The position numbers and the translations under genes are program-made. This document shows, in pieces, positions 1-64,000 of a stretch of 64,000 nucleotides of DNA (within the stretch, counting starts at the first letter, position 1; every line of letters begins with the position of its first letter). The DNA lies in NCBI GenBank assembly GCA_014360645.1, contig JACIXD010000003.1:1-64000 (forward strand), in the 5' to 3' direction. The notes under the pieces are model-generated. The model saw only the letters and a program-made list of their open reading frames with translations, had not been told where the DNA came from and did no database searches. The stretch comes from Actinomycetota bacterium. GTDB taxonomy: Bacteria > Actinomycetota > Geothermincolia > Geothermincolales > RBG-13-55-18.

Positions 1-174
1 GAGCACGCGATCCGCAGCCTGGATCGTCTACAGGTGATCCCCTTGACCTGTGGGGACTACTCCTTCGAGCTTGCGGCGCGCCCCGATCCAGAGCAGAAGG
101 AGATCCTGGATGCCTTGAAGCTATCGCCTCCCATCTCCATAGATGCAATCGGGGTTGCTAAGAAGGCGGGCTGA
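1..174 (+). pseudogene. C-terminal fragment of a transposase-like protein (tentative)
   Basis: The frame is open from the first base to a TGA at 172-174, giving 57 residues. The end of the protein reads like the tail of IS1634/IS4-type transposases, with a segment containing PEQKEILDALKLS. This is recognition by eye only, and the rest of the gene lies outside the window, so it may be an intact element or a remnant. The stop is in frame with the next gene, whose frame stays open right back to it. Confidence 0.4.
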
Positions 175-255
175 GTAAACGATCATGTCTCCGGCTCTTG
201 CTGGAGTTTTACTGAACTCAGTTTAAAATCAGCTCGGAAGTTCCGTTTCAAGCGC

Positions 256-723
256 ATGGCGGCGGTGGTGGACGCGGCCGTGGCGCAGCTGCGGACGAAG
301 GCGCAGGGCAGGGAGGAGCTCATCGGGCAGGAGCTCGCGCAGCTGGAACAGGTGCGCATGCGCATGGCCGGCATGGCCGCCGAGAGGGGAGCGGCGATCT
401 GGCTCCTCATCTGCATCTTCACCGGCATAGGCTCATTCATCCTCTATTACCTCCTCATGCAGGATTACGTGGAGCACGACGCGGTGGAGGCCCAGTTCTT
501 CACCCTCATGAGCTCCGCCCTGGCCAAGCTGGGGCTGGCGGCGCAGGCGAGCCAGGCGGTTCCCAGCGTCCCCCAGCGCGAGTTCGTGACCTTTTTGCTG
601 CTCTCCATCGTCACCTGCGGCATCTACGGCTTTTACTGGATGTACGTGATGATCAAGGATTTCAACGACCACTTCATGGCCCAGGTAGCCTGGGAGGATT
701 TCCTCTACACCGCGCTGCGCTAG
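256..723 (+). CDS. DUF4234-like small membrane protein, probably 5'-truncated
   Basis: A 155-residue protein with an N-terminal helical, coiled-coil-like stretch (about 1-42), a hydrophobic segment (about 46-66) and a second one near 112-133 carrying TCGIYGFYWMY, the signature style of DUF4234 membrane proteins. Function is unknown. No convincing ribosome site precedes the ATG at 256, and the frame is open upstream to the stop of the transposase-like fragment at 174. The natural 5' end was therefore probably lost when the mobile element inserted. It ends 4 bases from the convergent ecfT gene. Confidence 0.5.
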   Translation: MAAVVDAAVAQLRTKAQGREELIGQELAQLEQVRMRMAGMAAERGAAIWLLICIFTGIGSFILYYLLMQDYVEHDAVEAQFFTLMSSALAKLGLAAQASQAVPSVPQREFVTFLLLSIVTCGIYGFYWMYVMIKDFNDHFMAQVAWEDFLYTALR

Positions 724-727
724 GCGC

Positions 728-1528
728 TCACAGCCTGAACCACAGTGCCAGCCAGCCCACCGCCGCCAGGACGGCCAGGGCGGCGAGGTCGTTGGGGCCC
801 GGACGGGAGGCGCGGTAGCGGGTGCGCCCCGCACCTCCGCGGTAGCCGCGCGCGGCCAGGGCGGTTCCCAGCTCCTCGGCGTCCCGGAAGCAGCCCGAGA
901 AGAGCGGGATCAGGAGGGGGAGGAGGGAACGCGCCCTGCGCAGCGGGTTGCCGCTGGAGAAATCGGCTCCGCGCGCCTCCTGAGCGCGCGCGATCTCCCC
1001 CGCTTTGCCCAGCAGGACGGGCAGAAAGCGCAGCGCCGTGGTGAGGACCATGGCCGTCTCGTGCACGGGAAAGTGCAGCGGGCGTAGGGGAGCCATGAGG
1101 CCCTCCAGGCCGGAGAGGAGCTGCAGGGGATCGGTGGTCATGGTGAGGGCGCCGATGGTCACCGCCGCTACGGCCAGCCGCAGAGAGTACAGGATGCCGT
1201 TCTGGATGCCGGTGTTGGTGATGCTCACCGGCCCCCATTCCCAGAGCACCCGTCCGGGTGAGAACAGCAGCTGGGCGAGGGCGGTCACCGCGAGGAGGAT
1301 GAAGACGGAGCGCAGTGAGGCCAGCAGCTGCAGGGGAGGGAGTTTGGCCAGGTACACCACGAGGAGGGTGAAGGCCACCAGCACCAGGAGGCCGGACAGG
1401 CGGCCGCAGGCGAAGGAGAGGAAGACGAGGGCGCCCGCCCCGGCGATCTTCACCCGCGCGTCCAGGCGGTGGACGGGGGAGGGGATGGGGTAGTATCTCC
1501 CGAGCCCGATGCGGTTCAGGTCCCTCAC
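728..1528 (-). CDS. ecfT: ECF transporter transmembrane component EcfT
   Basis: This is the energy-coupling-factor transmembrane scaffold that joins the two ATPases to a substrate-binding S component. The 266-residue protein has several membrane segments. It also carries the two Ala-Arg-Gly coupling motifs of the family, in AQEARGADF (about 188-196) and AARGYRGG (about 228-235), which contact the ATPases. Its ATG overlaps the end of the preceding ATPase gene by a few bases, indicating translational coupling. It is last in a minus-strand operon (NusG-II protein, Gx protein, EcfA1, EcfA2, EcfT). The substrate cannot be read from EcfT. Confidence 0.9.
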   Translation of the reverse strand: MRDLNRIGLGRYYPIPSPVHRLDARVKIAGAGALVFLSFACGRLSGLLVLVAFTLLVVYLAKLPPLQLLASLRSVFILLAVTALAQLLFSPGRVLWEWGPVSITNTGIQNGILYSLRLAVAAVTIGALTMTTDPLQLLSGLEGLMAPLRPLHFPVHETAMVLTTALRFLPVLLGKAGEIARAQEARGADFSSGNPLRRARSLLPLLIPLFSGCFRDAEELGTALAARGYRGGAGRTRYRASRPGPNDLAALAVLAAVGWLALWFRL

Positions 1529-2382
1529 GGCGGCTCGCCCTCCATGGCTCGCTTGATGAATTCCGCCGCTTCCCCGGGGGAGGCGGCGCGCTCCGGCACC
1601 CCCAGGCCTTTCCCGCGCAGGAGGGCGAGGAGCTGCGGCACCGGGGGAGGCGCCAGCCCCGCGCGGCGGAGCGCCGCGCTGTCGGCGGCCACGGACTCCA
1701 CGTCCCCGGAGCAGACGATGCGCCCCTCCGCCATCACCTCCACACGGTCGGCGAGCTCTTCCGCCTCCTCCCAGTCATGGGTTGCCACCAGGACGCCTGC
1801 GCCCCGCTCCGACAGCTCTCTGATGAGCCGGCGCAGGCGGAGGCGCCCCAGGGGGTCCAGCCCCGCCGTGGGCTCGTCCAGGAGGAGGTAGCGGGGTCCC
1901 ATGGCCAGCACCCCCGCCAGGGCGGCAAGGCGCATCTCGCCGTCGCTGAGGGCGAAGGGGGAGCGACTGGAATATTCTTCCGGGTCAAGGCCGGCGGCCT
2001 TCATGGCCTCGCGGGCCCGCGCCGCGAGCCGGGGACCGCGCAGCCCCCGGTTGCGGGGCCCGAAGGCCACGTCCTTCTCCACCGTTTCCGCGAAGAGCTG
2101 TCTGCGGGGAGACTGGAAGAGGATCCCCACCGCCTCCCGCAGCCGCCGCAGGCCTGACGGGCTGTGGTCGACGCGGGAGCCGTCCAATAGCACCCGTCCC
2201 CGCGCGGGGGAGTAGATGCCGGCAACGAGGCAGAGGAGGGTGGTCTTGCCTGACCCCGATGCCCCCATGAGGCATACCCTCTCCCCCTCGCGCAGCGTGA
2301 GGTCTATGCCCTCCAGCGCCTCCCGGGCCATGGGGGTCCCGGGAAGGTAGGTGAACCCCACTCCCTCAAGCCTTATGCCCAC
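1525..2382 (-). CDS. ecfA2: ECF transporter ATPase EcfA2
   Basis: ABC-type ATPase of the energy-coupling factor, about 285 residues from a GTG at 2382 that overlaps the stop of the upstream ATPase gene. Walker A is GASGSGKTT, the Q-loop region has LFQSPRRQLF, the signature region reads LSDGEMRLAALAG and Walker B is YLLLDEPTAGLD, followed by a switch His in ATHDWEEA. The start matches the family N-terminus (GIRLEGVGFTY). A longer open frame upstream only shadows the neighbouring gene. It pairs with EcfA1 as the usual heterodimer. Confidence 0.9.
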   Translation of the reverse strand: MGIRLEGVGFTYLPGTPMAREALEGIDLTLREGERVCLMGASGSGKTTLLCLVAGIYSPARGRVLLDGSRVDHSPSGLRRLREAVGILFQSPRRQLFAETVEKDVAFGPRNRGLRGPRLAARAREAMKAAGLDPEEYSSRSPFALSDGEMRLAALAGVLAMGPRYLLLDEPTAGLDPLGRLRLRRLIRELSERGAGVLVATHDWEEAEELADRVEVMAEGRIVCSGDVESVAADSAALRRAGLAPPPVPQLLALLRGKGLGVPERAASPGEAAEFIKRAMEGEPP

Positions 2383-3218
2383 AGGGATTCCAGCACCTCC
2401 TCCGCGCACAGGGGCCGGGCGGGCACCCTGAGCCCCCGTGCCGCCAGTTCGCGCGACAGCTCCAGAAGGGACGGCTCCCTCATGCCCGCCTCCTCCGCGG
2501 GGCCGCCCCGGGCGAAGAACTCCTCCGGGGTGCCCTCGAAGACCTTGCGTCCGGAGGAGAGCAGGACCACCCTCTCGGCGGCCAGCAGGTCCTCCGCGTG
2601 GTGGGTGGCGTGTACCACCGCCATCTTCCTCTCCTCGCGCCACCTCCGCAGCAGGAGCAGCACCTCGAGTCGCGTGCGGGGGTCGAGCATGGAGGTGGCT
2701 TCGTCGGACACCAGCACGCGCGGCCTCAGGGCGAGTGCGCCCGCGAGGACGAGGCGTTTTTTCTCCCCTTCCGAGAGGAGGTGGGGCTCGCGGCTGCGCA
2801 GTCCCGCCAGGCCTAGGGCCCGCAGGGATTCCTCCACCCGCTCCGCGATCTCCGGACGGGAAAGGGCGAGGTTCTCCGGTCCGAAGGCCACGTCGTCCTC
2901 CACCGTGGGGCCGACGATCTGGTTATCGGGGTTCTGCATGACCAGGGCCACCCGGCTGCGGATGGCCGCCAGATCGTCTCCCGACGAGGTATCCAGGCCG
3001 CATGCCCTCACCCTACCCGCGGTGGGGAGGAGGAGCGCGTTCATCATGCGGCAGAGGGTGGACTTGCCCGAGCCGTTGGGGCCCACCACGGCGACGAACT
3101 CTCCCTCGCCCACGGTGAGGGAGACGTCGCGCAGGGCAGGGGAATCCTCCCGGCCGGGATAGGCGAAGCTCACGCCCTCGATCTCTATGACCGCCGCGTC
3201 CGCTGTGTGCCGGTCCAG
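2373..3218 (-). CDS. ecfA1: ECF transporter ATPase EcfA1
   Basis: ABC ATPase partner of EcfA2. Walker A is GPNGSGKSTL, the Q-loop region VMQNPDNQIVGPTVEDDVAFG is the EcfA hallmark, the signature is LLSEGEKKRLVLAGAL and Walker B is VLVSDEATSMLD. The start is uncertain. Between the upstream gene's stop and the first conserved residues (VIEIEGVSFAYPG) there is no in-frame ATG, GTG or TTG. The coordinate given uses a CTG directly behind the upstream stop; the next canonical in-frame start lies deep inside the upstream gene. About 281 residues with this choice. Confidence 0.85.
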   Translation of the reverse strand: MDRHTADAAVIEIEGVSFAYPGREDSPALRDVSLTVGEGEFVAVVGPNGSGKSTLCRMMNALLLPTAGRVRACGLDTSSGDDLAAIRSRVALVMQNPDNQIVGPTVEDDVAFGPENLALSRPEIAERVEESLRALGLAGLRSREPHLLSEGEKKRLVLAGALALRPRVLVSDEATSMLDPRTRLEVLLLLRRWREERKMAVVHATHHAEDLLAAERVVLLSSGRKVFEGTPEEFFARGGPAEEAGMREPSLLELSRELAARGLRVPARPLCAEEVLESLWA

Positions 3219-3219
3219 C

Positions 3220-3774
3220 TCAACCCACCCCCATGGGCAGCGTCCTGCCCAGCGCAGTGGAGAGACGGCGGGCGGCGATGCCGATGAAGAACCCCGTGGG
3301 AAGGGCGATGAGGAGCAAATAGGGGAGGTAATAGCGCAGGCCGGGGAAGCCAACCAGCAGTATGGCCACCCCCAGCTGGGCGGCGTTGTGGGTGACAGCG
3401 CCGGCTATGCTCACTCCGGTGAGGCTCAACACCCCCGGTGGAAGGCGATAGAGCGCCATCATCGCCAGGGTGGCGGCGGTCCCCGCGGCGGTGCTGATGG
3501 CCAGGCCCACGAAGCTGCCGCGCAGCAGCCCGCCCAGCAGGCATCGCAGGAGGTTCACCCCCAGGGCCTCCAGAGGCCCGAGAAAGACCAGGGCGGACAC
3601 CGTGGCCAGGTTGGCCAGTCCCAGTTTGGCGCCGGGCAGGGGCAGGATGGGGGGGATGGTGCCCTCGATTATCTGCAGCACCAGGCCCAGGGCCACCAGC
3701 ATCCCCATCTCCCCCACCAGATAAGCCCGGCGGTCGGAGGGGGGGCGTAAGGGCCTCTCAGCGGTTGACCACAT
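3220..3774 (-). CDS. Gx transporter family protein (Hpre_diP_synt_I-like membrane protein)
   Basis: A 184-residue polytopic membrane protein resembling the Gx transporter family (PF07456, once called heptaprenyl diphosphate synthase component I). It has about five hydrophobic segments and the characteristic PGAKLGLANLATV stretch near residue 48. In this operon, next to EcfA1A2T, it is the natural candidate for the substrate-binding S component. Relatives with a NusG-II partner also occur beside Rnf and ApbE genes in other anaerobes. The substrate is unknown. Its stop is directly followed by the ecfA1 coding region. Confidence 0.75.
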   Translation of the reverse strand: MWSTAERPLRPPSDRRAYLVGEMGMLVALGLVLQIIEGTIPPILPLPGAKLGLANLATVSALVFLGPLEALGVNLLRCLLGGLLRGSFVGLAISTAAGTAATLAMMALYRLPPGVLSLTGVSIAGAVTHNAAQLGVAILLVGFPGLRYYLPYLLLIALPTGFFIGIAARRLSTALGRTLPMGVG

Positions 3775-4207
3775 CCGGCCCTTCCTCTCCCGTCTTGATC
3801 TCTATGACCACCCGGTTGGGAAGGCAGACGATGCTCTCCCCGGGTCGGGAGATCCAGCCGGCATGCACGCACAGCTTGTCCGGGCAGGCGGAATCGAGCA
3901 TGCGCACCCTGCCTCCCGCGACCTGGAGGTAAGAGCGGCCCCGGTACCCCTCCACCGCCAGCTCCACCCGGTCCTCCTGCAGGGACAGGACCATGACCTC
4001 GCGGCCGTTGACGCTCACCGCCGCGCGCGGCGACGATCCGGCCCCCGCCCTGGCGAGGCCCTGGGCGATGAGCAAGGCGCTCAGGGCGGCCACCGTGAGC
4101 ACCAGCACCACGTCTCCGGGCGCCCACCAGCGCCCGCCCCCGGGTCGTCTTCCCCCTCGCGGGGGGCGGTTCCGGCGGGAATGTCCCATGTCCGGGGCTG
4201 ACCCCAT
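3758..4207 (-). CDS. NusG domain II-containing membrane-anchored protein
   Basis: A 149-residue protein: a basic N-terminus, one membrane segment (about 30-50), then an extracytoplasmic NusG domain II (PF07009) with CPDKLCVHAGWI and IVCLPNRVVIEI. A GGGAGG-type ribosome site sits about 8 bases before the ATG. It overlaps the Gx transporter gene by 17 bases. The pair NusG-II plus Gx protein is a recurrent cassette in anaerobes; its biochemical role is not established. The three Cys residues in the domain are conserved-looking. Confidence 0.8.
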   Translation of the reverse strand: MGSAPDMGHSRRNRPPRGGRRPGGGRWWAPGDVVLVLTVAALSALLIAQGLARAGAGSSPRAAVSVNGREVMVLSLQEDRVELAVEGYRGRSYLQVAGGRVRMLDSACPDKLCVHAGWISRPGESIVCLPNRVVIEIKTGEEGPDVVNR

Positions 4208-4245
4208 GAAGTCGTACCTCCCGTGCGGGTCCTGTTCCTCCCTAT

Positions 4246-4274
4246 ATTAAATGAAAGCGGCGGGTCTCGGGAAA
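4246..4274 (-). promoter_or_regulatory. Possible promoter of the ECF operon
   Basis: On the minus strand, TTTCCC and TTTAAT are 17 bases apart, in an AT-rich patch 40-70 bases before the NusG-II gene. The -35 match is weak. Confidence 0.3.
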
Positions 4275-4397
4275 GGGAGGGGACCCGGCGCCGACACACC
4301 CGTATAGGCAAGGGGTTCCAGGCGGTACGCATCTCCGGCCATCACCGGTCCCCAAAGCGAATCCTGCGGCAAGCGCACCGGGCCGAAAAGATGCGGG

Positions 4398-4427
4398 TTT
4401 CCAGCCGGGACGCACTGCGCATATAAT
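4398..4427 (+). promoter_or_regulatory. Promoter giving an apparently leaderless methyltransferase mRNA
   Basis: TTTCCA and a perfect TATAAT are separated by 18 bases. TATAAT ends 7 bases before the ATG at 4435, so transcription would start on or next to the A of the start codon. No Shine-Dalgarno sequence is present in between. Confidence 0.55.
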
Positions 4428-4434
4428 CACTGCT

Positions 4435-5340
4435 ATGGACGTGAAGGAAGCCAACCTGGTCTTTCACGACGAGACCAGCCGCGAATACGACAAGAAGTGG
4501 GCCATCCGCTTCGACTCCGACATGGCCGACTTCGTGCTCTCCAAGTTCGAGCTGGGGCTGGGCGGGCCCTTTCCCCGCGGCGTGCGCGTGCTGGAGATCG
4601 GCTGCGGGACCGGCTACGCCATGCTCAACCTGGGGCTGGCGGGGGTGCTCGACGAGGCCTGGGGGTGCGACATCTCCCGGGGGATGCTGGATGTGTGCCG
4701 CGATAACGCCGAGAAGTTGGGCATCCGGGTACACCTGGAGCAGGCGGACGCCGAGAGGCTGCCCTACGACGACGAGTCCTTCGACCTGGTCATCGGCCAC
4801 GCTGTCCTGCACCACCTCCCCGACCTGGACGCCTCGCTGCGCGAGATCCGGCGCGTGCTGCGACCGGGGGGGAGATGCGTGGTGGCCGGGGAGCCCTCGG
4901 TGAAGGGGCATCAACTCGCCAGGGTGGCCAAGGCCATGGCCTCGGCCTCCGTCAAGGCCTACGCGCGCCTGGGCGGGAGGCTGGGGAAGCGCCCCATTAC
5001 CCTGAGGGACTACTGCGCCTCCGACGACCCCCAGGACCACGAGCTGCAGGAGCTGGAGTTTATGGTGGACATCCACAACTTCAGGCCCCGCGAGCTGTGC
5101 GAGATGGCGCGGAGGGCCGGTTTCACCTCCGTGCGCTGCGAGTCCGAGGAGCTCTTCTCCAGCTTCATCGGCTGGATGATCCGTACCGTGGAGGGCAGCG
5201 TGAGCGAGGAGAACATCAGCGACCGCTGGCGCTGGGGCGCGTACAACACCTACCGGAGGGCGCGCGCCCTGGACCAGAGGCTCTACCGCTGGCTGCCCCG
5301 GGACTGGTTCTACAACCTCATCCTTTACATGGAAAAATAA
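4435..5340 (+). CDS. Class I SAM-dependent methyltransferase
   Basis: A 301-residue methyltransferase of the Methyltransf_11 type. Motif I is VLEIGCGTGYAML (about 57-69), an acidic residue follows in the second strand, and the post-motif region contains DLVIGHAVLHHLPD. The C-terminal third is a family-specific extension ending in a Trp- and Tyr-rich segment. The substrate cannot be told; the following hexapeptide acyltransferase gene, 3 bases downstream, suggests polysaccharide, lipid or envelope modification. The transcript appears leaderless. Confidence 0.8.
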   Translation: MDVKEANLVFHDETSREYDKKWAIRFDSDMADFVLSKFELGLGGPFPRGVRVLEIGCGTGYAMLNLGLAGVLDEAWGCDISRGMLDVCRDNAEKLGIRVHLEQADAERLPYDDESFDLVIGHAVLHHLPDLDASLREIRRVLRPGGRCVVAGEPSVKGHQLARVAKAMASASVKAYARLGGRLGKRPITLRDYCASDDPQDHELQELEFMVDIHNFRPRELCEMARRAGFTSVRCESEELFSSFIGWMIRTVEGSVSEENISDRWRWGAYNTYRRARALDQRLYRWLPRDWFYNLILYMEK

Positions 5341-5343
5341 TCC

Positions 5344-6081
5344 ATGATGGAAAGCAGGGTCGAAGCGCTGCGGGAGGTGGAAAAAGGGGCGCAGCTCCCC
5401 GCGGGCCCCGGGGAGAGGCCGCGGGGATGGAGATGGCTGGTGCGCACCCTGCGCTTCATACGCGAAAAGCGCATGTACGGTCCCCGCTACTGGCTCTTCC
5501 TCTACCGCTTTCTGCGTTTCAAGCTCCTGCATCCGCGGGTGAAGACGGAGGGCTTCATCTTCCTGCCGCGCCGTTACCAGGTGGTGGTGAAGAAGGGCGC
5601 CAGCATGCGCATCGGGCGCTGGGTGTGGATCGGCACCAACAACGCCCTGCGCTGCCACGAGGGGGAGCTGTATATCGGCGACAACACCATCTTCGGCACC
5701 GACAACACCGTGAACTGCTATGCCGGTGTGTACATCGGCCCCGAGTGCCTGTTCGCCGACTCCGTGTACATAGTGGACTTCGACCACAACTACTGGGATC
5801 CCGTGATCTCCATCCGTTCCCAGGGCATAACCAAGCGCCCCATCCGCCTCGAGGGGGACATCTGGGTGGGGGAGAAGGTCTCCATCCTGCGTGGGGTCAC
5901 CGTGGGCCGTGGCTCGGTGATCGGGGCCATGAGCCTGGTGAACCGCGACGTACCGCCCTACGCGGTGGTGGGAGGGGTTCCCGCCCGCGTGCTGGGCTGG
6001 AGGCCGCGCCCGGTGCCGGACGACGCGGAGCGGGAAGGCGGGGGTGAGGGAGAGCCGCCGCACGGCGACCGCGCGACCTGA
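5344..6081 (+). CDS. Left-handed beta-helix (hexapeptide repeat) acyltransferase
   Basis: A 245-residue protein with imperfect hexapeptide repeats from about residue 75 to 205, typical of maltose/galactoside O-acetyltransferase relatives. The motif VDFDHNYWD (about 141) holds the likely catalytic His, and GVPARVLGWRP is the usual C-terminal signature. An unusually long N-terminus (about 70 residues, rich in Arg and aromatics) precedes the helix and may bind membrane or a partner. It is co-transcribed with the methyltransferase. The acceptor is unknown. Confidence 0.8.
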   Translation: MMESRVEALREVEKGAQLPAGPGERPRGWRWLVRTLRFIREKRMYGPRYWLFLYRFLRFKLLHPRVKTEGFIFLPRRYQVVVKKGASMRIGRWVWIGTNNALRCHEGELYIGDNTIFGTDNTVNCYAGVYIGPECLFADSVYIVDFDHNYWDPVISIRSQGITKRPIRLEGDIWVGEKVSILRGVTVGRGSVIGAMSLVNRDVPPYAVVGGVPARVLGWRPRPVPDDAEREGGGEGEPPHGDRAT

Positions 6082-6252
6082 GGAGGTCGCGAGGCCGTGG
6101 CGGAGGGGAAGAAGGGACGGGGACGGCAGGTCCCCCATGGCGGGGGGCGCAGAAAAGACCCCCTCTCCTCGGGTCGCCGCCCGCGCTTTCACGCCCCGCC
6201 GGCGCCGGTGGCCGGAGCGCATAAGGGAGCATGACGAGAAAGGGCAGGCAGC

Positions 6253-7281
6253 ATGGGTGAGAAGGAAGAGGCGACCGGGTTCCCCCTTCCGGAGATAAGG
6301 CGCGACGCCCTGAGTGGGGCGTGGTCCGTGCTGGCCACGGGCAGGTCTCGACGCCCCGGGGCCGCGCCGAGCGCCTCGCCGCAGCAGGCCTGTCCGTTCT
6401 GCCCCGGCAACGAGGCCTTGACCCCTCCCGAGGTGTGGTCCGCGGGCAGGGAGGAGGGCCCTCCCGATTCCCCGGGATGGCGGATCAGGGTGGTGCCGAA
6501 CCTCTACCCCGCCCTGGTGCCCGAGGCCGGGAAAAGGGGGTGGCGGAGAGGCGGCAGGGTGGGGATGCCCGCGCGCGGGGACCACGAGGTGATCATCCAT
6601 TCTCCGCACCACGGGCTCTCCCTGGGGGAGATGGACGCGCGCGAGGCGACGGGGCTGCTGGGAGCCTGGCAGGCGCGCTTCCGCCACTTCGCCGACATGC
6701 CTCACGTGAGGTACGTGCAGATCATCGTCAACCACAAGCGGGAGGCGGGAGCGTCCCTCGAACACCCCCACACCCAGGTCTTCGCCCTGCCCCTGGTGCC
6801 GCGCGGCGTCCGCGACGAGCTGCGCGAGTCCCGGCGCCGGGGGGAGGGGTGTCCCCTCTGCAAGGAAGCGGAGGAGGCGGCCGCCGACGGCAGGGTGGCG
6901 GCCGAGGGGGAGGGGTGGGTCGCCTTCATGCCCTACGCGTCGCGCTCTCCCTTCGAGATGCGCTTTGCGCCCCTCATCCACGGCCCGGATTTCGCCTCCG
7001 CCGGAGAGGGCGCCCTGCAGGGTCTGGCGGAGGTGCTCACGCGCTCCCTGGGAGCACTCTCCCGGCTGCTGGCGAACCCCGCATACAACCTGTGGCTGCA
7101 CACCGCTCCCTGCGATGGAAGGGATTACCATTACTATCACTGGCACCTGGAGATGGTCCCCCGCGTGATCGTAAGCGCCGGCTTCGAGCTGGCCACGGGC
7201 ATGTACCTCAACGTCATGGATCCCCTGGAGGCGGCCCGCCAACTGCGTTTAATGCAGGAAGAGGAAGGGCGCAACCCCTGA
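6253..7281 (+). CDS. galT: Galactose-1-phosphate uridylyltransferase (GalT family)
   Basis: A 342-residue nucleotidyl transferase of the HIT superfamily that exchanges UMP between UDP-glucose and galactose-1-phosphate in the Leloir pathway. The active-site motif HPH is at 171-173 (SLEHPHTQVFALP). Paired Cys in CPFCPGNE (47 and 50) fit the metal site, and a second CxxC (CPLC) lies near 208. The start follows a GGCAGGCAGC region. The last 45 codons form the first copy of a 144-bp tandem repeat that continues past the stop; the fourth copy has a diverged ending that may be the ancestral C-terminus. Confidence 0.85.
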   Translation: MGEKEEATGFPLPEIRRDALSGAWSVLATGRSRRPGAAPSASPQQACPFCPGNEALTPPEVWSAGREEGPPDSPGWRIRVVPNLYPALVPEAGKRGWRRGGRVGMPARGDHEVIIHSPHHGLSLGEMDAREATGLLGAWQARFRHFADMPHVRYVQIIVNHKREAGASLEHPHTQVFALPLVPRGVRDELRESRRRGEGCPLCKEAEEAAADGRVAAEGEGWVAFMPYASRSPFEMRFAPLIHGPDFASAGEGALQGLAEVLTRSLGALSRLLANPAYNLWLHTAPCDGRDYHYYHWHLEMVPRVIVSAGFELATGMYLNVMDPLEAARQLRLMQEEEGRNP

Positions 7282-7722
7282 TTCGGCGCTCCTGGAGATG
7301 GTCCCCGCGTGATCGTAAGCGCCGGCTTCGAGCCGGCCACGGGCATGTACCTCAACGTCATGGATCCCCTGGAGGCGGCCCGCCAACTGCGTTTAATGCA
7401 GGAAGAGGAAGGGCGCAACCCCTGATTCGGCGCTCCTGGAGATGGTCCCCGCGTGATCGTAAGCGCCGGCTTCGAGCCGGCCACGGGCATGTACCTCAAC
7501 GTCATGGATCCCCTGGAGGCGGCCCGCCAACTGCGTTTAATGCAGGAAGAGGAAGGGCGCAACCCCTGATTCGGCGCTCCTGGAGATGGTCCCCGCGTGA
7601 TCGTAAGCGCCGGCTTCGAGCCGGCCACGGGCATGTACCCCAAAGTCATGGATCCCCTGGAGGAGGCTCGCGGGCTGCGTCGTCTCCGGGACCGGGAAGG
7701 GCCGGACGCCCGAGCCCTCTTG
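7146..7722 (+). repeat. Four-copy 144-bp tandem repeat of the galT 3' end
   Basis: Copies begin at 7146, 7291, 7435 and 7579. The first, coding copy has one extra C (five instead of four after GT), so its unit is 145 bases; copies 2-4 are shifted out of the galT frame by its loss. Copies 1-3 are almost identical. Copy 4 diverges after CATGTACC and could encode a homologous but different tail ending at a TGA at 7750-7752, overlapping the end of the convergent gene. There is no other gene between 7282 and 7737. Confidence 0.9.
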
Positions 7723-7737
7723 CCGCTGCCCCGCGGC

Positions 7738-9141
7738 TCAGCAGGCCTGTGATAGCCGGTGGAATTGGTGAAAGGCGCGCAGGGCGAAGCAGGCGGCGGT
7801 GGGGGTGAGATAGGCGGGTATCCCCGCCGCGTGGAGCCTGGCGGCCTGGGGGGCCGTGAAGGCGCTGGGAAAGAGGACGGATACCAGGGGCCGGTTCAGG
7901 GCGGGCCTGGCCTCGAGCATCTCCCCGGTGATGGCCGCGATGAGGCCGATGTCTCCGTTGCGGGAGGCGGGGGCGGAGCCTACGGTGATGATGATGTCCA
8001 CGCCGGGGTCGCGGTCCAGTATCTCCAGGGTTCTGCGGTAGTTGCCGGGCACCACCGCTCCGAACCCGAGGTCCACGGGGTTCGCGAAGGAGGTCCCCTC
8101 GGAGGGGAGGAAGGAGGCCAGCTCGGAGCGGGTCTCCTCGCCCAGGGAGGCCATCTCCAGCCCGTACCACTCCACGGCGTCCGCGCAGTTCACCGCCAGT
8201 CCGCCGGGAGCGCTGACGATGGCCACCCGGTTACCCGTGCATGCCGGCAGGTGGTAGAGGGCGGCCGCGCAGTCCAGCATCTGCGCCAGGTCGCGGACCA
8301 GGATCATGCCCGCCTGCCGCGCCGCGCCCGCGAAGATCTCCGCGTCCCCGCCCAGGGCGGCGGTGTGGCTGGAGGCCGCCCTCCCCCCGGAGGCGGTTAG
8401 CCCGGACTTGAGGACGATGAGGGGTTTCCGCCCCCGCATCTCGCGCGCGGCGCGCAGGAAGCGGCGTGCGTCGCGTATCTCCTCGAGGTAGGCGAGGACG
8501 AGAAAGATGTGCGGGTCCTCGCCCAGGTATTCCAGGTAGTCGGCGCAGTTGAGGTCGAGCTCGTTCCCGCTGGAGACGATCTTGTCGAACATCAGGCCGC
8601 GCTCCAGGCCGGTCACGAAGGCGATGCTGGACAAGGATCCGCTCTGGGATATCATGCCCGCCCTGCCCTCGGCGGGGAACATGCCGGCGAAAAGGGCTAT
8701 CCTGCCGCGCGCGGAATATACCCCCATGCAGTTGGGCCCCACCAGGCGCAGCGCGCTGCCCTCCAAGGCGCGGCGGATCTCCGCCTCCAGGGCCCTGCCC
8801 TCCTCCCTGCCCGTCTCCGAGAAGCCCGCGGTGTTGACGATGCAGCCTCCCACCCCCAGGGCGGCGCACTCGCGCACCAGCGGGGGGACGGCGGCCGGGG
8901 GCACCGCCAGGATGACCAGGTCGGGGACCTCGGGCAGGCTCGAGAGGTCGGGATAGCAGCGCCGCCCCAGGATCTCCGCGTGGCGGGGATTGACGGGATA
9001 TAGCCCGCCCCGGAAACCCATGTCCGTGTAGGCGCGCAGGAAGAGGGTGCCCGGGTTGTCCGTGCGTTCGGAGACCCCGACGATGGCGGCCGACGAGGGA
9101 TAAAAGATGCGGTCGAGGCTTCTTTTCAGGGCGTCGTCCAT
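7738..9141 (-). CDS. acdA: NDP-forming acetyl/acyl-CoA synthetase, alpha subunit
   Basis: Alpha subunit (467 residues) of the ADP-forming acyl-CoA synthetase family, which converts acyl-CoA, ADP and phosphate into acid, CoA and ATP. Domains in order: CoA-binding Rossmann fold (about 8-125, with IVGVSERTDNPG), then the two succinyl-CoA-synthetase-like domains. The phosphorylated His is in SSHTAALGG (His259), and VGPNCMGVY is a family motif. The ATP-grasp beta subunit is not fused and not adjacent, so it must be elsewhere. The gene starts 3 bases after the GT4 gene stop. It could provide ATP from acetyl-CoA made by the Wood-Ljungdahl pathway. Confidence 0.8.
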   Translation of the reverse strand: MDDALKRSLDRIFYPSSAAIVGVSERTDNPGTLFLRAYTDMGFRGGLYPVNPRHAEILGRRCYPDLSSLPEVPDLVILAVPPAAVPPLVRECAALGVGGCIVNTAGFSETGREEGRALEAEIRRALEGSALRLVGPNCMGVYSARGRIALFAGMFPAEGRAGMISQSGSLSSIAFVTGLERGLMFDKIVSSGNELDLNCADYLEYLGEDPHIFLVLAYLEEIRDARRFLRAAREMRGRKPLIVLKSGLTASGGRAASSHTAALGGDAEIFAGAARQAGMILVRDLAQMLDCAAALYHLPACTGNRVAIVSAPGGLAVNCADAVEWYGLEMASLGEETRSELASFLPSEGTSFANPVDLGFGAVVPGNYRRTLEILDRDPGVDIIITVGSAPASRNGDIGLIAAITGEMLEARPALNRPLVSVLFPSAFTAPQAARLHAAGIPAYLTPTAACFALRAFHQFHRLSQAC

Positions 9142-9144
9142 GTT

Positions 9145-10389
9145 CTAGCTGCCCGGGGCGCTCTCCGGGATGGGAGGGCATACGTGCAGGGCGCGCGGGC
9201 GGTACTCGTACTCCTTCACGGAGCGCTGGTACACCTCCATGGTGTGGCGGGCGATGCGCCCCCAGTTGTACTTCTCGCCGATGAACCTCTGGGCGTCGGC
9301 CGTCAGGCGCCGCGCCAGCTCCTCGTCCGAGAGGACGCGGATCATGGCCTTCGCCAGGGATTCGGGGTTCCCGGGCGTGAAGTGCAGCCCGGTCTCCTCG
9401 TGCACCACGATCTCCTTGAGGCCGCCGGTGTCGGCCACGATCACCGGGCTTCCCGCCACCATGGCCTCCAGCACCACCATCCCGAAGGGCTCGTAGATGC
9501 TGGGGACCACGGTGATGTCGGCGCACTTGTAGAACTTCACCAGCTTCTCGGAGTCCACGAAGCCCAGGAGCCTTATCTTCTCCCCCAGGCCCAGCTCCTC
9601 GATCATCACCTGGAGGGCGCGCGCGTGCGGACCCGTCCCGGCCACCAGGAAACGCAGGTCGGGGAACTCCCTGAGCACCATGGGCATGGCCTCGATCACC
9701 GTCTGCACGCCCTTTTCGTAGACCAGCCTGCCCACGAAGAAGATCATGCGCGAATCCGGCTCCACGAACTGCCGGCGGATGCGCGCGGTGTCGGTGTCGC
9801 AGCGGAACAGCTCGTACTCGATGCCGTTGGGGATCACCGTCACCTTGTCCTCCGGCAGCTCGAAGATGCGCGTGACCTCATCCTTCATGTAGTTGCTGCA
9901 GGTGATGGTGCGCACGCTTTCGAAGGTCAACCACCATTCCACCTGGTGGATGATCTTGGACATGCCGGGGGGGATGTGTCCCTGGTGGCGTCCGTACTCG
10001 GTGGCGTGGATGGTGGCCACCAGGGGGATGCGGTAGGCGTGCTTAAGGGCGATGGCGGCGTGGGCGACCAGCCAGTCGTGGGCGTGGAGGACGTGGACCT
10101 TTCCCATCCTCTCGTTGATGATGGGCACCGCACGCTCGAGAAGGGCCACGTTGAACTGCAGGGTCCACGGCACCCACTCGTCCTGCGGGATCTCCGGGGG
10201 GTAGAGGGGCACGCGGTGGATGTGCACATCGTCGGTGTGCTCGTAATCGGGGGCCCCCGGAGCGTCCTTGGTGACCACGTGTACGTTCAACCCCAGGCGC
10301 GCGAGGTTCACCGCCAGTTGGTGGACGTGTGTTCCCAACCCCCCGATGATCCTGGGAGGGTATTCCCAGGAGAGAAGCAGTACGTTCAA
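9145..10389 (-). CDS. Family 4 glycosyltransferase, glycogen synthase-like
   Basis: A 414-residue GT-B retaining glycosyltransferase. The N-terminal SWEYPPRIIGGLGTHVHQLA and the C-terminal EPFGMVVLEAMVAGSPVI with its E-x7-E arrangement are typical of GT4 glycogen synthases of actinobacterial and archaeal type. It starts at TTG (10389) with a strong GGGGAAAGG ribosome site. The GH57 branching enzyme lies directly upstream on the same strand, separated by a terminator and an own promoter. Together they point to alpha-glucan synthesis. Another GT4 substrate (for example a glucosyl lipid) is possible. Confidence 0.8.
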   Translation of the reverse strand: MNVLLLSWEYPPRIIGGLGTHVHQLAVNLARLGLNVHVVTKDAPGAPDYEHTDDVHIHRVPLYPPEIPQDEWVPWTLQFNVALLERAVPIINERMGKVHVLHAHDWLVAHAAIALKHAYRIPLVATIHATEYGRHQGHIPPGMSKIIHQVEWWLTFESVRTITCSNYMKDEVTRIFELPEDKVTVIPNGIEYELFRCDTDTARIRRQFVEPDSRMIFFVGRLVYEKGVQTVIEAMPMVLREFPDLRFLVAGTGPHARALQVMIEELGLGEKIRLLGFVDSEKLVKFYKCADITVVPSIYEPFGMVVLEAMVAGSPVIVADTGGLKEIVVHEETGLHFTPGNPESLAKAMIRVLSDEELARRLTADAQRFIGEKYNWGRIARHTMEVYQRSVKEYEYRPRALHVCPPIPESAPGS

Positions 10390-10490
10390 GCCTTTCCCCG
10401 TTCTCGCGCTGGCGGGTTTACCGGCTCATCCCTCGGCTTTTCCGGCCAAACCCCTCTGGACTATCGGATACATCGCTCACAAGCAGAGAT

Positions 10491-10520
10491 ATTCTAATAA
10501 AAAGCCCCGCCACATGGCAA
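10491..10520 (-). promoter_or_regulatory. Promoter of the GT4 glycosyltransferase gene
   Basis: Minus-strand TTGCCA and TAGAAT are separated by 18 bases, each 5 of 6 matches to consensus. The expected start is near 10484, leaving a leader of about 95 bases with a possible long-range stem (GGGTTT pairing AAACCC, plus CCGG pairing CCGG). The promoter overlaps the terminator-like hairpin at 10499-10556. Confidence 0.5.
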
Positions 10521-10556
10521 CTCATGGGAGCCAGGCGTCGGTCGCGGGGCTTTTTT
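10499..10556 (-). terminator. Large terminator-like hairpin after the branching enzyme gene
   Basis: A 12-base stem (AAAAAGCCCCGC against GCGGGGCTTTTTT) flanks about 33 bases that contain smaller hairpins. T runs on both strands make it potentially bidirectional. It lies about 190 bases downstream of the GH57 gene. The remaining bases between 10390 and 10748 show no gene. Confidence 0.5.
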
Positions 10557-10748
10557 CCTAATATATGCCATATATAGGTTGATGATGGATTGGAATGAAT
10601 ATCCAGGGCTTGCTCCTGTACCAACAGCGGTCACAGGTCGGACATGGCGACACACGATGGTGGTGTTCCGAATCCCCGCTCTTCACCGGGACAGGGCCTG
10701 TATTGGAAGATGTCGGCCGGAGATCCGGGATCCTGGACCCGGTCCCTT

Positions 10749-12290
10749 TCACAGCCAGGGGTCGAGGGTGAGCCAGGGGAAGGGATTGTCGGTGTCCTCC
10801 ATCAGGGACAGCTCTTCCTCGTCGACGCGGCCGGTGCAGGCCATCTCCACAAGGCGGTTGAAACGCTCGCGGTGTGAGGATACGCGGTCGCGGGCATAGG
10901 AGGCGGCCTGGTCACGCGTGACCATGAAGGGCCAGTCGCTGGCCTGCAGGATAAGGAGCTCGCGTGCCGCCTGCAGGAGCGCCCTCCTGCGCAGCGGCTC
11001 CTCCCGCGCTCTCTCGGGGATATAAGTCAGGGCGTCGGCGAACTCCATCCCCGAGAGATGGGCGGACTCCAGCACCTCGCTGGTCTCGCGGTTGACCCAG
11101 GTGGAGAAGGTGCCGTCCACGTTCCAGGCCGTCATCCCGATGCGCAGGGGGCGGGGGCGGAGGCCGCGCGCCTCACGGGCGACATGGCCGGGAAGCGCGG
11201 CGTCTTCTCCCAGCAGCGAGAGGACGTGGCGCAGCCACAGCGTCCCCTCCAGCCACCAGTGCCCCATGAGCTCGGTGTCGTAGGCGGCGAGGATGAGGGC
11301 CGGTCCCTGCCCGCCGCCGCGCCGGGAGGCGATATACTCGCCGCGCCAGCGCATGCTCGCCGCGAAGAGCCCCGCGTCCTCGGTCGCCTGGCGGACGGCC
11401 TGTTCGGGACGATAGACGTCCTTCTCGTCCAGGGGGGTGTCCCTGGAGGTGATGCGCCAGTACTGGAACCCGTGCCCTTCGTAATCCCGCTTGGCGTACT
11501 CGCGGTAGTGGGCGCCCGCGGGGTACCCCCGCTCCGTCCACACCAGCTCGTGGGCCACGGGATCTCGCACCAGGGCGACGAGGGGGGTGTCCCCCAGACC
11601 GCGCGGCTCCCAGGTGGGAAGGACTCCCTCCTCTTCCGGCACCGCGGTGTGGTCCAGCACCACGTAGGAAAGGGGGGGCGAGAAGCCGGAGAGCACGCCG
11701 TCCAGCCCGGGGGAGTAGGCGCACTCGGGGAGCCAGAAGCCCTCGGGATCCCTTCCCAGGACACGCCGGTAGGACTCCAGGCCCACCGCTATCTGCGCCC
11801 TGACCTGGGAGGGAGAGCCCAGAGCAGGCAGGAGGGCGTGGGTGGCGGCGCTGGCCAGCACCTCCAACCTGCCCGCGTCCACTCCCGCCCTCAGGACCTC
11901 CGCCATCCTCCCCCTGAACCTCTTCACGAAGGCGCCCAGGAGGCGTGAGTAGTGCTCCGCGAAGCGCCGCGCCAGCTCCTCGCGGTTGCCGTCGCCCATC
12001 CCGCGCATGCGCTCCATCTCGCTCTCGGCCTGGCGCACCTTGTTCTCCAGGTAGGCGACCAGGCGCTCCTGCAGGTAGGGGTCGTCGAGCTGTTCCCAGA
12101 GGATGGGAGTGAGGGTGAGCGCGAGCTTTCCGGGCAGCTTGCCCTCCGCCAGGTCTTCCACCGCCTTCCATATGGGAAGGTAGCTCTCCGCCCACGCCTC
12201 GAGTATCCACTCCTCGCCCACCGGCCAGTCGCCGTTGCGGCGCACGTAGGGCATGTGGGTGTGGAGGAGCAGGGACACCGGGACGTCCAT
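10749..12290 (-). CDS. GH57 1,4-alpha-glucan branching enzyme
   Basis: A 513-residue glycoside hydrolase family 57 protein with a DUF1957-type C-terminal domain. It introduces alpha-1,6 branches into alpha-glucans. Conserved regions: HTHMPYVR (10-17), GFWLPECAYSPG with catalytic Glu189, and AYDTELMGHWW with catalytic Asp338. An aromatic-rich helical C-terminus follows, with SDWPFMVT near 465. The ribosome site GGGGAGGGGTGAG lies directly before the ATG. It begins 1 base after the methyltransferase stop. With the downstream GT4 enzyme it forms a glycogen-type module. Confidence 0.88.
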   Translation of the reverse strand: MDVPVSLLLHTHMPYVRRNGDWPVGEEWILEAWAESYLPIWKAVEDLAEGKLPGKLALTLTPILWEQLDDPYLQERLVAYLENKVRQAESEMERMRGMGDGNREELARRFAEHYSRLLGAFVKRFRGRMAEVLRAGVDAGRLEVLASAATHALLPALGSPSQVRAQIAVGLESYRRVLGRDPEGFWLPECAYSPGLDGVLSGFSPPLSYVVLDHTAVPEEEGVLPTWEPRGLGDTPLVALVRDPVAHELVWTERGYPAGAHYREYAKRDYEGHGFQYWRITSRDTPLDEKDVYRPEQAVRQATEDAGLFAASMRWRGEYIASRRGGGQGPALILAAYDTELMGHWWLEGTLWLRHVLSLLGEDAALPGHVAREARGLRPRPLRIGMTAWNVDGTFSTWVNRETSEVLESAHLSGMEFADALTYIPERAREEPLRRRALLQAARELLILQASDWPFMVTRDQAASYARDRVSSHRERFNRLVEMACTGRVDEEELSLMEDTDNPFPWLTLDPWL

Positions 12291-12291
12291 C

Positions 12292-13101
12292 TCACCCCTC
12301 CCCGTCGGCCGCGCAGCGAAGCGGCCCGCTTCCCAGGGCGATGAAATCCAGGGCCTCCTCCAGGGGCGCCGAAAGGATGCGGAAGTCGCCGCTCTTTATG
12401 GAGGGGATGAAGAACGGGCGGTAGAAGAGGCGTTCCAGTCTGGGTGGTATCCGCAGGCAGAACTGGGAGAAATTGCGCCTCGTCAGGAGGTCGTGCATCC
12501 GCAGCTTGCGGGCGTGAAAGACCCCCAGCATCCTCACCTCGGGGAAGAATCTGCGCATGAAGGCCAGGAACTCCGGCCCGTCGTACTCCACGATGTGAAA
12601 GGGGTTCACGGGCTTATCGGAACCCGGCGAGATGATGAGACGGTTGGGGGTGCTGACGGCGCAGATGCCCCCGGGCGCGAGCACCCTCCTCGCCTCGCGC
12701 ATGAAGCGCTCCGGCTCGTGGAGGTGCTCGATGACCTGCAGCGAACACACCAGGTCGAAGGCGCCGTCCTCGAAGGGGAGGGAGTAGATGTCCCCGTAGT
12801 GGAAACGGAGGTTGTGCCGGCGGTAGGTTCCGCGGGCGTGGTACACGGCCTCGGGCGCCAGGTCCACCCCCACCGCCTCCCGGGCGCGGGACGCCAGCAG
12901 GTCGGCGCCGTAGCCCTCGCCGCTCCCCAGGTCGAGGACGCGCTTTCCCTCCGCCAGGGGAAGGAGGAAACGGTAGGCCACGAGGTGGCGCTGGAACCAG
13001 TAGTTCTCCTCCTTCACGCCGGGGAGGGTCCTCTCCCCCGTGAGGATGAGAGGAGGGTAATGGTCGGCGGGCAGGTCGGAGGTGTCCACGCCAAAGTCCA
13101 T
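12292..13101 (-). CDS. Class I SAM-dependent methyltransferase
   Basis: A protein of about 269 residues from ATG 13101 (a GTG six bases earlier is possible). Motif I is VLDLGSGEGYGADLLA, the acidic loop VGVDLAPEAV follows, and CSLQVIEHLHEPERFM is the usual post-I region. The C-terminal part has a long hydrophobic and aromatic segment. The substrate is unknown; the position before the branching enzyme suggests a link to glucan or glycolipid metabolism, for example sugar methylation, but this is only context. Confidence 0.8.
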   Translation of the reverse strand: MDFGVDTSDLPADHYPPLILTGERTLPGVKEENYWFQRHLVAYRFLLPLAEGKRVLDLGSGEGYGADLLASRAREAVGVDLAPEAVYHARGTYRRHNLRFHYGDIYSLPFEDGAFDLVCSLQVIEHLHEPERFMREARRVLAPGGICAVSTPNRLIISPGSDKPVNPFHIVEYDGPEFLAFMRRFFPEVRMLGVFHARKLRMHDLLTRRNFSQFCLRIPPRLERLFYRPFFIPSIKSGDFRILSAPLEEALDFIALGSGPLRCAADGEG

Positions 13102-13198
13102 CGTCACTCGCCTTTTCTGCCGCTTCCGGCGGCGCAGGCTACCGCCCCTCCGCGGCCGCCGGCCGGGAGCCGGGCCGCCTGCCGCCGCCGGGTCCTAC

Positions 13199-13756
13199 CT
13201 ATTTCACCAGGTCCAGGACGCGCTTGAACTCCTCGCCGTCCGCGCGGCAGGTCACCTCGTAGATGAACGCCTCCGAGGTGGTCACCTGGGCCCCGGCCTG
13301 GCGCAGGCGCTCCAGCGCCACCTCGTGGTCCTCGCGCCTGCGCGTCCCCGTTCCGTCCGCCACCACGTGCACCCGGTAACCGCGGTGCAGGGCGTCCAGG
13401 ACCGTCTGGCTGACGCATATATGGGTCTCGATGCCCGTGACCACCAGGCGCTTCCTGCCCGTGGCCATGAGCGCCTCCTCGAACTCCGGCACCCCGAAAC
13501 AGCTGAACACGCGCTTGATCACCGGGTTGTATTCCGCGAGCGCCTCCTTGATCTCCTCCACGGTGAATCCAAGTCCCTGCGGGTAGTGCTCGGTGAGCAC
13601 CACCGGCAGCTCGAAGATGCCGGCGAACCTGAGCAGGCGGGCGATGGTCGCCACCACCTCCTCGCGGTTGTGGATCATTCTCACCAGCTTCTCCTGGGGG
13701 TCTATGACCACCAGCACGCTGTCGTCGGCCCCGGCCAGCGCTGGGTGTCTGTGCAT
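13199..13756 (-). CDS. Isochorismatase-family cysteine hydrolase
   Basis: A 185-residue hydrolase of the isochorismatase/nicotinamidase superfamily. The catalytic triad is visible as Asp19 (VVIDPQEKL), Lys81 (VIKRVFSCFG) and Cys114 (GIETHICVSQT). The ATG at 13756 has a strong GAAAGGAGGGGAG site just before it; longer open frames upstream are shadows of the next gene. Members with GIETHICVSQT often resemble the YcaC group of unknown substrate, so a specific reaction is not assigned. Confidence 0.85.
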   Translation of the reverse strand: MHRHPALAGADDSVLVVIDPQEKLVRMIHNREEVVATIARLLRFAGIFELPVVLTEHYPQGLGFTVEEIKEALAEYNPVIKRVFSCFGVPEFEEALMATGRKRLVVTGIETHICVSQTVLDALHRGYRVHVVADGTGTRRREDHEVALERLRQAGAQVTTSEAFIYEVTCRADGEEFKRVLDLVK

Positions 13757-13779
13757 CTCCCCTCCTTTCACGCCGCGGC

Positions 13780-15093
13780 TCAGCCCTCGTTGCCCGCGGG
13801 TCCTTCCAGGTATTCTTCCACCAGTCGCGACACGTGGAGGGCGGAGTTGAAAGCAGTGTCCCCGCCCGTCCCCTCCGCTCTGACGGTGTCCCCGCAGAGG
13901 AAGAAGTTGTCGATGGAGGGAAGGATGAAGTCCGGCCTGTCCTCCCTGGTCTGCCCGGGACGGGGCAGGAACCCGTCCACCATGGAGAGGCGCATGGGGC
14001 GCTCCCATTCCACCGCCTCCCACAGGCCCGGGAACATCCTTCCCAGCAGGTCCCTCAGGCGCTCCTCCTCCTGCCTGGCCTTATCCTGGTTCTTCACCCA
14101 GGGGAGGGGCAGGGGGTAATACCAGGAGAGGAGCTGCTTTCCCTCGGGGGCCATGGAGGGGTCGATGTTGGAGGTGAACTGCCCCATGGTCACGGGATCC
14201 GAGGTCACCAGGAGGCCGCTCTTGTCGCTCACCCTCTCCTTGAGCCCTATGTCCAGGGATATCCCCGCGGTGGGCACCAGCTCCCGCGCGCTTTTCACGA
14301 ACTTTATCGGCAGGTCCTTGCCCCCGAAGAGGTCGGGCACCTCCTGCACGGGGATGGCCGAGACGACCGCACGCGATGAATAGGACGCGGAGTCCGTCTT
14401 AACCTGGCTGACCACCCCTTTCTTGAGCATGAGGCGGCCGACCTTGCAGGAGGTCATGACCTGGCCGTTCCTCTCCAACTCCTCGCGCAGGCCCTCTATG
14501 ATGCTGCGCGTCCCGCCTCTCGGATAACCCACCTTCACCTTGGCGCGCAGGGCCTTTTTGAGGAAGGCCGCGAACTCGCCGGCGGAGGAATACCTGAGGT
14601 CGGGGGCGATGATGCCTATGCCCGAGAGGACGCGCATGAGCTCCAGGGTCTCGGGAGACCTGCAGCCCGCGGTCATCTCCTCCAGGGATACCTGGTATTT
14701 CCTTTCAGGCCTGCCGGCTACCAGCTTCACCAGGTAGCGCGCGGCGCTCAGCTTGGCGGAGAGGGGGAGTATGGGCGACTTGAGGATCTTTCCCACGTTG
14801 TTGGGTAGGGGCTGGAACCCTCCCTCCCGCCAGAGTTCCGGCTCACCCGGGGAGATGAACTCCAGCTCCCTGCCTAGGCGGCGGAAGACCGCCGCCGCCG
14901 CCCCCTCCGCGGCGAAGCGGTTGGCGTGGAGCCCGTACTCCACCGTGTATCCGTCCCTCTCCTGGTACCCCGCCCTGCCTCCCAGGCTCCTCGCCTTCTC
15001 CAGCAGGAGCACCCGGTAGCCCTTGTGGGAGAGCAGGGCGCCCGCCGAGAGGCCGGCGTATCCGCCGCCTATGACGATCACGTCGTAGTCCAT
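13780..15093 (-). CDS. FAD-dependent phytoene desaturase-like oxidoreductase
   Basis: A 437-residue flavoprotein. The N-terminal dinucleotide motif GGGYAGLSAGALLSHKG and the following LLLEKARSLGGRAG are typical of the phytoene desaturase/amine oxidase group. The C-terminal FAD motif is FFLCGDTVRAEGTGGDTA. The start at 15093 (MDYDVIVIGG) is preceded by GGGGGCGGAG; an in-frame start 30 bases upstream is less likely. No other carotenoid gene is near, so the substrate is open. Confidence 0.8.
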   Translation of the reverse strand: MDYDVIVIGGGYAGLSAGALLSHKGYRVLLLEKARSLGGRAGYQERDGYTVEYGLHANRFAAEGAAAAVFRRLGRELEFISPGEPELWREGGFQPLPNNVGKILKSPILPLSAKLSAARYLVKLVAGRPERKYQVSLEEMTAGCRSPETLELMRVLSGIGIIAPDLRYSSAGEFAAFLKKALRAKVKVGYPRGGTRSIIEGLREELERNGQVMTSCKVGRLMLKKGVVSQVKTDSASYSSRAVVSAIPVQEVPDLFGGKDLPIKFVKSARELVPTAGISLDIGLKERVSDKSGLLVTSDPVTMGQFTSNIDPSMAPEGKQLLSWYYPLPLPWVKNQDKARQEEERLRDLLGRMFPGLWEAVEWERPMRLSMVDGFLPRPGQTREDRPDFILPSIDNFFLCGDTVRAEGTGGDTAFNSALHVSRLVEEYLEGPAGNEG

Positions 15094-15170
15094 CTCCGCC
15101 CCCTTGTCCTCTGTCTGCCTCACATCACCGCGGACGGCGGCCGGACATCCCGGCGCCGTGTACGAGGATT

Positions 15171-15199
15171 ATTAAACCACAAGGCCCCGCGGCTATGAA
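15171..15199 (-). promoter_or_regulatory. Possible promoter of the FAD oxidoreductase gene
   Basis: Minus-strand TTCATA and TTTAAT are 17 bases apart, about 75 bases before the gene. Confidence 0.4.
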
Positions 15200-15445
15200 C
15201 TCAAGGCCGCGTGGCCGCGGGCTCCATGGGGCTCCACGGGAAAAGATCGCCGGTACGGAAGGCCGGGATGGACCGCGATGATCGCCCCGCAGCCTCCGGT
15301 CCCGGGAGGCCCTGAAGGCCGGCTTTGGGGGCGGGACAGGGCGCCGTCTCCTCATCCCGCCCCATGGCCGGGAAAACAAGCGAGAGAAGACCGGCCCGGA
15401 GAGCGCGGGGGAGGGAAAAGGGAGAGGAGACGCGGGAGGACCCCT
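15200..15445. other. Non-coding spacer between divergent genes
   Basis: GC-rich sequence between the promoter of the minus-strand oxidoreductase and that of the plus-strand hydrolase. The open frames here lack ribosome sites and recognisable products. No RNA gene seen. Confidence 0.5.
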
Positions 15446-15475
15446 TTGGACGCGGGCGGGAACGGGGTTTATATT
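15446..15475 (+). promoter_or_regulatory. Possible promoter of the alpha/beta hydrolase gene
   Basis: TTGGAC and TATATT are 18 bases apart, about 55 bases before the start codon. Confidence 0.4.
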
Positions 15476-15529
15476 TGGAGGTGCCGTGAACACTGGGGCG
15501 TGGCCCCGGCGGGGAGAGAAGGGAGCGCC

Positions 15530-16180
15530 ATGCGTAGGGAAAGGATCTATTTCTACGCCGACAGCCTGGAGCCCATCAGGCTCGAGGGGATACTGGAGCT
15601 TCCGGAGGGGGGATCGAGGCCGCCGGCTTGCATACTCTGCCACCCCCACCCCATCGGTGGGGGTTCCATGGACGTCCCCTTGATGGAGGTTTTGTCCAAG
15701 GTCCTTTCGGAGCGGGGCTGGGCCTGCCTGCGCTTCAACTTCCGCGGCGTGGGGCGCAGCGGGGGGGTGTCCACGGGGGGCATCCGGGAGACGGAGGACC
15801 TGGAGGGGGCTTGGGCGTGGTTGCGGGAGCGGGAGGACGTGGATGCCTGGGACCTCTCCGTGGCCGGCTGGTCCTTCGGGGCCTGGGTGGGCCTGCGCTG
15901 GGCGGTGAAGGGAGACCGCTGCCGCAGGGTGGCGCTGATAAGCCCGCCGCTGGTGGGTTTCGACTTCTTCACCTTCCTGGAGGAGGAGGGCGTGTCGCTC
16001 CCGTCCCGTTGCCTGGTGGTGGCGGGGGAGCGGGATCAGTTCGCGGACCGGGAGAGATTGGAAAGGCTTTCCTCCAGGCTTGGAGCGGCGCTGCGTCTCC
16101 TGCCGGGGGCGGACCACTTCCTCTTCGGGCGCGAGCGCGAGGTGGCGGAGGCGGTGGGCGACCATTGGGCCGCCGGCTGA
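15530..16180 (+). CDS. Small alpha/beta hydrolase (dienelactone hydrolase-like)
   Basis: A 216-residue alpha/beta hydrolase resembling the group annotated as alpha/beta hydrolase of the YtmA/dienelactone type. CHPHPIGGGSMD forms the oxyanion region, RFNFRGVGRSGG follows, and the nucleophile elbow is GWSFGAW (Ser at about 118). An acidic residue follows in GERDQFAD and the catalytic His is in GADHFLFG. The substrate is unknown. A longer upstream frame lacks a ribosome site; GGGAGC precedes the chosen ATG. Confidence 0.75.
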   Translation: MRRERIYFYADSLEPIRLEGILELPEGGSRPPACILCHPHPIGGGSMDVPLMEVLSKVLSERGWACLRFNFRGVGRSGGVSTGGIRETEDLEGAWAWLREREDVDAWDLSVAGWSFGAWVGLRWAVKGDRCRRVALISPPLVGFDFFTFLEEEGVSLPSRCLVVAGERDQFADRERLERLSSRLGAALRLLPGADHFLFGREREVAEAVGDHWAAG

Positions 16181-16258
16181 TGCCGCCGTCGTGCGCGGAG
16201 CATCGGTTATAAGCTTATCTACCTGCGAAAACGCTCCGTACCGGTGCCGAGGACGTCG

Positions 16259-16287
16259 TTGCATTCCCGGGGGTGAACGGATATAAT
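16259..16287 (+). promoter_or_regulatory. Strong promoter of the Wood-Ljungdahl operon
   Basis: TTGCAT and a perfect TATAAT are separated by exactly 17 bases, in a region where the background is GC-rich. Transcription would start near 16294, about 185 bases before fhs. Confidence 0.75.
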
Positions 16288-16293
16288 ACTTTG

Positions 16294-16479
16294 GGCGCTC
16301 CGGAAGGAGCACGAGCGCCGGCCACGCGCGATGATGACTTCACCGGGGACTCAGGGGCCTGTGGGTGCAGGCCTTGGGCCTTCGGTTTAATATATGTCAA
16401 AAATCGGCCTTGCGGCCACAAGACGCGGTGAAAGGAGACGCCCGAAAACCGTCACCAAAGGAAGGAAAGGAGTTGCAGC
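16294..16479 (+). promoter_or_regulatory. Structured 5' leader of fhs
   Basis: The leader contains a GGCGCTC/GAGCGCC stem at its very start, a perfect GGCCTG/CAGGCC hairpin with a 6-base loop at 16356-16373, and another GC-rich stem near 16405. It ends in AAAGGAAGGAAAGGAG, the ribosome site. It does not match the folate (THF) or other riboswitch consensus sequences I know. Confidence 0.4.
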
Positions 16480-18183
16480 ATGGTTCCGAGCGACCTGGAA
16501 ATCGCGCAAGCGGCGGAGCTCCTGCCTATCGTGGAGATCGCCAAGAAGATGGGACTGGAGGAGGACGAGATCGATCTCTACGGCAAGTACAAGGCCAAGA
16601 TCGATTTCGAGCGCTTTCTGGAGAGGGTCAAGGACAAGCCCAACGGAAAGTACATCGACGTGACCGCCATCACCCCCACCCCCCTAGGCGAGGGCAAGAC
16701 GGTCACCTCCATCGGCCTCACCGAATCCCTGGCCAAGATCGGAAAGAACGTGGTGCTCGCGCTGCGTGAGCCCTCCCTGGGCCCGGTGTTCGGCATCAAA
16801 GGCGGGGCGGCGGGAGGAGGCTACTCCCAGGTGGTGCCCATGGAGGACCTCAACCTCCATTTCACGGGGGACATCCATGCCGTGGGGGCGGCCAACAACC
16901 TGCTGGCGGCGATGATCGACACCAGCATCCTGCTGGGGAACCCCCTCAACATCGACCCCCTGACCATCTCCTGGCGCAGGGTGGTGGACATCAGCGACCG
17001 CGCCCTGCGCGACATCGTCATCGGGCTCGGGGGCCGCGAGAACGGCTATCCGCGCCAGACCGGCTACGACATCACCGTGGCCTCGGAGGTCATGGCCATC
17101 CTCGCCCTGGCCACCAGCCTCAAGGACCTGCGGGAGCGCCTGGGAAGGATCGTGGTCGCCTACACCTACGACGGCAAACCGGTGACCGCCGAGGACCTCA
17201 AGGCGGCAGGGGCTATGACCGTGCTCCTCAAGGAGGCCCTCAAGCCCAACCTCATCCAGACCCTGGAGCACAACCCCTGCATCATGCATGCAGGTCCCTT
17301 CGCCAACATCGCCCACGGCAACAACTCAATCGTGGCCGACTACGTGGCCCTGAAGTGCGGCGACTACGTGGTGACGGAGTCCGGGTTCGGCGCGGATATG
17401 GGGGCGGAGAAGATGATGAACATCAAGTGCCGTTACTCCGGCCTCACCCCGGACTGCGTGGTGATCACCTGCACCATCCGGGCCCTGAAGATGCACGGTG
17501 GAGCCTTCGAGGCGCGTCCCGGCAAGCCCCTCGACGAGGAGCTGGTGAAGAAGGAGAACATGCCGGCTCTCGAGGAGGGCACCGGGAACCTCATCAAGAT
17601 GATCGAGAACATGAAGCTCTTCGGCCTTCCCGTGGTGGTGACCATCAACCGGCGCACAACCGACATGGACAAGGAGATCGAGCTGGTCAAAAAGCTCGCC
17701 GAGGAGGCCGGCGTGGTCGCCTGCGTACCCATCGAGGTTTGGGCCAAGGGTGGCGAGGGCGGAAAGGAGGCCGCGGAGGCGGTGGTGGCCGCCTGCGACC
17801 AGCCCAGTGAATTCAAATTCCTCTATCCAGACGACTGGTCCATAAAGGAGAAGATCGAGGCCATCGCCACCAAGATCTACGGGGCCGACGGGGTGGACTA
17901 TACCCCCCTGGCGGAGCAGAAGATCAAGCAGTACACCGAGGCGGGATGGGATAAGCTCCCCATCTGCATGGCCAAGACGCACCTCTCGCTTTCCCACGAC
18001 CCCAACCTCAAAGGCGTGCCCAAGGGTTACCGCCTGCCGGTGGTGGATATCAGGCCGTCTATCGGAGCCGGCTTCCTTTATCCGCTTTGCGGCGCCATGA
18101 GGACCATGCCCGGTCTTCCCAGCCGCCCCGCGGCGGTGGACGTGGACATCGATGAGAACGGGAGGACCATGGGGTTGTTCTGA
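16480..18183 (+). CDS. fhs: Formate-tetrahydrofolate ligase
   Basis: A 567-residue enzyme that condenses formate and THF with ATP to 10-formyl-THF, the first THF step of the methyl branch. The ATP-binding loop is TPTPLGEGKTVTSIGL (about 65-80). EPSLGPVFGIKGGAAGGGYSQV and the C-terminal RTMPGLPSRPAA are family hallmarks. Length equals the family norm of about 560. It heads the seventeen-gene cluster with its own strong promoter and a clear ribosome site. A 13-bp perfect hairpin follows the stop. Confidence 0.97.
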   Translation: MVPSDLEIAQAAELLPIVEIAKKMGLEEDEIDLYGKYKAKIDFERFLERVKDKPNGKYIDVTAITPTPLGEGKTVTSIGLTESLAKIGKNVVLALREPSLGPVFGIKGGAAGGGYSQVVPMEDLNLHFTGDIHAVGAANNLLAAMIDTSILLGNPLNIDPLTISWRRVVDISDRALRDIVIGLGGRENGYPRQTGYDITVASEVMAILALATSLKDLRERLGRIVVAYTYDGKPVTAEDLKAAGAMTVLLKEALKPNLIQTLEHNPCIMHAGPFANIAHGNNSIVADYVALKCGDYVVTESGFGADMGAEKMMNIKCRYSGLTPDCVVITCTIRALKMHGGAFEARPGKPLDEELVKKENMPALEEGTGNLIKMIENMKLFGLPVVVTINRRTTDMDKEIELVKKLAEEAGVVACVPIEVWAKGGEGGKEAAEAVVAACDQPSEFKFLYPDDWSIKEKIEAIATKIYGADGVDYTPLAEQKIKQYTEAGWDKLPICMAKTHLSLSHDPNLKGVPKGYRLPVVDIRPSIGAGFLYPLCGAMRTMPGLPSRPAAVDVDIDENGRTMGLF

Positions 18184-18215
18184 GAGGCGACCCTGCGGCA
18201 GTGAAGGCGTGGAAC

Positions 18216-18245
18216 GATACCCCGGTCCATCCGGACCGGGGTATC
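18216..18245 (+). repeat. Perfect 13-bp hairpin between fhs and the RACo gene
   Basis: GATACCCCGGTCC pairs with GGACCGGGGTATC around an ATCC loop. There is no T run behind it, so it may be a processing or stabilising element, or an attenuator, rather than a full terminator. Confidence 0.75.
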
Positions 18246-18282
18246 ATCGAGCATCGGGTGATATTTGTGGGGAGGCCGGGAA

Positions 18283-20283
18283 GTGACGGATGACCTCTGC
18301 AGGGTGCTCTTCCTGCCCGACAACCGGTTCGTGACCGTGGCGCGGGGCGAGAACCTCTTGCGCGCGGCCATGGACGCTGACGTGCACATCAACGCCTCCT
18401 GCGGGGGCTCGGGGTCCTGCGGAAAGTGCCGCGTGGTCATCGAGGAAGGGGAGGTGGAGCGGGAACCCAACCCCAAGTTGGGCGAGGCCGAGGCGGCCAG
18501 GGGATACGCTCTGGCCTGCCAGACCCGGGTGCTCTCCGACCTCAAGGTGAGCATCCCCCTGGAATCCCGTATCGGCGACCGGCGCATCTTCGAGCGCGCC
18601 GAGCCCACCCCCGCCCACGGCCACCTGCTCTCGGCGGCGGACTGGGAGGAGCGCCTGCCCGCCTGGGAGCTTGACCCCCCCACCCGCAAGTACCACCTCG
18701 TGCTCCCCGAGCCCTCCCTGGACGACAACGCCAGCGACGCGGAGCGCATCAAACGGGGCCTGGCGGTGGAGGCCGGGCTGCGCGACGTGGTCATCGACTA
18801 CCCGGTGCTACAGCGCCTGCCCAACATGATCCGCCAGAGCGGGTGGGACATCACGGTGACGGTGCTGGACTCCGGCGAGGAGCTGAGGGCGGTGCGCATC
18901 GAGCAGGGAGACACCACCGAGAGGCAGTCGGCCATCGCCATCGACGTGGGCACCACCACCATCTCCGCCGAGCTCATCGACCTGCGCACCGGCGAGGTCA
19001 CGGCGCGGGCTTCGGACTACAACGCACAGGTGGCCTTCGGCGAGGACGTCATCACCCGCATCATCTACGCCATCCGCGGTACCGGCCTGGCCAAGCTGCA
19101 GTCGGTGGTGGTGGGGACCATCTGGAACCTCATCAAGAACCTGGTGGAGCAGGCGGGCATCGAGTACTGCAACATCACCCACGTGGTGGTGGCCGGAAAC
19201 ACCACCATGACCCACCTGCTCCTCGGCCTGAACCCGAAATATATCCGGGAGGAGCCCTACATTCCCTCCGCCACCTTCTTCCCCTGGATCAAGTGCTCCG
19301 ACATCGGCCTGCGCATCGCCGCGGGAGTATACCTCTACGCCATCCCCTGCGTGGCCTCCTACGTGGGCGGGGACATCGTGGCCGGCATGCTGGCCTCCGG
19401 CATCTTCAACACCGACCGGCTGACCCTGTACATCGACATCGGGACCAACGGGGAGATGGTGCTGGGCAACCGCGACTGGATGCTCTCCTGTTCCTGCTCG
19501 GCCGGTCCCGCCTTCGAGGGGGGAGGGGTCAAGCACGGCATGCGCGCCACCAGCGGCGCCATCGAGCAGGTGCGTATCGACAAGATAGGTTACGAGCCCA
19601 TGATCATCACCGTGGGCAACCGCAAGCCCATCGGGATATGCGGTTCCGGGCTCATAGACGCCCTCTCGGAGATGTTCCTCACCGGGGTGATCAACGAGAA
19701 GGGGAAGATCAACACCGACCTGCCCACCCCCCGGGTGCGGCGCACGGAGGGGGGCGCGGAATACGTGCTGGTGTGGGCGGAGGACTCGGCCACGCGCCGC
19801 GACATCGTCATCACCGAGGTGGACATCGACAACCTCATGCGCGCCAAGGCGGCGGTGTACGCCGGGATAGAGATCCTGCTCTCCTCCATGGACCTGGATG
19901 TCTCCATGATCGACGAACTGCTCATCGCGGGGGCCTTCGGACGTTACCTGGAGGTGGACAAGGCGGTGACCATCGGGCTGCTTCCGGATATCGGGTACGA
20001 GAAGATAAAGTTCGTGGGCAACGGGTCCCTGCTGGGGGCGCACCTCTCGGCGCTGTCCCGGGAGATGCTCGCGCGCGCGAACGAGATCGCCCGCCAGATG
20101 ACCTATCTGGAGCTCTCCATGAACCCCGCCTTCATGGAGCACTACGTGTCCGCGCTCTTCTTCCCCCACACCGACCTGGACTCTTTCCCCAGCGTCAAGG
20201 AGAGGCTTGAGACTTACCGCGCGGTGCAGAGGATGGCGGCGCGGGAGGGCGGGGTGAACGGCGAGGAAAAAGGAGCGGACTGA
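18283..20283 (+). CDS. acsV: Reductive activator of corrinoid protein (RACo/ASKHA ferredoxin)
   Basis: A 666-residue metalloprotein that reactivates oxidised Co(II) corrinoid iron-sulfur protein at the cost of ATP. The N-terminal plant-type [2Fe-2S] domain has Cys at 40, 46, 49 and 79. A linker follows, then the ASKHA ATPase domain with AIDVGTTTISAEL and DIGTNGEMV. The GTG start at 18283 has GGGGAGG seven bases upstream; a TTG six codons earlier is less likely. Position beside the acs genes fits activation of AcsCD rather than of a methylamine corrinoid protein. Its stop overlaps cooC by one base. Confidence 0.9.
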   Translation: MTDDLCRVLFLPDNRFVTVARGENLLRAAMDADVHINASCGGSGSCGKCRVVIEEGEVEREPNPKLGEAEAARGYALACQTRVLSDLKVSIPLESRIGDRRIFERAEPTPAHGHLLSAADWEERLPAWELDPPTRKYHLVLPEPSLDDNASDAERIKRGLAVEAGLRDVVIDYPVLQRLPNMIRQSGWDITVTVLDSGEELRAVRIEQGDTTERQSAIAIDVGTTTISAELIDLRTGEVTARASDYNAQVAFGEDVITRIIYAIRGTGLAKLQSVVVGTIWNLIKNLVEQAGIEYCNITHVVVAGNTTMTHLLLGLNPKYIREEPYIPSATFFPWIKCSDIGLRIAAGVYLYAIPCVASYVGGDIVAGMLASGIFNTDRLTLYIDIGTNGEMVLGNRDWMLSCSCSAGPAFEGGGVKHGMRATSGAIEQVRIDKIGYEPMIITVGNRKPIGICGSGLIDALSEMFLTGVINEKGKINTDLPTPRVRRTEGGAEYVLVWAEDSATRRDIVITEVDIDNLMRAKAAVYAGIEILLSSMDLDVSMIDELLIAGAFGRYLEVDKAVTIGLLPDIGYEKIKFVGNGSLLGAHLSALSREMLARANEIARQMTYLELSMNPAFMEHYVSALFFPHTDLDSFPSVKERLETYRAVQRMAAREGGVNGEEKGAD

Positions 20284-21041
20284 TGTCTTTCGTCATCGCG
20301 GTGTCGGGCAAGGGAGGCACGGGCAAGACCACCTTCGCCGCCCTCTCCGTGGCCTACCTGGTGCGCAGCACGGGAAGGGCGGTGCTGGCGGTGGACGCCG
20401 ACTCCAACGCCAACCTGGACCTCGCCCTGGGCACCAAGGCCGAGAAGACCATCGGCGCGGTGAGGGAATACCTCACCGAGAACATCAAGAACATGCCCGC
20501 GGGCATGTCCAAGGAGGTATGGGTGGAGACGCTCCTGCAGCAGGCCCTGGTGGAGGAGAAGGGCTTCGACCTCATATCCATGGGCAGGCCGGAGGGGCCG
20601 GGATGCTACTGCTACCTCAACAACATCTTCAGGCGCTACCTCGACCTCATGACCGGACGTTACGACTACGTGGTCATGGACAACGAGGCGGGCATGGAGC
20701 ATCTCTCCCGGCGCACCACCACCGGGGTGGACGTGATGTTCATCGCCTCCGACCCCACGGTGAGAGGAGTGCGGACCGCCCTGCGCATCCGGGACCTGGC
20801 GCGGGAGCTGAAGCTGGATATCGGGCGCATGGCCTTGGTGGTGTCCAGGGTGCGGGACGGCCTGCCGGACAACCTCCGGGAAATCGCCGAGGAGGGCAAC
20901 CTGGAGATCGCCGGCTGGGTGCCCGACGACGAGCTACTGCGCGACTACGACGAGTCGGGAAAGGCGCTGACGGAGCTCCCGGAGGAGAGCCCGGCCCGCG
21001 AGGCCATCGAGAAGATCCTGGCCGCCTACGTGGCGGTATGA
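20283..21041 (+). CDS. cooC: CO dehydrogenase maturation ATPase CooC/AcsF
   Basis: A 252-residue MinD/ParA-type P-loop ATPase with the deviant Walker A GKGGTGKTTFAAL (9-21) and VLAVDADSNANLDLALG. The conserved MGRPEGPGCYCY segment near 100 holds the CxC that binds nickel in CooC proteins. It helps load nickel into CooS or AcsB. It starts one base inside the preceding stop (TGATG), so translation is coupled to the RACo gene. Confidence 0.93.
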   Translation: MSFVIAVSGKGGTGKTTFAALSVAYLVRSTGRAVLAVDADSNANLDLALGTKAEKTIGAVREYLTENIKNMPAGMSKEVWVETLLQQALVEEKGFDLISMGRPEGPGCYCYLNNIFRRYLDLMTGRYDYVVMDNEAGMEHLSRRTTTGVDVMFIASDPTVRGVRTALRIRDLARELKLDIGRMALVVSRVRDGLPDNLREIAEEGNLEIAGWVPDDELLRDYDESGKALTELPEESPAREAIEKILAAYVAV

Positions 21042-21183
21042 GAGACATGCCGGTGCCGGGGGTCGAGGCCGGGGCGGCGGTTGCGGAGCGGGCCCCGGGA
21101 GGGCGGGGAAGGGCGGAAGCATGACGGGGCGCCCGGAGAGGGCGCGGGGAACCCGCGGAGACGACGGGTGTAGTATATATACC

Positions 21184-21212
21184 TGGAAATATAGGTGGAT
21201 TAGTGCGATAAT
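21184..21212 (+). promoter_or_regulatory. Possible internal promoter before fchA
   Basis: TGGAAA and GATAAT are 17 bases apart with an extended -10 TG, in an AT-rich island. Transcription would begin about 20 bases before fchA. Confidence 0.4.
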
Positions 21213-21239
21213 CATGAGTTGGACCGGGGAGGTCTCACG

Positions 21240-21866
21240 ATGTACGTAGAGAAGCCCATGATCGTGTTTCTGGACAAGCTCGCCTCCAGGTCGCCGGAGC
21301 CGGGTGGTGGTTCCGTATCCGCGCTGGTGGGCGCGCTGGGAGCCGCGCTGGTCTCCATGGTCGGGAACCTGACCCTGGGTAAGGAAAAGTACGCCGACGT
21401 CCAGGACCAGGTGGAAGAGCTGCTCAAATCATCCGAAAGGGCCCGCGACAGGCTCCAGGGCTTGATCCAGAAGGACACCGAGGTCTACGCGGACGTGTCC
21501 GCCGCCTTCAAGATGCCGCGGGAGACCGAGGACCAGAAGGCGGAGCGCGCGGCGCGCATCCAGGAGGCCCTCAAACTGGCCACGGAGGTGCCCTTCGAGA
21601 TAGCGGAGGCGTGCCTGGAGGTGGCGCGCCTCTCCGAGACCGCCGCCGAGATAGGGAACGTGGGCGCGGTGAGCGACGCGGGGGTCGCGGCGCTGCTCGC
21701 GGAGGCCGCCGCCCAGAGCGCCGCCCTCAACGTGAAGATCAACGTCAACAGCATCGAGGACACCGCTTTCTGCGAGAGCAAGTGGTCGCGTATCCAGGAG
21801 ATCCTCACGGAGACGGCGGAGCTGCGCGACCGCGTGGTCAGGGTCACCTACGAAAAGCTGGGGTGA
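21240..21866 (+). CDS. fchA: Methenyl-THF cyclohydrolase, cyclodeaminase family (FchA)
   Basis: A 208-residue helical protein of the formiminotransferase-cyclodeaminase family, which in acetogens and purinolytic clostridia acts as methenyl-THF cyclohydrolase or formimido-THF cyclodeaminase. SPEPGGGSVSALVGALGAAL near the N-terminus and VGAVSDAGVAALLAEAA are family signatures. The ATG at 21240 has GGGGAGG seven bases upstream. No formiminotransferase gene is near. With the degenerate cyclohydrolase site of the FolD encoded next, this protein is the likely source of that activity in the methyl branch. Confidence 0.88.
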   Translation: MYVEKPMIVFLDKLASRSPEPGGGSVSALVGALGAALVSMVGNLTLGKEKYADVQDQVEELLKSSERARDRLQGLIQKDTEVYADVSAAFKMPRETEDQKAERAARIQEALKLATEVPFEIAEACLEVARLSETAAEIGNVGAVSDAGVAALLAEAAAQSAALNVKINVNSIEDTAFCESKWSRIQEILTETAELRDRVVRVTYEKLG

Positions 21867-22124
21867 TCATCCGGCGTGCCGCGAGGTGATTCTCGCCATC
21901 CGCACGGAACGGTTCCCGCAGAGGAGGACCCCGCGAGGGCGGAGTGCAGATGGAATAAGATGGAAAGTTAAGCCCGCGGGCGCGGCCGGTCCGAGGCCTG
22001 GGCGGACCGTGGACGCATGGACAACGTGGATGCATGGATATAGACGGGAAGGCGCTGGCGCAGCGGAGGCGGAAAAACCGGGAGACCGGCGCGACAAGGC
22101 GAGAAGAGGAAAGGAGCAACGGAC

Positions 22125-23063
22125 ATGACGGTGGTCATCGATTGCGTAGCCATCGGCGATGAGCTCATGAAGGAGATCGTCGCGGAGACCGAGGCCCTCA
22201 AGGCCAAGGGGATAACCCCGGGCATCGCCACCCTGCTGGTGGGCGACGACTTCGGGGCCAAGATGTACCGCGGACAGGTGGAGAAGTTCTGCGAGGAGGC
22301 CGGTTTCGCCTATATCAACGAGAACCCGCCCGCGGACGTGAGCGAGGAGGAGGTGGTGGAGATCGTCAAGCGCCTCAACGCCGACAAGGCGGTGAGCGGC
22401 ATCCTCCCCTTGCGCCCCTTCCCCGAGCACATCTCCGACAGCGCGGTCATCAACTCCATCGACGTGAACAAGGACATCGACTGCTTCCACCCCTTCAACA
22501 TGGGCAAGCTGGCCCTGGGGGAGCCCACCTTCCCGCCCGCCACGCCCTCCGCGGTCATCGAGATCCTCGACCGCTACGCCCGGGACGTCAAGAAGATGGA
22601 CCCCAAGGACTTCTACGAGGGGGCGGAGGTGTGCGTGGTGGGCCACTCCAACATCGTGGGCAAGCCGGTGGCCTTCCTCATGCTCAACCGCAACGCCTCC
22701 ACCACCGTGGTGCACGTCTTCACCTCCATGAAGGGCAACCTGGAAAAGCACACCAGGGCGGCGGACATCCTCATCGTCGCGGCGGGCAAGCCAGACCTCA
22801 TCGGGCCTGAGCAGGTCAAGGAGGGCGCCATCGTGGTGGACGTGGGCATCAACCGTGTCAAGGTGCTGGACGCAAACGGCGAGCCGGTGCTCAACGAGAA
22901 GGGCAAGCCCAAGACCAAGACGGTGGGGGACGTGTCCTTCGACGTCGTCAAGGACATGACCGAGGCCATCACCCCCGTTCCCGGCGGCGTGGGCTCGGTG
23001 ACCAACCGTATGCTCATGAAGAACGCCCTGCGCGCCTGCAAGCTCCAGCACGGCCTGGAATGA
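22125..23063 (+). CDS. folD: Methylene-THF dehydrogenase (FolD family, cyclohydrolase site altered)
   Basis: A 312-residue FolD-family protein, slightly longer than the usual 280-300. The Rossmann motif GHSNIVGKP (about 172) and the C-terminal TPVPGGVGSVT show an intact dehydrogenase part. At the folate site, Tyr48 is kept. The position of the catalytic Lys (Lys54 in E. coli) is Val52, the position of Gln98 is Leu96, and Gly122 is Cys120, while the Asp before it remains. It therefore probably works only as dehydrogenase. GAAAGGAG precedes the ATG. The Arg of GRS in many NADP enzymes is His here, so cofactor choice is open. Confidence 0.9.
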   Translation: MTVVIDCVAIGDELMKEIVAETEALKAKGITPGIATLLVGDDFGAKMYRGQVEKFCEEAGFAYINENPPADVSEEEVVEIVKRLNADKAVSGILPLRPFPEHISDSAVINSIDVNKDIDCFHPFNMGKLALGEPTFPPATPSAVIEILDRYARDVKKMDPKDFYEGAEVCVVGHSNIVGKPVAFLMLNRNASTTVVHVFTSMKGNLEKHTRAADILIVAAGKPDLIGPEQVKEGAIVVDVGINRVKVLDANGEPVLNEKGKPKTKTVGDVSFDVVKDMTEAITPVPGGVGSVTNRMLMKNALRACKLQHGLE

Positions 23064-23142
23064 CGGACGACATGGCGCGAGGGAGACGGGGAGACATAAT
23101 AATAATTTCGGCGGAGATCAGCAGCGGAAAGGAGAGAAAGAG

Positions 23143-24084
23143 ATGGCATTCAACCTACCGACGGAGACGGCCAAGGGCAAGGTCCGCGAGGTAGAGCTGG
23201 GCGCCGGTGAAAAGGCGAAGAAGGTAGGCGGCGAGAACGTCCTCCCCTTCCACCTCTGGGAGGGCGAGATGCCCAACAAGCCCCTCGTGGCCGCCGAGGT
23301 GTCCGACGAGGTGGGCGAGCTCGTCCCGGCCCTGGAGAAAGCCCTGGGAGAGGTCAAGAACGACCCCGTGGCCTGGGCCAGGAAGGCGGTGGAGGAGTGG
23401 GGCGCCGACGCCATTTTCCTCCTCCTGGCCTCCACCGACCCCAAGGCTACCGATGCCCCCGCCGAGCAGGCGGCGGAGACGGTGCTCAAGGTGGAGGAGG
23501 CGGTAAACGTCCCGGTGATCGTGTACGGCACCGAGGACCTGGACAAGGACGCCGAGATCGCCAGGGTGGTGGCCACCAAGGCGGAGGGCAAGAACCTGCT
23601 CATCGGGCCGGCCAAGGAGGAGAACTTCAAGAAGGTGGGCGCGCCCGCCATCGGCTACAAGCAGACGGTGGCCGGCATGACCCCCATCGACGTCAACCTG
23701 GCCAAGCAGCTCAACATCCTCCTGACCAACCTGGGCATGGAGGCCGAGAAGCTGGTCATCGACCCCACCACCGGGGCCCTGGGCTACGGCCTGGAGTACA
23801 CCTACTCGGTGATGGAGCGCCTGAAGATCGCGGCCCTCATGCAGGACGACTCCATGACCCAGATGCCCATGCTCGCCAACATCGGCACCCAGGCCTGGAA
23901 GACCAAGGAGGCCAAGAGCTCCCAGGAGGAATACCCGGAGTGGGGAGACCCCGAGAAGCGCGGCATCATGTGGGAGACGGTCACCGCCGTGGCCCTGCTC
24001 CTGGCAGGGGCGGACATCCTGGTGCTCCGGCACCCCGAGTCCATCCGCCTGGTGAAGCAGCTCATAGCCGACCTTTCGGGCTAG
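23143..24084 (+). CDS. acsD: Corrinoid iron-sulfur protein small subunit
   Basis: A 313-residue TIM-barrel subunit (CdhD/AcsD family) that forms a heterodimer with AcsC and helps hold the corrinoid carrying the methyl group. Family features are the VLPFHLWEG segment near residue 31, LLASTDPKATD near 93 and VIDPTTGALGYGLEYTYSVMERL near 203. A strong GGAAAGGAGAGAAAGAG site precedes the ATG. It is followed 65 bases later by cooS. Confidence 0.95.
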   Translation: MAFNLPTETAKGKVREVELGAGEKAKKVGGENVLPFHLWEGEMPNKPLVAAEVSDEVGELVPALEKALGEVKNDPVAWARKAVEEWGADAIFLLLASTDPKATDAPAEQAAETVLKVEEAVNVPVIVYGTEDLDKDAEIARVVATKAEGKNLLIGPAKEENFKKVGAPAIGYKQTVAGMTPIDVNLAKQLNILLTNLGMEAEKLVIDPTTGALGYGLEYTYSVMERLKIAALMQDDSMTQMPMLANIGTQAWKTKEAKSSQEEYPEWGDPEKRGIMWETVTAVALLLAGADILVLRHPESIRLVKQLIADLSG

Positions 24085-24149
24085 GCTTTCATATATAGAG
24101 GAGGTTCGGGAAGAACCTGGATCGCGATTCCACAGGAGGAACAGCACTC

Positions 24150-26087
24150 ATGGCAGAACTGGAGGAGATGACGGCGTGCGAAGCCACGCTGGAGATGCTT
24201 AGAAAAGCCAAGGAGGAGGAACAGGAGACGGCCTTCGACCGCGTGCAGCAGCAGAAGGGATGCGCCTTCGGAGAGGCGGGAAGCTGCTGCCGGATCTGCA
24301 ACATGGGCCCCTGCCGCATCAACCCCAAGAAGCCCGACGAGAGCCGCGGGGTATGCGGCGCCGACATGGATACCATCGTGGCCCGCAACTTCGCCCGCAT
24401 GGTCGCGGGGGGCGCTTCCGCCCACTCCGACCACGGGCGCGCCGTGGCCGAGACCCTGATCATGGCCGCCAAGGGGGAGACGACGGATTACCAGATCAAG
24501 GACCGCGTCAAGCTCCTGGAGGTGGCGGCGGACCTGGACATCGAGATCGGGGACCGCGACATCAACGACATCGCCCTGGAGGTGGGCGAGCGCTGCCTGG
24601 CCATGTTCGGGCAGCAGGAGGGCGAGCTGGCCTTCGCCCAGAGGGCCCCGGAGAAGCGCAAGGAGATCTGGCGCCAGCTCGGGGTCTTCCCCCGCGGCAT
24701 CGACCGCGAGGTGGTGGAGCTCATGCACCGTACCTCCATCGGCGTCGACCAAGACTACGAGAACATCCTCCTGGGAGCGGCCCGCTGTTCCCTGGCGGAC
24801 GGTTGGGGAGGCTCCATGATCGGGACCGAGCTTCAGGACATCCTCTTCGGCACCCCGGAGCCCCTGGAGAGCAAGGTCAACCTGGGGGTGCTCAAGGAGG
24901 ACGAGGTCAACATCATCGTCCACGGCCACGAGCCTCTGCTCTCGGAGATGATCGTGCTGGCCGCAAGCCTTCCCGAGATGCAGGAGAAGGCGGAGAAGGC
25001 GGGCGCCAAGGGGATCAACCTCTCGGGTATCTGCTGCACCGCCAACGAGGTGCTCACCAGGCACGGAGTTCCCATCGCCGGCAACGTGCTGCAGCAGGAG
25101 CTGGCCCTGCTCACCGGCGCGGTGGAAGCCATGGTGGTGGACGTGCAGTGCGTATACCAGGGTATAGGGCAGATAGCGAGCTGCCTGCACACCGACATCA
25201 TCACCACCTCCCCCCGGGCCAAGATGCCCTACGCGCGGCACATCGAGTTCCACGAGGACCACGCCCTGGACATCGCCAAGGAGATCGTCTCCGCGGCCAT
25301 CGACAACTTCCCCAAGCGGGGCAAGGTCACCATCCCGGACAACACGGAGTCGCTCATCGCCGGCTTCAACCACGAGTACATCAACTACATGCTGGGAGGC
25401 AAGTACCGCGCCTCCTACCGTCCCTTGAACGACGCCATCATCGATGGGCGCATCCGCGGCGTGGTGGGCGTGGTGGGGTGCAACAACCCGCGCGTCAAGC
25501 ACGACGACATCCACGTGCGCGTGGTGCGCGAGCTCATCGCCAACGGCTGCCTGGTGGTGATGACCGGCTGCGCGGCGCAGTCGGTGGCCAAGGCCGGGCT
25601 CATGCTCCCCGAGGTGGCGCGCGAGATCTGCCCCCAGGGACTCTGGGAGGTCTGCGAGGCCGTGGGGATACCGCCGGTGCTCCACTGCGGCTCCTGCGTG
25701 GACAACAGCCGCATCCTCATCGCCCTCACCGCCATGGTGCGCGAGGGCGGCCTGGGAGACGACATCAGCGACCTCCCGGCGGCCGGCTGCGCTCCGGAGT
25801 GGATGAGCGAGAAGGCCATCTCCATCGGCGAGTACTTCGTGGCCTCGGGCGTGTACACCGTGTTCGGAGTGAAGTGGCCCACCATGGGCTCCAAGAACGT
25901 CACCGAGCTTCTCTTTGAGAAGTACAACGAGATCTACAAGAACAGCTGGCACTTCGAGCCCGATCCCGAGAAGATGGTGGGCAAACTTCTCACCCTCATC
26001 GACAGCAAGCGCGAGGCCCTGGGCATTTCCGCCAAGCGTGAGAGGGTGCTCTACGACATGGCTATGAGGAGGGAGTTGGAGATCTAA
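24150..26087 (+). CDS. cooS: Ni-containing CO dehydrogenase catalytic subunit
   Basis: A 645-residue anaerobic CO dehydrogenase (AcsA/CooS) that reduces CO2 to CO for acetyl-CoA synthesis. The N-terminal Cys cluster CCRICNMGPCRINP and GVCGADMDTIVARNF form the D/B-cluster region, followed by SAHSDHGR. C-cluster ligands are visible in NLSGICCTANEV, the DVQCVYQG segment, VGCNNPRVKHD, MTGCAAQ and HCGSCVDNSR. Length is normal. It overlaps acsB by one base, the classical arrangement for the bifunctional CODH/ACS complex. Confidence 0.97.
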   Translation: MAELEEMTACEATLEMLRKAKEEEQETAFDRVQQQKGCAFGEAGSCCRICNMGPCRINPKKPDESRGVCGADMDTIVARNFARMVAGGASAHSDHGRAVAETLIMAAKGETTDYQIKDRVKLLEVAADLDIEIGDRDINDIALEVGERCLAMFGQQEGELAFAQRAPEKRKEIWRQLGVFPRGIDREVVELMHRTSIGVDQDYENILLGAARCSLADGWGGSMIGTELQDILFGTPEPLESKVNLGVLKEDEVNIIVHGHEPLLSEMIVLAASLPEMQEKAEKAGAKGINLSGICCTANEVLTRHGVPIAGNVLQQELALLTGAVEAMVVDVQCVYQGIGQIASCLHTDIITTSPRAKMPYARHIEFHEDHALDIAKEIVSAAIDNFPKRGKVTIPDNTESLIAGFNHEYINYMLGGKYRASYRPLNDAIIDGRIRGVVGVVGCNNPRVKHDDIHVRVVRELIANGCLVVMTGCAAQSVAKAGLMLPEVAREICPQGLWEVCEAVGIPPVLHCGSCVDNSRILIALTAMVREGGLGDDISDLPAAGCAPEWMSEKAISIGEYFVASGVYTVFGVKWPTMGSKNVTELLFEKYNEIYKNSWHFEPDPEKMVGKLLTLIDSKREALGISAKRERVLYDMAMRRELEI

Positions 26088-28273
26088 TGAGCAGGATAAT
26101 AGCAACCGCAGCCATCAAGGGAGCCCACAAGGAGGTGGCCGAGGCCGAGCGTATGCTCGCCGAGACCAAGGAGGCCGTCGGCGCCACCGCGAAGGTGGAG
26201 TTTCCCAACACAGGGTTCTATTTGCCCATCATCTATGCCCTGACGGGCATAGCTGTGCAGAAGCTCGAGGATATGGATCAGGTGATCGAGCTGGCCAAGG
26301 GCCTGCTGCCGCCGGTGCCCAGGGAGCGCCACTGGGTTCCCTACCTGGGGCATACCCTGGACGCGGGCATCGCCACCCTCTTCGCGGGGGAGATCATCGA
26401 GGGATGCAAGTACGCCACCAACCCGCCGGTGGACGACCTCTGGCTGGGGGCGGCGGACGACGTGATCATGCGTGAGCGCGGGGTGGAGTTCGTGGACGGC
26501 ACCGCCCCCGGGTTCTGCGCCCTGGTGGGGAAGGCCTCCAACCCGGAGATGGCCGACCAGATCGTGGTGGAACTCCTGCAGAAGAACCTCTACGTGTGGA
26601 TCTCCGGCCACGTTGACGGGGTGAGCATCGCCGAGCAGCTCCAGCAGGTGGACCGCCAGCTGGGATGGGACACCCGCATCGTCCCCTACGGCAAGGAGAT
26701 GTCCTCGGCGGTGTACTCCCTGGGGTTCGCGGCCCGCGCCGCCATGTCCTTCGGGGGCGCCCAGCCGGGAGACTTCTCCAAGATCCTGCGCTACAACAAG
26801 AACCGCATCTTCGCCTTCGTGCTGGCGCTGGACTACGTGGACGAGCAGAAATACGCCTACGCGGCGGGGGCCATCAACTACGGCTTCCCCACCATCGCCA
26901 ACACCAGGATCCCGGACATCCTGCCCACCGGAGTGTGCACCTACGAGCACGTGGTGGGAAGCGTGCCCGAGGAGGAGATCGTCCAGAAGTGCGTGGAGGT
27001 GCGGGGCCTCAAGATCCAGATCGCCGAGATCCCCATCCCCATGGCCTACGGCCCCGCCTTCGAGGGCGAGGTCATCCGCAAGGACGATATGTACGTGCAG
27101 TTCGGCGGGAACATCACCCCCGCCTTCGAGTACGTGACCATGCGGGAGATGGACGAGGTCACCGACGGCAAGATCGAGGTGGTGGGTCCGGAGATCGACG
27201 ACGTCGAGGAGGGCGGCGCCCTTCCTCTGGGCATCGTGGTGGAGGTGGCGGGGCGCAAGATGCAGGAGGACTTCGAGTCCATCCTCGAGCGCCAGATACA
27301 CCACCTCATCAACGGCGCCGAGGGCATCTGGCACATGGGCCAGCGCGACATCGTGTGGACGCGCATCTCCAAGAAGGCACAGGCCAAGGGGTTCAAGATC
27401 CGCCACTACGGCGAGATCATCCACGCCAAGCTCATCAACGACTTCCCCTCCATCGTGGACAAGGTGCAGGTGACCATCTACACCAATCCCGAGGACGTGG
27501 AGAAGTGGCTGGCCACGGCGCGCGCCGCCTACCGCTACCGCGACGAGAAGACGGCGGGGATGACCGACGAGTCGGTGGACACCTTCTACTCCTGCACCCT
27601 TTGCCAGTCCTTCGCCCCCACCCACGTGTGCATCATCTCCCCCCAGCGGCTGGGGCTGTGCGGCGCCTACAACTGGCTGGACGGCAAGGCCGCCTACGAG
27701 ATCGACCCCACCGGCCCCAACCAGCCGGTGAAGAAAGGGGACTGCACCGACCCCGTGAAGGGCGAGTGGCCGGCCATCAGCGAGTTCGTGAAGGAGAAGT
27801 CCGGCGGCAACGTGGAGAACGTCAAGATGTACACCATGATGGAGGACCCCATGACCTCCTGCGGGTGTTTCGAGTGCATCGTGGCCTTCCTGCCCATGTG
27901 CAACGGGGTGATGATCGTCAACCGCGAGTACTCGGGGATGACCCCCAGCGGCATGCCCTTCTCCACCCTGGCCAACTCGGTGGGCGGCGGCAACGTCACC
28001 CCCGGGTTCATCGGCATCGGCAAGGTGTACATCACCTCCAAGAAGTTCATCTCCGCCGACGGGGGCTTCAAGCGCATCGTGTGGATGCCCAAGGAGCTCA
28101 AGGAGACCCTTCGGGAGCAGCTGGAGAAGCGCTGCCAGGACGAGGACGTCAACGACCCGGACTTCATCAACAAGATCGCCGACGAGGATGTGGGGACCAG
28201 CGAGGAGGAGATCCTTCCCTGGCTGGAGGAGAAGGGCCATCCCGCCCTCACCATGGACCCCATGCTCATGTAG
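26087..28273 (+). CDS. acsB: Acetyl-CoA synthase catalytic subunit, bacterial type
   Basis: A 728-residue enzyme that joins CO, a methyl group and CoA at the Ni-Ni-[4Fe-4S] A-cluster. Cluster ligands are Cys503, Cys506, Cys515 and Cys525 (YSCTLCQSFAPTHVC and GLCGAYNW), and Cys592-Gly-Cys594 (SCGCFEC), each shifted by three from the Moorella numbering. The full-length N-terminal domain that forms the CO tunnel to CooS is present, so this is the bacterial AcsB and not the shorter archaeal CdhC. A hairpin follows before acsC. Confidence 0.97.
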   Translation: MSRIIATAAIKGAHKEVAEAERMLAETKEAVGATAKVEFPNTGFYLPIIYALTGIAVQKLEDMDQVIELAKGLLPPVPRERHWVPYLGHTLDAGIATLFAGEIIEGCKYATNPPVDDLWLGAADDVIMRERGVEFVDGTAPGFCALVGKASNPEMADQIVVELLQKNLYVWISGHVDGVSIAEQLQQVDRQLGWDTRIVPYGKEMSSAVYSLGFAARAAMSFGGAQPGDFSKILRYNKNRIFAFVLALDYVDEQKYAYAAGAINYGFPTIANTRIPDILPTGVCTYEHVVGSVPEEEIVQKCVEVRGLKIQIAEIPIPMAYGPAFEGEVIRKDDMYVQFGGNITPAFEYVTMREMDEVTDGKIEVVGPEIDDVEEGGALPLGIVVEVAGRKMQEDFESILERQIHHLINGAEGIWHMGQRDIVWTRISKKAQAKGFKIRHYGEIIHAKLINDFPSIVDKVQVTIYTNPEDVEKWLATARAAYRYRDEKTAGMTDESVDTFYSCTLCQSFAPTHVCIISPQRLGLCGAYNWLDGKAAYEIDPTGPNQPVKKGDCTDPVKGEWPAISEFVKEKSGGNVENVKMYTMMEDPMTSCGCFECIVAFLPMCNGVMIVNREYSGMTPSGMPFSTLANSVGGGNVTPGFIGIGKVYITSKKFISADGGFKRIVWMPKELKETLREQLEKRCQDEDVNDPDFINKIADEDVGTSEEEILPWLEEKGHPALTMDPMLM

Positions 28274-28275
28274 GA

Positions 28276-28306
28276 AAGAGGGGGGCAGGGGACCAGCCCC
28301 CCTCTT
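28276..28306 (+). repeat. 11-bp hairpin between acsB and acsC
   Basis: AAGAGGGGGGC pairs with GCCCCCCTCTT around a 9-base loop, 2 bases after the acsB stop, followed by CTTGCG. This is half way to a terminator and may lower transcription or protect the upstream message. Confidence 0.65.
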
Positions 28307-28359
28307 CTTGCGACATAATGAGGTGGGATTACCGCTGATCAAGTAGGAAGGAGAAGGAA

Positions 28360-29709
28360 ATGGGACTTTCGGGCTTGGATATCTTCAAGAAGCTACCCAA
28401 GACCAACTGCAAGGAATGCGGCTTCCCGACCTGCCTCGCCTTCGCCATGAAGCTGGCGGCGGGACAGACGGCCCTCGACGAGTGTCCCTACGTTACCGAC
28501 GAGGTGCGGGCGGAGCTGGCCGAGGCCAGCGCGCCTCCCATCCGCGGGGTCGCCGTGGGGGTGGGTGACGAGGCCTTCAAGGTGGGCGAGGAGCTGGTGC
28601 TCTTCCGCCACGAGAAGACCTTCTTCAACCCCGCGGTCCTGGGGGTGCTGGTGAGCGACGACATGGACGACGCGAAGGTGGACGAGCTCGTCAAGCAGGC
28701 CAACGAGTGCGAGCACGAGCGCGTCGGCGTCATCCTCAAGGTGGGAGCCGTCGCGGTCAAGGCCGCTTCCGGCGACGCCGGCAAGTTCAAGGCCCTGGTG
28801 GAGAAGGTGAAGGGCGCCACCGCCAAGCCCCTCATCCTCATGGCCGAGGACGTGGAGGTCATGAAGGCGGGCGTGGAGGCGGCGGGAGATTCCCGGCCTC
28901 TGCTCTACGCCGCCACCGAGGCCAACGCCGACGCCATGGGCGCCCTGGCCAAAGAGAAGGAGCTGCCCCTGGCGGTGAAGGCCGCCGACCTGGACAAGCT
29001 GGCGGAGCTCTCGGAGAAGCTCACCGGCATGGGCCTCAAGGACCTGGTGCTCGACCCCGCGCCGCGCAAGCCGGGAGAGACCTTCAAGGACCTGGTGGCC
29101 ATCCGCAGGGCGGCCCTGAACCAGAAGTTCGCCGCCTTCGGGTTCCCCACCATCACCTTCCCCTGTGAGGAGACCGACGACGAGCTCTACGAGACCGCCC
29201 TGGCGGCCATGTACATCTGCAAGTACGGCGGCATCGTAGTGCTCTCCCATGCCGAGCAGTGGAGGATGTACCCCCTCCTGGTCCTGGGCCTGAACATCTA
29301 CACCGATCCCCAGCGCCCCATGGCCGTGGACTCCAAGTTCTACGAGATCGGCGCCCCGGACGAGAACAGCCCGGTGCTGGTGACCACCAACTTCTCCCTC
29401 ACCTACTTCATCGTCTCCGGCGAGATCGAGGGGAGCAAGATCCCGGCCTGGCTGGGCGTGGTGGACGTGGACGGGCAGTCGGTGCTCACCGCCTGGGCGG
29501 CGGGCAAGTTCGTGCCCGAGACCATCGCCAAGTTCATCAACACCTCCGGCATCGCGGACAAGGTCAAGCACCGCAAGCTGATCATCCCCGGCTACGTGGC
29601 CCAGATCTCGGGCGAGCTGGAGGAGGAGCTGCCGGATTGGGAGATCGTCATCGGCACCCGGGAAGCGGCGGATATCCCGGCCTTCCTGCGCCAGTTCTCC
29701 ACCACCTGA
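28360..29709 (+). CDS. acsC: Corrinoid iron-sulfur protein large subunit
   Basis: A 449-residue subunit (AcsC/CdhE) that carries the [4Fe-4S] cluster and, with AcsD, the cobamide. The N-terminal cluster motif has Cys17, Cys20, Cys25 and Cys42 (NCKECGFPTC and LDECPYV). A TIM barrel follows, then the C-terminal cobamide-binding domain with LGVVDVDGQSVLTAWAAGKF. It receives methyl from AcsE and hands it to AcsB; the RACo protein encoded upstream would re-reduce it. GGAAGGAGAAGG precedes the start. Confidence 0.96.
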   Translation: MGLSGLDIFKKLPKTNCKECGFPTCLAFAMKLAAGQTALDECPYVTDEVRAELAEASAPPIRGVAVGVGDEAFKVGEELVLFRHEKTFFNPAVLGVLVSDDMDDAKVDELVKQANECEHERVGVILKVGAVAVKAASGDAGKFKALVEKVKGATAKPLILMAEDVEVMKAGVEAAGDSRPLLYAATEANADAMGALAKEKELPLAVKAADLDKLAELSEKLTGMGLKDLVLDPAPRKPGETFKDLVAIRRAALNQKFAAFGFPTITFPCEETDDELYETALAAMYICKYGGIVVLSHAEQWRMYPLLVLGLNIYTDPQRPMAVDSKFYEIGAPDENSPVLVTTNFSLTYFIVSGEIEGSKIPAWLGVVDVDGQSVLTAWAAGKFVPETIAKFINTSGIADKVKHRKLIIPGYVAQISGELEEELPDWEIVIGTREAADIPAFLRQFSTT

Positions 29710-29733
29710 GTCCGGGCTCGAGGTAGGAGCGCT

Positions 29734-29787
29734 CCGGCCGGCGGCGGGCCGCCTCGGAGGCGGGAACGCGACCAGGCCGCCGGCCGG
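29734..29787 (+). repeat. Nested GC-rich hairpin between acsC and metV
   Basis: A perfect 12-bp stem (29734-29745 with 29776-29787) encloses a second perfect hairpin, CCGCCT/AGGCGG with a CGG loop. No T run follows. Confidence 0.7.
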
Positions 29788-29839
29788 GCTTGGGATATAG
29801 ACGCAATAACGATCACAGTACGGAGGAGGAAGGCAAGAG

Positions 29840-30505
29840 ATGATCATCACCACATCGAAGCCCTTCGAGGAGGTGCTCAAGGAGCTCGAGGGGCAGGACA
29901 AGGTGTTCATCGTCGGCTGCGGCTCCTGCGCCACCACCTGCGAGACGGGGGGCGAAAAGGAAGTGGCCGAGATGAAGGCCAGGCTCGAGGCGGAGGGCAA
30001 GACGGTCACCGGGACGGTGGTCTACGAGGAGGTCTGCCACGAGCTCAACACCAAGCGCAAGTTCCGCGAGAACAAGGAGGCGGTGGAGGCGGCCGAGGGC
30101 TTCCTGGTCATGTGCTGCGGCGCCGGCACCCAGTCGGTGCGCGAGGCCACCGACAAGGACGTTCACCCCGCCTGCAACACGGTTTTCCTGGGCAACATCC
30201 TGCGCCAAGGCCAGTTCGTGGAGAAGTGCTCCCTGTGCGGCGACTGCGTGCTGGAGGACTTCGGGGCCATCTGCCCCGTCACCCGCTGCCACAAGGGCAT
30301 CCTCAACGGCCCCTGCGGCGGCACCGACGAGGGCAAGTGCGAGACGGACAAGGAGAAGGACTGCGGCTGGACCCTCATCTTCAACCAGCTGGAGAAGCTG
30401 GGCAAGCTCGACCGCTTCAAGCGCATCTACGGCCTCAAGAACTGGCAGGCCAGCATGAAGCCCGGCCGGGTGATTTTCGAGAAGAAGGGCGAGGGGGGTG
30501 AATAG
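29840..30505 (+). CDS. metV: Methylene-THF reductase partner protein MetV
   Basis: A 221-residue zinc- and Cys-rich protein of the MTHFR C-terminal family (DUF5981), the partner of MetF in acetogens. Cys residues appear in GCGSCATTCETG (about 32-43), the CCGAG segment near 93 and the [4Fe-4S]-like CSLCGDCVLEDFGAICPVTRC region near 130-153, followed by NGPCGG. It probably transfers electrons to the MetF flavin. The stop lies 1 base before the metF start, so the two are coupled. Confidence 0.9.
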   Translation: MIITTSKPFEEVLKELEGQDKVFIVGCGSCATTCETGGEKEVAEMKARLEAEGKTVTGTVVYEEVCHELNTKRKFRENKEAVEAAEGFLVMCCGAGTQSVREATDKDVHPACNTVFLGNILRQGQFVEKCSLCGDCVLEDFGAICPVTRCHKGILNGPCGGTDEGKCETDKEKDCGWTLIFNQLEKLGKLDRFKRIYGLKNWQASMKPGRVIFEKKGEGGE

Positions 30506-30506
30506 G

Positions 30507-31436
30507 ATGACCATGCTTCTGGAAAAGCACGCCAAGCCCAGTATCCAGGAGGTCATGGAATCCGGGAAGTTCCTCGTCACCGGGGAGATCGGGCCTCCCA
30601 AGGGCACGGACATCGACGAGATGATCCACCACATCGACCTTCTCAAGGACAAGGTCCACGCCATGAACATCACCGACAACCAGTCCTCGGTGATGCGCTA
30701 TCCCTCCCTGGGCACCGCCCTCATCGTCCTGGAGCGCGGCGGCGAGCCCAACCTGCAGGTCACCTGCCGGGACCGCAACCGCCTGGCCATCGAGGCGGAC
30801 CTGCTCTTCGCCTATACCCGCGGCGTGCGCAGCGTGCTCTGCCTCACCGGCGACTCCATCCCCGTGGGCGACCACAAGGAGGCCAAGGGCGTCTTCGACT
30901 GCGAGAGCGTGCAGCTCCTCCAGCTCATCCGCAACATGGAGGAGGGGAGGGACTCCGGCGGCAACGAGCTGCAGGGCGGCGTGAAGTTCTACAAGGGCGC
31001 CATCGTCACCCCCGAGGCGCAGCCCATCGAGCCCCAGATGTACAAGTTCGAGAAGAAGATCGAGGCGGGGGCGCAGTGGTTCCAGACCCAGGCCGTCTAT
31101 GACATGGACAACTTCAAGCGCTTCATGGAGCGGGCGCGCAAGATCAACGACAAGGTGAAGATCTGCGCCGGCCTGGTGCTCCTCACCTCCATGGGCGCCA
31201 TCCGTTACATGAACGCCAACGTCCCCGGCGTCTTCGTGCCCGACAACCTGGTGAAGGAGATGGCCGACGCGCCCAAGGGCGAGGCCCTCAACACCGGCAT
31301 CAGGATCATGGCGCGCCAGATCCGCCAGTGCATCGACGAGAAGCTCTGCGACGGCGTGCACATCATGGCCATCGGCAAGGAAGACGTGGTGCCCCGCATC
31401 CTGGAAGAGGCCGGGGTGGACATCACCAAGATGTAG
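30507..31436 (+). CDS. metF: Methylenetetrahydrofolate reductase
   Basis: A TIM-barrel flavoprotein of about 309 residues that reduces methylene-THF to methyl-THF, the last reduction of the methyl branch. LVTGEIGPPKGTD, the NITDNQSSVMR segment and LCLTGDSIP are typical of the acetogen-type enzyme. Possible starts are GTG 30498, ATG 30507 and ATG 30513; 30507 has the best spacing to the GAGGGGGG ribosome site. It is made together with MetV. No RnfC2-like or HdrA partner is encoded here, so the electron donor remains open. Confidence 0.93.
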   Translation: MTMLLEKHAKPSIQEVMESGKFLVTGEIGPPKGTDIDEMIHHIDLLKDKVHAMNITDNQSSVMRYPSLGTALIVLERGGEPNLQVTCRDRNRLAIEADLLFAYTRGVRSVLCLTGDSIPVGDHKEAKGVFDCESVQLLQLIRNMEEGRDSGGNELQGGVKFYKGAIVTPEAQPIEPQMYKFEKKIEAGAQWFQTQAVYDMDNFKRFMERARKINDKVKICAGLVLLTSMGAIRYMNANVPGVFVPDNLVKEMADAPKGEALNTGIRIMARQIRQCIDEKLCDGVHIMAIGKEDVVPRILEEAGVDITKM

Positions 31437-31775
31437 CGCCTCCTGTCTCGACCCCGGCGGGGTGGAGATGGAAGGGAGCGGTGGGGTCAGGGTCCATCCT
31501 GGCCCCGCCCTATGGAAGGTGAAGGCGGAGGTCGCCGCCGGGTTGCCGTTTGTTAGCCGCCTACGGCCGGGACGGGAGCGAGGACGTACGATGACCGGTT
31601 CGGCGCCCGCCTCCCGCCGCAGGACGGGGGTCATGACGGAAGGCCCGCGGCAACCCGTGGGCTCGGTCTCCGCCCCGTCACCGGGCGATGGGCGGCGAGA
31701 CCGCCCTGCGTCCGGCGGCACGGATGCCGGCATGAAGGCGAAGCGGTTTCACCAGAGCGTGGACGGTGACAATAG
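31437..31775. other. Spacer between metF and the core methionine synthase gene
   Basis: 339 bases without a credible gene. A 12-bp hairpin with two G-T pairs occupies 31480-31509. I looked for cobalamin and SAM riboswitch signatures and saw none. Confidence 0.5.
31480..31509 (+). repeat. 12-bp hairpin after metF
   Basis: GGTGGGGTCAGG pairs with CCTGGCCCCGCC around a 6-base loop, 44 bases behind the metF stop. There is no T run. Confidence 0.6.
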
Positions 31776-32810
31776 GTGAAATGGGAGCCGCGCTTGATGG
31801 CCACGGCCATAGGAAGCCTGCCGCACCGCGACGCGGCGGAGGCCTGCCGGGTCACCCTCGAGCACCTGCGGGAGGCCCCGGTATGGCCGCAGCTTCCCCA
31901 CCGCGATTTCCGGGAGAACATGTATGCCCAGTACAGCGAGGGCCTGCCGGGAGTGGTGGTGGATGCGGAGAGGCGGAAGGTCTTCTGCGACACCTCCCGT
32001 GACCTCCTGCCCGAGATCGAGGAGGTCTTCCGGGCCTACCTGGAAGGAGACCTCGACGCGGCGGCCATGGGCGAGGAATATGCCGCCGGCCTCCACGCCT
32101 TCGCGCGCAGGGTGAGGGAGGAGGGCAGGAGGTATCCCCTCCTCAAGGGGCAGGTCACGGGGCCGGTGAGCTTCGGGCTGACGGTCCTGGACCGGGACAG
32201 CCGGCCCATCCTCTACCGCGACGAGCTGGCCGAGGCCATGATCAGGCTCCTCAACCTCAAGGCGCGCTGGATGGAGACCTTACTGCGGGACACGGGGGCG
32301 GCCGAGGAGGTGCTCATCTTCTTCGACGAGCCCTATCTGGTGTCCGTGGGCTCGGCGCTGGTGAGCGTGAGCCCGGAGAGGGTGGTGGAGGCGCTGCGCA
32401 TGTGCGCGGAGGGCCTTACCTGCCTCACCGGCGCGCACTGCTGCGGCAACACCGACTGGAGCCTGCTCTTCCGCTCCGGGCTGAAGGTGGTGAACTTCGA
32501 CGCCTACGGGTACCTTGAGAGCATGGCGCTGTACCCGGCCGAGCTCGCCGCTTTCCTGGAGCAGGGGGGCGTGCTGGCCTGGGGCGTGGCGGTAAACGAC
32601 CCCCGCATAGAGGATGAGACGGTGGACGGGCTGGCCCGCCGCTTCGAGGAGGGGGTGGAGCTGCTGGCCTCCCGGGGGGTGCCGCGGGACCTGCTGTGGT
32701 CGCGGGCGATGGTGACGCCGTCGTGCGGGCTGGAGGGGGTCTCCGAGGCGCAGGCGGAGAAGGCCTACGCTCTGGTATCGCGGTTGGCGGAGCGCCTGCG
32801 TGGCGCGTGA
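31776..32810 (+). CDS. Core methionine synthase (MetE C-terminal-domain type)
   Basis: A 344-residue single-barrel protein related to the catalytic half of cobalamin-independent methionine synthase and to UroD-type methyltransferases. It begins with ATAIGSLPHRD. Zinc ligands are visible in TGAHCCGNTDW (His-x-Cys) and TPSCGLEGVS. Core MetE enzymes of this size lack the N-terminal folate half and are reported to use methylcobamide donors. Here the likely donor is methylated AcsCD. GTG 31776 fits the family N-terminus; ATG 31797 with GGGAG upstream is the alternative. Confidence 0.8.
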   Translation: MKWEPRLMATAIGSLPHRDAAEACRVTLEHLREAPVWPQLPHRDFRENMYAQYSEGLPGVVVDAERRKVFCDTSRDLLPEIEEVFRAYLEGDLDAAAMGEEYAAGLHAFARRVREEGRRYPLLKGQVTGPVSFGLTVLDRDSRPILYRDELAEAMIRLLNLKARWMETLLRDTGAAEEVLIFFDEPYLVSVGSALVSVSPERVVEALRMCAEGLTCLTGAHCCGNTDWSLLFRSGLKVVNFDAYGYLESMALYPAELAAFLEQGGVLAWGVAVNDPRIEDETVDGLARRFEEGVELLASRGVPRDLLWSRAMVTPSCGLEGVSEAQAEKAYALVSRLAERLRGA

Positions 32811-32812
32811 GG

Positions 32813-33739
32813 ATGCGGCGACGGGAGAGGAGATTGGAAAAAAGAGGAAGGCAGGGCACGGAGGCGCGGGAGAGCCATTACGACGCGCGCATGCCGCGCT
32901 GGCTTCACCGCTCCGTCCTCGCGGGCCGGGAGCTCCGCGAGGTGGACGCCCTCCTGAGGGACCTGGAGCTCCATACCGTGTGCGAGAGCGCCAGGTGTCC
33001 CAACCGCATGGAATGCTTCTCCCGCCGTACCGCCACCTTCATGCTCCTGGGCGATGTCTGCACCCGCGACTGCTCCTTCTGCGGCGTGACCAAGGGCATT
33101 CCGGAGCCGCCGGACGCCGGTGAGCCGGAGAGGGTGGCGGAGGCGGCGGCGTCCCTGGGGCTGGAGCACGTGGTGATGACCAGCGTGACCAGGGACGACC
33201 TGGAGGACGGCGGGGCGTCGCAGTTCGCCGCCGCGGTGAGGGCGGTCAGGGCGCGGCTGCCGCGGGCCACGGTGGAGGTGTTGACCCCGGACTTCCGGGG
33301 GGAGCGCGAGGCCCTGCGACGGGTGCTGGAGGCGGGGCCGCAGGTCTTCAACCACAACCTGGAGACGGTGGAGGAGCTCTACCCGGAGGTGAGGCCGGGG
33401 GCGGATTACCGCCGCTCCTTGGAGATGCTGCGGGCGGCGAAGGTAGAGGCGCCGCGGGTGCTCACCAAGAGCGGGATCATGGTGGGCCTGGGGGAGAGCC
33501 GCGCCCAGCTGCGCAGGCTCTTCCGCGACCTGGCGGACGCCGGCTGTGATATGCTGACCATCGGGCAGTACCTCAGGCCCTCGCGTGCCCAGCGCAAGGT
33601 GGCGAGATTCCTCCCGCCGCGGGAGTTCGCGGAGCTGGGGAAGGAGGCGGAGGAAGCGGGCGTACCCATGGTGGCCTCGGCCCCCCTGGTGCGCAGCTCC
33701 TACCGGGCGGGAGAGCTTTTGCATAACGCTTGTACGTAA
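32813..33739 (+). CDS. lipA: Lipoyl synthase
   Basis: A 308-residue radical SAM enzyme that inserts two sulfurs into octanoyl groups on lipoyl domains. The auxiliary-cluster Cys are in CESARCPNRMECF and the radical SAM triad is CTRDCSFCGV. The conserved C-terminal RSSYRAGELL supplies the Ser ligand. The start follows the preceding stop by 2 bases. It is unexpected among Wood-Ljungdahl genes. A lipoyl acceptor, GcvH, is encoded 27 kb downstream, and Lpd is with it. Confidence 0.94.
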   Translation: MRRRERRLEKRGRQGTEARESHYDARMPRWLHRSVLAGRELREVDALLRDLELHTVCESARCPNRMECFSRRTATFMLLGDVCTRDCSFCGVTKGIPEPPDAGEPERVAEAAASLGLEHVVMTSVTRDDLEDGGASQFAAAVRAVRARLPRATVEVLTPDFRGEREALRRVLEAGPQVFNHNLETVEELYPEVRPGADYRRSLEMLRAAKVEAPRVLTKSGIMVGLGESRAQLRRLFRDLADAGCDMLTIGQYLRPSRAQRKVARFLPPREFAELGKEAEEAGVPMVASAPLVRSSYRAGELLHNACT

Positions 33740-33791
33740 CAGGTGAAGGGATCGACGGGTCGATCGCGAGGTCAGAAGGAGGAGGAAAGAT

Positions 33792-34679
33792 ATGCTGATC
33801 ATCGGCGAGAAGGTAAACGTGATGATGAAGAAGATCGGCGCCGCCATGAAGGAGTTCGACAAGAAGCCCATCCAGGAGATGGCGCTCCTCCAGGCCGAGG
33901 GCGGGGCCAACTGGCTGGACATCAACCTGGGGCCCGCCACCAAGCAGGGGCCCGAGCGCATGCGCTTCGTGGTGGAGGCGGTGCAGGAGGTCACGGACCT
34001 TCCCCTGGCCCTGGACACCATGAACATCGAGGCCATGAAGGCGGGCTTGGAGACGGTGAAGGACCGCGAGGTGATGATCAATTCCATTTCCTCCCAGCCG
34101 GAGCGCATCTCCGCCCTCATGCCCATGGCCGTGGAGCACAACGCCTGGGTGGTGGGCCTGGTCCTCAACGACCAGGGCAACGTGCCCCGCGACGCCTCGG
34201 AGAGGGTGGAGGTGGCCTATAACCTCATCATGGCGGCCCAGGAGTACGGCATCCCCCTGGAGAAGCTGCTCATCGACCCCATCGTCCTCCCCATCGCCGT
34301 GACCCAGGACCAGGTGCACGCGCTCATAGACGCCATGGACATGCTGCAGGGCGTCTTCGCGGAGTTCGACCCCGCGCCGGGGACGGTGGTAGGACTTTCC
34401 AACGTCTCCAACGGCGTGCCCGACGAGTCCCTGTGCAGCCTTCTCAACCGCACCCTGCTGGCGGTGCTCATGGCCAAGGGGCTGACGGCGGCCATCGTGG
34501 ACCCCAACGACGAGGCGCTCATGGGCGTGGTGAACAGGAACGAGGAGTACCAGATCGTGGAGAAGATCGTCAACGGCGAGGCCGTGGATGAGAGCGATCC
34601 CCTCACCATCAAGCTCCTCAAGACCTGGCGGGTGCTCACCGAGGAGACGCTCTACACCCATTCCTATCTGGAGCTCTAA
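33792..34679 (+). CDS. acsE: Methyl-THF:corrinoid iron-sulfur protein methyltransferase
   Basis: A 295-residue pterin-binding TIM barrel that moves the methyl group from methyl-THF to Co(I) of AcsCD, linking the two branches. MLIIGEKVNVM opens the protein, NWLDINLGPATKQGPE and LALDTMNIEAMKAGL are the pterin-binding segments, and GLSNVSNGVP near 197 carries the conserved Asn that activates the pterin. Length is normal. AGAAGGAGGAGGAAAG precedes the start. It would be the last step before AcsB. Confidence 0.95.
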   Translation: MLIIGEKVNVMMKKIGAAMKEFDKKPIQEMALLQAEGGANWLDINLGPATKQGPERMRFVVEAVQEVTDLPLALDTMNIEAMKAGLETVKDREVMINSISSQPERISALMPMAVEHNAWVVGLVLNDQGNVPRDASERVEVAYNLIMAAQEYGIPLEKLLIDPIVLPIAVTQDQVHALIDAMDMLQGVFAEFDPAPGTVVGLSNVSNGVPDESLCSLLNRTLLAVLMAKGLTAAIVDPNDEALMGVVNRNEEYQIVEKIVNGEAVDESDPLTIKLLKTWRVLTEETLYTHSYLEL

Positions 34680-35068
34680 GAGGTCGGGGCCGGGACATTT
34701 CCCGGCTCCGCCGTGCATACGTATAAGCCTTACGGGCACCTGCGGAAAGGCCGCGGAGATCGACGCGGCTGTCCCCGTGGAGGGCCGCGGCGGGAGGCGA
34801 CGCCGGAGGAGTTTTTCCTAGGAGGGGTGAGGAGAAGGCGATTTACCGGCGGACGGAGCGGATGCGCGGAGGCAGGCGTCCGGCCGGGGAGGCCGGCCCG
34901 TTTTCCGGACCGTCCGGCGGAGGGAGCCGGAAACGCCCGCGTGATGCGGGATGCGGTGAACATGCCGCCTTGCCCCGGTCAAAAGAACGGAGTTGAAGCA
35001 CGGACCGGGAGGCGCGCTTTTCGAGCGCGGAGGGCCTTCGATCCCTGGAGACGGCGAGGTGGGTTGAC
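34680..35068. other. Spacer between acsE and the formate dehydrogenase genes
   Basis: 389 bases without a credible gene. A 9-bp hairpin with one G-T pair (34686-34694 with 34701-34709) follows acsE and has no T run. No clear -10/-35 pair was found before the nuoE-like gene, whose promoter is therefore uncertain. Confidence 0.5.
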
Positions 35069-35596
35069 ATGAACGACGACGCCTGTAAGTGCAAGCAGCG
35101 GTACGCGGACGTGGACGACCTCCGTCCGCTGGAGGAGATTCTGGAGCGTTACCGCGAGGAGAAGGGGGCGCTGATCCCCCTGCTGCAGGACGCCCAAGAG
35201 GCCTACGGCTACCTCGACGAGAAGATCATGCGCGCCCTGGCGCGCGGGGCGGGCTACCAGCTCAGCCAGGTCTACGGCGTGGCCACCTTCTACACCCAGT
35301 TCCGGCTGGAGCCCATCGGCGAGCACCTCATCCGGGTATGCCACGGCACCGCCTGCCATGTGGCGGGGGCGGAGCTCATCACCGAGGAGATCTCCAACAT
35401 CCTGGGCATCAAGGACGGGCAGACAACTCCGGATATGAAGTTCACCCTGGAGTCGGTGATGTGCGTGGGGGCCTGTTCCCTCTCTCCCATCATGATCGTG
35501 GACGAGGACACCCACGGCAAGCTCAAGCCCGCCAACGTGCGCAAGGTGCTCAAACGCTACATGGGCGACGGGGGCAGCGAGGAGGCTGAGGAATGA
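35069..35596 (+). CDS. nuoE: NuoE-like [2Fe-2S] subunit of formate dehydrogenase
   Basis: A 175-residue thioredoxin-fold ferredoxin of the NuoE/HymA family. The four cluster Cys are in CHGTACHVAG (about 91-96) and MCVGACSLSP (about 131-135), and YGVATFYTQF is a family motif. It transfers electrons between the NuoF-like diaphorase and the rest of the complex. It overlaps the nuoF-like gene by one codon, and fdhA follows, so the trio is a soluble NAD(P)-linked formate dehydrogenase rather than complex I. Confidence 0.9.
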   Translation: MNDDACKCKQRYADVDDLRPLEEILERYREEKGALIPLLQDAQEAYGYLDEKIMRALARGAGYQLSQVYGVATFYTQFRLEPIGEHLIRVCHGTACHVAGAELITEEISNILGIKDGQTTPDMKFTLESVMCVGACSLSPIMIVDEDTHGKLKPANVRKVLKRYMGDGGSEEAEE

Positions 35597-37377
35597 GCGG
35601 CAACGGCAAGGCGAAACTGGTGCTGGGCTACGGCACCTGCGGCATCGCCGCCGGGGCCAACGCGGTGAAGGAGGCCCTGGAGGGCGAGCTGGCGACGGGG
35701 AAGTATCCCGCCTACCTGGACATAGCCGGCTGCATGGGCTTCTGCTACCGCGAGCCCATCGTGGAGGCGACCTACCCGGACGGACGCGCCGTGGTCTACG
35801 GGGACCTCACCCCCAAGCGCGTGCCCCGGCTCCTGGAGGCGGTGGCGGCGGGCGAGGTCATCGAGGACTGGGTGGTGCGCCGTTCCGACGACCCCGCCGC
35901 CGGCGAGGGGGATTTCCTCGCCAACCAGCACCGCATCGTGCTGCGCAACTGCGGCAACATCAATCCCGAGAGCATCGAGGAGTACGTCGAGGCCGGCGGC
36001 TACGAGGCGGCGAAGAAGGCCCTCACCGCCATGACCCCCGAGGAGGTCATCGACGAGGTGAGCAAGTCGGGCATCCGCGGCCGCGGCGGCGCGGGCTTCC
36101 CCACCGGCACCAAGTGGGGCTTCGCGCGCAAGGCGAAGGGGGACCAGAAATACCTGGTGTGCAACGCCGACGAGGGCGACCCCGGCGCCTTCATGGACCG
36201 CAGCGTGCTGGAGGGCGATCCCCACGCGGTCATCGAGGGCATGATCATCGCCGGCTACGCCATCGGGGCCACCCAGGCCTATATCTACTGCCGGGCCGAG
36301 TACCCCCTGGCCCTCAAGCGCCTGGAGAAAGCCATCGCCGAGTGCCGGGAGCGCGGCTTCCTCGGAAAGGGCATCTTCGGCACCGGGTGGGACTTCGACA
36401 TCAGGATCAAGAAGGGAGCGGGCGCCTTCGTATGCGGCGAGGAGACGGCCCTCATCGCCTCCATCGAGGGCAAGCGGGGCATGCCGCGGCCGCGTCCTCC
36501 CTTCCCCGCCAACGAGGGCCTGTGGGGAAAGCCCACCAACATCAACAACGTGGAGACCCTGGCGGCCATCCCCTGGATCATAGCCAACGGCGGCGAGAAG
36601 TACGCCGAGATAGGCACCGAGAAGAGCAAAGGGACCAAGGTATTCTGCCTGGCGGGGAAGATACGCCGCAGCGGGCTGGCCGAGGTCCCCATGGGCTACA
36701 CCCTGCGCCAGGTCATCTTCGACGTGGGCGGCGGGGTGCGCGAGGGCAAGGAGTTCAAGGCGGTGCAGATGGGAGGCCCCTCCGGGGGCTGCCTGCCCGC
36801 AAGCCTCCTGGACACCCTGGTGGACTACGAGGCCATCACCGCCACCGGGGCCATCATGGGCTCCGGGGGCATGATCGTGGCCGATTCCTCCACCTGCATG
36901 GTGGACCTGGCGCGCTACTTCCTCTCCTTCACCCAGGAGGAGAGCTGCGGCAAGTGCGTGCCCTGCCGCATCGGCACCAAGCGCATGCTGGAGATCCTCA
37001 CGCGCATCTGCGAGGGCAAGGGCGAGCCGGAGGACATCGAGCGGCTGGAGACCCTGGCGGCGGACATCAAGGCGGCCAGCCTGTGCGCCCTGGGGGGCAC
37101 CGCCCCCAATCCCGTGCTCACCACCCTCAAGTACTTCCGCAACGAGTACGAGGACCACATCCTGCGCGGCAGGTGCACGGCGGGGGTATGCCCGGCGCTG
37201 ATCACCGTGTTCATCGACCGGGAGATCTGCACCGGCTGCGGCGCCTGCGCCAAGGTCTGCCCCGTGGAGGCCATCTCGGGGGAGAAGAAGCAGCCCCACG
37301 CCATCGACGCCGAGAAATGCATCCGCTGCAAGCTCTGCGTGAGCCGCTGCCCGGAAGAGGCCATCTACACGGAATGA
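35593..37377 (+). CDS. nuoF: NuoF-like NAD(P)H/FMN subunit with C-terminal ferredoxin domain
   Basis: A 594-residue diaphorase. Domains: an N-terminal thioredoxin-like domain (GTCGIAAGA, GCMGFCYREP), an FMN and NADH-binding core (GRGGAGFPTGTKWGF, VCNADEGDPGAF), the SLBB region, the [4Fe-4S] motif SCGKCVPCRIGTKRM, and a C-terminal pair of [4Fe-4S] clusters (ICTGCGACAKVCPVEAI, KCIRCKLCVSRCPEEAI). This HymB-type layout is common in formate dehydrogenase and electron-bifurcating hydrogenase complexes. Bifurcation with ferredoxin is possible but cannot be judged from sequence. Confidence 0.92.
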   Translation: MSGNGKAKLVLGYGTCGIAAGANAVKEALEGELATGKYPAYLDIAGCMGFCYREPIVEATYPDGRAVVYGDLTPKRVPRLLEAVAAGEVIEDWVVRRSDDPAAGEGDFLANQHRIVLRNCGNINPESIEEYVEAGGYEAAKKALTAMTPEEVIDEVSKSGIRGRGGAGFPTGTKWGFARKAKGDQKYLVCNADEGDPGAFMDRSVLEGDPHAVIEGMIIAGYAIGATQAYIYCRAEYPLALKRLEKAIAECRERGFLGKGIFGTGWDFDIRIKKGAGAFVCGEETALIASIEGKRGMPRPRPPFPANEGLWGKPTNINNVETLAAIPWIIANGGEKYAEIGTEKSKGTKVFCLAGKIRRSGLAEVPMGYTLRQVIFDVGGGVREGKEFKAVQMGGPSGGCLPASLLDTLVDYEAITATGAIMGSGGMIVADSSTCMVDLARYFLSFTQEESCGKCVPCRIGTKRMLEILTRICEGKGEPEDIERLETLAADIKAASLCALGGTAPNPVLTTLKYFRNEYEDHILRGRCTAGVCPALITVFIDREICTGCGACAKVCPVEAISGEKKQPHAIDAEKCIRCKLCVSRCPEEAIYTE

Positions 37378-37387
37378 GGAGGCGGGC

Positions 37388-40144
37388 ATGGAAGAAGTAC
37401 GTTTGACCATAGACGGCAGGGAAGTAACCACCACCTCCGACCGCACCATCCTGGAGGCGGCGCGGGAGGCCGGGGTGCGCATACCCAGCCTCTGCTACGA
37501 GGAGCGCATGGACCCCTACGGGGCCTGCCGCATCTGCCTGGTGGAGGTGGAGGGGGCGAGGGGGCTCCTGCCGGCCTGTTACACCCGGGTCACCGACGGC
37601 ATGGTGGTGCGCACCGCCACCGAGGACCTGGTGCGCATCCGGCGCACCATCCTCGAACTCATCCTCTCCGACCACCCCAAGGACTGCATGACCTGCGAGA
37701 GCGCCGGGGACTGCGAGCTGCAGGACCTGGCCTACGAGTACGGGGTCAAGGACACCCCCTTCAAGGGGGAGGAGCACCACTACGAGGTCCTGGCGGACAA
37801 CCCCTTGATCGAGCGCGATTACGACAAGTGCATCCTCTGCGGGCGCTGCATCCGCATCTGCCGGGAGGTGCAGGGGGTAGGGGTGTACGACTTCGTCAAC
37901 CGGGGCTTCGAGGCCGTGCCCGGCATCCCCTACGGCAAACCCATGACCGAGTCGCCCTGCGAGTTCTGCGGACAGTGCGTGTCCACCTGTCCCACCGGGG
38001 CCATCATCTCCATCCCCTCCAAGGGCAAGGGGCGCTCCTGGCAGGTGGAGAAGGTGAGGACCACCTGCCCCTACTGCGGATGCGGCTGCCAGCTCGACCT
38101 GCACGTGCGCGACGGAGAGATCGTGGAGGTCTCCTCTCCGGCCATGACCGGGCCGGGGGAGGGCAACCTCTGCGTCAAGGGGCGCTATGGGTATGCGTTC
38201 GTCCACCATCCCGACCGCCTCACCCGGCCCCTGGTGAGGAAAGGGGGCAAGGGGGGCGAGCTGGTCCCCGCCACCTGGGAGGAGGCCCTGGGGGCGGTGG
38301 CCACCCACATCCGCAAGGCCTTGGACGAGGGCGGCCCGGACTCCGTGGCCTTCCTGGCCTCGGCCAGGTGCACCAACGAGGAGAACTACCTGCTGCAGAA
38401 GCTGGCGCGCGCGGTGGTCGGCACCAACAACGTGGACCACTGCGCACGTTTATGACACAGCTCCACCGTCGCCGGTCTGGCGACAGCTTTCGGGAGCGGG
38501 GCCATGACCAACTCCATCGAGGACCTGGAGAAGGCGGGCTGCATCCTGGTCATCGGGTCCAACACCACCGAGGGGCATCCCATCGTCGGGCTGCGCATCA
38601 AGCGCGCGGTGATGAAGAACAACTGCCGGCTCATCGTGGCCGAGCCTCGCCACATCCGCCTCTGCTACTATGCCGAGCAGTGGCTGCGCCAGAGGCCGGG
38701 GACCGACGTGGCCCTGCTCAACGGGATGATGAACGTCATCCTCTCCGAGGGACTGGCGGACGAGGACTTCATCCGCGAGCGCTGCGAGGGATTCGAGGAG
38801 TTCAGGAAGGTGGTGGAGCAGTACCCGCCCGAGAGGGCGGCGGAGATATGCGGCGTGGACGCCGAGGACATCCGCCGCGCCGCCCGCACCTTTGCCGCCG
38901 CAGAGAGAGCGGCGATCGTCTATTGTATGGGCATAACCCAGCACACCACCGGGGTGGACAACGTCCTTTCCCTGGCCAACCTGGCCATGCTCACCGGAAA
39001 CCTAGGCAGGGAGGGGGCGGGGGTCAACCCCCTCCGGGGGCAGAACAACGTGCAGGGAGCCTGCGACATGGGCGGGCTTCCCAACGTCTTTACGGGATAC
39101 CAGCAGGTCTCCGACCCCGCGGTCAGGAACAAGTTCGAGGCGGCCTGGGGGGTTGACTACCTCTCCGGCAACCCGGGGCTCACCCTCACGGAGATGATGG
39201 ACGCCGCCGCGAAGGGAGAGGTGAAGGCGCTCTACATCATGGGCGAGAACCCGGTCATCTCCGACCCCGACGTCAGGCACCTCAAGGAGGCCCTGGAGAA
39301 AGTGGACTTCCTGGTGGTGCAGGACATCTTCCTCACCGAGACCGCGGCCTATGCCGACGTGGTGCTGCCGGCGGCCTCCTTCGCGGAGAAGGAGGGCACC
39401 TTCACCAACACCGATCGCCGCGTGCAGAGGGTGCGCAAGGCGGTGGAGCCGCCGGGCGAGGCCCGCGAGGACTCCTGGATCATCGCCCAGGTGGCGGCGC
39501 GCCTGGGATACGAGATGGGCGACGTATCCGCGGCCAGGGTGATGGAGGAGATCGCCTCCCTCACCCCCTCCTACGGCGGGATATCCTATGCCCGGCTGGA
39601 GAGAGAGGGCGAGTTGAGGTGGCCCTGCCCGGACGCGGAGCACCCCGGCACCCCCATCCTCCATGTGGGTAGATTTACCAGGGGCAAGGGTCTCTTCAGC
39701 GCGGTGGAGTACAGGCCGCCGGCGGAGGAGCCGGACGAGGAGTACCCCTTCATCCTCACCACGGGGAGGTTGCTCACCCACTACCACACCGGCACCATGA
39801 CCCGGCGCGTGGAGCCCCTCAACGAGCTGGTGCCGCGCAACCGGGTATGGATCAACCCTGCGGACGCCGAGAGGCTGGGAGTGGCGGACGGGCAGGAGGT
39901 GGGCCTGCAGTCGCGGCGCGGCGCCATCAGGCTGGAGGCGAAGGTGACGCGGAAGGTGGCGCAGGGCGTGGTCTTCGTGCCCTTCCACTTCGGGGAGTCT
40001 CCCGCCAACGCCCTCACCAATCCCGCCCTGGACCCGGTGGCCAAGATACCCGAGCTCAAGGTGGCGGCGGTGCGCCTGGTGACGGGAGAGGAGATGAAGG
40101 GACTGCGCTACGAGGAGGCGGGAAGAGCCGCGGCGGCGAGATGA
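37388..40144 (+). CDS. fdhA: Selenocysteine-containing formate dehydrogenase catalytic subunit
   Basis: One 918-residue protein read through an in-frame UGA at 38453-38455 (Sec356, in DHCARL-U-HSSTV). It reduces CO2 to formate at a Mo/W-pterin site. Domains in order: [2Fe-2S] (about 36-64), NuoG-like His-Cys cluster ([14 protein letters not shown], about 98), two [4Fe-4S] clusters ([22 protein letters not shown]), the pterin-enzyme [4Fe-4S] motif [10 protein letters not shown] near 223, catalytic domain, and a C-terminal dinucleotide domain (about 790-900). After UGA the frame continues without loss of homology, and a SECIS hairpin lies at the correct distance. An annotation pipeline would split this gene. 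Confidence 0.95.
38460..38497 (+). promoter_or_regulatory. Bacterial SECIS element of fdhA
   Basis: An upper stem GTCGCC/GGCGAC (38468-38473, 38479-38484) closes a GGUCU loop, and a lower stem GCTCC/GGAGC (38460-38464, 38493-38497) supports it. The loop begins 18 bases after the UGA, as in E. coli fdhF, whose loop also has GGUCU. SelB would bind here. Confidence 0.88.
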
Positions 40145-40168
40145 CCGTCATTCGCCCATCATTTCATG

Positions 40169-40197
40169 CTGACCCCCGGGTCGCGGGATGGTAGAAT
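40169..40197 (+). promoter_or_regulatory. Possible promoter of the acyl-CoA ligase gene
   Basis: CTGACC and TAGAAT are 17 bases apart, about 100 bases before the start codon. Confidence 0.45.
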
Positions 40198-40298
40198 AGT
40201 GAGGGACTGGGGCACGAGGAGAACGGGACAAGGTCGAACCGTCAGGGTCCGGTTCCGAGAAGGGGCCGCGAGAAGCGTAGAAACGGGAGAGATGCCAC

Positions 40299-41807
40299 AT
40301 GAATCTATACCATAATCTCGTGAGGACCACGGAGAGAAACCCCGATGCCACGGCCCTGTACTTCGGGCACGAGACCATCACCTACGGGGAGCTTCTGGCC
40401 CGCACCAACCGCCTGGCCAACGCCCTGCGCGAGCTGGGGGTGGACGGCGAATCCAAGGTGGCCGTACTCTTGCGCAACGTGCCCGAGTTCGTCATCTCCT
40501 ATTACGCTACCCTGGCCCTGGGGGCTACGGTGGTGCCCCTGTGCTACATGTGTCTGGCGGAAGAGGTGGAGAAGATAGTGTGCGACTCCATGGTGGAGAC
40601 GCTGATCACCAACTTCGAGTTCGACGACCTGGTCAAGGACCTGCAGGCCTCCATGTGCTCCCAGATCCGGCGCATCATCATCAAGGACGCCCCGGAGCTG
40701 GAGGGGGTCATCCAGTTCGAGAAGCTGCTGGAGGGCAAGGACACCGAGTTCACCGCCGTGGAGCGCTCCGATGACGACCTGGCGGCGCTCCTCTACGCGC
40801 CCACCTCCTCCAAGGTGGTGCGGGGCTGCATGCTCACCCACGGCAACCTCTCCTGGAACGCCAGGGTCATCGCCGAGAAATGCGGCATGGACCAGAGCGA
40901 CGTGGTCATGGGGGTGCTGCCCTTCTTCGCCGCCTACGGGCAGAGCTGCGTGATGAACGCCTCCATCTACGCTGGCGCTAGCATCGTGCTGCACGAGTCC
41001 TTCATCCCCGGGGAGGTGCTAAAGTCCCTGCAGCACGAGCAGGTGACGGTGTTCTTCGGCGTCCCCACCATGTACGTCTACATCCTCAACCATCCCCTCA
41101 TCTACCAGTATGACCTCAGCACGGTGAGGTTGTGGTTCTGCGGCGGCGCGCCCTTCCCGCGCGAGGTCATGGACCGCTGGAACAACGAGCTGGGGGCGAG
41201 GATCTACGAGGGCTACGGCCTCACCGAGGCGGCGCCCCTGGTGACCATGCAGCCCCTGGAAGGTCCTTACAAGGTGGGATCCATAGGCAAGGCGCCGGAG
41301 GACCTGGAGCTCAAGGTCATCGACGAAGAGGGCAACGAGCTGCAGCGCGGCGAGGTGGGCGAGCTCATCGTGCGCGGGCCCAATATCATGAAGGGCTACT
41401 ACAACAAGCCGGAGGATACGGAGGAGGTCCTCAAGGATGGCTGGCTGTACACCGGCGACATGGTGTACATGGACGAGGACGACTACGTGTTCATCGTGGG
41501 GAGAAAGAAGGACCTCATCATCCGCGGCGGCTTCAACATATACCCGCGCGAGATCGAGGAGGTGCTGGTGAGCCATCCCCTCATCTCTGAGGCGGCGGTG
41601 GTGGGCGTGCCCAACAAGTACCTCGGGGAGGAGGTCAAGGCGTACGTGAAGCAGAAGCCCGGCTCCAACCTCACCGAGGAACAGGTGCTGGAGTACTGCG
41701 AGGAGCGCTTGCCCTACTACAAGACGCCCAAGTTCGTGGTCTTCGTGCGCTCCTTCAAGAAGGACCCCTCGGGGCAGATCCTCAAGGAGCTCATCGAGGA
41801 GGAATAG
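40299..41807 (+). CDS. AMP-forming acyl-CoA synthetase
   Basis: A 502-residue class I adenylate-forming enzyme resembling long-chain fatty acid-CoA ligases. Core motifs are YEGYGLTEAAP (about 304), DGWLYTGDMVYMDEDDYVFIVGRKKDLIIRGGFNIYP (hinge and ribose-binding region) and the catalytic Lys in DPSGQILKEL near the end. The phosphate loop is atypical: YAPTSSKVVRGCMLTHGNL replaces the usual YTSGTTGxPKG, which may reduce activity or reflect another substrate. It has its own promoter and a strong terminator, so it is a single-gene unit. Confidence 0.85.
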   Translation: MNLYHNLVRTTERNPDATALYFGHETITYGELLARTNRLANALRELGVDGESKVAVLLRNVPEFVISYYATLALGATVVPLCYMCLAEEVEKIVCDSMVETLITNFEFDDLVKDLQASMCSQIRRIIIKDAPELEGVIQFEKLLEGKDTEFTAVERSDDDLAALLYAPTSSKVVRGCMLTHGNLSWNARVIAEKCGMDQSDVVMGVLPFFAAYGQSCVMNASIYAGASIVLHESFIPGEVLKSLQHEQVTVFFGVPTMYVYILNHPLIYQYDLSTVRLWFCGGAPFPREVMDRWNNELGARIYEGYGLTEAAPLVTMQPLEGPYKVGSIGKAPEDLELKVIDEEGNELQRGEVGELIVRGPNIMKGYYNKPEDTEEVLKDGWLYTGDMVYMDEDDYVFIVGRKKDLIIRGGFNIYPREIEEVLVSHPLISEAAVVGVPNKYLGEEVKAYVKQKPGSNLTEEQVLEYCEERLPYYKTPKFVVFVRSFKKDPSGQILKELIEEE

Positions 41808-41831
41808 CGAGCGGACGGGCACCGCATATCC

Positions 41832-41868
41832 GGGCGCGGGCGAGGACGGGGCCCGCGCCCTTTTGCTT
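41832..41868 (+). terminator. Rho-independent terminator of the acyl-CoA ligase gene
   Basis: GGGCGCGGG pairs with CCCGCGCCC around an 11-base loop and is followed by TTTTGCTT. Confidence 0.75.
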
Positions 41869-42007
41869 GCCGTCCTCTCCCTCGCGAGCCCCGGGGGAAA
41901 CCGGCGACCGTACGCCCTCTCCCGTCTCCGGAGGGCGCATGTCTCCCGACGCCTCCGCGGTCGGGAAACGGGCGGAGCGTGGGGGTCCCCCGCAATGCCC
42001 GGCTCAG

Positions 42008-42139
42008 GGGGAGACGCCTCATGGCCGCGGCGGCGGCTCCACTGGCCGAAGGCATGGAGGGGCCGCTCTGCCTTCCCGGCAGACCGGGCATGGCTCCGCG
42101 GGAGGGGTGGGGAGACGCCTCATGGCCGCTGCGGCGGCG
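42008..42139 (+). repeat. Two-copy direct repeat upstream of the antiporter operon
   Basis: A 31-base unit beginning GGGGAGACGCCTCATGGCCG is present at 42008-42038 and again at 42109-42139, exactly 101 bases apart, with few differences. The sequence between differs. The stretch 41869-42154 shows no credible gene. Confidence 0.7.
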
Positions 42140-42154
42140 AACCAGCGCAAGCGA

Positions 42155-42184
42155 TTTACAGCGTTTTTCGTCGTGTGATAAAAT
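42155..42184 (+). promoter_or_regulatory. Promoter of the antiporter operon
   Basis: TTTACA and TAAAAT are 18 bases apart in an AT-rich island, about 70 bases before the mrpE-like start. Confidence 0.5.
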
Positions 42185-42253
42185 GACGCAAATTTTACGG
42201 CTGTCCTAGAGGTCTGCGGGGTGCATACGCAGTCACAAACGGGGGATCTGACG

Positions 42254-42844
42254 TTGACTGGAGACGGCGCCGTTCGCAAGAAGATCCTTTTAGCCTGCAT
42301 CCTCTTCGTCTTCTGGATAATCTTCACGGCCACCGTGGCCCTCTACGACCTGGTGCTCGGGGCCGTGTGCTCCGCTTTGGTGGCCGCGTTGACCGTCGCC
42401 CTGCTGGGGCGGGCCCTCGACCCGCGCATCACCCCCATGGTGTTGCTGCGGCTGCCGGTGTTCATGGTCCGCCTGGGCTGGGAGATCATCAAGGCGAACT
42501 ACGACGTGGCCAAGATCATCCTCAACCCCCGGCTGCCCGTAGACCCCCGCATCGTGGAGTACCGCACCTACCTGCCGGACGACCTTCCCCGCACCGTCTT
42601 CTCGGATTCCATCACCCTCACCCCGGGGACGGTGACCGTGGAGCTGGAAGGGGACGCGCTCAACGTGCACTGCCTGTGCCCCTACCACGAGGAGGGGCTG
42701 GCGGGGCTGGAGAGCATGGTGGCCTGGCTCTTCGGGGTGAAAAAAGATGACCGTGAGGAGATGTCGCGGCCGCCCGCGCAGGCCGGGGGCGGGTCCGGCG
42801 TGGGCGGAGGAGCGGGCGACGCGGCTCCGGGAGGCGAGGGATGA
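42254..42844 (+). CDS. mrpE: Na+/H+ antiporter subunit E (MrpE/MbhA-like)
   Basis: A membrane protein of about 196 residues in the MnhE family: two hydrophobic segments near the N-terminus, then DPRITPMVLLRLPVFMVRLGWEIIKANYDVAKII and a soluble end with TLTPGTVTVELEGDALNVHCL. A Gly-, Ala- and Pro-rich tail (last 30 residues) is unusual. TTG 42254 has GGGGGAT upstream; GTG 42221 is an alternative. First of an eight-subunit antiporter set in Mbh A-H order. Overlaps the next gene by four bases. Confidence 0.85.
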   Translation: MTGDGAVRKKILLACILFVFWIIFTATVALYDLVLGAVCSALVAALTVALLGRALDPRITPMVLLRLPVFMVRLGWEIIKANYDVAKIILNPRLPVDPRIVEYRTYLPDDLPRTVFSDSITLTPGTVTVELEGDALNVHCLCPYHEEGLAGLESMVAWLFGVKKDDREEMSRPPAQAGGGSGVGGGAGDAAPGGEG

Positions 42845-43116
42845 TGGACGGCTTCCTCACCGTCATCGCCATCATCATCAGCCTCAACGCCGTGATCTGC
42901 CTCTACCGCGCGGCGGTGGGGCCCACCGTTCAGGACCGCCTGCTGGGGGTGAACATCGTGGGCACCAAGACCCTGGTGGTGGTGATCCTGGTGACCTTCA
43001 TCCAGGCGGAGAGCTTCTTCCTCGACGTGGCCATGGTCTACGCCCTGCTGCTCTTCGTGGTCACCGTGGCCCTCTCCCGTTACCTGGAGGCCGAGGGATG
43101 GAAGGAGGCGGGATAG
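42841..43116 (+). CDS. mrpF: Na+/H+ antiporter subunit F (MrpF/MbhB-like)
   Basis: A 91-residue protein with three membrane helices, matching MnhF/MrpF (PhaF) in length and in the segment CLYRAAVGPTVQDRLLGVNI after the first helix. It starts at a tandem ATGATG overlapping the preceding stop. MrpF is a small structural subunit of the antiporter membrane arm. Confidence 0.9.
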   Translation: MMDGFLTVIAIIISLNAVICLYRAAVGPTVQDRLLGVNIVGTKTLVVVILVTFIQAESFFLDVAMVYALLLFVVTVALSRYLEAEGWKEAG

Positions 43117-43118
43117 CG

Positions 43119-43448
43119 GTGGCCAGGGAGGTGACGGCGGGCGCGCTCTGCTGCGTGGGCACCTTTTTCTTCCTCCTCGGGACCACAGGGTTGCTGCGCA
43201 TGCCGGACATCTTCACCCGTCTGCACCCCTCGACCAAATGCGACACCCTGGGGGCGTGTTCCGTGGTCATCGGCATGGCGGTGTACAGCGGATGGTCCTG
43301 GGAGCTGCCCAAGCTCGTGGTCATCGCCTGCTTCCTGCTCCTCTCCAGCGCCACCTGCGGCCATGCCATCGGCCGCTCCGCCCTGAGGAGGGACATCGCG
43401 TACTGGAGGAAAAAGAGCGGGGAGGGGGAGGATGAGGACGGCCCCTGA
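43119..43448 (+). CDS. mrpG: Na+/H+ antiporter subunit G (MrpG/MbhC-like)
   Basis: A 109-residue MnhG-family protein with three membrane helices and the signature GLLRMPDIFTRLHPSTKCDTLG. The GTG at 43119 lies 2 bases behind the mrpF stop with GGAGGCGGG upstream. The charged tail (KKSGEGEDEDGP) faces the cytoplasm in relatives. An in-frame ATG inside mrpF is possible but less well placed. Confidence 0.88.
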   Translation: MAREVTAGALCCVGTFFFLLGTTGLLRMPDIFTRLHPSTKCDTLGACSVVIGMAVYSGWSWELPKLVVIACFLLLSSATCGHAIGRSALRRDIAYWRKKSGEGEDEDGP

Positions 43449-43509
43449 CCCGGCCGTCGCCCGGGATGCCGGACGCGCGGAGCACCGGCTGGAAAAGGGA
43501 AGGTGAACG

Positions 43510-43761
43510 TTGGGAACGGCTTTAAACCTGGTCTTCATAGCCCTGCTGGTGGCGACGGCCCTCCTCTCCGTCTTCGCCCGAGACCTGCTGGCGGCGGTGA
43601 TCATCTTCTCGGTGTACAGCCTGATCATGGCCTTGATGTGGCAGCGCCTGCAGGCGCCCGACCTGGCCCTCACCGAGGCCGCGGTGGGCGCGGGGGTGAC
43701 CACGGTGCTCTTCGTGGTGACCATCTTCAAGACCCGCCGAAGGGAGGAGGAGAAGGAATGA
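43510..43761 (+). CDS. DUF4040/MbhD-like antiporter subunit
   Basis: An 83-residue three-helix protein with the family's core SVYSLIMALMWQRLQAPDLALTEAAVGAGVTT. It corresponds to the MbhD segment found at the C-terminal end of MrpA, here a separate gene as in archaeal Mbh operons. The TTG start has GGGAAGGTG directly upstream. A helix of this type carries charged residues along the ion path in Mbh/Mrp structures. Confidence 0.85.
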   Translation: MGTALNLVFIALLVATALLSVFARDLLAAVIIFSVYSLIMALMWQRLQAPDLALTEAAVGAGVTTVLFVVTIFKTRRREEEKE

Positions 43762-43829
43762 GGACCATCGCCCATCCGCCGCGCGCGGATGCTCCGCTTG
43801 CCGGCACAGAGGAGGGGGAAGGGGCATGA
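43758..43829 (+). CDS. Possible 23-codon linking ORF
   Basis: An ATG overlapping the MbhD stop (ATGA) opens a 23-residue frame whose TGA overlaps the start of the next gene (ATGA). It may only transmit translational coupling. No homology recognised and the peptide looks like linker sequence. Confidence 0.2.
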   Translation: MRTIAHPPRADAPLAGTEEGEGA

Positions 43830-44575
43830 AGAACCTTCTCGCCCTGCTGTTCATTGCCGCGCTGGCGGCCCTGCTCCTCTACGTGGTGGCCAACATGCCG
43901 CCCATGGGGGACCCCGAGAGCCCCACCGCCACCCACGTCATCCCCCGCTACCTGGAGAAGGCGGATGAGGAGACCCATACCGTCAACGTCGTCACCGGCG
44001 TGATCCTCAACTACCGCGGGTACGACACCATGGGGGAGGTCACGGTGATCTTCAGCGCCCTGGCCGCGGCCCTGGCGGTGCTGGGGAGGGAGAGGCGCGG
44101 GCGCATCCACGCCTACGTGGACCGCTCCAGCGTCCCCTCCTCGGTGATCGTGCGCACCATGGTGCGTTTCCTGGTGCCCCTCATCGTCCTCTTCTCCGTA
44201 TACACCATCCTGCACGGGGAGATCTCGCCCGGCGGAGGCTTCCAGGGCGGGGCGATCATCGGGGGGAGCATGATCGTCTTCACCACCATCTTCGGGCTCT
44301 ACGAGTCCTCGCGGCGCATCCCCCAGAAGGTGCGCTTCCCCCTCGAGGGGTCGGCGGTTCTCACCTTTTTCCTGGTGGGGGTGCTGGGCATGGTGGGGGG
44401 AGGGAACTTCCTCACCTACGCCTGGCCCAGGGTGGCCTCGGGGCTGCAGCCCGCGCTGGTGACCTGGCTTACGGTGCTGGTGGAGATAGGCATAGGGCTG
44501 GGAGGGGCCATGGTGCTCACCTCCATCCTCTTCTGCATGATCCGGGAGGAGGAAGAGATTGCGCCTGCTGCATAA
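43826..44575 (+). CDS. mrpB: Fused MbhE-MrpB antiporter subunit
   Basis: A 249-residue fusion. Residues about 1-92 match the MbhE domain (one helix, an exposed loop with NVVTGVILNYRGYDTMGEVTVIF, one helix). Residues about 93-249 are MnhB/MrpB with LVPLIVLFSVYTILHGEISPGGGFQGGAIIGG. In archaeal Mbh these are the separate subunits E and F; in Mrp the first part belongs to MrpA. Starts in an ATGA overlap and overlaps mrpC by 17 bases. Confidence 0.88.
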   Translation: MKNLLALLFIAALAALLLYVVANMPPMGDPESPTATHVIPRYLEKADEETHTVNVVTGVILNYRGYDTMGEVTVIFSALAAALAVLGRERRGRIHAYVDRSSVPSSVIVRTMVRFLVPLIVLFSVYTILHGEISPGGGFQGGAIIGGSMIVFTTIFGLYESSRRIPQKVRFPLEGSAVLTFFLVGVLGMVGGGNFLTYAWPRVASGLQPALVTWLTVLVEIGIGLGGAMVLTSILFCMIREEEEIAPAA

Positions 44576-44951
44576 CTATCACTACGTCGCGGCCATGCTG
44601 CTCTTCTGCATCGGGCTCTACACCGTCATCGCCCGGCGCAACATCATCAAGAAGCTCATCGGGCTGAACATCATGGAGACCTCGGTGTTCTTCTTCTACA
44701 TCTCCCTGGGGTACCTCGACGGCGGCATCGCCCCCATAAGGGTGGGAGGAGCGGAACCCGCGCGCATGGTCAACCCCATACCCCAGGCGCTCATCCTCAC
44801 CGGCATCGTGGTGGCGGTGAGCGTCACCGCGGTGGCCCTCAGCCTGGTCATCCTGCTCTACCGCCAGTACGGTACCCTGGACGTGGACCGGCTCTACCGC
44901 GAGGAGGACGGGGGAGCACACGCGGACCCCACCGGGGAGGAATCGCCGTAG
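44559..44951 (+). CDS. mrpC: Na+/H+ antiporter subunit C (MrpC/NuoK-like)
   Basis: A 130-residue NuoK/MnhC-family protein with three membrane helices. RRNIIKKLIGLNIMETSVFFFY carries the conserved Glu in helix 2, and NPIPQALILTGIVVAVSVTAVAL is the helix 3 signature. The TTG start is preceded by GGAGGAGGAAGAG. A loop between helices 2 and 3 (SLGYLDGGIAPIRVGGAEPARMV) is typical of MrpC rather than NuoK. Confidence 0.9.
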   Translation: MRLLHNYHYVAAMLLFCIGLYTVIARRNIIKKLIGLNIMETSVFFFYISLGYLDGGIAPIRVGGAEPARMVNPIPQALILTGIVVAVSVTAVALSLVILLYRQYGTLDVDRLYREEDGGAHADPTGEESP

Positions 44952-46436
44952 ATGGGCGCCTACCGTCACTTCCCCATCCTCATGATCACCATACCCCTGG
45001 TGTGCGCGGTGCTGCTGCCCTTCCTGGGTTACCTGCGGGAGAGGTGGGTGCCTTGGGCGGCCCTGCTGCCCCTCTCGACATCCACCATCCTGGGCCTATT
45101 GCTCATAGGCAGGATACCCGCCGGCTCCCATCTCAGCTATCACCTCGGGGGATGGGAACCGCCCTTCGGGATCGAGATACGCGTGGATTACGCGGGGCTC
45201 TTCCTCCTCCTGGTGGTCTGCGGCATATCCCTACTCGCCCTCGCCTTCTCGCGGCGCTACATCGACAGGGAGGTCACGGGAGGGCGCCTCACCGCCTATT
45301 ACGTGCTCTTCCTGCTCATGAGCGGGGCCATGCTGGGCTTCGTGGCCACGGGGGACGTGTTCAACCTATTCGTGTTCATGGAGATACTGGCCCTGACCTC
45401 CTATGCCCTGGTGGCCATCACCGGCAACCGCAACGCGGTGCGCGCCGCCTTCAAGTACCTGCTCATGGGGGCACCTTCGTCCATCATGGTCCTGCTGGCG
45501 ATAGGCTTTCTCTACTCCGCCACCGGCTCCCTGAACATGGCCGACCTCTCCGCGCGCATCGCCGAGTCCGGCTACACCGAGGTGCTGGTGGTGTCCTTCA
45601 TCCTCTTCGTCATCGGTTTCGGGGTGAAGGCCGCCCTTTTCCCCCTGCACATGTGGCTGCCGGACGCCCATTCCATCGCCCCCTCTCCCATCAGCGCCAT
45701 GCTCTCGGGCCTGCTGGTGGAGGTATGCGCCTTCGCGCTGCTCCGCCTGACCTTCTCCGTGTACACCGCGGGCACGGTGTCCGTCACCGGGGGGACCCTG
45801 GAGGCGGTGAGCGTGTTCGCGGCGGCGGCGGTTCTCTACGGCGGCATCATGGCCATAATGCAGAAGGACCTCAAGGTGATGATCGCCTACTCCACCATCA
45901 GCCACATCGGCTACATCTTTCTGGGCATAACCTCCTACACCAGGGAGGGCTTGGCGGGGGCCATGTACCACATGCTGGACCATGGACTGGCCAAGGCCTG
46001 CCTCTTCCTCTGCGCGGGGTGCGTGATCTACCTGAAGGGTTACCGGCGCATCGAGGACCTCAAGGGGGCCTGGAGGCAGATGCCCTGGACCTGTTTCGCC
46101 TTCTCCTTGGCGGCCATCTCCGTGATCGGGCTGCCGCCCACGGCGGGCTTCATCAGCAAGTTCTACCTCATCTACGGCAACTTCACCGCGGAGAGATGGC
46201 CCTATGCCCTGGTGCTCTTGGTGGGGGCCATCCTGGCCGCGGTCTACTGCCTGCGGGTGATATATTACATGTTTTTCCAGTCGGGGAAGGAGGGCGCGTG
46301 GGACGAGGGCGGCGGCGACGCCCCGCTCTCCATGCTCGTGCCGGTGTGGGCCCTCGCCGCCGGCACCCTCTTCTTCGGCGTGTTCTCGGGACTGATCATG
46401 GATTCGCTGCTGAAGGCGGCCGCCTTCCTGCTATGA
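44952..46436 (+). CDS. mrpD: Na+/H+ antiporter subunit D (MrpD/MbhH-like)
   Basis: A 494-residue ion-translocating subunit of the NuoL/M/N family with about 14 helices. The Glu of helix 5 is in VFNLFVFMEILALTSYALV, and the Lys of helix 7 lies in FGVKAALFPLHMWLPDAHSIAPSPISAMLSG. It follows the mrpC stop without a gap. It is the eighth subunit of the Mbh A-H like set. The next two genes are further family members. Confidence 0.92.
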   Translation: MGAYRHFPILMITIPLVCAVLLPFLGYLRERWVPWAALLPLSTSTILGLLLIGRIPAGSHLSYHLGGWEPPFGIEIRVDYAGLFLLLVVCGISLLALAFSRRYIDREVTGGRLTAYYVLFLLMSGAMLGFVATGDVFNLFVFMEILALTSYALVAITGNRNAVRAAFKYLLMGAPSSIMVLLAIGFLYSATGSLNMADLSARIAESGYTEVLVVSFILFVIGFGVKAALFPLHMWLPDAHSIAPSPISAMLSGLLVEVCAFALLRLTFSVYTAGTVSVTGGTLEAVSVFAAAAVLYGGIMAIMQKDLKVMIAYSTISHIGYIFLGITSYTREGLAGAMYHMLDHGLAKACLFLCAGCVIYLKGYRRIEDLKGAWRQMPWTCFAFSLAAISVIGLPPTAGFISKFYLIYGNFTAERWPYALVLLVGAILAAVYCLRVIYYMFFQSGKEGAWDEGGGDAPLSMLVPVWALAAGTLFFGVFSGLIMDSLLKAAAFLL

Positions 46437-46453
46437 GACAAAGGGGGTAGTCG

Positions 46454-47971
46454 ATGCCGGAAAAAAGCACGTTCTCGGTGATCCCGCTGGTGGCGATCCT
46501 GCTGCCCTGGTTCTCCCTGGTGGTGATCACGGCCAGCCCCAAGAGGGCGCGTACCCTGCGTCTGTGGCTCTGCGCCCTGGGCGCCCTGGCCACCCTAGGG
46601 GTGGTGCTGTCCCTGCTCCCGGGCATCCTGGACGGGAACACCTACACCATCAAGCTGGCCAGCGTGGTGGAGGGCTTGGAGATGCGTCTCACCGTGGACA
46701 CCCTGGGATATTATTTCTCCCTCATCCTGGCCTTCCTCTGGTTGCTGGCCACGGTGTATTCCATCTCCTATATCGACCACAAGGAAAACCGCTTCTTCGT
46801 CTTCATGGCCCTGTGCGAGTCCTTCCTCATCGGGTGCGCCTACTCGGCCAACATGTTCACCTACTTCATCTTCTACGAGATGATGACCTTCGGGTCCTAC
46901 CCCCTGATCATCCACGAGGAGACGGCCATGGCCCGTAGGGCGGGATACAAGTACCTGGTGTACGCCGTCTCCGCCGGCAACGTGCTCTTCTTCGCCATCG
47001 TGGCGCATTACTTCTGGGGTGACGGCCAGCTCGGCTTCGGTTCCTACGGGGTGCTGAGCCTGGAGTTCGCGAGCCGGGCGGCGCTGATGACCGTCTTCTT
47101 CACCTACCTGGCGGGGTTCGGGGTGAAGGCGGCCATCATGCCCCTGCACGGGTGGGTGCCGGACGCCCACCCCGCCGCGCCCTCCCCCGCCAGCGCCCTG
47201 CTCTCGGGGGTCATCCTCAAGGCGGGGGCCTTCGGCATCATCCGCGTGTGCTTCAACGTCTTCGGCGTGGACCTCATGCGGGAACTGAAGGTCTTCGTGG
47301 TCATGGCCGTGCTGGCGTGCATCACCATCGTGGTGGCTTCGGTATTCGCCCTCACCCAGGACAACCTCAAGCGGCGGCTGGCCTATTCCAGCATCGGACA
47401 GGTATCTTACATCATCCTCGGGCTCGCCATGCTCACCCACGACGGCGCGCTGGGCGGGGTCATGCACCTCACCCACCACGCCCTCATGAAGGGCTGCCTG
47501 TTCCTCTGCGCCGGAGTGATCCTGGTGAAGACGGGGAAGAAGAACATCAGCGACATGAAGGGGATAGGATACCAGCTCCCCATCACCATGATCTGTTTCT
47601 CGGTATGCGCCCTGGCCATGATGGGCACCCCGCCCTCGGTGGGCTTCATCACCAAGTGGTTGCTGGGGAGCGGTTCCCTGGAGGCCGGCCTGCCGGTATA
47701 CGTGGTCATCCTCCTCACCAGCGCCCTCCTCAACGCGGCGTATTTCCTGCCCATCATCTACACCGCCTTCTTCCGCTGGGAGGGCGACGAGGCGGAGGAG
47801 GGCGAGGAGCACCATCGCCCCAGGCTGGTCTTCGGCAAGGAAGCGGACCACGAGATGGTGGTGCCCATCGTCATCCTGGCGGCCCTGGTGGTCATCGTGG
47901 GGATCTGGGTGACGGTGCCCGGATTCCCCTATTCCCTGGTGAGCAAGGTGGTGGGGGTCATCTTCCCCTGA
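46454..47971 (+). CDS. Second NuoM/MrpD-like ion-pumping subunit
   Basis: A 505-residue member of the same proton/sodium-pumping family. Helix 5 Glu is in MFTYFIFYEMMTFGSYPLI, the helix 7 motif is FGVKAAIMPLHGWVPDAHPAAPSPASALLSG, and LKRRLAYSSIGQVSYIILG is the later conserved segment. It is 17 bases behind mrpD, with AAGGGGG upstream. Standard Mrp systems have only MrpA and MrpD of this fold, so a second free-standing subunit enlarges the membrane arm. Confidence 0.88.
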   Translation: MPEKSTFSVIPLVAILLPWFSLVVITASPKRARTLRLWLCALGALATLGVVLSLLPGILDGNTYTIKLASVVEGLEMRLTVDTLGYYFSLILAFLWLLATVYSISYIDHKENRFFVFMALCESFLIGCAYSANMFTYFIFYEMMTFGSYPLIIHEETAMARRAGYKYLVYAVSAGNVLFFAIVAHYFWGDGQLGFGSYGVLSLEFASRAALMTVFFTYLAGFGVKAAIMPLHGWVPDAHPAAPSPASALLSGVILKAGAFGIIRVCFNVFGVDLMRELKVFVVMAVLACITIVVASVFALTQDNLKRRLAYSSIGQVSYIILGLAMLTHDGALGGVMHLTHHALMKGCLFLCAGVILVKTGKKNISDMKGIGYQLPITMICFSVCALAMMGTPPSVGFITKWLLGSGSLEAGLPVYVVILLTSALLNAAYFLPIIYTAFFRWEGDEAEEGEEHHRPRLVFGKEADHEMVVPIVILAALVVIVGIWVTVPGFPYSLVSKVVGVIFP

Positions 47972-48060
47972 GGCTGCGAGATGGAGTGGCCCCTTGGACC
48001 CGGCGATGGATGTGGACGGCCCGAGGCGGGGATCCGCTTCCCCTGAGGATGTGAGGTAGG

Positions 48061-50214
48061 GTGGCGCACGAGGAAAAAGTTGCCGTTCTCGCTTACTCGG
48101 CCCTGCCGGCCCTGGCCCTGGCCCTGCCGGCGCTGGGAGCGGCCTGCGCTGTCGCGGCGGGGGAGGCGCGCGCCCGCCTTCGCAACTGGGCCGCCGTGCT
48201 CTTCACCGGCGCCACCCTGGCGACGGTCACGGCGCTGCTGGCGCGCGTGCTCTCGCGCGGGCCGGCCTATTTCAACCTGGACATCATGCGCATCGGCGAT
48301 CGCTTCGTGGGCAACCTAGAGGTGGACGCCATGGGCGCCTTTTTCGCCTTCTTCGCCTCGCTGCTGTGGTTCGCGGCCTCGCTGCATGCCTTCCGCTACC
48401 TGGACCACGAGCACAAGCGCACCCGCTTCTATCTCTTCATGCTCCTCACCGAGACCGCCACCCTGGGCGTGTTCATGGTGCAGGACTTCTTCACCCTCTA
48501 CCTCTTCTTCGAGGCCATGGGGCTGCTGGCTTACCTCCTGGTCATCCACTCCGAGACGGAAAAAGCGCGCGCCGCCGCCACAAAGTACATCTGCATGACC
48601 GTCATAGGAGGCCTGAGCCTGGTGGGAGGGGTGTTCCTCTACCTAGGTTACGCGGGCACGGTGGCCTTCCGGCCCCTGGCCGAGAGCGCCTGGCTGGCGG
48701 GTTCCTTCAAGGTGGTGGCCCTGGTCTGCCTCATCGCGGGGTTCGGGGTCAAAGCGGGCATGGTGCCGGTGCACATCTGGCTGCCCGATGCCCACCCGGC
48801 GGCGCCCTCCCCCGCCAGCGCCCTGCTCTCGGGGGTGATGATCAAGGCGGGCGCCTACGGCATCATCAGGACCCTGCTCTCCTTCTTACAGCAGCCGGCG
48901 GCGCACGCGGCGCACGCGGAGACGGCCGCGGCGGGCGCCCACGGCGCGGAAGGGGCGGCCCACGCCGCCGGCGGCCTGGTCTCCAACGTGCAGGCTCTAG
49001 GCCTGGCGGTCATCCTCATCGCCGTGGCCACCATGTTCACCGGCATGCTCCTGGCCTTGGTGCAGAGGGATATCAAGCGCACCCTGGCCTATTCCAGCGT
49101 GAGCCAGATGGGCTATATCCTCTTCGGGGCGGGCTGCCTGGCCTATCTGGGAGCGGAGGGCCCCATGGGCATGGGAGGAAGTGTTTACCATGTCTTGAAC
49201 CATGCCTTCTTCAAGGGGTGTTTCTTCCTCGCCGCCGGCTCCATCCTCTTCCGCGCCCACGAGCTGGACATGTACAGGCTGGGCGGCCTGTGGCGGCGCA
49301 TGCCCCTCACCACCATATGCTGGTGCGTGGCGGCCCTGGGGATCATGGGCATCCCTCCCTTCGGGGGCTTCGTGTCCAAGACCCTCCTGCATCACGCCAT
49401 CCTGGAGTCCCACCACCTCGCCGAGGCCGGACACCTGGGCACCGCCGGCCTGGTGAAGTTCGCGGAGGTGATGTTCATCGTCACCAGCGGGGGGACCATC
49501 TGCTACATCACCAAGATGACCTACTACACCTTCTTCCGCCGTCCCCGGGAGGAGCACGCGCATCACCTGGAGGAGGTGCGCGAGGCTCCCGCATGGATGC
49601 TCGCCGGCACCGCGCTGCTCGCCGCCGGGGTGCTGGTGAACGGGTTCTTCCCCGGCCTGCTCCTGCGGCGGCTGGTGGGGCCGGTGGTGAGCACGGTGCC
49701 CGGTTTCGACGCCCACATGGCGGCCCACCTCTCCGAGGTGCCGGTCTATATCTGGGCCAACCTCAAAGAGATATTCATCCCCCTGGCCATCGGTCTGGGG
49801 CTGTTCTCGCTCGGAGCGTGGCCGGACCTGCTGGGGGTGGAGAGGCGCGGTCCCGACCTCTTCGGCCTCCGGCTCCCGCGCTGGTTGGGGGTCGATTACT
49901 GGTACGTGCGGGGGGCTAGGGGTTCCCTGGCCCTGCTGTTCGCCGGCAGGCGCCTCTACGCCCCCGTGAAGGAGGGGGTGGTGCGAGAGGCGAAGAGGGG
50001 AGCCGCGGGAACGGTGCGCGTGGTGCGCGAGGTCATCTATCCCGGCCTGACCTCGAGACCCGCGGGATGGATAAAGGCGTACACGCTGCGGCTCTACCGG
50101 GAGGCGCGCAGCGAGTTCCTTCCCAGGATCAGGGAATACCAGGGAGACCTCGCCGTGGGGGCGCTGGTCATCGCGGTCTCCCTCACCCTGTTCCTGATCA
50201 TGAGGTTGTTGTGA
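48061..50214 (+). CDS. Large NuoL-like ion-pumping subunit
   Basis: A 717-residue member of the NuoL/MrpA N-terminal family, from GTG 48061. Helix 5 Glu is in DFFTLYLFFEAMGLLAYLLV; helix 7 motif is FGVKAGMVPVHIWLPDAHPAAPSPASALLSG. An Ala/His-rich insertion with about seven His sits at residues 276-308, in a loop. The C-terminal 130 residues form a basic amphipathic stretch closed by a membrane helix (DLAVGALVIAVSLTLFLIMRLL), comparable to the long lateral helix and anchor of NuoL. The next gene looks like a second copy of this end. Confidence 0.88.
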   Translation: MAHEEKVAVLAYSALPALALALPALGAACAVAAGEARARLRNWAAVLFTGATLATVTALLARVLSRGPAYFNLDIMRIGDRFVGNLEVDAMGAFFAFFASLLWFAASLHAFRYLDHEHKRTRFYLFMLLTETATLGVFMVQDFFTLYLFFEAMGLLAYLLVIHSETEKARAAATKYICMTVIGGLSLVGGVFLYLGYAGTVAFRPLAESAWLAGSFKVVALVCLIAGFGVKAGMVPVHIWLPDAHPAAPSPASALLSGVMIKAGAYGIIRTLLSFLQQPAAHAAHAETAAAGAHGAEGAAHAAGGLVSNVQALGLAVILIAVATMFTGMLLALVQRDIKRTLAYSSVSQMGYILFGAGCLAYLGAEGPMGMGGSVYHVLNHAFFKGCFFLAAGSILFRAHELDMYRLGGLWRRMPLTTICWCVAALGIMGIPPFGGFVSKTLLHHAILESHHLAEAGHLGTAGLVKFAEVMFIVTSGGTICYITKMTYYTFFRRPREEHAHHLEEVREAPAWMLAGTALLAAGVLVNGFFPGLLLRRLVGPVVSTVPGFDAHMAAHLSEVPVYIWANLKEIFIPLAIGLGLFSLGAWPDLLGVERRGPDLFGLRLPRWLGVDYWYVRGARGSLALLFAGRRLYAPVKEGVVREAKRGAAGTVRVVREVIYPGLTSRPAGWIKAYTLRLYREARSEFLPRIREYQGDLAVGALVIAVSLTLFLIMRLL

Positions 50215-50309
50215 GGGCGCGCGGCCATCAGGGTATAAGTGGGGTGAGGGGATGACCGCGAAGGCGTCGGACGGCGTCGGGGATGAGCGCGAGGTGAGAT
50301 GAAAAGGCC

Positions 50310-50741
50310 ATGATGGTGGAGGTTTGCCTGGGGACGGCCGTGGCGGCCGCGGAGGGTCTCGGTCGGGATCTCTTCGCGGTGCTGGTGGCGGCGGGGGCCG
50401 GGATCGCCGTGCTCCTCTACGCCGCGGCCTCGGACCTCTTCGAGCTGAAGCTGTTCAAGTTCGATCCCTACTCCGTGAGGCTCCCCAAGGAGGCGAGGGT
50501 GGAGTACTGGTACACGCGGGCGGCGCGCCGGTTCGAGGCTTTCCTGGCGGGCGGGGGCTGGAAGTATGCCAAGGCGAAGAAGCAGGCCAAGGTGCGCATA
50601 AAGGGGGACTGGCGGCGCCTGCGGCGGGAGACGAGGCGCATGCTCCCGGAGGCGGCCAGACGCCTTAACCGCGACATAGCCATGGGCGCTCTGGCCATCG
50701 CCGTGGTGCTGGTGGCGCTGCTCATCTTCAGTTTGCTGTGA
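50310..50741 (+). CDS. Small membrane protein resembling the NuoL-like C-terminal domain
   Basis: A 143-residue protein: helix (about 20-42), a basic soluble middle, and a C-terminal helix. Its order of motifs repeats the end of the preceding 717-residue subunit: VEYWYTRAAR against VDYWYVRGAR, then a basic Arg/Lys stretch, then RDIAMGALAIAVVL against GDLAVGALVIAVSL. It probably arose by duplication of that domain and may anchor or bridge an antiporter subunit. ATG 50310 is followed by another ATG at 50313. Confidence 0.6.
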   Translation: MMVEVCLGTAVAAAEGLGRDLFAVLVAAGAGIAVLLYAAASDLFELKLFKFDPYSVRLPKEARVEYWYTRAARRFEAFLAGGGWKYAKAKKQAKVRIKGDWRRLRRETRRMLPEAARRLNRDIAMGALAIAVVLVALLIFSLL

Positions 50742-50796
50742 GGCCTGGCGCGCACCATGCGCGCGGTGGCAAGGAGACGGAAAAAGGGGGTTGCAC

Positions 50797-51036
50797 ATGA
50801 AAGGGGTCCTGGTTTCCCTTATGGCCCTGCTCCTATGTGTGTTATTGTGGTCGGGAAGCGTGGTTCCCGCCCTGGGGCAGGGAGAGAGCGGGGGTGGCGA
50901 CGGGGGAGGCGGAACGGTCCGCCTCATCGTGACCATAGCTGTCATCTGGCTGGCCATCATGGCCGCGGTGGTGACGGTGGTCATCGTGACGCGGAAGAAG
51001 TCGGGCGAAGAGGAGAGGGAGAGCCGCGAGGGATGA
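50797..51036 (+). CDS. Small exported/membrane protein of unknown function
   Basis: A 79-residue protein with an N-terminal signal-like helix (about 4-24), a Gly-rich linker (GESGGGDGGGG), a second helix (about 41-64) and a charged tail. The ATG has AAAAAGGGGG upstream. No family recognised. Its place in the antiporter operon suggests a small accessory membrane subunit. Confidence 0.6.
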   Translation: MKGVLVSLMALLLCVLLWSGSVVPALGQGESGGGDGGGGTVRLIVTIAVIWLAIMAAVVTVVIVTRKKSGEEERESREG

Positions 51037-51064
51037 AGGCGCGGCGGAAAAGGAGTGGTAAGAC

Positions 51065-51505
51065 ATGGAAGACAGGATCGGCCTGGTATCGCGGTGGTTC
51101 GTGGCATTGACGGCGGTCTTCATACCCCTGTCCATCCTGGTGCTCATCTCCGGCTCCTGGGGGGCCAACTTCCTCTCCAGCCAGTGGACGCGCTACCTGC
51201 TCTTCGCCTCCTGGGTGGCCCTCACGGTGTCGCTGGTGGTGGGGGCGGGCAACACCGTCGCCTTCATGGCCGTGGACGGCGAGAAGGAGGAGGGGACGGG
51301 ATCCCTCTCGCCGGGCGAGGGCGGCGGGGGCGAGGGGGAGAGCGAAGGGCTGGCCCGAACCTCAGGGGTTCGGAAGGAAAATTCCTCCAACATGAGCTAC
51401 AACCTGCTGCTGGTGCAGGTGGGCGCTTTCCTGGTGGGGGTGGTGCTCTACGTGGCCTTCATCTCCTGGATGCTCCTGCCGAAGATCGTCATGAACGCCT
51501 ATTGA
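51065..51505 (+). CDS. Membrane protein of unknown function
   Basis: A 146-residue protein with three predicted helices (about 11-32, 43-68, 113-140) and a Gly/Glu-rich cytoplasmic or external loop (about 72-100). AAAAGGAGTGG precedes the ATG. No family recognised. It is co-directional with the antiporter genes, 28 bases behind the previous small membrane protein, and could be part of that assembly. Confidence 0.6.
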   Translation: MEDRIGLVSRWFVALTAVFIPLSILVLISGSWGANFLSSQWTRYLLFASWVALTVSLVVGAGNTVAFMAVDGEKEEGTGSLSPGEGGGGEGESEGLARTSGVRKENSSNMSYNLLLVQVGAFLVGVVLYVAFISWMLLPKIVMNAY

Positions 51506-51517
51506 TCCTCTCCGGGA

Positions 51518-52249
51518 ATGGGGACCTACACCCACCGTTTTTACCGCGAGGGCATGCACGCGGAGGGCCTGATGCCCTTCCGCGTGGTCGAGGGGGAGAG
51601 CGACCTCTTTCTATTCGCGCGCCGCGACCTGTCGCGGGAGGCGCGCCTCTCCCTCTCCCGGCACCGCCGGGAACTGGAGGAGTTCATCGCCCGCCAGCCC
51701 CTCTTCGCGTCCACCTTCCGCCCCTACGAGGTCCCGGAGGACGCGCCGCCGGTGGTGAGGGTCATGGCGGAGGCGGCGTGCCGCGCGGGCGTCGGCCCCA
51801 TGGCCTGCGTGGCGGGGGCGCTGGCGGACCTGGTGGGGGGCGACCTGGCGGCCTGGAGCGAGGAGGTCATCGTGGAGAACGGCGGCGATATCCACCTGCG
51901 CTCGACGCGGATGCGCCGGGTGGGGATCTTCGCCGGCCCCTCCCGGTGGAGCGGGCGCCTCGCGCTCCGGGTCGGACCCACGCCCCCCGGGGGGACCGGC
52001 ATATGCACCTCCTCCGCCTCCGTGGGCCCCTCGTACAGCGCGGGTACGGCGGACTGCGCCCTGGTGGTGGCGGAGAGCGCCGCCCTGGCCGACGCAGTGG
52101 CCAGCGCCCTCGGCAATCGGGCCAAAGGCCCGCAACACATCGAGGAGGCGCTGGAGGCGGCGATGGGCATCGCGGGAGTCGCAGGATGCCTGTTGGTCGT
52201 GGGCGAACACCTCGGGGCACGCGGCGAACTCGAGCTCGAAGAGCTGTGA
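51518..52249 (+). CDS. UPF0280 family protein (ApbE-like fold)
   Basis: A 243-residue member of the UPF0280 family, whose proteins are related to the flavin transferase ApbE. The conserved core GPMACVAGALADLVG, the VENGGDIHLRS segment and TGICTSSASVGPSYSAGTADCA are all present. Its biochemical role is not established; relatives often sit beside redox or methyl-transfer genes. It begins 12 bases after the previous gene and is convergent with the nitrilase-family gene. Confidence 0.85.
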   Translation: MGTYTHRFYREGMHAEGLMPFRVVEGESDLFLFARRDLSREARLSLSRHRRELEEFIARQPLFASTFRPYEVPEDAPPVVRVMAEAACRAGVGPMACVAGALADLVGGDLAAWSEEVIVENGGDIHLRSTRMRRVGIFAGPSRWSGRLALRVGPTPPGGTGICTSSASVGPSYSAGTADCALVVAESAALADAVASALGNRAKGPQHIEEALEAAMGIAGVAGCLLVVGEHLGARGELELEEL

Positions 52250-52277
52250 AGGAGCGATTGGTCCTGCGCCGGACCCC

Positions 52278-53249
52278 CTAAGCAGTCGCCCCGGAAGAGA
52301 CCGCGCGCGCACGCCGTCTTCGCTCCGGGCTGAGGCGGTAGTATATCCCGCCCGCGAGCTCGATGACGCGCCAGAGGTTGGTGGCCCGCGGCACCTGCAT
52401 CGCCCAGCGGCCGTGGCCGGCGGCGCAGGTCCCGGTCTTGCGGGCGGGATCGAGGGTCACCTCCGCCACGATCACCCCCTCCTCGTCGCCGAGCCGGGCT
52501 TTCACCGTGCCGTCGCCGTCGGCGATGGCGGAAAGGCCGGGGAAGCTGGAGGTCTGGGTGAGGAAGGGAAGGCCGGGCATGGGAGACACCCAGGGCCCGC
52601 ACTTGTTCGCGAACACCGCCGGGACGCCCAGCATGGCGGCATAGAAGGGCGCCATTTCCTCCAGGAGCCGGTTGAAGCCGGCGACGGCCCCGGCGGGGAA
52701 GAAGGGATTGGGCATGGGAGAGGGGGCGGAGTGGGGCATGAGCAGGATGTCCGGGTCCTGCGCGCACATCATGCGGGGGAGGTAGGCGAGCTGGTTCTCG
52801 TAGCAGATGCCCACCCCTATCCTGCCCAGTGCGGTATCCATGCAGTGGGGACCGTCCTGGCCCCGCGTGAAGTAGGCCTCGGCGCAGGCGGGGGTGCGCT
52901 TGCGCACCCTCCCGGCCTCCTCCCCCCGGGGGTCGGTGAGCACGAAGCTGTTGTAGAAATGCTCTCCCTCCGCCTCCAGGTAGCTGGTGCCCAGCCAGAT
53001 GCCGAGGCGGCGGGAGGTGTCGCGCAGCCACCGGACGGTGGCCCCTTCCCCGGGCTCGGCTGCGTCCCAGATCTCGCGGGAGAAGATGTAACCCGTGGGC
53101 ATGAACTCCGGGAGGAGCACCAGCGAGGCTCCCCGGGCGGCGGCCGTCTCCACCAGGGGCGTGGCGCGAGCCAGGTTGCCCGCGATGTCGCCGTTCCGCG
53201 ATGCCATCTGCACCGCTGCCACCGTGAGCGAGCGCTTGCCGCGGTCCAT
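52278..53249 (-). CDS. Carbon-nitrogen hydrolase (nitrilase superfamily)
   Basis: A 323-residue nitrilase-superfamily amidase. The catalytic triad is Glu48 (LLPEFMPTGY), Lys117 (VRKRTPACAE) and Cys149 (GVGICYENQ). The C-terminal 40 residues after ARKTGTCAAGHGRW form an extension with a hydrophobic segment. The substrate is unknown; aliphatic amidases and carbamoyl-hydrolases share these features. The gene stands alone on this strand. Confidence 0.85.
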   Translation of the reverse strand: MDRGKRSLTVAAVQMASRNGDIAGNLARATPLVETAAARGASLVLLPEFMPTGYIFSREIWDAAEPGEGATVRWLRDTSRRLGIWLGTSYLEAEGEHFYNSFVLTDPRGEEAGRVRKRTPACAEAYFTRGQDGPHCMDTALGRIGVGICYENQLAYLPRMMCAQDPDILLMPHSAPSPMPNPFFPAGAVAGFNRLLEEMAPFYAAMLGVPAVFANKCGPWVSPMPGLPFLTQTSSFPGLSAIADGDGTVKARLGDEEGVIVAEVTLDPARKTGTCAAGHGRWAMQVPRATNLWRVIELAGGIYYRLSPERRRRARAVSSGATA

Positions 53250-53349
53250 CCCTCACTCCCCTTCCGTGGTCGCGGCGACCGGGCAGCCGCGCGGCGGGCG
53301 GCGGCGACATCGACCCGGCCGCTTTGCCCTGGCCTTTATCCGTGTGGAA

Positions 53350-53379
53350 AGTATAACCCCATCCCGCCGCCACGGTCAC
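53350..53379 (-). promoter_or_regulatory. Possible promoter of the nitrilase-family gene
   Basis: Minus-strand GTGACC and TATACT are 18 bases apart, about 100 bases before the start codon. Confidence 0.4.
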
Positions 53380-53511
53380 GCCTTCCATCCGGCTCCATGC
53401 CCTGACCCCCGTCGCCGCGGGCCCGCCGCTCTCCCGCCGGGAGCCCCGGCCCCGTCCCGCGACCGACCCGCACAGGAGGTCGCCCCTGCGCGCGACGCGC
53501 CGCCTGACGGG

Positions 53512-55584
<2,073 letters not shown>

Positions 55585-55761
55585 CGGGTGGCGGGCGAGG
55601 TGAGGTGCCCGTCCCCCCTGCCGGCGGCGGTGCGAGGAGGAAGAAGAAGGGAAGAAGGTCCGGGGACCGGGGAGAGGAAGGGTCCCCGCGGGATCCTGCC
55701 GGGGGTTCGCGCGATCCCGCGGCGTGTCGCAGGGGCGGGGCGACGAGGCGAGAGGAGGAGC

Positions 55762-56043
55762 ATGATCGAGAGGAAGGACGTGGAATACGTGGCGTGGCTG
55801 GCACGCCTGGAGCTGAGCGAGGAGGAGATAGAGAGGTTCACGCGCCAGCTCGGGCAGGTGCTGGAACACGCGGAGAGGATCAAGTCCCTGGATACCGGGG
55901 AGGTCAGGCCCACCTCCCATCCCATTCCGCTCAGGAACGTGATGCGGGAGGACGAGGTGAGGCCGGGGCTCACCCAGCAGGAAGCCCTTTCCAACGCCCC
56001 GCGGGCGGAGGGGGGTTATTTCGCCGTGCCGAGGATCATCTAG
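55762..56043 (+). CDS. gatC: Glu/Asp-tRNA amidotransferase subunit C
   Basis: A 93-residue GatC that bridges GatA and GatB in the amidotransferase converting Glu-tRNA(Gln) (and Asp-tRNA(Asn)) to the amidated form. DVEYVAWLARLELSEEEIE and the C-terminal APRAEGGYFAVPRII are typical. AGAGGAGGAG precedes the ATG; the longer upstream frame is not used. A membrane-protein gene separates it from gatA. Confidence 0.92.
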   Translation: MIERKDVEYVAWLARLELSEEEIERFTRQLGQVLEHAERIKSLDTGEVRPTSHPIPLRNVMREDEVRPGLTQQEALSNAPRAEGGYFAVPRII

Positions 56044-56059
56044 CCACGGGAGGAGAGCG

Positions 56060-56743
56060 GTGTCGCCGTACATCCACGTCCTCTCCGCGTCGGTCATGCT
56101 GGCACTCGCCGCCTGGATCCGGCGCTCCGGCGCGGAGCGCGGCGAGCCGGCGCGATATCTGGTGGTGTGGCTGGCGTTGAGCGCGGCGGCCTCGCTGATC
56201 ATGGCCGCGAGCCAGTGGGTGGAAGACGAGACCGTGAGCCTCTCCTTCGCCGCCGCGGCGCGCTCCCTGGGGCTCATGGGGGCCTTCATCGCCTTCGTCT
56301 TCACCCGCTCCTTCAGCCGCAGCCCGGACAGCTCGCTCTACTTCTGGTCGCTTCCCCTGCAGCTGGGACTGGCTTCCAACATCCTCAACTGGGAGCGCAT
56401 CTACCGGCTCGAGGGCCGGACCTGGGTGCTGAGGGCGGGGGATTCCCTCGCCCTTGCGGTCGCCGTGGCGATCTGGTTCTACTATCTTCTGGCGCTGCTC
56501 TACGCCCTGCTGCTCTATTCCACCCTCAAGAAGGAGGGGAAGGAGATGGAGAGCCGGCGCACCCTGGTCATGACCCTGGGGCTGTTGTTGCTGATGGCGG
56601 CGGGTTCCCTGGGGGGCATGGTGAACGGGGTCACCGGCCATGCCGCCGTTTACGGGAGCCTGGGCTACCTCGCGGGGGTTCTGTCGCTGGTGTGGGCCTT
56701 CGGCTTTCCCCTCGCCTCCGGGGAGCCGGGACGCTGGCGTTAG
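56060..56743 (+). CDS. Polytopic membrane protein of unknown function
   Basis: A 227-residue protein with about seven hydrophobic segments and few soluble loops, from GTG 56060 with GGGAGGAGAG upstream. The layout resembles N-terminal sensory membrane domains of bacterial regulators, but no output domain follows. No family recognised. It lies between gatC and gatA in the same direction, 16 bases after gatC. Confidence 0.65.
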
Positions 56744-56776
56744 CAAGGAAGGAAAGGAAAGGAAGGAAAGGAAGAC
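56744..56776 (+). repeat. GGAA/GGAAA purine microsatellite serving as ribosome site of gatA
   Basis: About 30 bases of repeated GGAAG and GGAAAG units directly before the TTG start give several overlapping Shine-Dalgarno sequences. Slippage could change spacing. Confidence 0.6.
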
Positions 56777-56777
56777 G

Positions 56778-58253
56778 TTGGAATCACTCTACGCCATGAG
56801 GGCATGGGAATTGAGGGAGCTGCTGGAACGGCGGGAGGTCTCCGCCGCGGAGGTCCTGGACTCCGTGCTGGACCGCATCGAGGAGGTCGAGGACCGGGTG
56901 CGCTCCTATATAACCCTCACCGAGGAAGAGGCGCGCGCCGCCGCGGCGGCGGCCGACGACGCGCGTGCGAGGGGAGAGGACGCCGGAGCGGTGGGCGGGA
57001 TACCCATGGCGGTGAAGGACGTGCTCTGCACGCGGGGGGTGCGCACCACCTGCGGGTCGCGCATGCTGGAGCACTACGTCCCCGTCTACGACGCCACGGT
57101 GGTGGGAAGGCTGCGCGCCCAGGGTCTCACCATGGTGGGCAAGGCCAACATGGACGAGTTCGCCATGGGCTCCTCCACCGAGAACTCCGCCTTCCACCCC
57201 ACCCGCAACCCTTGGGACCTCCAGAGGGTGCCGGGCGGTTCCAGCGGGGGCTCCGCCGCGGCGGTGGCGGCGGGGGAGGCGATATGGGCACTGGGCTCCG
57301 ACACCGGGGGCTCCATCCGCCAGCCGGCCTCCTTCTGCGGCCTGGTGGGGATGAAGCCCACCTACGGACTGGTGTCGCGCTACGGCCTGGTGGCCTTCGC
57401 CTCTTCCCTCGACCAGGTGGGGCCCATAACCCGCGACGTCAGGGACTGCGCTCTCCTGCTCTCGCTGCTGGCGGGACACGACCCCCTGGATTCCACCTCC
57501 CTTCCCGGCGAGATCCCGGACTACGCCGCGGCCTTGGAGGGGGGCGTGCGCGGACTCAGGGTGGGGGTGCCGCGCGAGCTCATACAGGAAGGACTGACCC
57601 CCGGCGTGAGGGAGGCGGTGGAGGGGGCGCTGCGCCTGCTGGAGGAGCTGGGGGCGGAGGTGTCGGAGGCCTCGCTGCCCAACCTCGACTACGCCCTCAG
57701 CGCCTATTACATCATCGCACCCGCCGAGGCGAGCTCCAACCTGGCGCGGTTCGACGGGGTGCGCTACGGCCTGCGCGTGGAGGGCGCCGCGGACATGATG
57801 GAGATGTACGGGCGCACCCGCGCGGCGGGCTTCGGGGCGGAGGTGAAGAGGCGTATCATGCTCGGCACCTATGCCCTCTCGGCGGGCTATTACGAGGCCT
57901 ATTACGGGCAGGCCCAGAAGGTGAGGACGCTCATCATCGCCGATTTCGACGCCGCCTTCCGGAGCTTCGACGTGCTGGTCAGCCCCACTTCCCCCACCCC
58001 CGCCTTCGAGCTGGGGGAGAAGGTGGAGGACCCGCTATCCATGTACCTCTCGGACGTGTGCACCATCCCCGTGAACCTGGCGGGCATCCCGGCGGTGAAC
58101 ATACCCTGCGGGCTGGACGGCGGCCTGCCGGTGGGGCTGCAGATCATGGGGAGGGTGCTGGATGAGGCCACCCTGCTCCGCGTGGCCCGCGCCCTGGAGG
58201 AGGCGCTGGACTTCCGGGCGGCGCCGGATCCCGGAAGGGGGGTGGGGAGATGA
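56778..58253 (+). CDS. gatA: Glu/Asp-tRNA amidotransferase subunit A
   Basis: A 491-residue amidase that releases ammonia from glutamine for transamidation. The Ser-cisSer-Lys triad is Lys80 (MAVKDVLC), Ser155 ([10 protein letters not shown]) and Ser179 ([11 protein letters not shown]). Start TTG 56778 gives the expected N-terminus; ATG 56796 is an alternative. The stop overlaps the gatB start (ATGA). Confidence 0.95.
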
Positions 58254-59707
58254 GCGGCTACGAGGCGGTGATCGGGCTGGAGATACATGCCGAGCTCAAG
58301 ACGCGCTCCAAGATGTTCTGTGCCTGCGACGCCTCCTTCGGGGGTGAGCCCAACACCAGGACCTGCCCGGTATGCCTGGGGCTTCCGGGGGTGCTCCCGG
58401 TCCTCAACCGCCGCGCGGTGGAGCTGGCCGTGCGCCTTGCCCTGGCCTTGCACTGCGAGATAGCCCCGTACAGCATCTTTCACCGCAAGAACTATTTCTA
58501 CCCCGATATGCCCAAGAATTTCCAGATATCGCAGTACGACCTCCCGCTGGGGGTGGGCGGCTACCTGGACCTGGAGGAGGAGGGAGAGGCGTTCCGCGTG
58601 GGCATCACCCGCGTGCACCTGGAGGAGGACACGGGGAAGACCGTGCACGTGAGCGAGAGCGGGCGCATCCACGGCTCGGAGTACAGTCTGGAGGATTTCA
58701 ACCGCGCCGGCGTGCCCCTGCTGGAGATCGTGACCGAGCCCGATATCCGCACACCCGAACAGGCGCGCGCCTTCATGCAGGAGCTCAAGAGCATCATGGA
58801 GCACCTCGAGGTCTCCGACTGCAGGATGGAGGAGGGGAGTCTGCGCTGCGACGCCAACGTCTCCCTGCGCCCCCTGGGCTCCTCGCGACTGGGGGTGAAG
58901 ACGGAGGTCAAGAACATGAACTCCTTCCGCGCCCTGCAGCGCGCCCTGGCCTACGAGATCCGGCGCCAGCAGGAGGTGCTGGAGGGGGGAGGAGAGGTGG
59001 TCCAGGAGACGCGGCACTGGGACGCCGACGCCAACGTCACCACCCCCCTGCGCACCAAGGAATACGCCTACGATTACCGCTACTTCCCGGAGCCGGACCT
59101 GGTCCCCCTGGAGCTGGACCGCGCCTTCATCGCCTCCGTGGAGGAAGCGCTCCCGGAGCTGCCGGCGCAGAGGAGGAGGCGCTTGCGCGAGGAATACGGA
59201 CTGCCCGCCCACGACGCGGCTATCCTCACCTCCTCCAAGGCCATGGGCGACTTCTATGAGGCGGCGGTGGCCGCGGGAGCCGATCCCAAAGCGGTCAGCA
59301 ACTGGATGATGGGTGAGCTCTCGGCTTACCTCAACGCCAAGGGGATGGAGATCGGCGAGGTTCCCGTGACCCCCGCCCAGCTCGCGGCGATGATCAAGCT
59401 GGTGGAAAAGGGCACCATATCGGGCAAGATCGCCAAGTCCGTGTTCGAGGAGATGCTGGAGAGCGGAAGGGACGCGGAGGAGATCGTGGCGGAACGCGGC
59501 CTCACCCAGATCAGCGACCAGGGTGAGCTGGAGGCGGTGGTGGAGGAGGTGGTCAAAGAAAACCCCGGCGTGGTCGAGGATTTTCGCAAGGGGAAGGAGA
59601 AGGCGGTGTCCTTCCTGGTCGGCCAGGTGATGCGCAAGACCCGGGGAAGGGCCAACCCGCAACTGGTGAACGAGCTCCTGCAGCGCAGGCTGCGGGAGGG
59701 GAGCTGA
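58250..59707 (+). CDS. gatB: Glu/Asp-tRNA amidotransferase subunit B
   Basis: A 485-residue GatB that activates the misacylated tRNA with ATP and receives ammonia through a tunnel from Gat[24 protein letters not shown] opens the kinase-like domain and [19 protein letters not shown] contributes its zinc-site Cys. A C-terminal YqeY-like helical domain (about 330-485) binds tRNA. Length is normal. Translation is coupled to gatA by a four-base overlap. Confidence 0.96.
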
Positions 59708-59723
59708 TCTCCCCGGCGGGCGT

Positions 59724-59741
59724 CAGGGGCACGGGCCCCTG
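59724..59741 (+). repeat. Hairpin after gatB
   Basis: CAGGGGC pairs with GCCCCTG around ACGG, 16 bases behind the gatB stop. No T run follows. Confidence 0.5.
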
Positions 59742-59772
59742 TTCGCACGCCGTGGAGGTCCGAGGCCGCGGC

Positions 59773-59812
59773 ATGTCGGCTGCCGCGTGAAGCTTGGAGG
59801 GAAAGCCGACAT
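59773..59812. repeat. 9-bp inverted repeat upstream of the zinc-ribbon gene
   Basis: ATGTCGGCT and AGCCGACAT are perfect inverted repeats 22 bases apart, 35 bases before the start codon. This could be an operator or an RNA stem. Confidence 0.4.
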
Positions 59813-59846
59813 ACCGATGGGTTTCGTCGGATGAGAGGAGAAAGCG

Positions 59847-60806
59847 ATGGATGAGAGCGGCGGAGGATACTGTCCGCGCTGCGGGAAGACGGTGAAGGAA
59901 GGCGCCTCCTTCTGCACCGGCTGCGGGGAGCCCCTGGGGACCCAGGGCGGTCCGCCGGGCGCGCAGTCCGGGGGAGCCGCCGGCGAGACGGGCGGGGGCG
60001 CGGAACAGGTCACGGGCGGGGCGGCGGCCCCGGTCCCGCCCCCGGGACCGCAGGCGTCACCCCCGGGAGAGCCCCCTTATCCCGCGCCGGGGATCCCGTC
60101 TTACGGGGGCGAGATGCCCCCGGCGGCGCTTCCGAGGAAGAGCAGGCTCCCCCTGGTGTTGGGGATACTGGGTGGGATCCTGGTGTTGGGGGGCGTCGCC
60201 GTGCTGGTGCTCTGGCTGACCCTGTGGAGGGGCGGCGCGGGAGGGACCGGTGACCCCATAGCGTTGGCGGAGAAGTTCATCTCGGCCATGGAGAAGGGCG
60301 ATGCCGACGCCTACCTGGACTGCTTCGACCCCGAGTCCCTGTCCATGGAGGACAACCCCTTCATTGATGCCATGGGCATGGATATGAAAAAGCTGGTGGA
60401 GATGACCTTCTCGATGTCCGAGATCAGCTTCAAGGGCGTGCAGCTGGAGAAGAAGTCCGAGAGAGGGGACCGGGCCGAGGTGGTGACCACGGCGGGGACG
60501 CTCACCCTCTCGGTCATGGGCTTCGAGGAGGAGTACGACCTCGCGGAGGAGCCCCTGAGATTCAAGATGGTGAAGAAAAGCGGGCGCTGGTACCTGACGG
60601 AGGACCCCATGCCCGGTTCCGTGGGGCCGGAGATGGACCTCGAGGACCTGGAGGACATGGATTTCGAGGACCTGGACCTCGAGGACCTGGAGGAGTTCCT
60701 CCCCGAGGACCTGGACCTCGAGGAGCTGGAGAACATGAGCCCGGACGAGCTCCTGGAGTTCCTCGAGGAGCTGGAGCGCTTGATGGAAGATCTACCCAGC
60801 GAGTAA
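59847..60806 (+). CDS. Zinc-ribbon membrane-anchored protein with acidic repeat tail
   Basis: A 319-residue protein: N-terminal zinc ribbon (YCPRCGKTVKEG and FCTGCGEPLG), a Pro/Gly-rich linker (about 35-92), one membrane helix (about 100-122), and an extracytoplasmic domain resembling NTF2/DUF4878-type folds (about 130-255). A Leu/Asp/Glu-rich tail of DLEDLE-like repeats closes it (about 262-319). The cytoplasmic zinc ribbon and external domain suggest a sensor or stress protein; no function is known. AGAGGAGAAAG precedes the ATG. Confidence 0.7.
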   Translation: MDESGGGYCPRCGKTVKEGASFCTGCGEPLGTQGGPPGAQSGGAAGETGGGAEQVTGGAAAPVPPPGPQASPPGEPPYPAPGIPSYGGEMPPAALPRKSRLPLVLGILGGILVLGGVAVLVLWLTLWRGGAGGTGDPIALAEKFISAMEKGDADAYLDCFDPESLSMEDNPFIDAMGMDMKKLVEMTFSMSEISFKGVQLEKKSERGDRAEVVTTAGTLTLSVMGFEEEYDLAEEPLRFKMVKKSGRWYLTEDPMPGSVGPEMDLEDLEDMDFEDLDLEDLEEFLPEDLDLEELENMSPDELLEFLEELERLMEDLPSE

Positions 60807-60965
60807 ACGAGCACCCGGCTCTTCCTCGCGTACGGGTACCCCCGCCGCCGCGGGAAGAGGCGCGTGAGCGCCGGGCGGGACAAAGCGGCGGCGTACCGCG
60901 GCCGGAGAGGCACGGGAGAAGCGGGCCGCCGGTATGCGCGGATCGGGCGGCGCCGGAAAGGCGGG

Positions 60966-60997
60966 AGAAAAACAAGACGGGGGCGGCGCGCCCCCGT
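60966..60997 (-). terminator. Rho-independent terminator of the lpd-gcvH operon
   Basis: On the minus strand, a 9-bp GC stem (ACGGGGGCG/CGCCCCCGT) with a 3-base loop is followed by TCTTGTTTTTC, about 25 bases behind gcvH. Confidence 0.75.
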
Positions 60998-61023
60998 TCA
61001 TCTTCCCTGCGGCGGCGAGGAAG

Positions 61024-61401
61024 CTATTCCGAGACCAGCTTCTCGTAGGCGGCGGCGTCGAGCAGCTCGTCCACGCCGGAGTCCTCGGCCAGCTCCACCT
61101 TGACCATCCAGCCCTGCTCGTAGCAGTCCTCGTTGATGATCTCCGGCGCCTCCACCACTTCCTGGTTGGTCTCGATGATGGTGCCGTTTACCGGGCTGTA
61201 GACGTCGGACACCGACTTGACCGACTCGATCTCGGCATAGGGCTTGCCCGCCGTCACCTCGGTGCCCACGGGAGGCAGCTCGAGGAACACGATCTCTCCC
61301 AGCTGGTCCTGGGCGTAGTAGGTGATGCCCAGGGTGGCGGTATTGTCCTCGATCCTTGCCCAGCAGTGCTCCGGATGGTACTTGAGGTCCTCAGGATACA
61401 T
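61024..61401 (-). CDS. gcvH: Glycine cleavage system H protein
   Basis: A 125-residue lipoyl carrier. The lipoylated residue is Lys62 in EIESVKSVSDVYSP, and the flanking GEIVFLELPPVG and the C-terminal WMVKVEL segment fit the family. ATG 61401 with GGAGGTG six bases upstream is preferred over GTG 61410, which would sit directly on the ribosome site. It is encoded with lpd. The P and T proteins are not in this window. Lipoylation needs LipA, encoded in the Wood-Ljungdahl cluster. Confidence 0.93.
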   Translation of the reverse strand: MYPEDLKYHPEHCWARIEDNTATLGITYYAQDQLGEIVFLELPPVGTEVTAGKPYAEIESVKSVSDVYSPVNGTIIETNQEVVEAPEIINEDCYEQGWMVKVELAEDSGVDELLDAAAYEKLVSE

Positions 61402-61473
61402 CGGCTTCACCTCCAGGTAGTCCCGATATGACTATGCCATGATATCGCAACCCGTATCCTCGCGCCACACCCG

Positions 61474-62883
61474 TCACTTGCGGGCGGGAGCGGCGTGGAT
61501 GGCGCGGTCGTGAGCCGCCTCGGCCGCCTCCATTACCGCCTCCGCCAGGCTGGGATGCGCGTGTATGGTCTTCCCGATCTGGTCTGCGGTGACGCCGACC
61601 TGGATGGCCAGGGCGATCTCGTGGATGAGGTCCGAGGCATGGGCGCTCATGATCTGGCACCCGATGACCTTATCGCTCTTGGCGTCCACCACCAGCTGCA
61701 CGAAACCCTGGCCCTTGCCCATGGCCAGCGCCTTGCCCAGGCCGCCGAACATGAAGCGCCCGATGCGCGTCTCGATGCCCTTTTCCTCCGCCTTGGCGGG
61801 GGTGAGGCCGACGCTGGCGATCTCCGGCTCGGTGAAGATGCACGCTGGGACGACGTTGTAGTCCATGGTAGAGGACAGGCCCATGGCGTTCTCCGCCGCG
61901 CAGATGCCCTCGAAGGAGGCCACGTGGGCGAGGAGAATACCTCCCACCACGTCCCCTATGGCGTAGATGCCGGGCACGCTGGTCTCCATGCGCTCGTTGA
62001 CCACGATCTCGCCGCGCTGGCCGAGCTCCACGCCGATCTCCTCCAAGCCCAGTCCCCTGGAATTGAGGGAGCGGCCGATGGACACCAGGAGTTTCTCCGC
62101 CTCCAGGACCTCGCCGTTGGAGAGCCTGGCCTTGACCCCGTCGGGGCGGTATTCAACCATCTCCTCGATGGTGGTCTCGGTGAGGATCTCGATGCCCTTC
62201 TTGTTGAGGATGCGCTTCATCTGCTGGGCCACGCGCTCGTCCTCGGTGGGGAGGATGCGGGGCATGAGCTCCACCATGGTCACCTTGGTGCCCAGGGCGT
62301 TGTAGATGGTGGCGAACTCCGATCCCACCACCCCGCTTCCCACGATGATCATGGACTTGGGGATCTCGGTGAGCTCCAGGCCCTCCGTGGAGGTGAGGAT
62401 GGCCGGCTGGTCGAAGTCGAAGGTGGGCAGCCGCGCCGGCTCGGATCCGGTGGCGATGATCACCTTTTCCGTCTCGATCTCCAGCTCTCCCTCCTCGCCC
62501 CGTACCTTCACCAGGTTCGGCGATGCCAGGCTGGCCGTCCCCTTGACCACCTCCACCTTGTTGGCCTTGAGGAGCTGGGCGATGCCGTTGCGCAGCTGGG
62601 CGCTTATCTTCTCCTTGCGCTCCACCATGGCCTTCAGGTCGGGCACCGGCTCGGACACCTTGATGCCGTATTCGCCCGCCTCCTTGATGGTCTCCAAGGC
62701 CTCGGCGCAGGCGAGCAGCGCCTTGGTGGGAATACACCCCCAGTTGAGGCAGGTGCCGCCGAGGAGGTTCTTCTCCACCAGCACCACCCCGTCGCCGAGC
62801 TGGGCCGCGCGGATGGCCGCCACGTAGCCGCCTGGCCCGGCGCCGATGACCACCAGCTTCGCCTTTTTCGTCTCTGCTGCCAT
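61474..62883 (-). CDS. lpdA: Dihydrolipoyl dehydrogenase
   Basis: A 469-residue flavoprotein disulfide reductase that reoxidises dihydrolipoyl groups with NAD. The redox pair is in GGTCLNWGCIPTKALL (CxxxxC, about 41-46), the FAD motif is VVIGAGPGGYVAAIRAAQLG, the NAD motif is IIVGSGVVGSEFATI, and the catalytic His-Glu pair is in IHAHPSLAEAVMEAA. The ATG at 62883 has GGAGGAAG upstream. With gcvH downstream it is the L protein of the glycine cleavage (or glycine synthase) system. Confidence 0.95.
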   Translation of the reverse strand: MAAETKKAKLVVIGAGPGGYVAAIRAAQLGDGVVLVEKNLLGGTCLNWGCIPTKALLACAEALETIKEAGEYGIKVSEPVPDLKAMVERKEKISAQLRNGIAQLLKANKVEVVKGTASLASPNLVKVRGEEGELEIETEKVIIATGSEPARLPTFDFDQPAILTSTEGLELTEIPKSMIIVGSGVVGSEFATIYNALGTKVTMVELMPRILPTEDERVAQQMKRILNKKGIEILTETTIEEMVEYRPDGVKARLSNGEVLEAEKLLVSIGRSLNSRGLGLEEIGVELGQRGEIVVNERMETSVPGIYAIGDVVGGILLAHVASFEGICAAENAMGLSSTMDYNVVPACIFTEPEIASVGLTPAKAEEKGIETRIGRFMFGGLGKALAMGKGQGFVQLVVDAKSDKVIGCQIMSAHASDLIHEIALAIQVGVTADQIGKTIHAHPSLAEAVMEAAEAAHDRAIHAAPARK

Positions 62884-63140
62884 GTCTTCCTCCTTCGAAA
62901 AGAGCCTCGCGTGCGATGGGGTCGCCGCCGCGGCGGCGCTAAAGGTCCCGGCATATTTTATCATCATCGGGGGGAAAGGGCGCGCTGCTGCTAGGGGATG
63001 GCGCCGCGCTGCGGCAGTGGGGGAGGCAATGCTCGGCGTGACTCCAGGTGGAGGGGCGGATACCGAAAGGGGAGCGGACGCGGGCTTCGAGGCCCCGTGC
63101 CCTGACGGGGTCGCGGGTCCGCGGGGTGCTCCGGGACGCT
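62884..63140. other. Divergent intergenic region between lpd and the LeuC-like gene
   Basis: On the minus strand GATAAAATATG (about 62953-62963) is a possible -10 for lpd but has no good -35. The rest is GC-rich without a credible gene or RNA. Confidence 0.4.
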
Positions 63141-63169
63141 TTGCGAAAACCTGCCGCGTATTGAATAAT
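63141..63169 (+). promoter_or_regulatory. Promoter of the LeuC-like gene
   Basis: TTGCGA and AATAAT are exactly 17 bases apart in an AT-richer patch, about 95 bases before the start codon. Confidence 0.5.
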
Positions 63170-63263
63170 GGTAGCCGAATCCCGGTGGAGGGCGGTTTGG
63201 CCGACGCGGGCGTTGCCGGGTACAGGTGACGGAGAGGAGTGAAGCGAGGAGGAGAGAGCGCCG

Positions 63264-64000
63264 ATGGGAAAGACCATGGCGGAGAAGATATTCGCCGCCC
63301 ACTGCGGCAGGGAGGTCACGGCGGGCGAGCTGGTGGTGGCGGAGGTGGATTTCATGATGGGGCAAGACGGCACCTCGCCCCTGGCCATCCAGGCCTTCCG
63401 CGAGTTGGGGGGGGAGCGGGTGAAGGATCCCTCCAGGGTGGCCCTGGTGATCGACCACAGCGCCCCCAGTCCCCTGGAGGGGGTCTCCAACCTCCATGCC
63501 ATGATGCGCGGCTTCGCCGTGGAACAGGGGGTGGGCCTCTACGACGTGGGATGGGGCGTGTGCCACTGCCTGCTGCCGGAACAGGGGCACGTGGCGCCGG
63601 GGGACATCGTCATCGGGGCCGATTCCCACACCACCACCTACGGGGCCATCAACGCCTTCTCCACCGGGGTCGGCTCCACCGACCTCGCGGCGGCCATGCT
63701 CACCGGCAAGCTGTGGTTCAAGGTGCCGGAGACCTTGCGCCTGGAGCTGCGGGGGAGGCTGCAGGAAGGCGTGTATTCCAAGGACGTAGCCCTCTTCCTG
63801 GCGGGCGAGCTCACCGCCGACGGCGCCACCTACATGGCGGTGGAATACGGGGGTGAGGTCATCTCCTCCCTCAGCGTGGATGCGCGCTTCACCATCTCCA
63901 ACATGGCGGTAGAGATGGGGGCCAAGGCCGGCCTCATGGAGGCGGACGACAAGACCCTGGCCTGGCTGCGGGGGCGGGTGACGCGTCCCTTCCGCCCCGT
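63264..64000 (+). CDS. 3-isopropylmalate dehydratase/homoaconitase large subunit, partial
   Basis: The first 245 codons of an aconitase-superfamily large subunit, open at the window end. MGQDGTSPLAIQAF, the VALVIDHSAPSP segment, GVCHCLLPEQGHVAPGDIVIGADSHTTTYGA and STGVGSTDLAAAMLTGKLWFKVPE match the archaeal-type LeuC/HacA/isopropylmalate isomerase group. The remaining cluster Cys lie downstream of the window. Pathway (leucine, or homocitrate/methanogen-type 2-oxoacid chain elongation) cannot be fixed without the small subunit. AGGAGGAGAG precedes the ATG. Confidence 0.88.
   Translation, partial: MGKTMAEKIFAAHCGREVTAGELVVAEVDFMMGQDGTSPLAIQAFRELGGERVKDPSRVALVIDHSAPSPLEGVSNLHAMMRGFAVEQGVGLYDVGWGVCHCLLPEQGHVAPGDIVIGADSHTTTYGAINAFSTGVGSTDLAAAMLTGKLWFKVPETLRLELRGRLQEGVYSKDVALFLAGELTADGATYMAVEYGGEVISSLSVDARFTISNMAVEMGAKAGLMEADDKTLAWLRGRVTRPFRP

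Follow-up and report, generated by a model that had tools for sequence, protein, structure and literature searches.

The FolD protein encoded in the window, as we call the whole stretch of 64,000 nucleotides of actinobacterial DNA analysed here, is very probably a dehydrogenase-only enzyme, with FchA, the product of the neighbouring gene, in charge of the cyclohydrolase reaction in the methyl branch of the Wood-Ljungdahl pathway. Along this branch, Fhs would make 10-formyl-tetrahydrofolate (10-formyl-THF), FchA would interconvert 10-formyl-THF and methenyl-THF, FolD would interconvert methenyl-THF and methylene-THF, and MetVF would then handle methylene-THF. The genes concerned are part of a cluster with the order fhs, acsV, cooC-like, fchA, folD, acsD, cooS, acsB, acsC, metV and metF (Table 1). 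The genome of this carbon-fixing bacterium measures 3.38 Mb at 98% completeness; among named taxa, Candidatus Solincola and Geothermincola, of the Geothermincolaceae (Actinomycetota), are closest to it.

Table 1. Wood-Ljungdahl genes of the window and the codons of folD discussed in the text
Feature	Position	Strand	Reading and evidence
fhs	16480..18183	+	formate-THF ligase, preceding methyl-branch step; NF010030, 828 bits
acsV-like	18265..20283	+	corrinoid activation protein; NF040756, 735 bits, below cut-off 800
CooC/MinD-type ATPase	20283..21041	+	MinD-type models only; name inferred from operon position
fchA	21219..21866	+	methenyl-THF cyclohydrolase, 215 aa; NF045657 8.6e-72, PF04961, PDB relative 7vg4
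folD	22125..23063	+	312 aa, predicted dehydrogenase-only methylene-THF dehydrogenase; FolD family models, phmmer, AlphaFold2
Val52 codon	22278..22280	+	E. coli Lys54 position, essential for cyclohydrolase; gapless alignment, V/I/G in 60/60
Leu96-Arg97 codons	22410..22415	+	E. coli Gln98-Leu99; alignment, invariant in 60/60
Cys120 codon	22482..22484	+	E. coli Gly122, preceding Asp119 = Asp121 kept; alignment, not diagnostic
acsD	23143..24084	+	corrinoid protein subunit delta; NF003376 above cut-off
cooS	24150..26087	+	CO dehydrogenase catalytic subunit; TIGR01702 above cut-off
acsB	26087..28273	+	acetyl-CoA synthase; NF040764 above cut-off
acsC	28360..29709	+	corrinoid protein subunit gamma; NF003195 above cut-off
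metV	29840..30505	+	PF12225
metF	30498..31436	+	methylene-THF reductase, step after FolD; PF02219
probably acsE	33792..34679	+	pterin-binding methyltransferase; PF00809, name is an inference

The window also encodes the catalytic subunit of a formate dehydrogenase (37388-40144, + strand) with an in-frame TGA at codon 356 (38453-38455), where a SECIS-like element matches RF01989 with an E-value of 7.9e-6, under the gathering score. The open reading frame reads as a selenocysteine enzyme which ordinary gene callers split in two.

Active-site residues of FolD

As the only match to PF02882 (178.7 bits), the window protein is the sole FolD of its genome. Its family domains, with the PF00763 domain above cut-off in close relatives, and its fold both place it in the FolD family; the AlphaFold2 model (pLDDT 92.6) has E. 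coli FolD 5o28 as its nearest fold. Phmmer aligned the protein with E. coli FolD (1b0a) at 9e-55, and this as well as a separate alignment runs without a gap through the region of the active-site helix and the two motifs behind it. Tyr50 and Asp121 of the E. coli enzyme are kept as Tyr48 and Asp119, as is the dinucleotide motif GHSNIVGKP, and Lys54, Gln98, Leu99 and Gly122 are replaced by Val52, Leu96, Arg97 and Cys120, respectively, in agreement with the residues that the earlier note on this DNA had read at the Tyr, Lys, Gln, Asp and Gly positions. The Lys54/Gln98 pair of bifunctional FolD proteins has thus given way to Val52 and Leu96. Retention of the lysine at another offset, an objection which that note had raised against itself, was ruled out as inapplicable, as the protein's own Lys54 pairs without a gap with Lys56, which E. 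coli FolD possesses in addition to Lys54.

These replacements are shared by a subfamily. A scan of one genome per species, covering 84,980 species, retrieved about 60 loci with at least 64% identity to the window FolD, the next matches being down at 43%. The position of Lys54 is occupied by Val in 56, Ile in three and Gly in one of the 60 aligned relatives, the positions of Gln98 and Leu99 invariably by Leu and Arg (60/60 each), and Tyr50 and Asp121 are kept throughout (60/60). The subfamily extends over Actinomycetota (several classes), Bacillota, Nitrospirota and Spirochaetota, and, with dN of 0.017-0.09 compared with dS of 0.26-1.26, folD evolves under purifying selection. At the position of Gly122, 58 relatives have Cys and two have Thr; this exchange, which the earlier note had listed among the missing cyclohydrolase residues, was dropped as evidence and Cys120 is not diagnostic, since several FolD proteins with intact Lys54 and Gln98 carry Ala, Cys or Ser there.

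In E. coli FolD, the K54N mutation leaves cyclohydrolase activity undetectable and about 19% of the dehydrogenase activity, and Q98H leaves about 1% and 8%, respectively (PMC5688156), which bears out the statement that a mutation of Lys54 abolishes the first activity and not the second. By analogy with these mutants, the window FolD would be devoid of cyclohydrolase activity. The loss of Lys54 and Gln98 must, on the other hand, be tolerated or compensated for in the dehydrogenase reaction, as both residues also support this reaction in bifunctional enzymes; the corresponding Lys56/Gln100 pair of human MTHFD1 has been described as serving both reactions (PMC3368264) and Q98H keeps the 8% mentioned. 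Arg97 is the candidate for maintaining dehydrogenase function without Lys54 and Gln98. The contacts to the 2'-phosphate, Arg173 and Ser197 in the human enzyme (PMC3368264; Ser197 also PMC9173628) and Arg191 in E. coli, correspond to His and Val in the window FolD, a replacement which suggests a preference for NAD(H).

Pairing of FolD with FchA

FchA is a stand-alone FTCD_C protein (PF04961) without FTCD_N, the only FTCD_C protein of the genome, and is closest to a known cyclohydrolase, with the methenyl-THF cyclohydrolase 7vg4 as the best solved relative (1.9e-51), followed by FTCD (3.2e-28). The sole NCBIfam match is NF045657 (FchA), of which positions 2-207 of 207 are covered with a score of 241 bits, below the curated cut-off of 275; such a score may explain why surveys have overlooked FchA proteins of this kind.

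Of the 62 loci of the subfamily, 59 have fchA upstream of folD in the same orientation; in the remaining three, folD sits right at the contig edge. The earlier note had asked whether this FolD always comes with fchA, and wherever the contig reaches, it does: in all 59 testable loci the two genes are directly adjacent and co-oriented, separated by a median of 87 bp. In the window, the gap (21867-22124) measures 258 bp, compared with about 35 bp in two genomes of the same genus (L003, L004), and consists of DNA unique within the genome; a weak scan detected neither a promoter-like nor a terminator-like site in it, and no RNA family was matched across 15000-33000. This arrangement lends no support to the suggestion, made together with the division of labour, that the two reactions are controlled separately.

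The relationship between the state of FolD and the presence of fchA was surveyed in 143 FolD proteins from 120 genomes (91 Bacillota, Actinomycetota close to the window but of other classes, and a few others), a FolD being termed intact if the Lys54/Gln98 pair is present and broken if Lys54 or Gln98 is lost. All 30 FolD proteins encoded adjacent to fchA are broken (17 without Lys54; 13 with Lys54 kept and Gln98 replaced by Glu), compared with 22 of the 113 non-adjacent ones, the other 91 being intact; the associated Fisher value of 4e-17, uncorrected for kinship, is not to be read as evolutionary replication, because an independent-pairs test of Lys/Gln loss against fchA had too few pairs to decide. 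Kinship inflates these counts: most broken FolD proteins fall into one clade of the FolD tree (51 rows, SH-aLRT 85), and five changes suffice on the best tree. An FTCD_C protein is encoded in each of the 37 genomes without an intact FolD and in 27 of the 83 genomes with one, the remaining 56 having none, so that each of the 120 genomes has an intact FolD, FTCD_C or the two together. In a second set, assembled from the fchA side in Spirochaetota and Actinomycetota, 33 of 33 FolD proteins are broken; this set overlaps with the first and consists mostly of the window subfamily. As a description, the co-occurrence of FolD and FchA is firm; as a case of evolutionary replication it is weak. With adjacency and genome co-occurrence free of exceptions where testable, the core of the earlier proposal, a FolD which would have lost its cyclohydrolase activity to FchA, is supported, and only the separate control is not; what had been missed are the Arg in place of Leu99, the Clostridium precedent and another FchA-linked group, marked by Glu for Gln98 with Lys54 kept.

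To this group belong all 13 FolD proteins of the survey that retain Lys54 beside fchA, each with Glu at the Gln98 position (Bacillota, e.g. L193, L194, L189, L198), which would probably represent a second route to a dehydrogenase-only FolD. A search of the plasmid collection for named relatives of this type yielded matches below 60% identity only. Loss of the lysine alone does not imply FchA, since FolD proteins without it also occur in genomes without any FTCD_C, namely in Streptomyces (G067), Acidimicrobiales (G068) and Bacillota (G089, G128, G131); an intact FolD is always co-encoded in these five. In the Streptomyces (L255) and Acidimicrobiales (L258) genomes, the lysine-less FolD beside the intact ones has the pattern YERRL...LRPLP and Glu instead of Asp121.

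Partner exchange and alternative explanations

While the FolD proteins of the Bacillota members are about 82% (77-88%) identical to that of the window, their FchA proteins are merely 34-39% identical and group with other Bacillota FchAs which accompany a FolD with Ala-Phe-Ala at positions 54, 98 and 99. A single clade for all FchAs of window-type FolD proteins was rejected by the AU test (p-AU 4.65e-10), and the FolD proteins of Geothermincolaceae and Bacillota cluster together (support 99). As a different FchA lineage is thus found beside the same FolD subfamily, partners have been exchanged: a window-type FolD came to stand beside an FchA already present, or vice versa, in an unchanged gene order, and the pairing held. 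It also persists across different surrounding operons. The Ala-Phe-Ala FolD with FchA is also present in L289 (Spirochaetota) and in L322 and L327 (Actinomycetota) at 83-91% identity, a sign of transfer or of misbinned contigs.

That FolD is still bifunctional, with another group, most likely Arg97, replacing Lys54 and with FchA as an auxiliary raising the flux, we consider improbable. Every member of the subfamily has the arginine at the Leu99 position, several further lysine-less groups with FchA have it too, and an extra cyclohydrolase would pay off under acetogenic flux; the partner of Lys54, Gln98, is however gone as well, FchA is present in every locus testable on its contig, and many broken FolD proteins linked to FchA (AFA, AFS and KEL types) have no arginine there. 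It is very improbable that the neighbour is the formimino-THF cyclodeaminase of histidine breakdown, with methenyl-THF hydrolysed spontaneously or by another enzyme. While PF04961 is common to FchA and cyclodeaminase, the NCBIfam equivalog cut-off is missed and methenyl-THF hydrolysis is partly spontaneous (PMC5688156), the closest solved structure is a cyclohydrolase and not FTCD, and the gene holds a constant position between fhs and folD. Moreover, FTCD_N and HutH (histidine ammonia-lyase) were searched for across the genome and neither was found, which makes a role of FchA in histidine breakdown unlikely.

An equally slight probability is given to the association being inherited by hitch-hiking inside the Wood-Ljungdahl cluster, with the loss of Lys54 and fchA functionally independent, as would fit the clustering of broken FolD proteins in the tree and the scarcity of independent pairs for correlated change. 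Such hitch-hiking is difficult to reconcile with a pairing that outlasts both the exchange of FchA lineages and different operon surroundings, nor would it account for at least one of an intact FolD and FTCD_C being encoded in every surveyed genome. The preferred reading, a dehydrogenase-only FolD with FchA as the cyclohydrolase, can be extended to an active site rebuilt with Arg97 for Lys54 and Gln98 and to an obligate, exchangeable FolD-FchA module that hands over methenyl-THF, so that FolD could adopt an FchA of another lineage; this extension is conceivable, but rather doubtful.

Known systems and previous annotation

Separate proteins for the dehydrogenase (FolD) and the cyclohydrolase (FchA) are a feature shared with Clostridium perfringens, whose FolD and FchA are reportedly both required to replace the FolD of E. 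coli. Many fchA-adjacent FolD proteins of Bacillota keep Lys54 and have Glu for Gln98, in contrast to the V/L/R pattern of the window. The separate FolD and FchA of C. perfringens are credited to Aluri et al. (2016), as cited in PMC7219735; concerning acetogens, both proteins of the pair have been quantified in C. autoethanogenum (PMC9040625), Wood-Ljungdahl clusters with FolD/FchA have been compared (PMC10213532), and the clustering of fhs, fchA, folD and metVF with acs genes is a trait which they share with the window. A monofunctional dehydrogenase is cited for Peptostreptococcus productus (in PMC6443876). As C. perfringens and acetogens already possess separate FolD and FchA proteins, the principle is known and the kind is not new. 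Yeast MTD1 (1edz), a monofunctional NAD-dependent methylene-THF dehydrogenase, has the FolD fold in common, but is eukaryotic and very distant (3e-8); it likewise lacks the Lys/Gln pair and is not known to have an FchA partner. The bifunctional FolD of E. coli shares the fold, Tyr50, Asp121 and the dinucleotide domain, whereas its Lys54, Gln98 and the 2'-phosphate contact Arg191 are replaced in the window FolD.

The division of labour known from clostridia is here predicted for a widespread FolD subfamily which is treated as bifunctional by databases and at least one paper. Geothermincolia are in the following taken by us to be equivalent to RBG-13-55-18. The paper, a single-cell study of related Actinobacteria from 2020, considered fch absent and FolD probably bifunctional like in Moorella for the clades UBA1414, UBA9087 and RBG-13-55-18, with an ftcD gene listed in a figure legend (PMC7325909). 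Going by the residues and gene neighbourhood, the bifunctional assignment does not hold for the Geothermincola-type genomes analysed here, including Ca. Solincola sediminis RBG_16 (L042), and may stand for UBA1414 and UBA9087. A sequence rule, by which adjacency to fchA marks a FolD lacking Lys54 or Gln98 and a genome with such a FolD needs FchA, would correct the routine annotation as bifunctional as well as the published Wood-Ljungdahl reconstruction for this lineage (PMC7325909). The natural variants (V/L/R, A/F/A, K/E) offer material for telling apart the two activities of an enzyme that has been well studied.

In Bacillota, paired folD genes, adjacent or within about 3 kb of each other, were observed in G100:C37 (L209/L227), G140:C1 (L217/L216), G128:C2 (L218/L222) and G127:C91 (L250/L239). 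In three of these genomes one FolD has the intact Lys54/Gln98 pair and the other carries Gln at the position of Lys54 and Glu at that of Asp121, a side-by-side arrangement which possibly reflects a division of labour between two FolD proteins.
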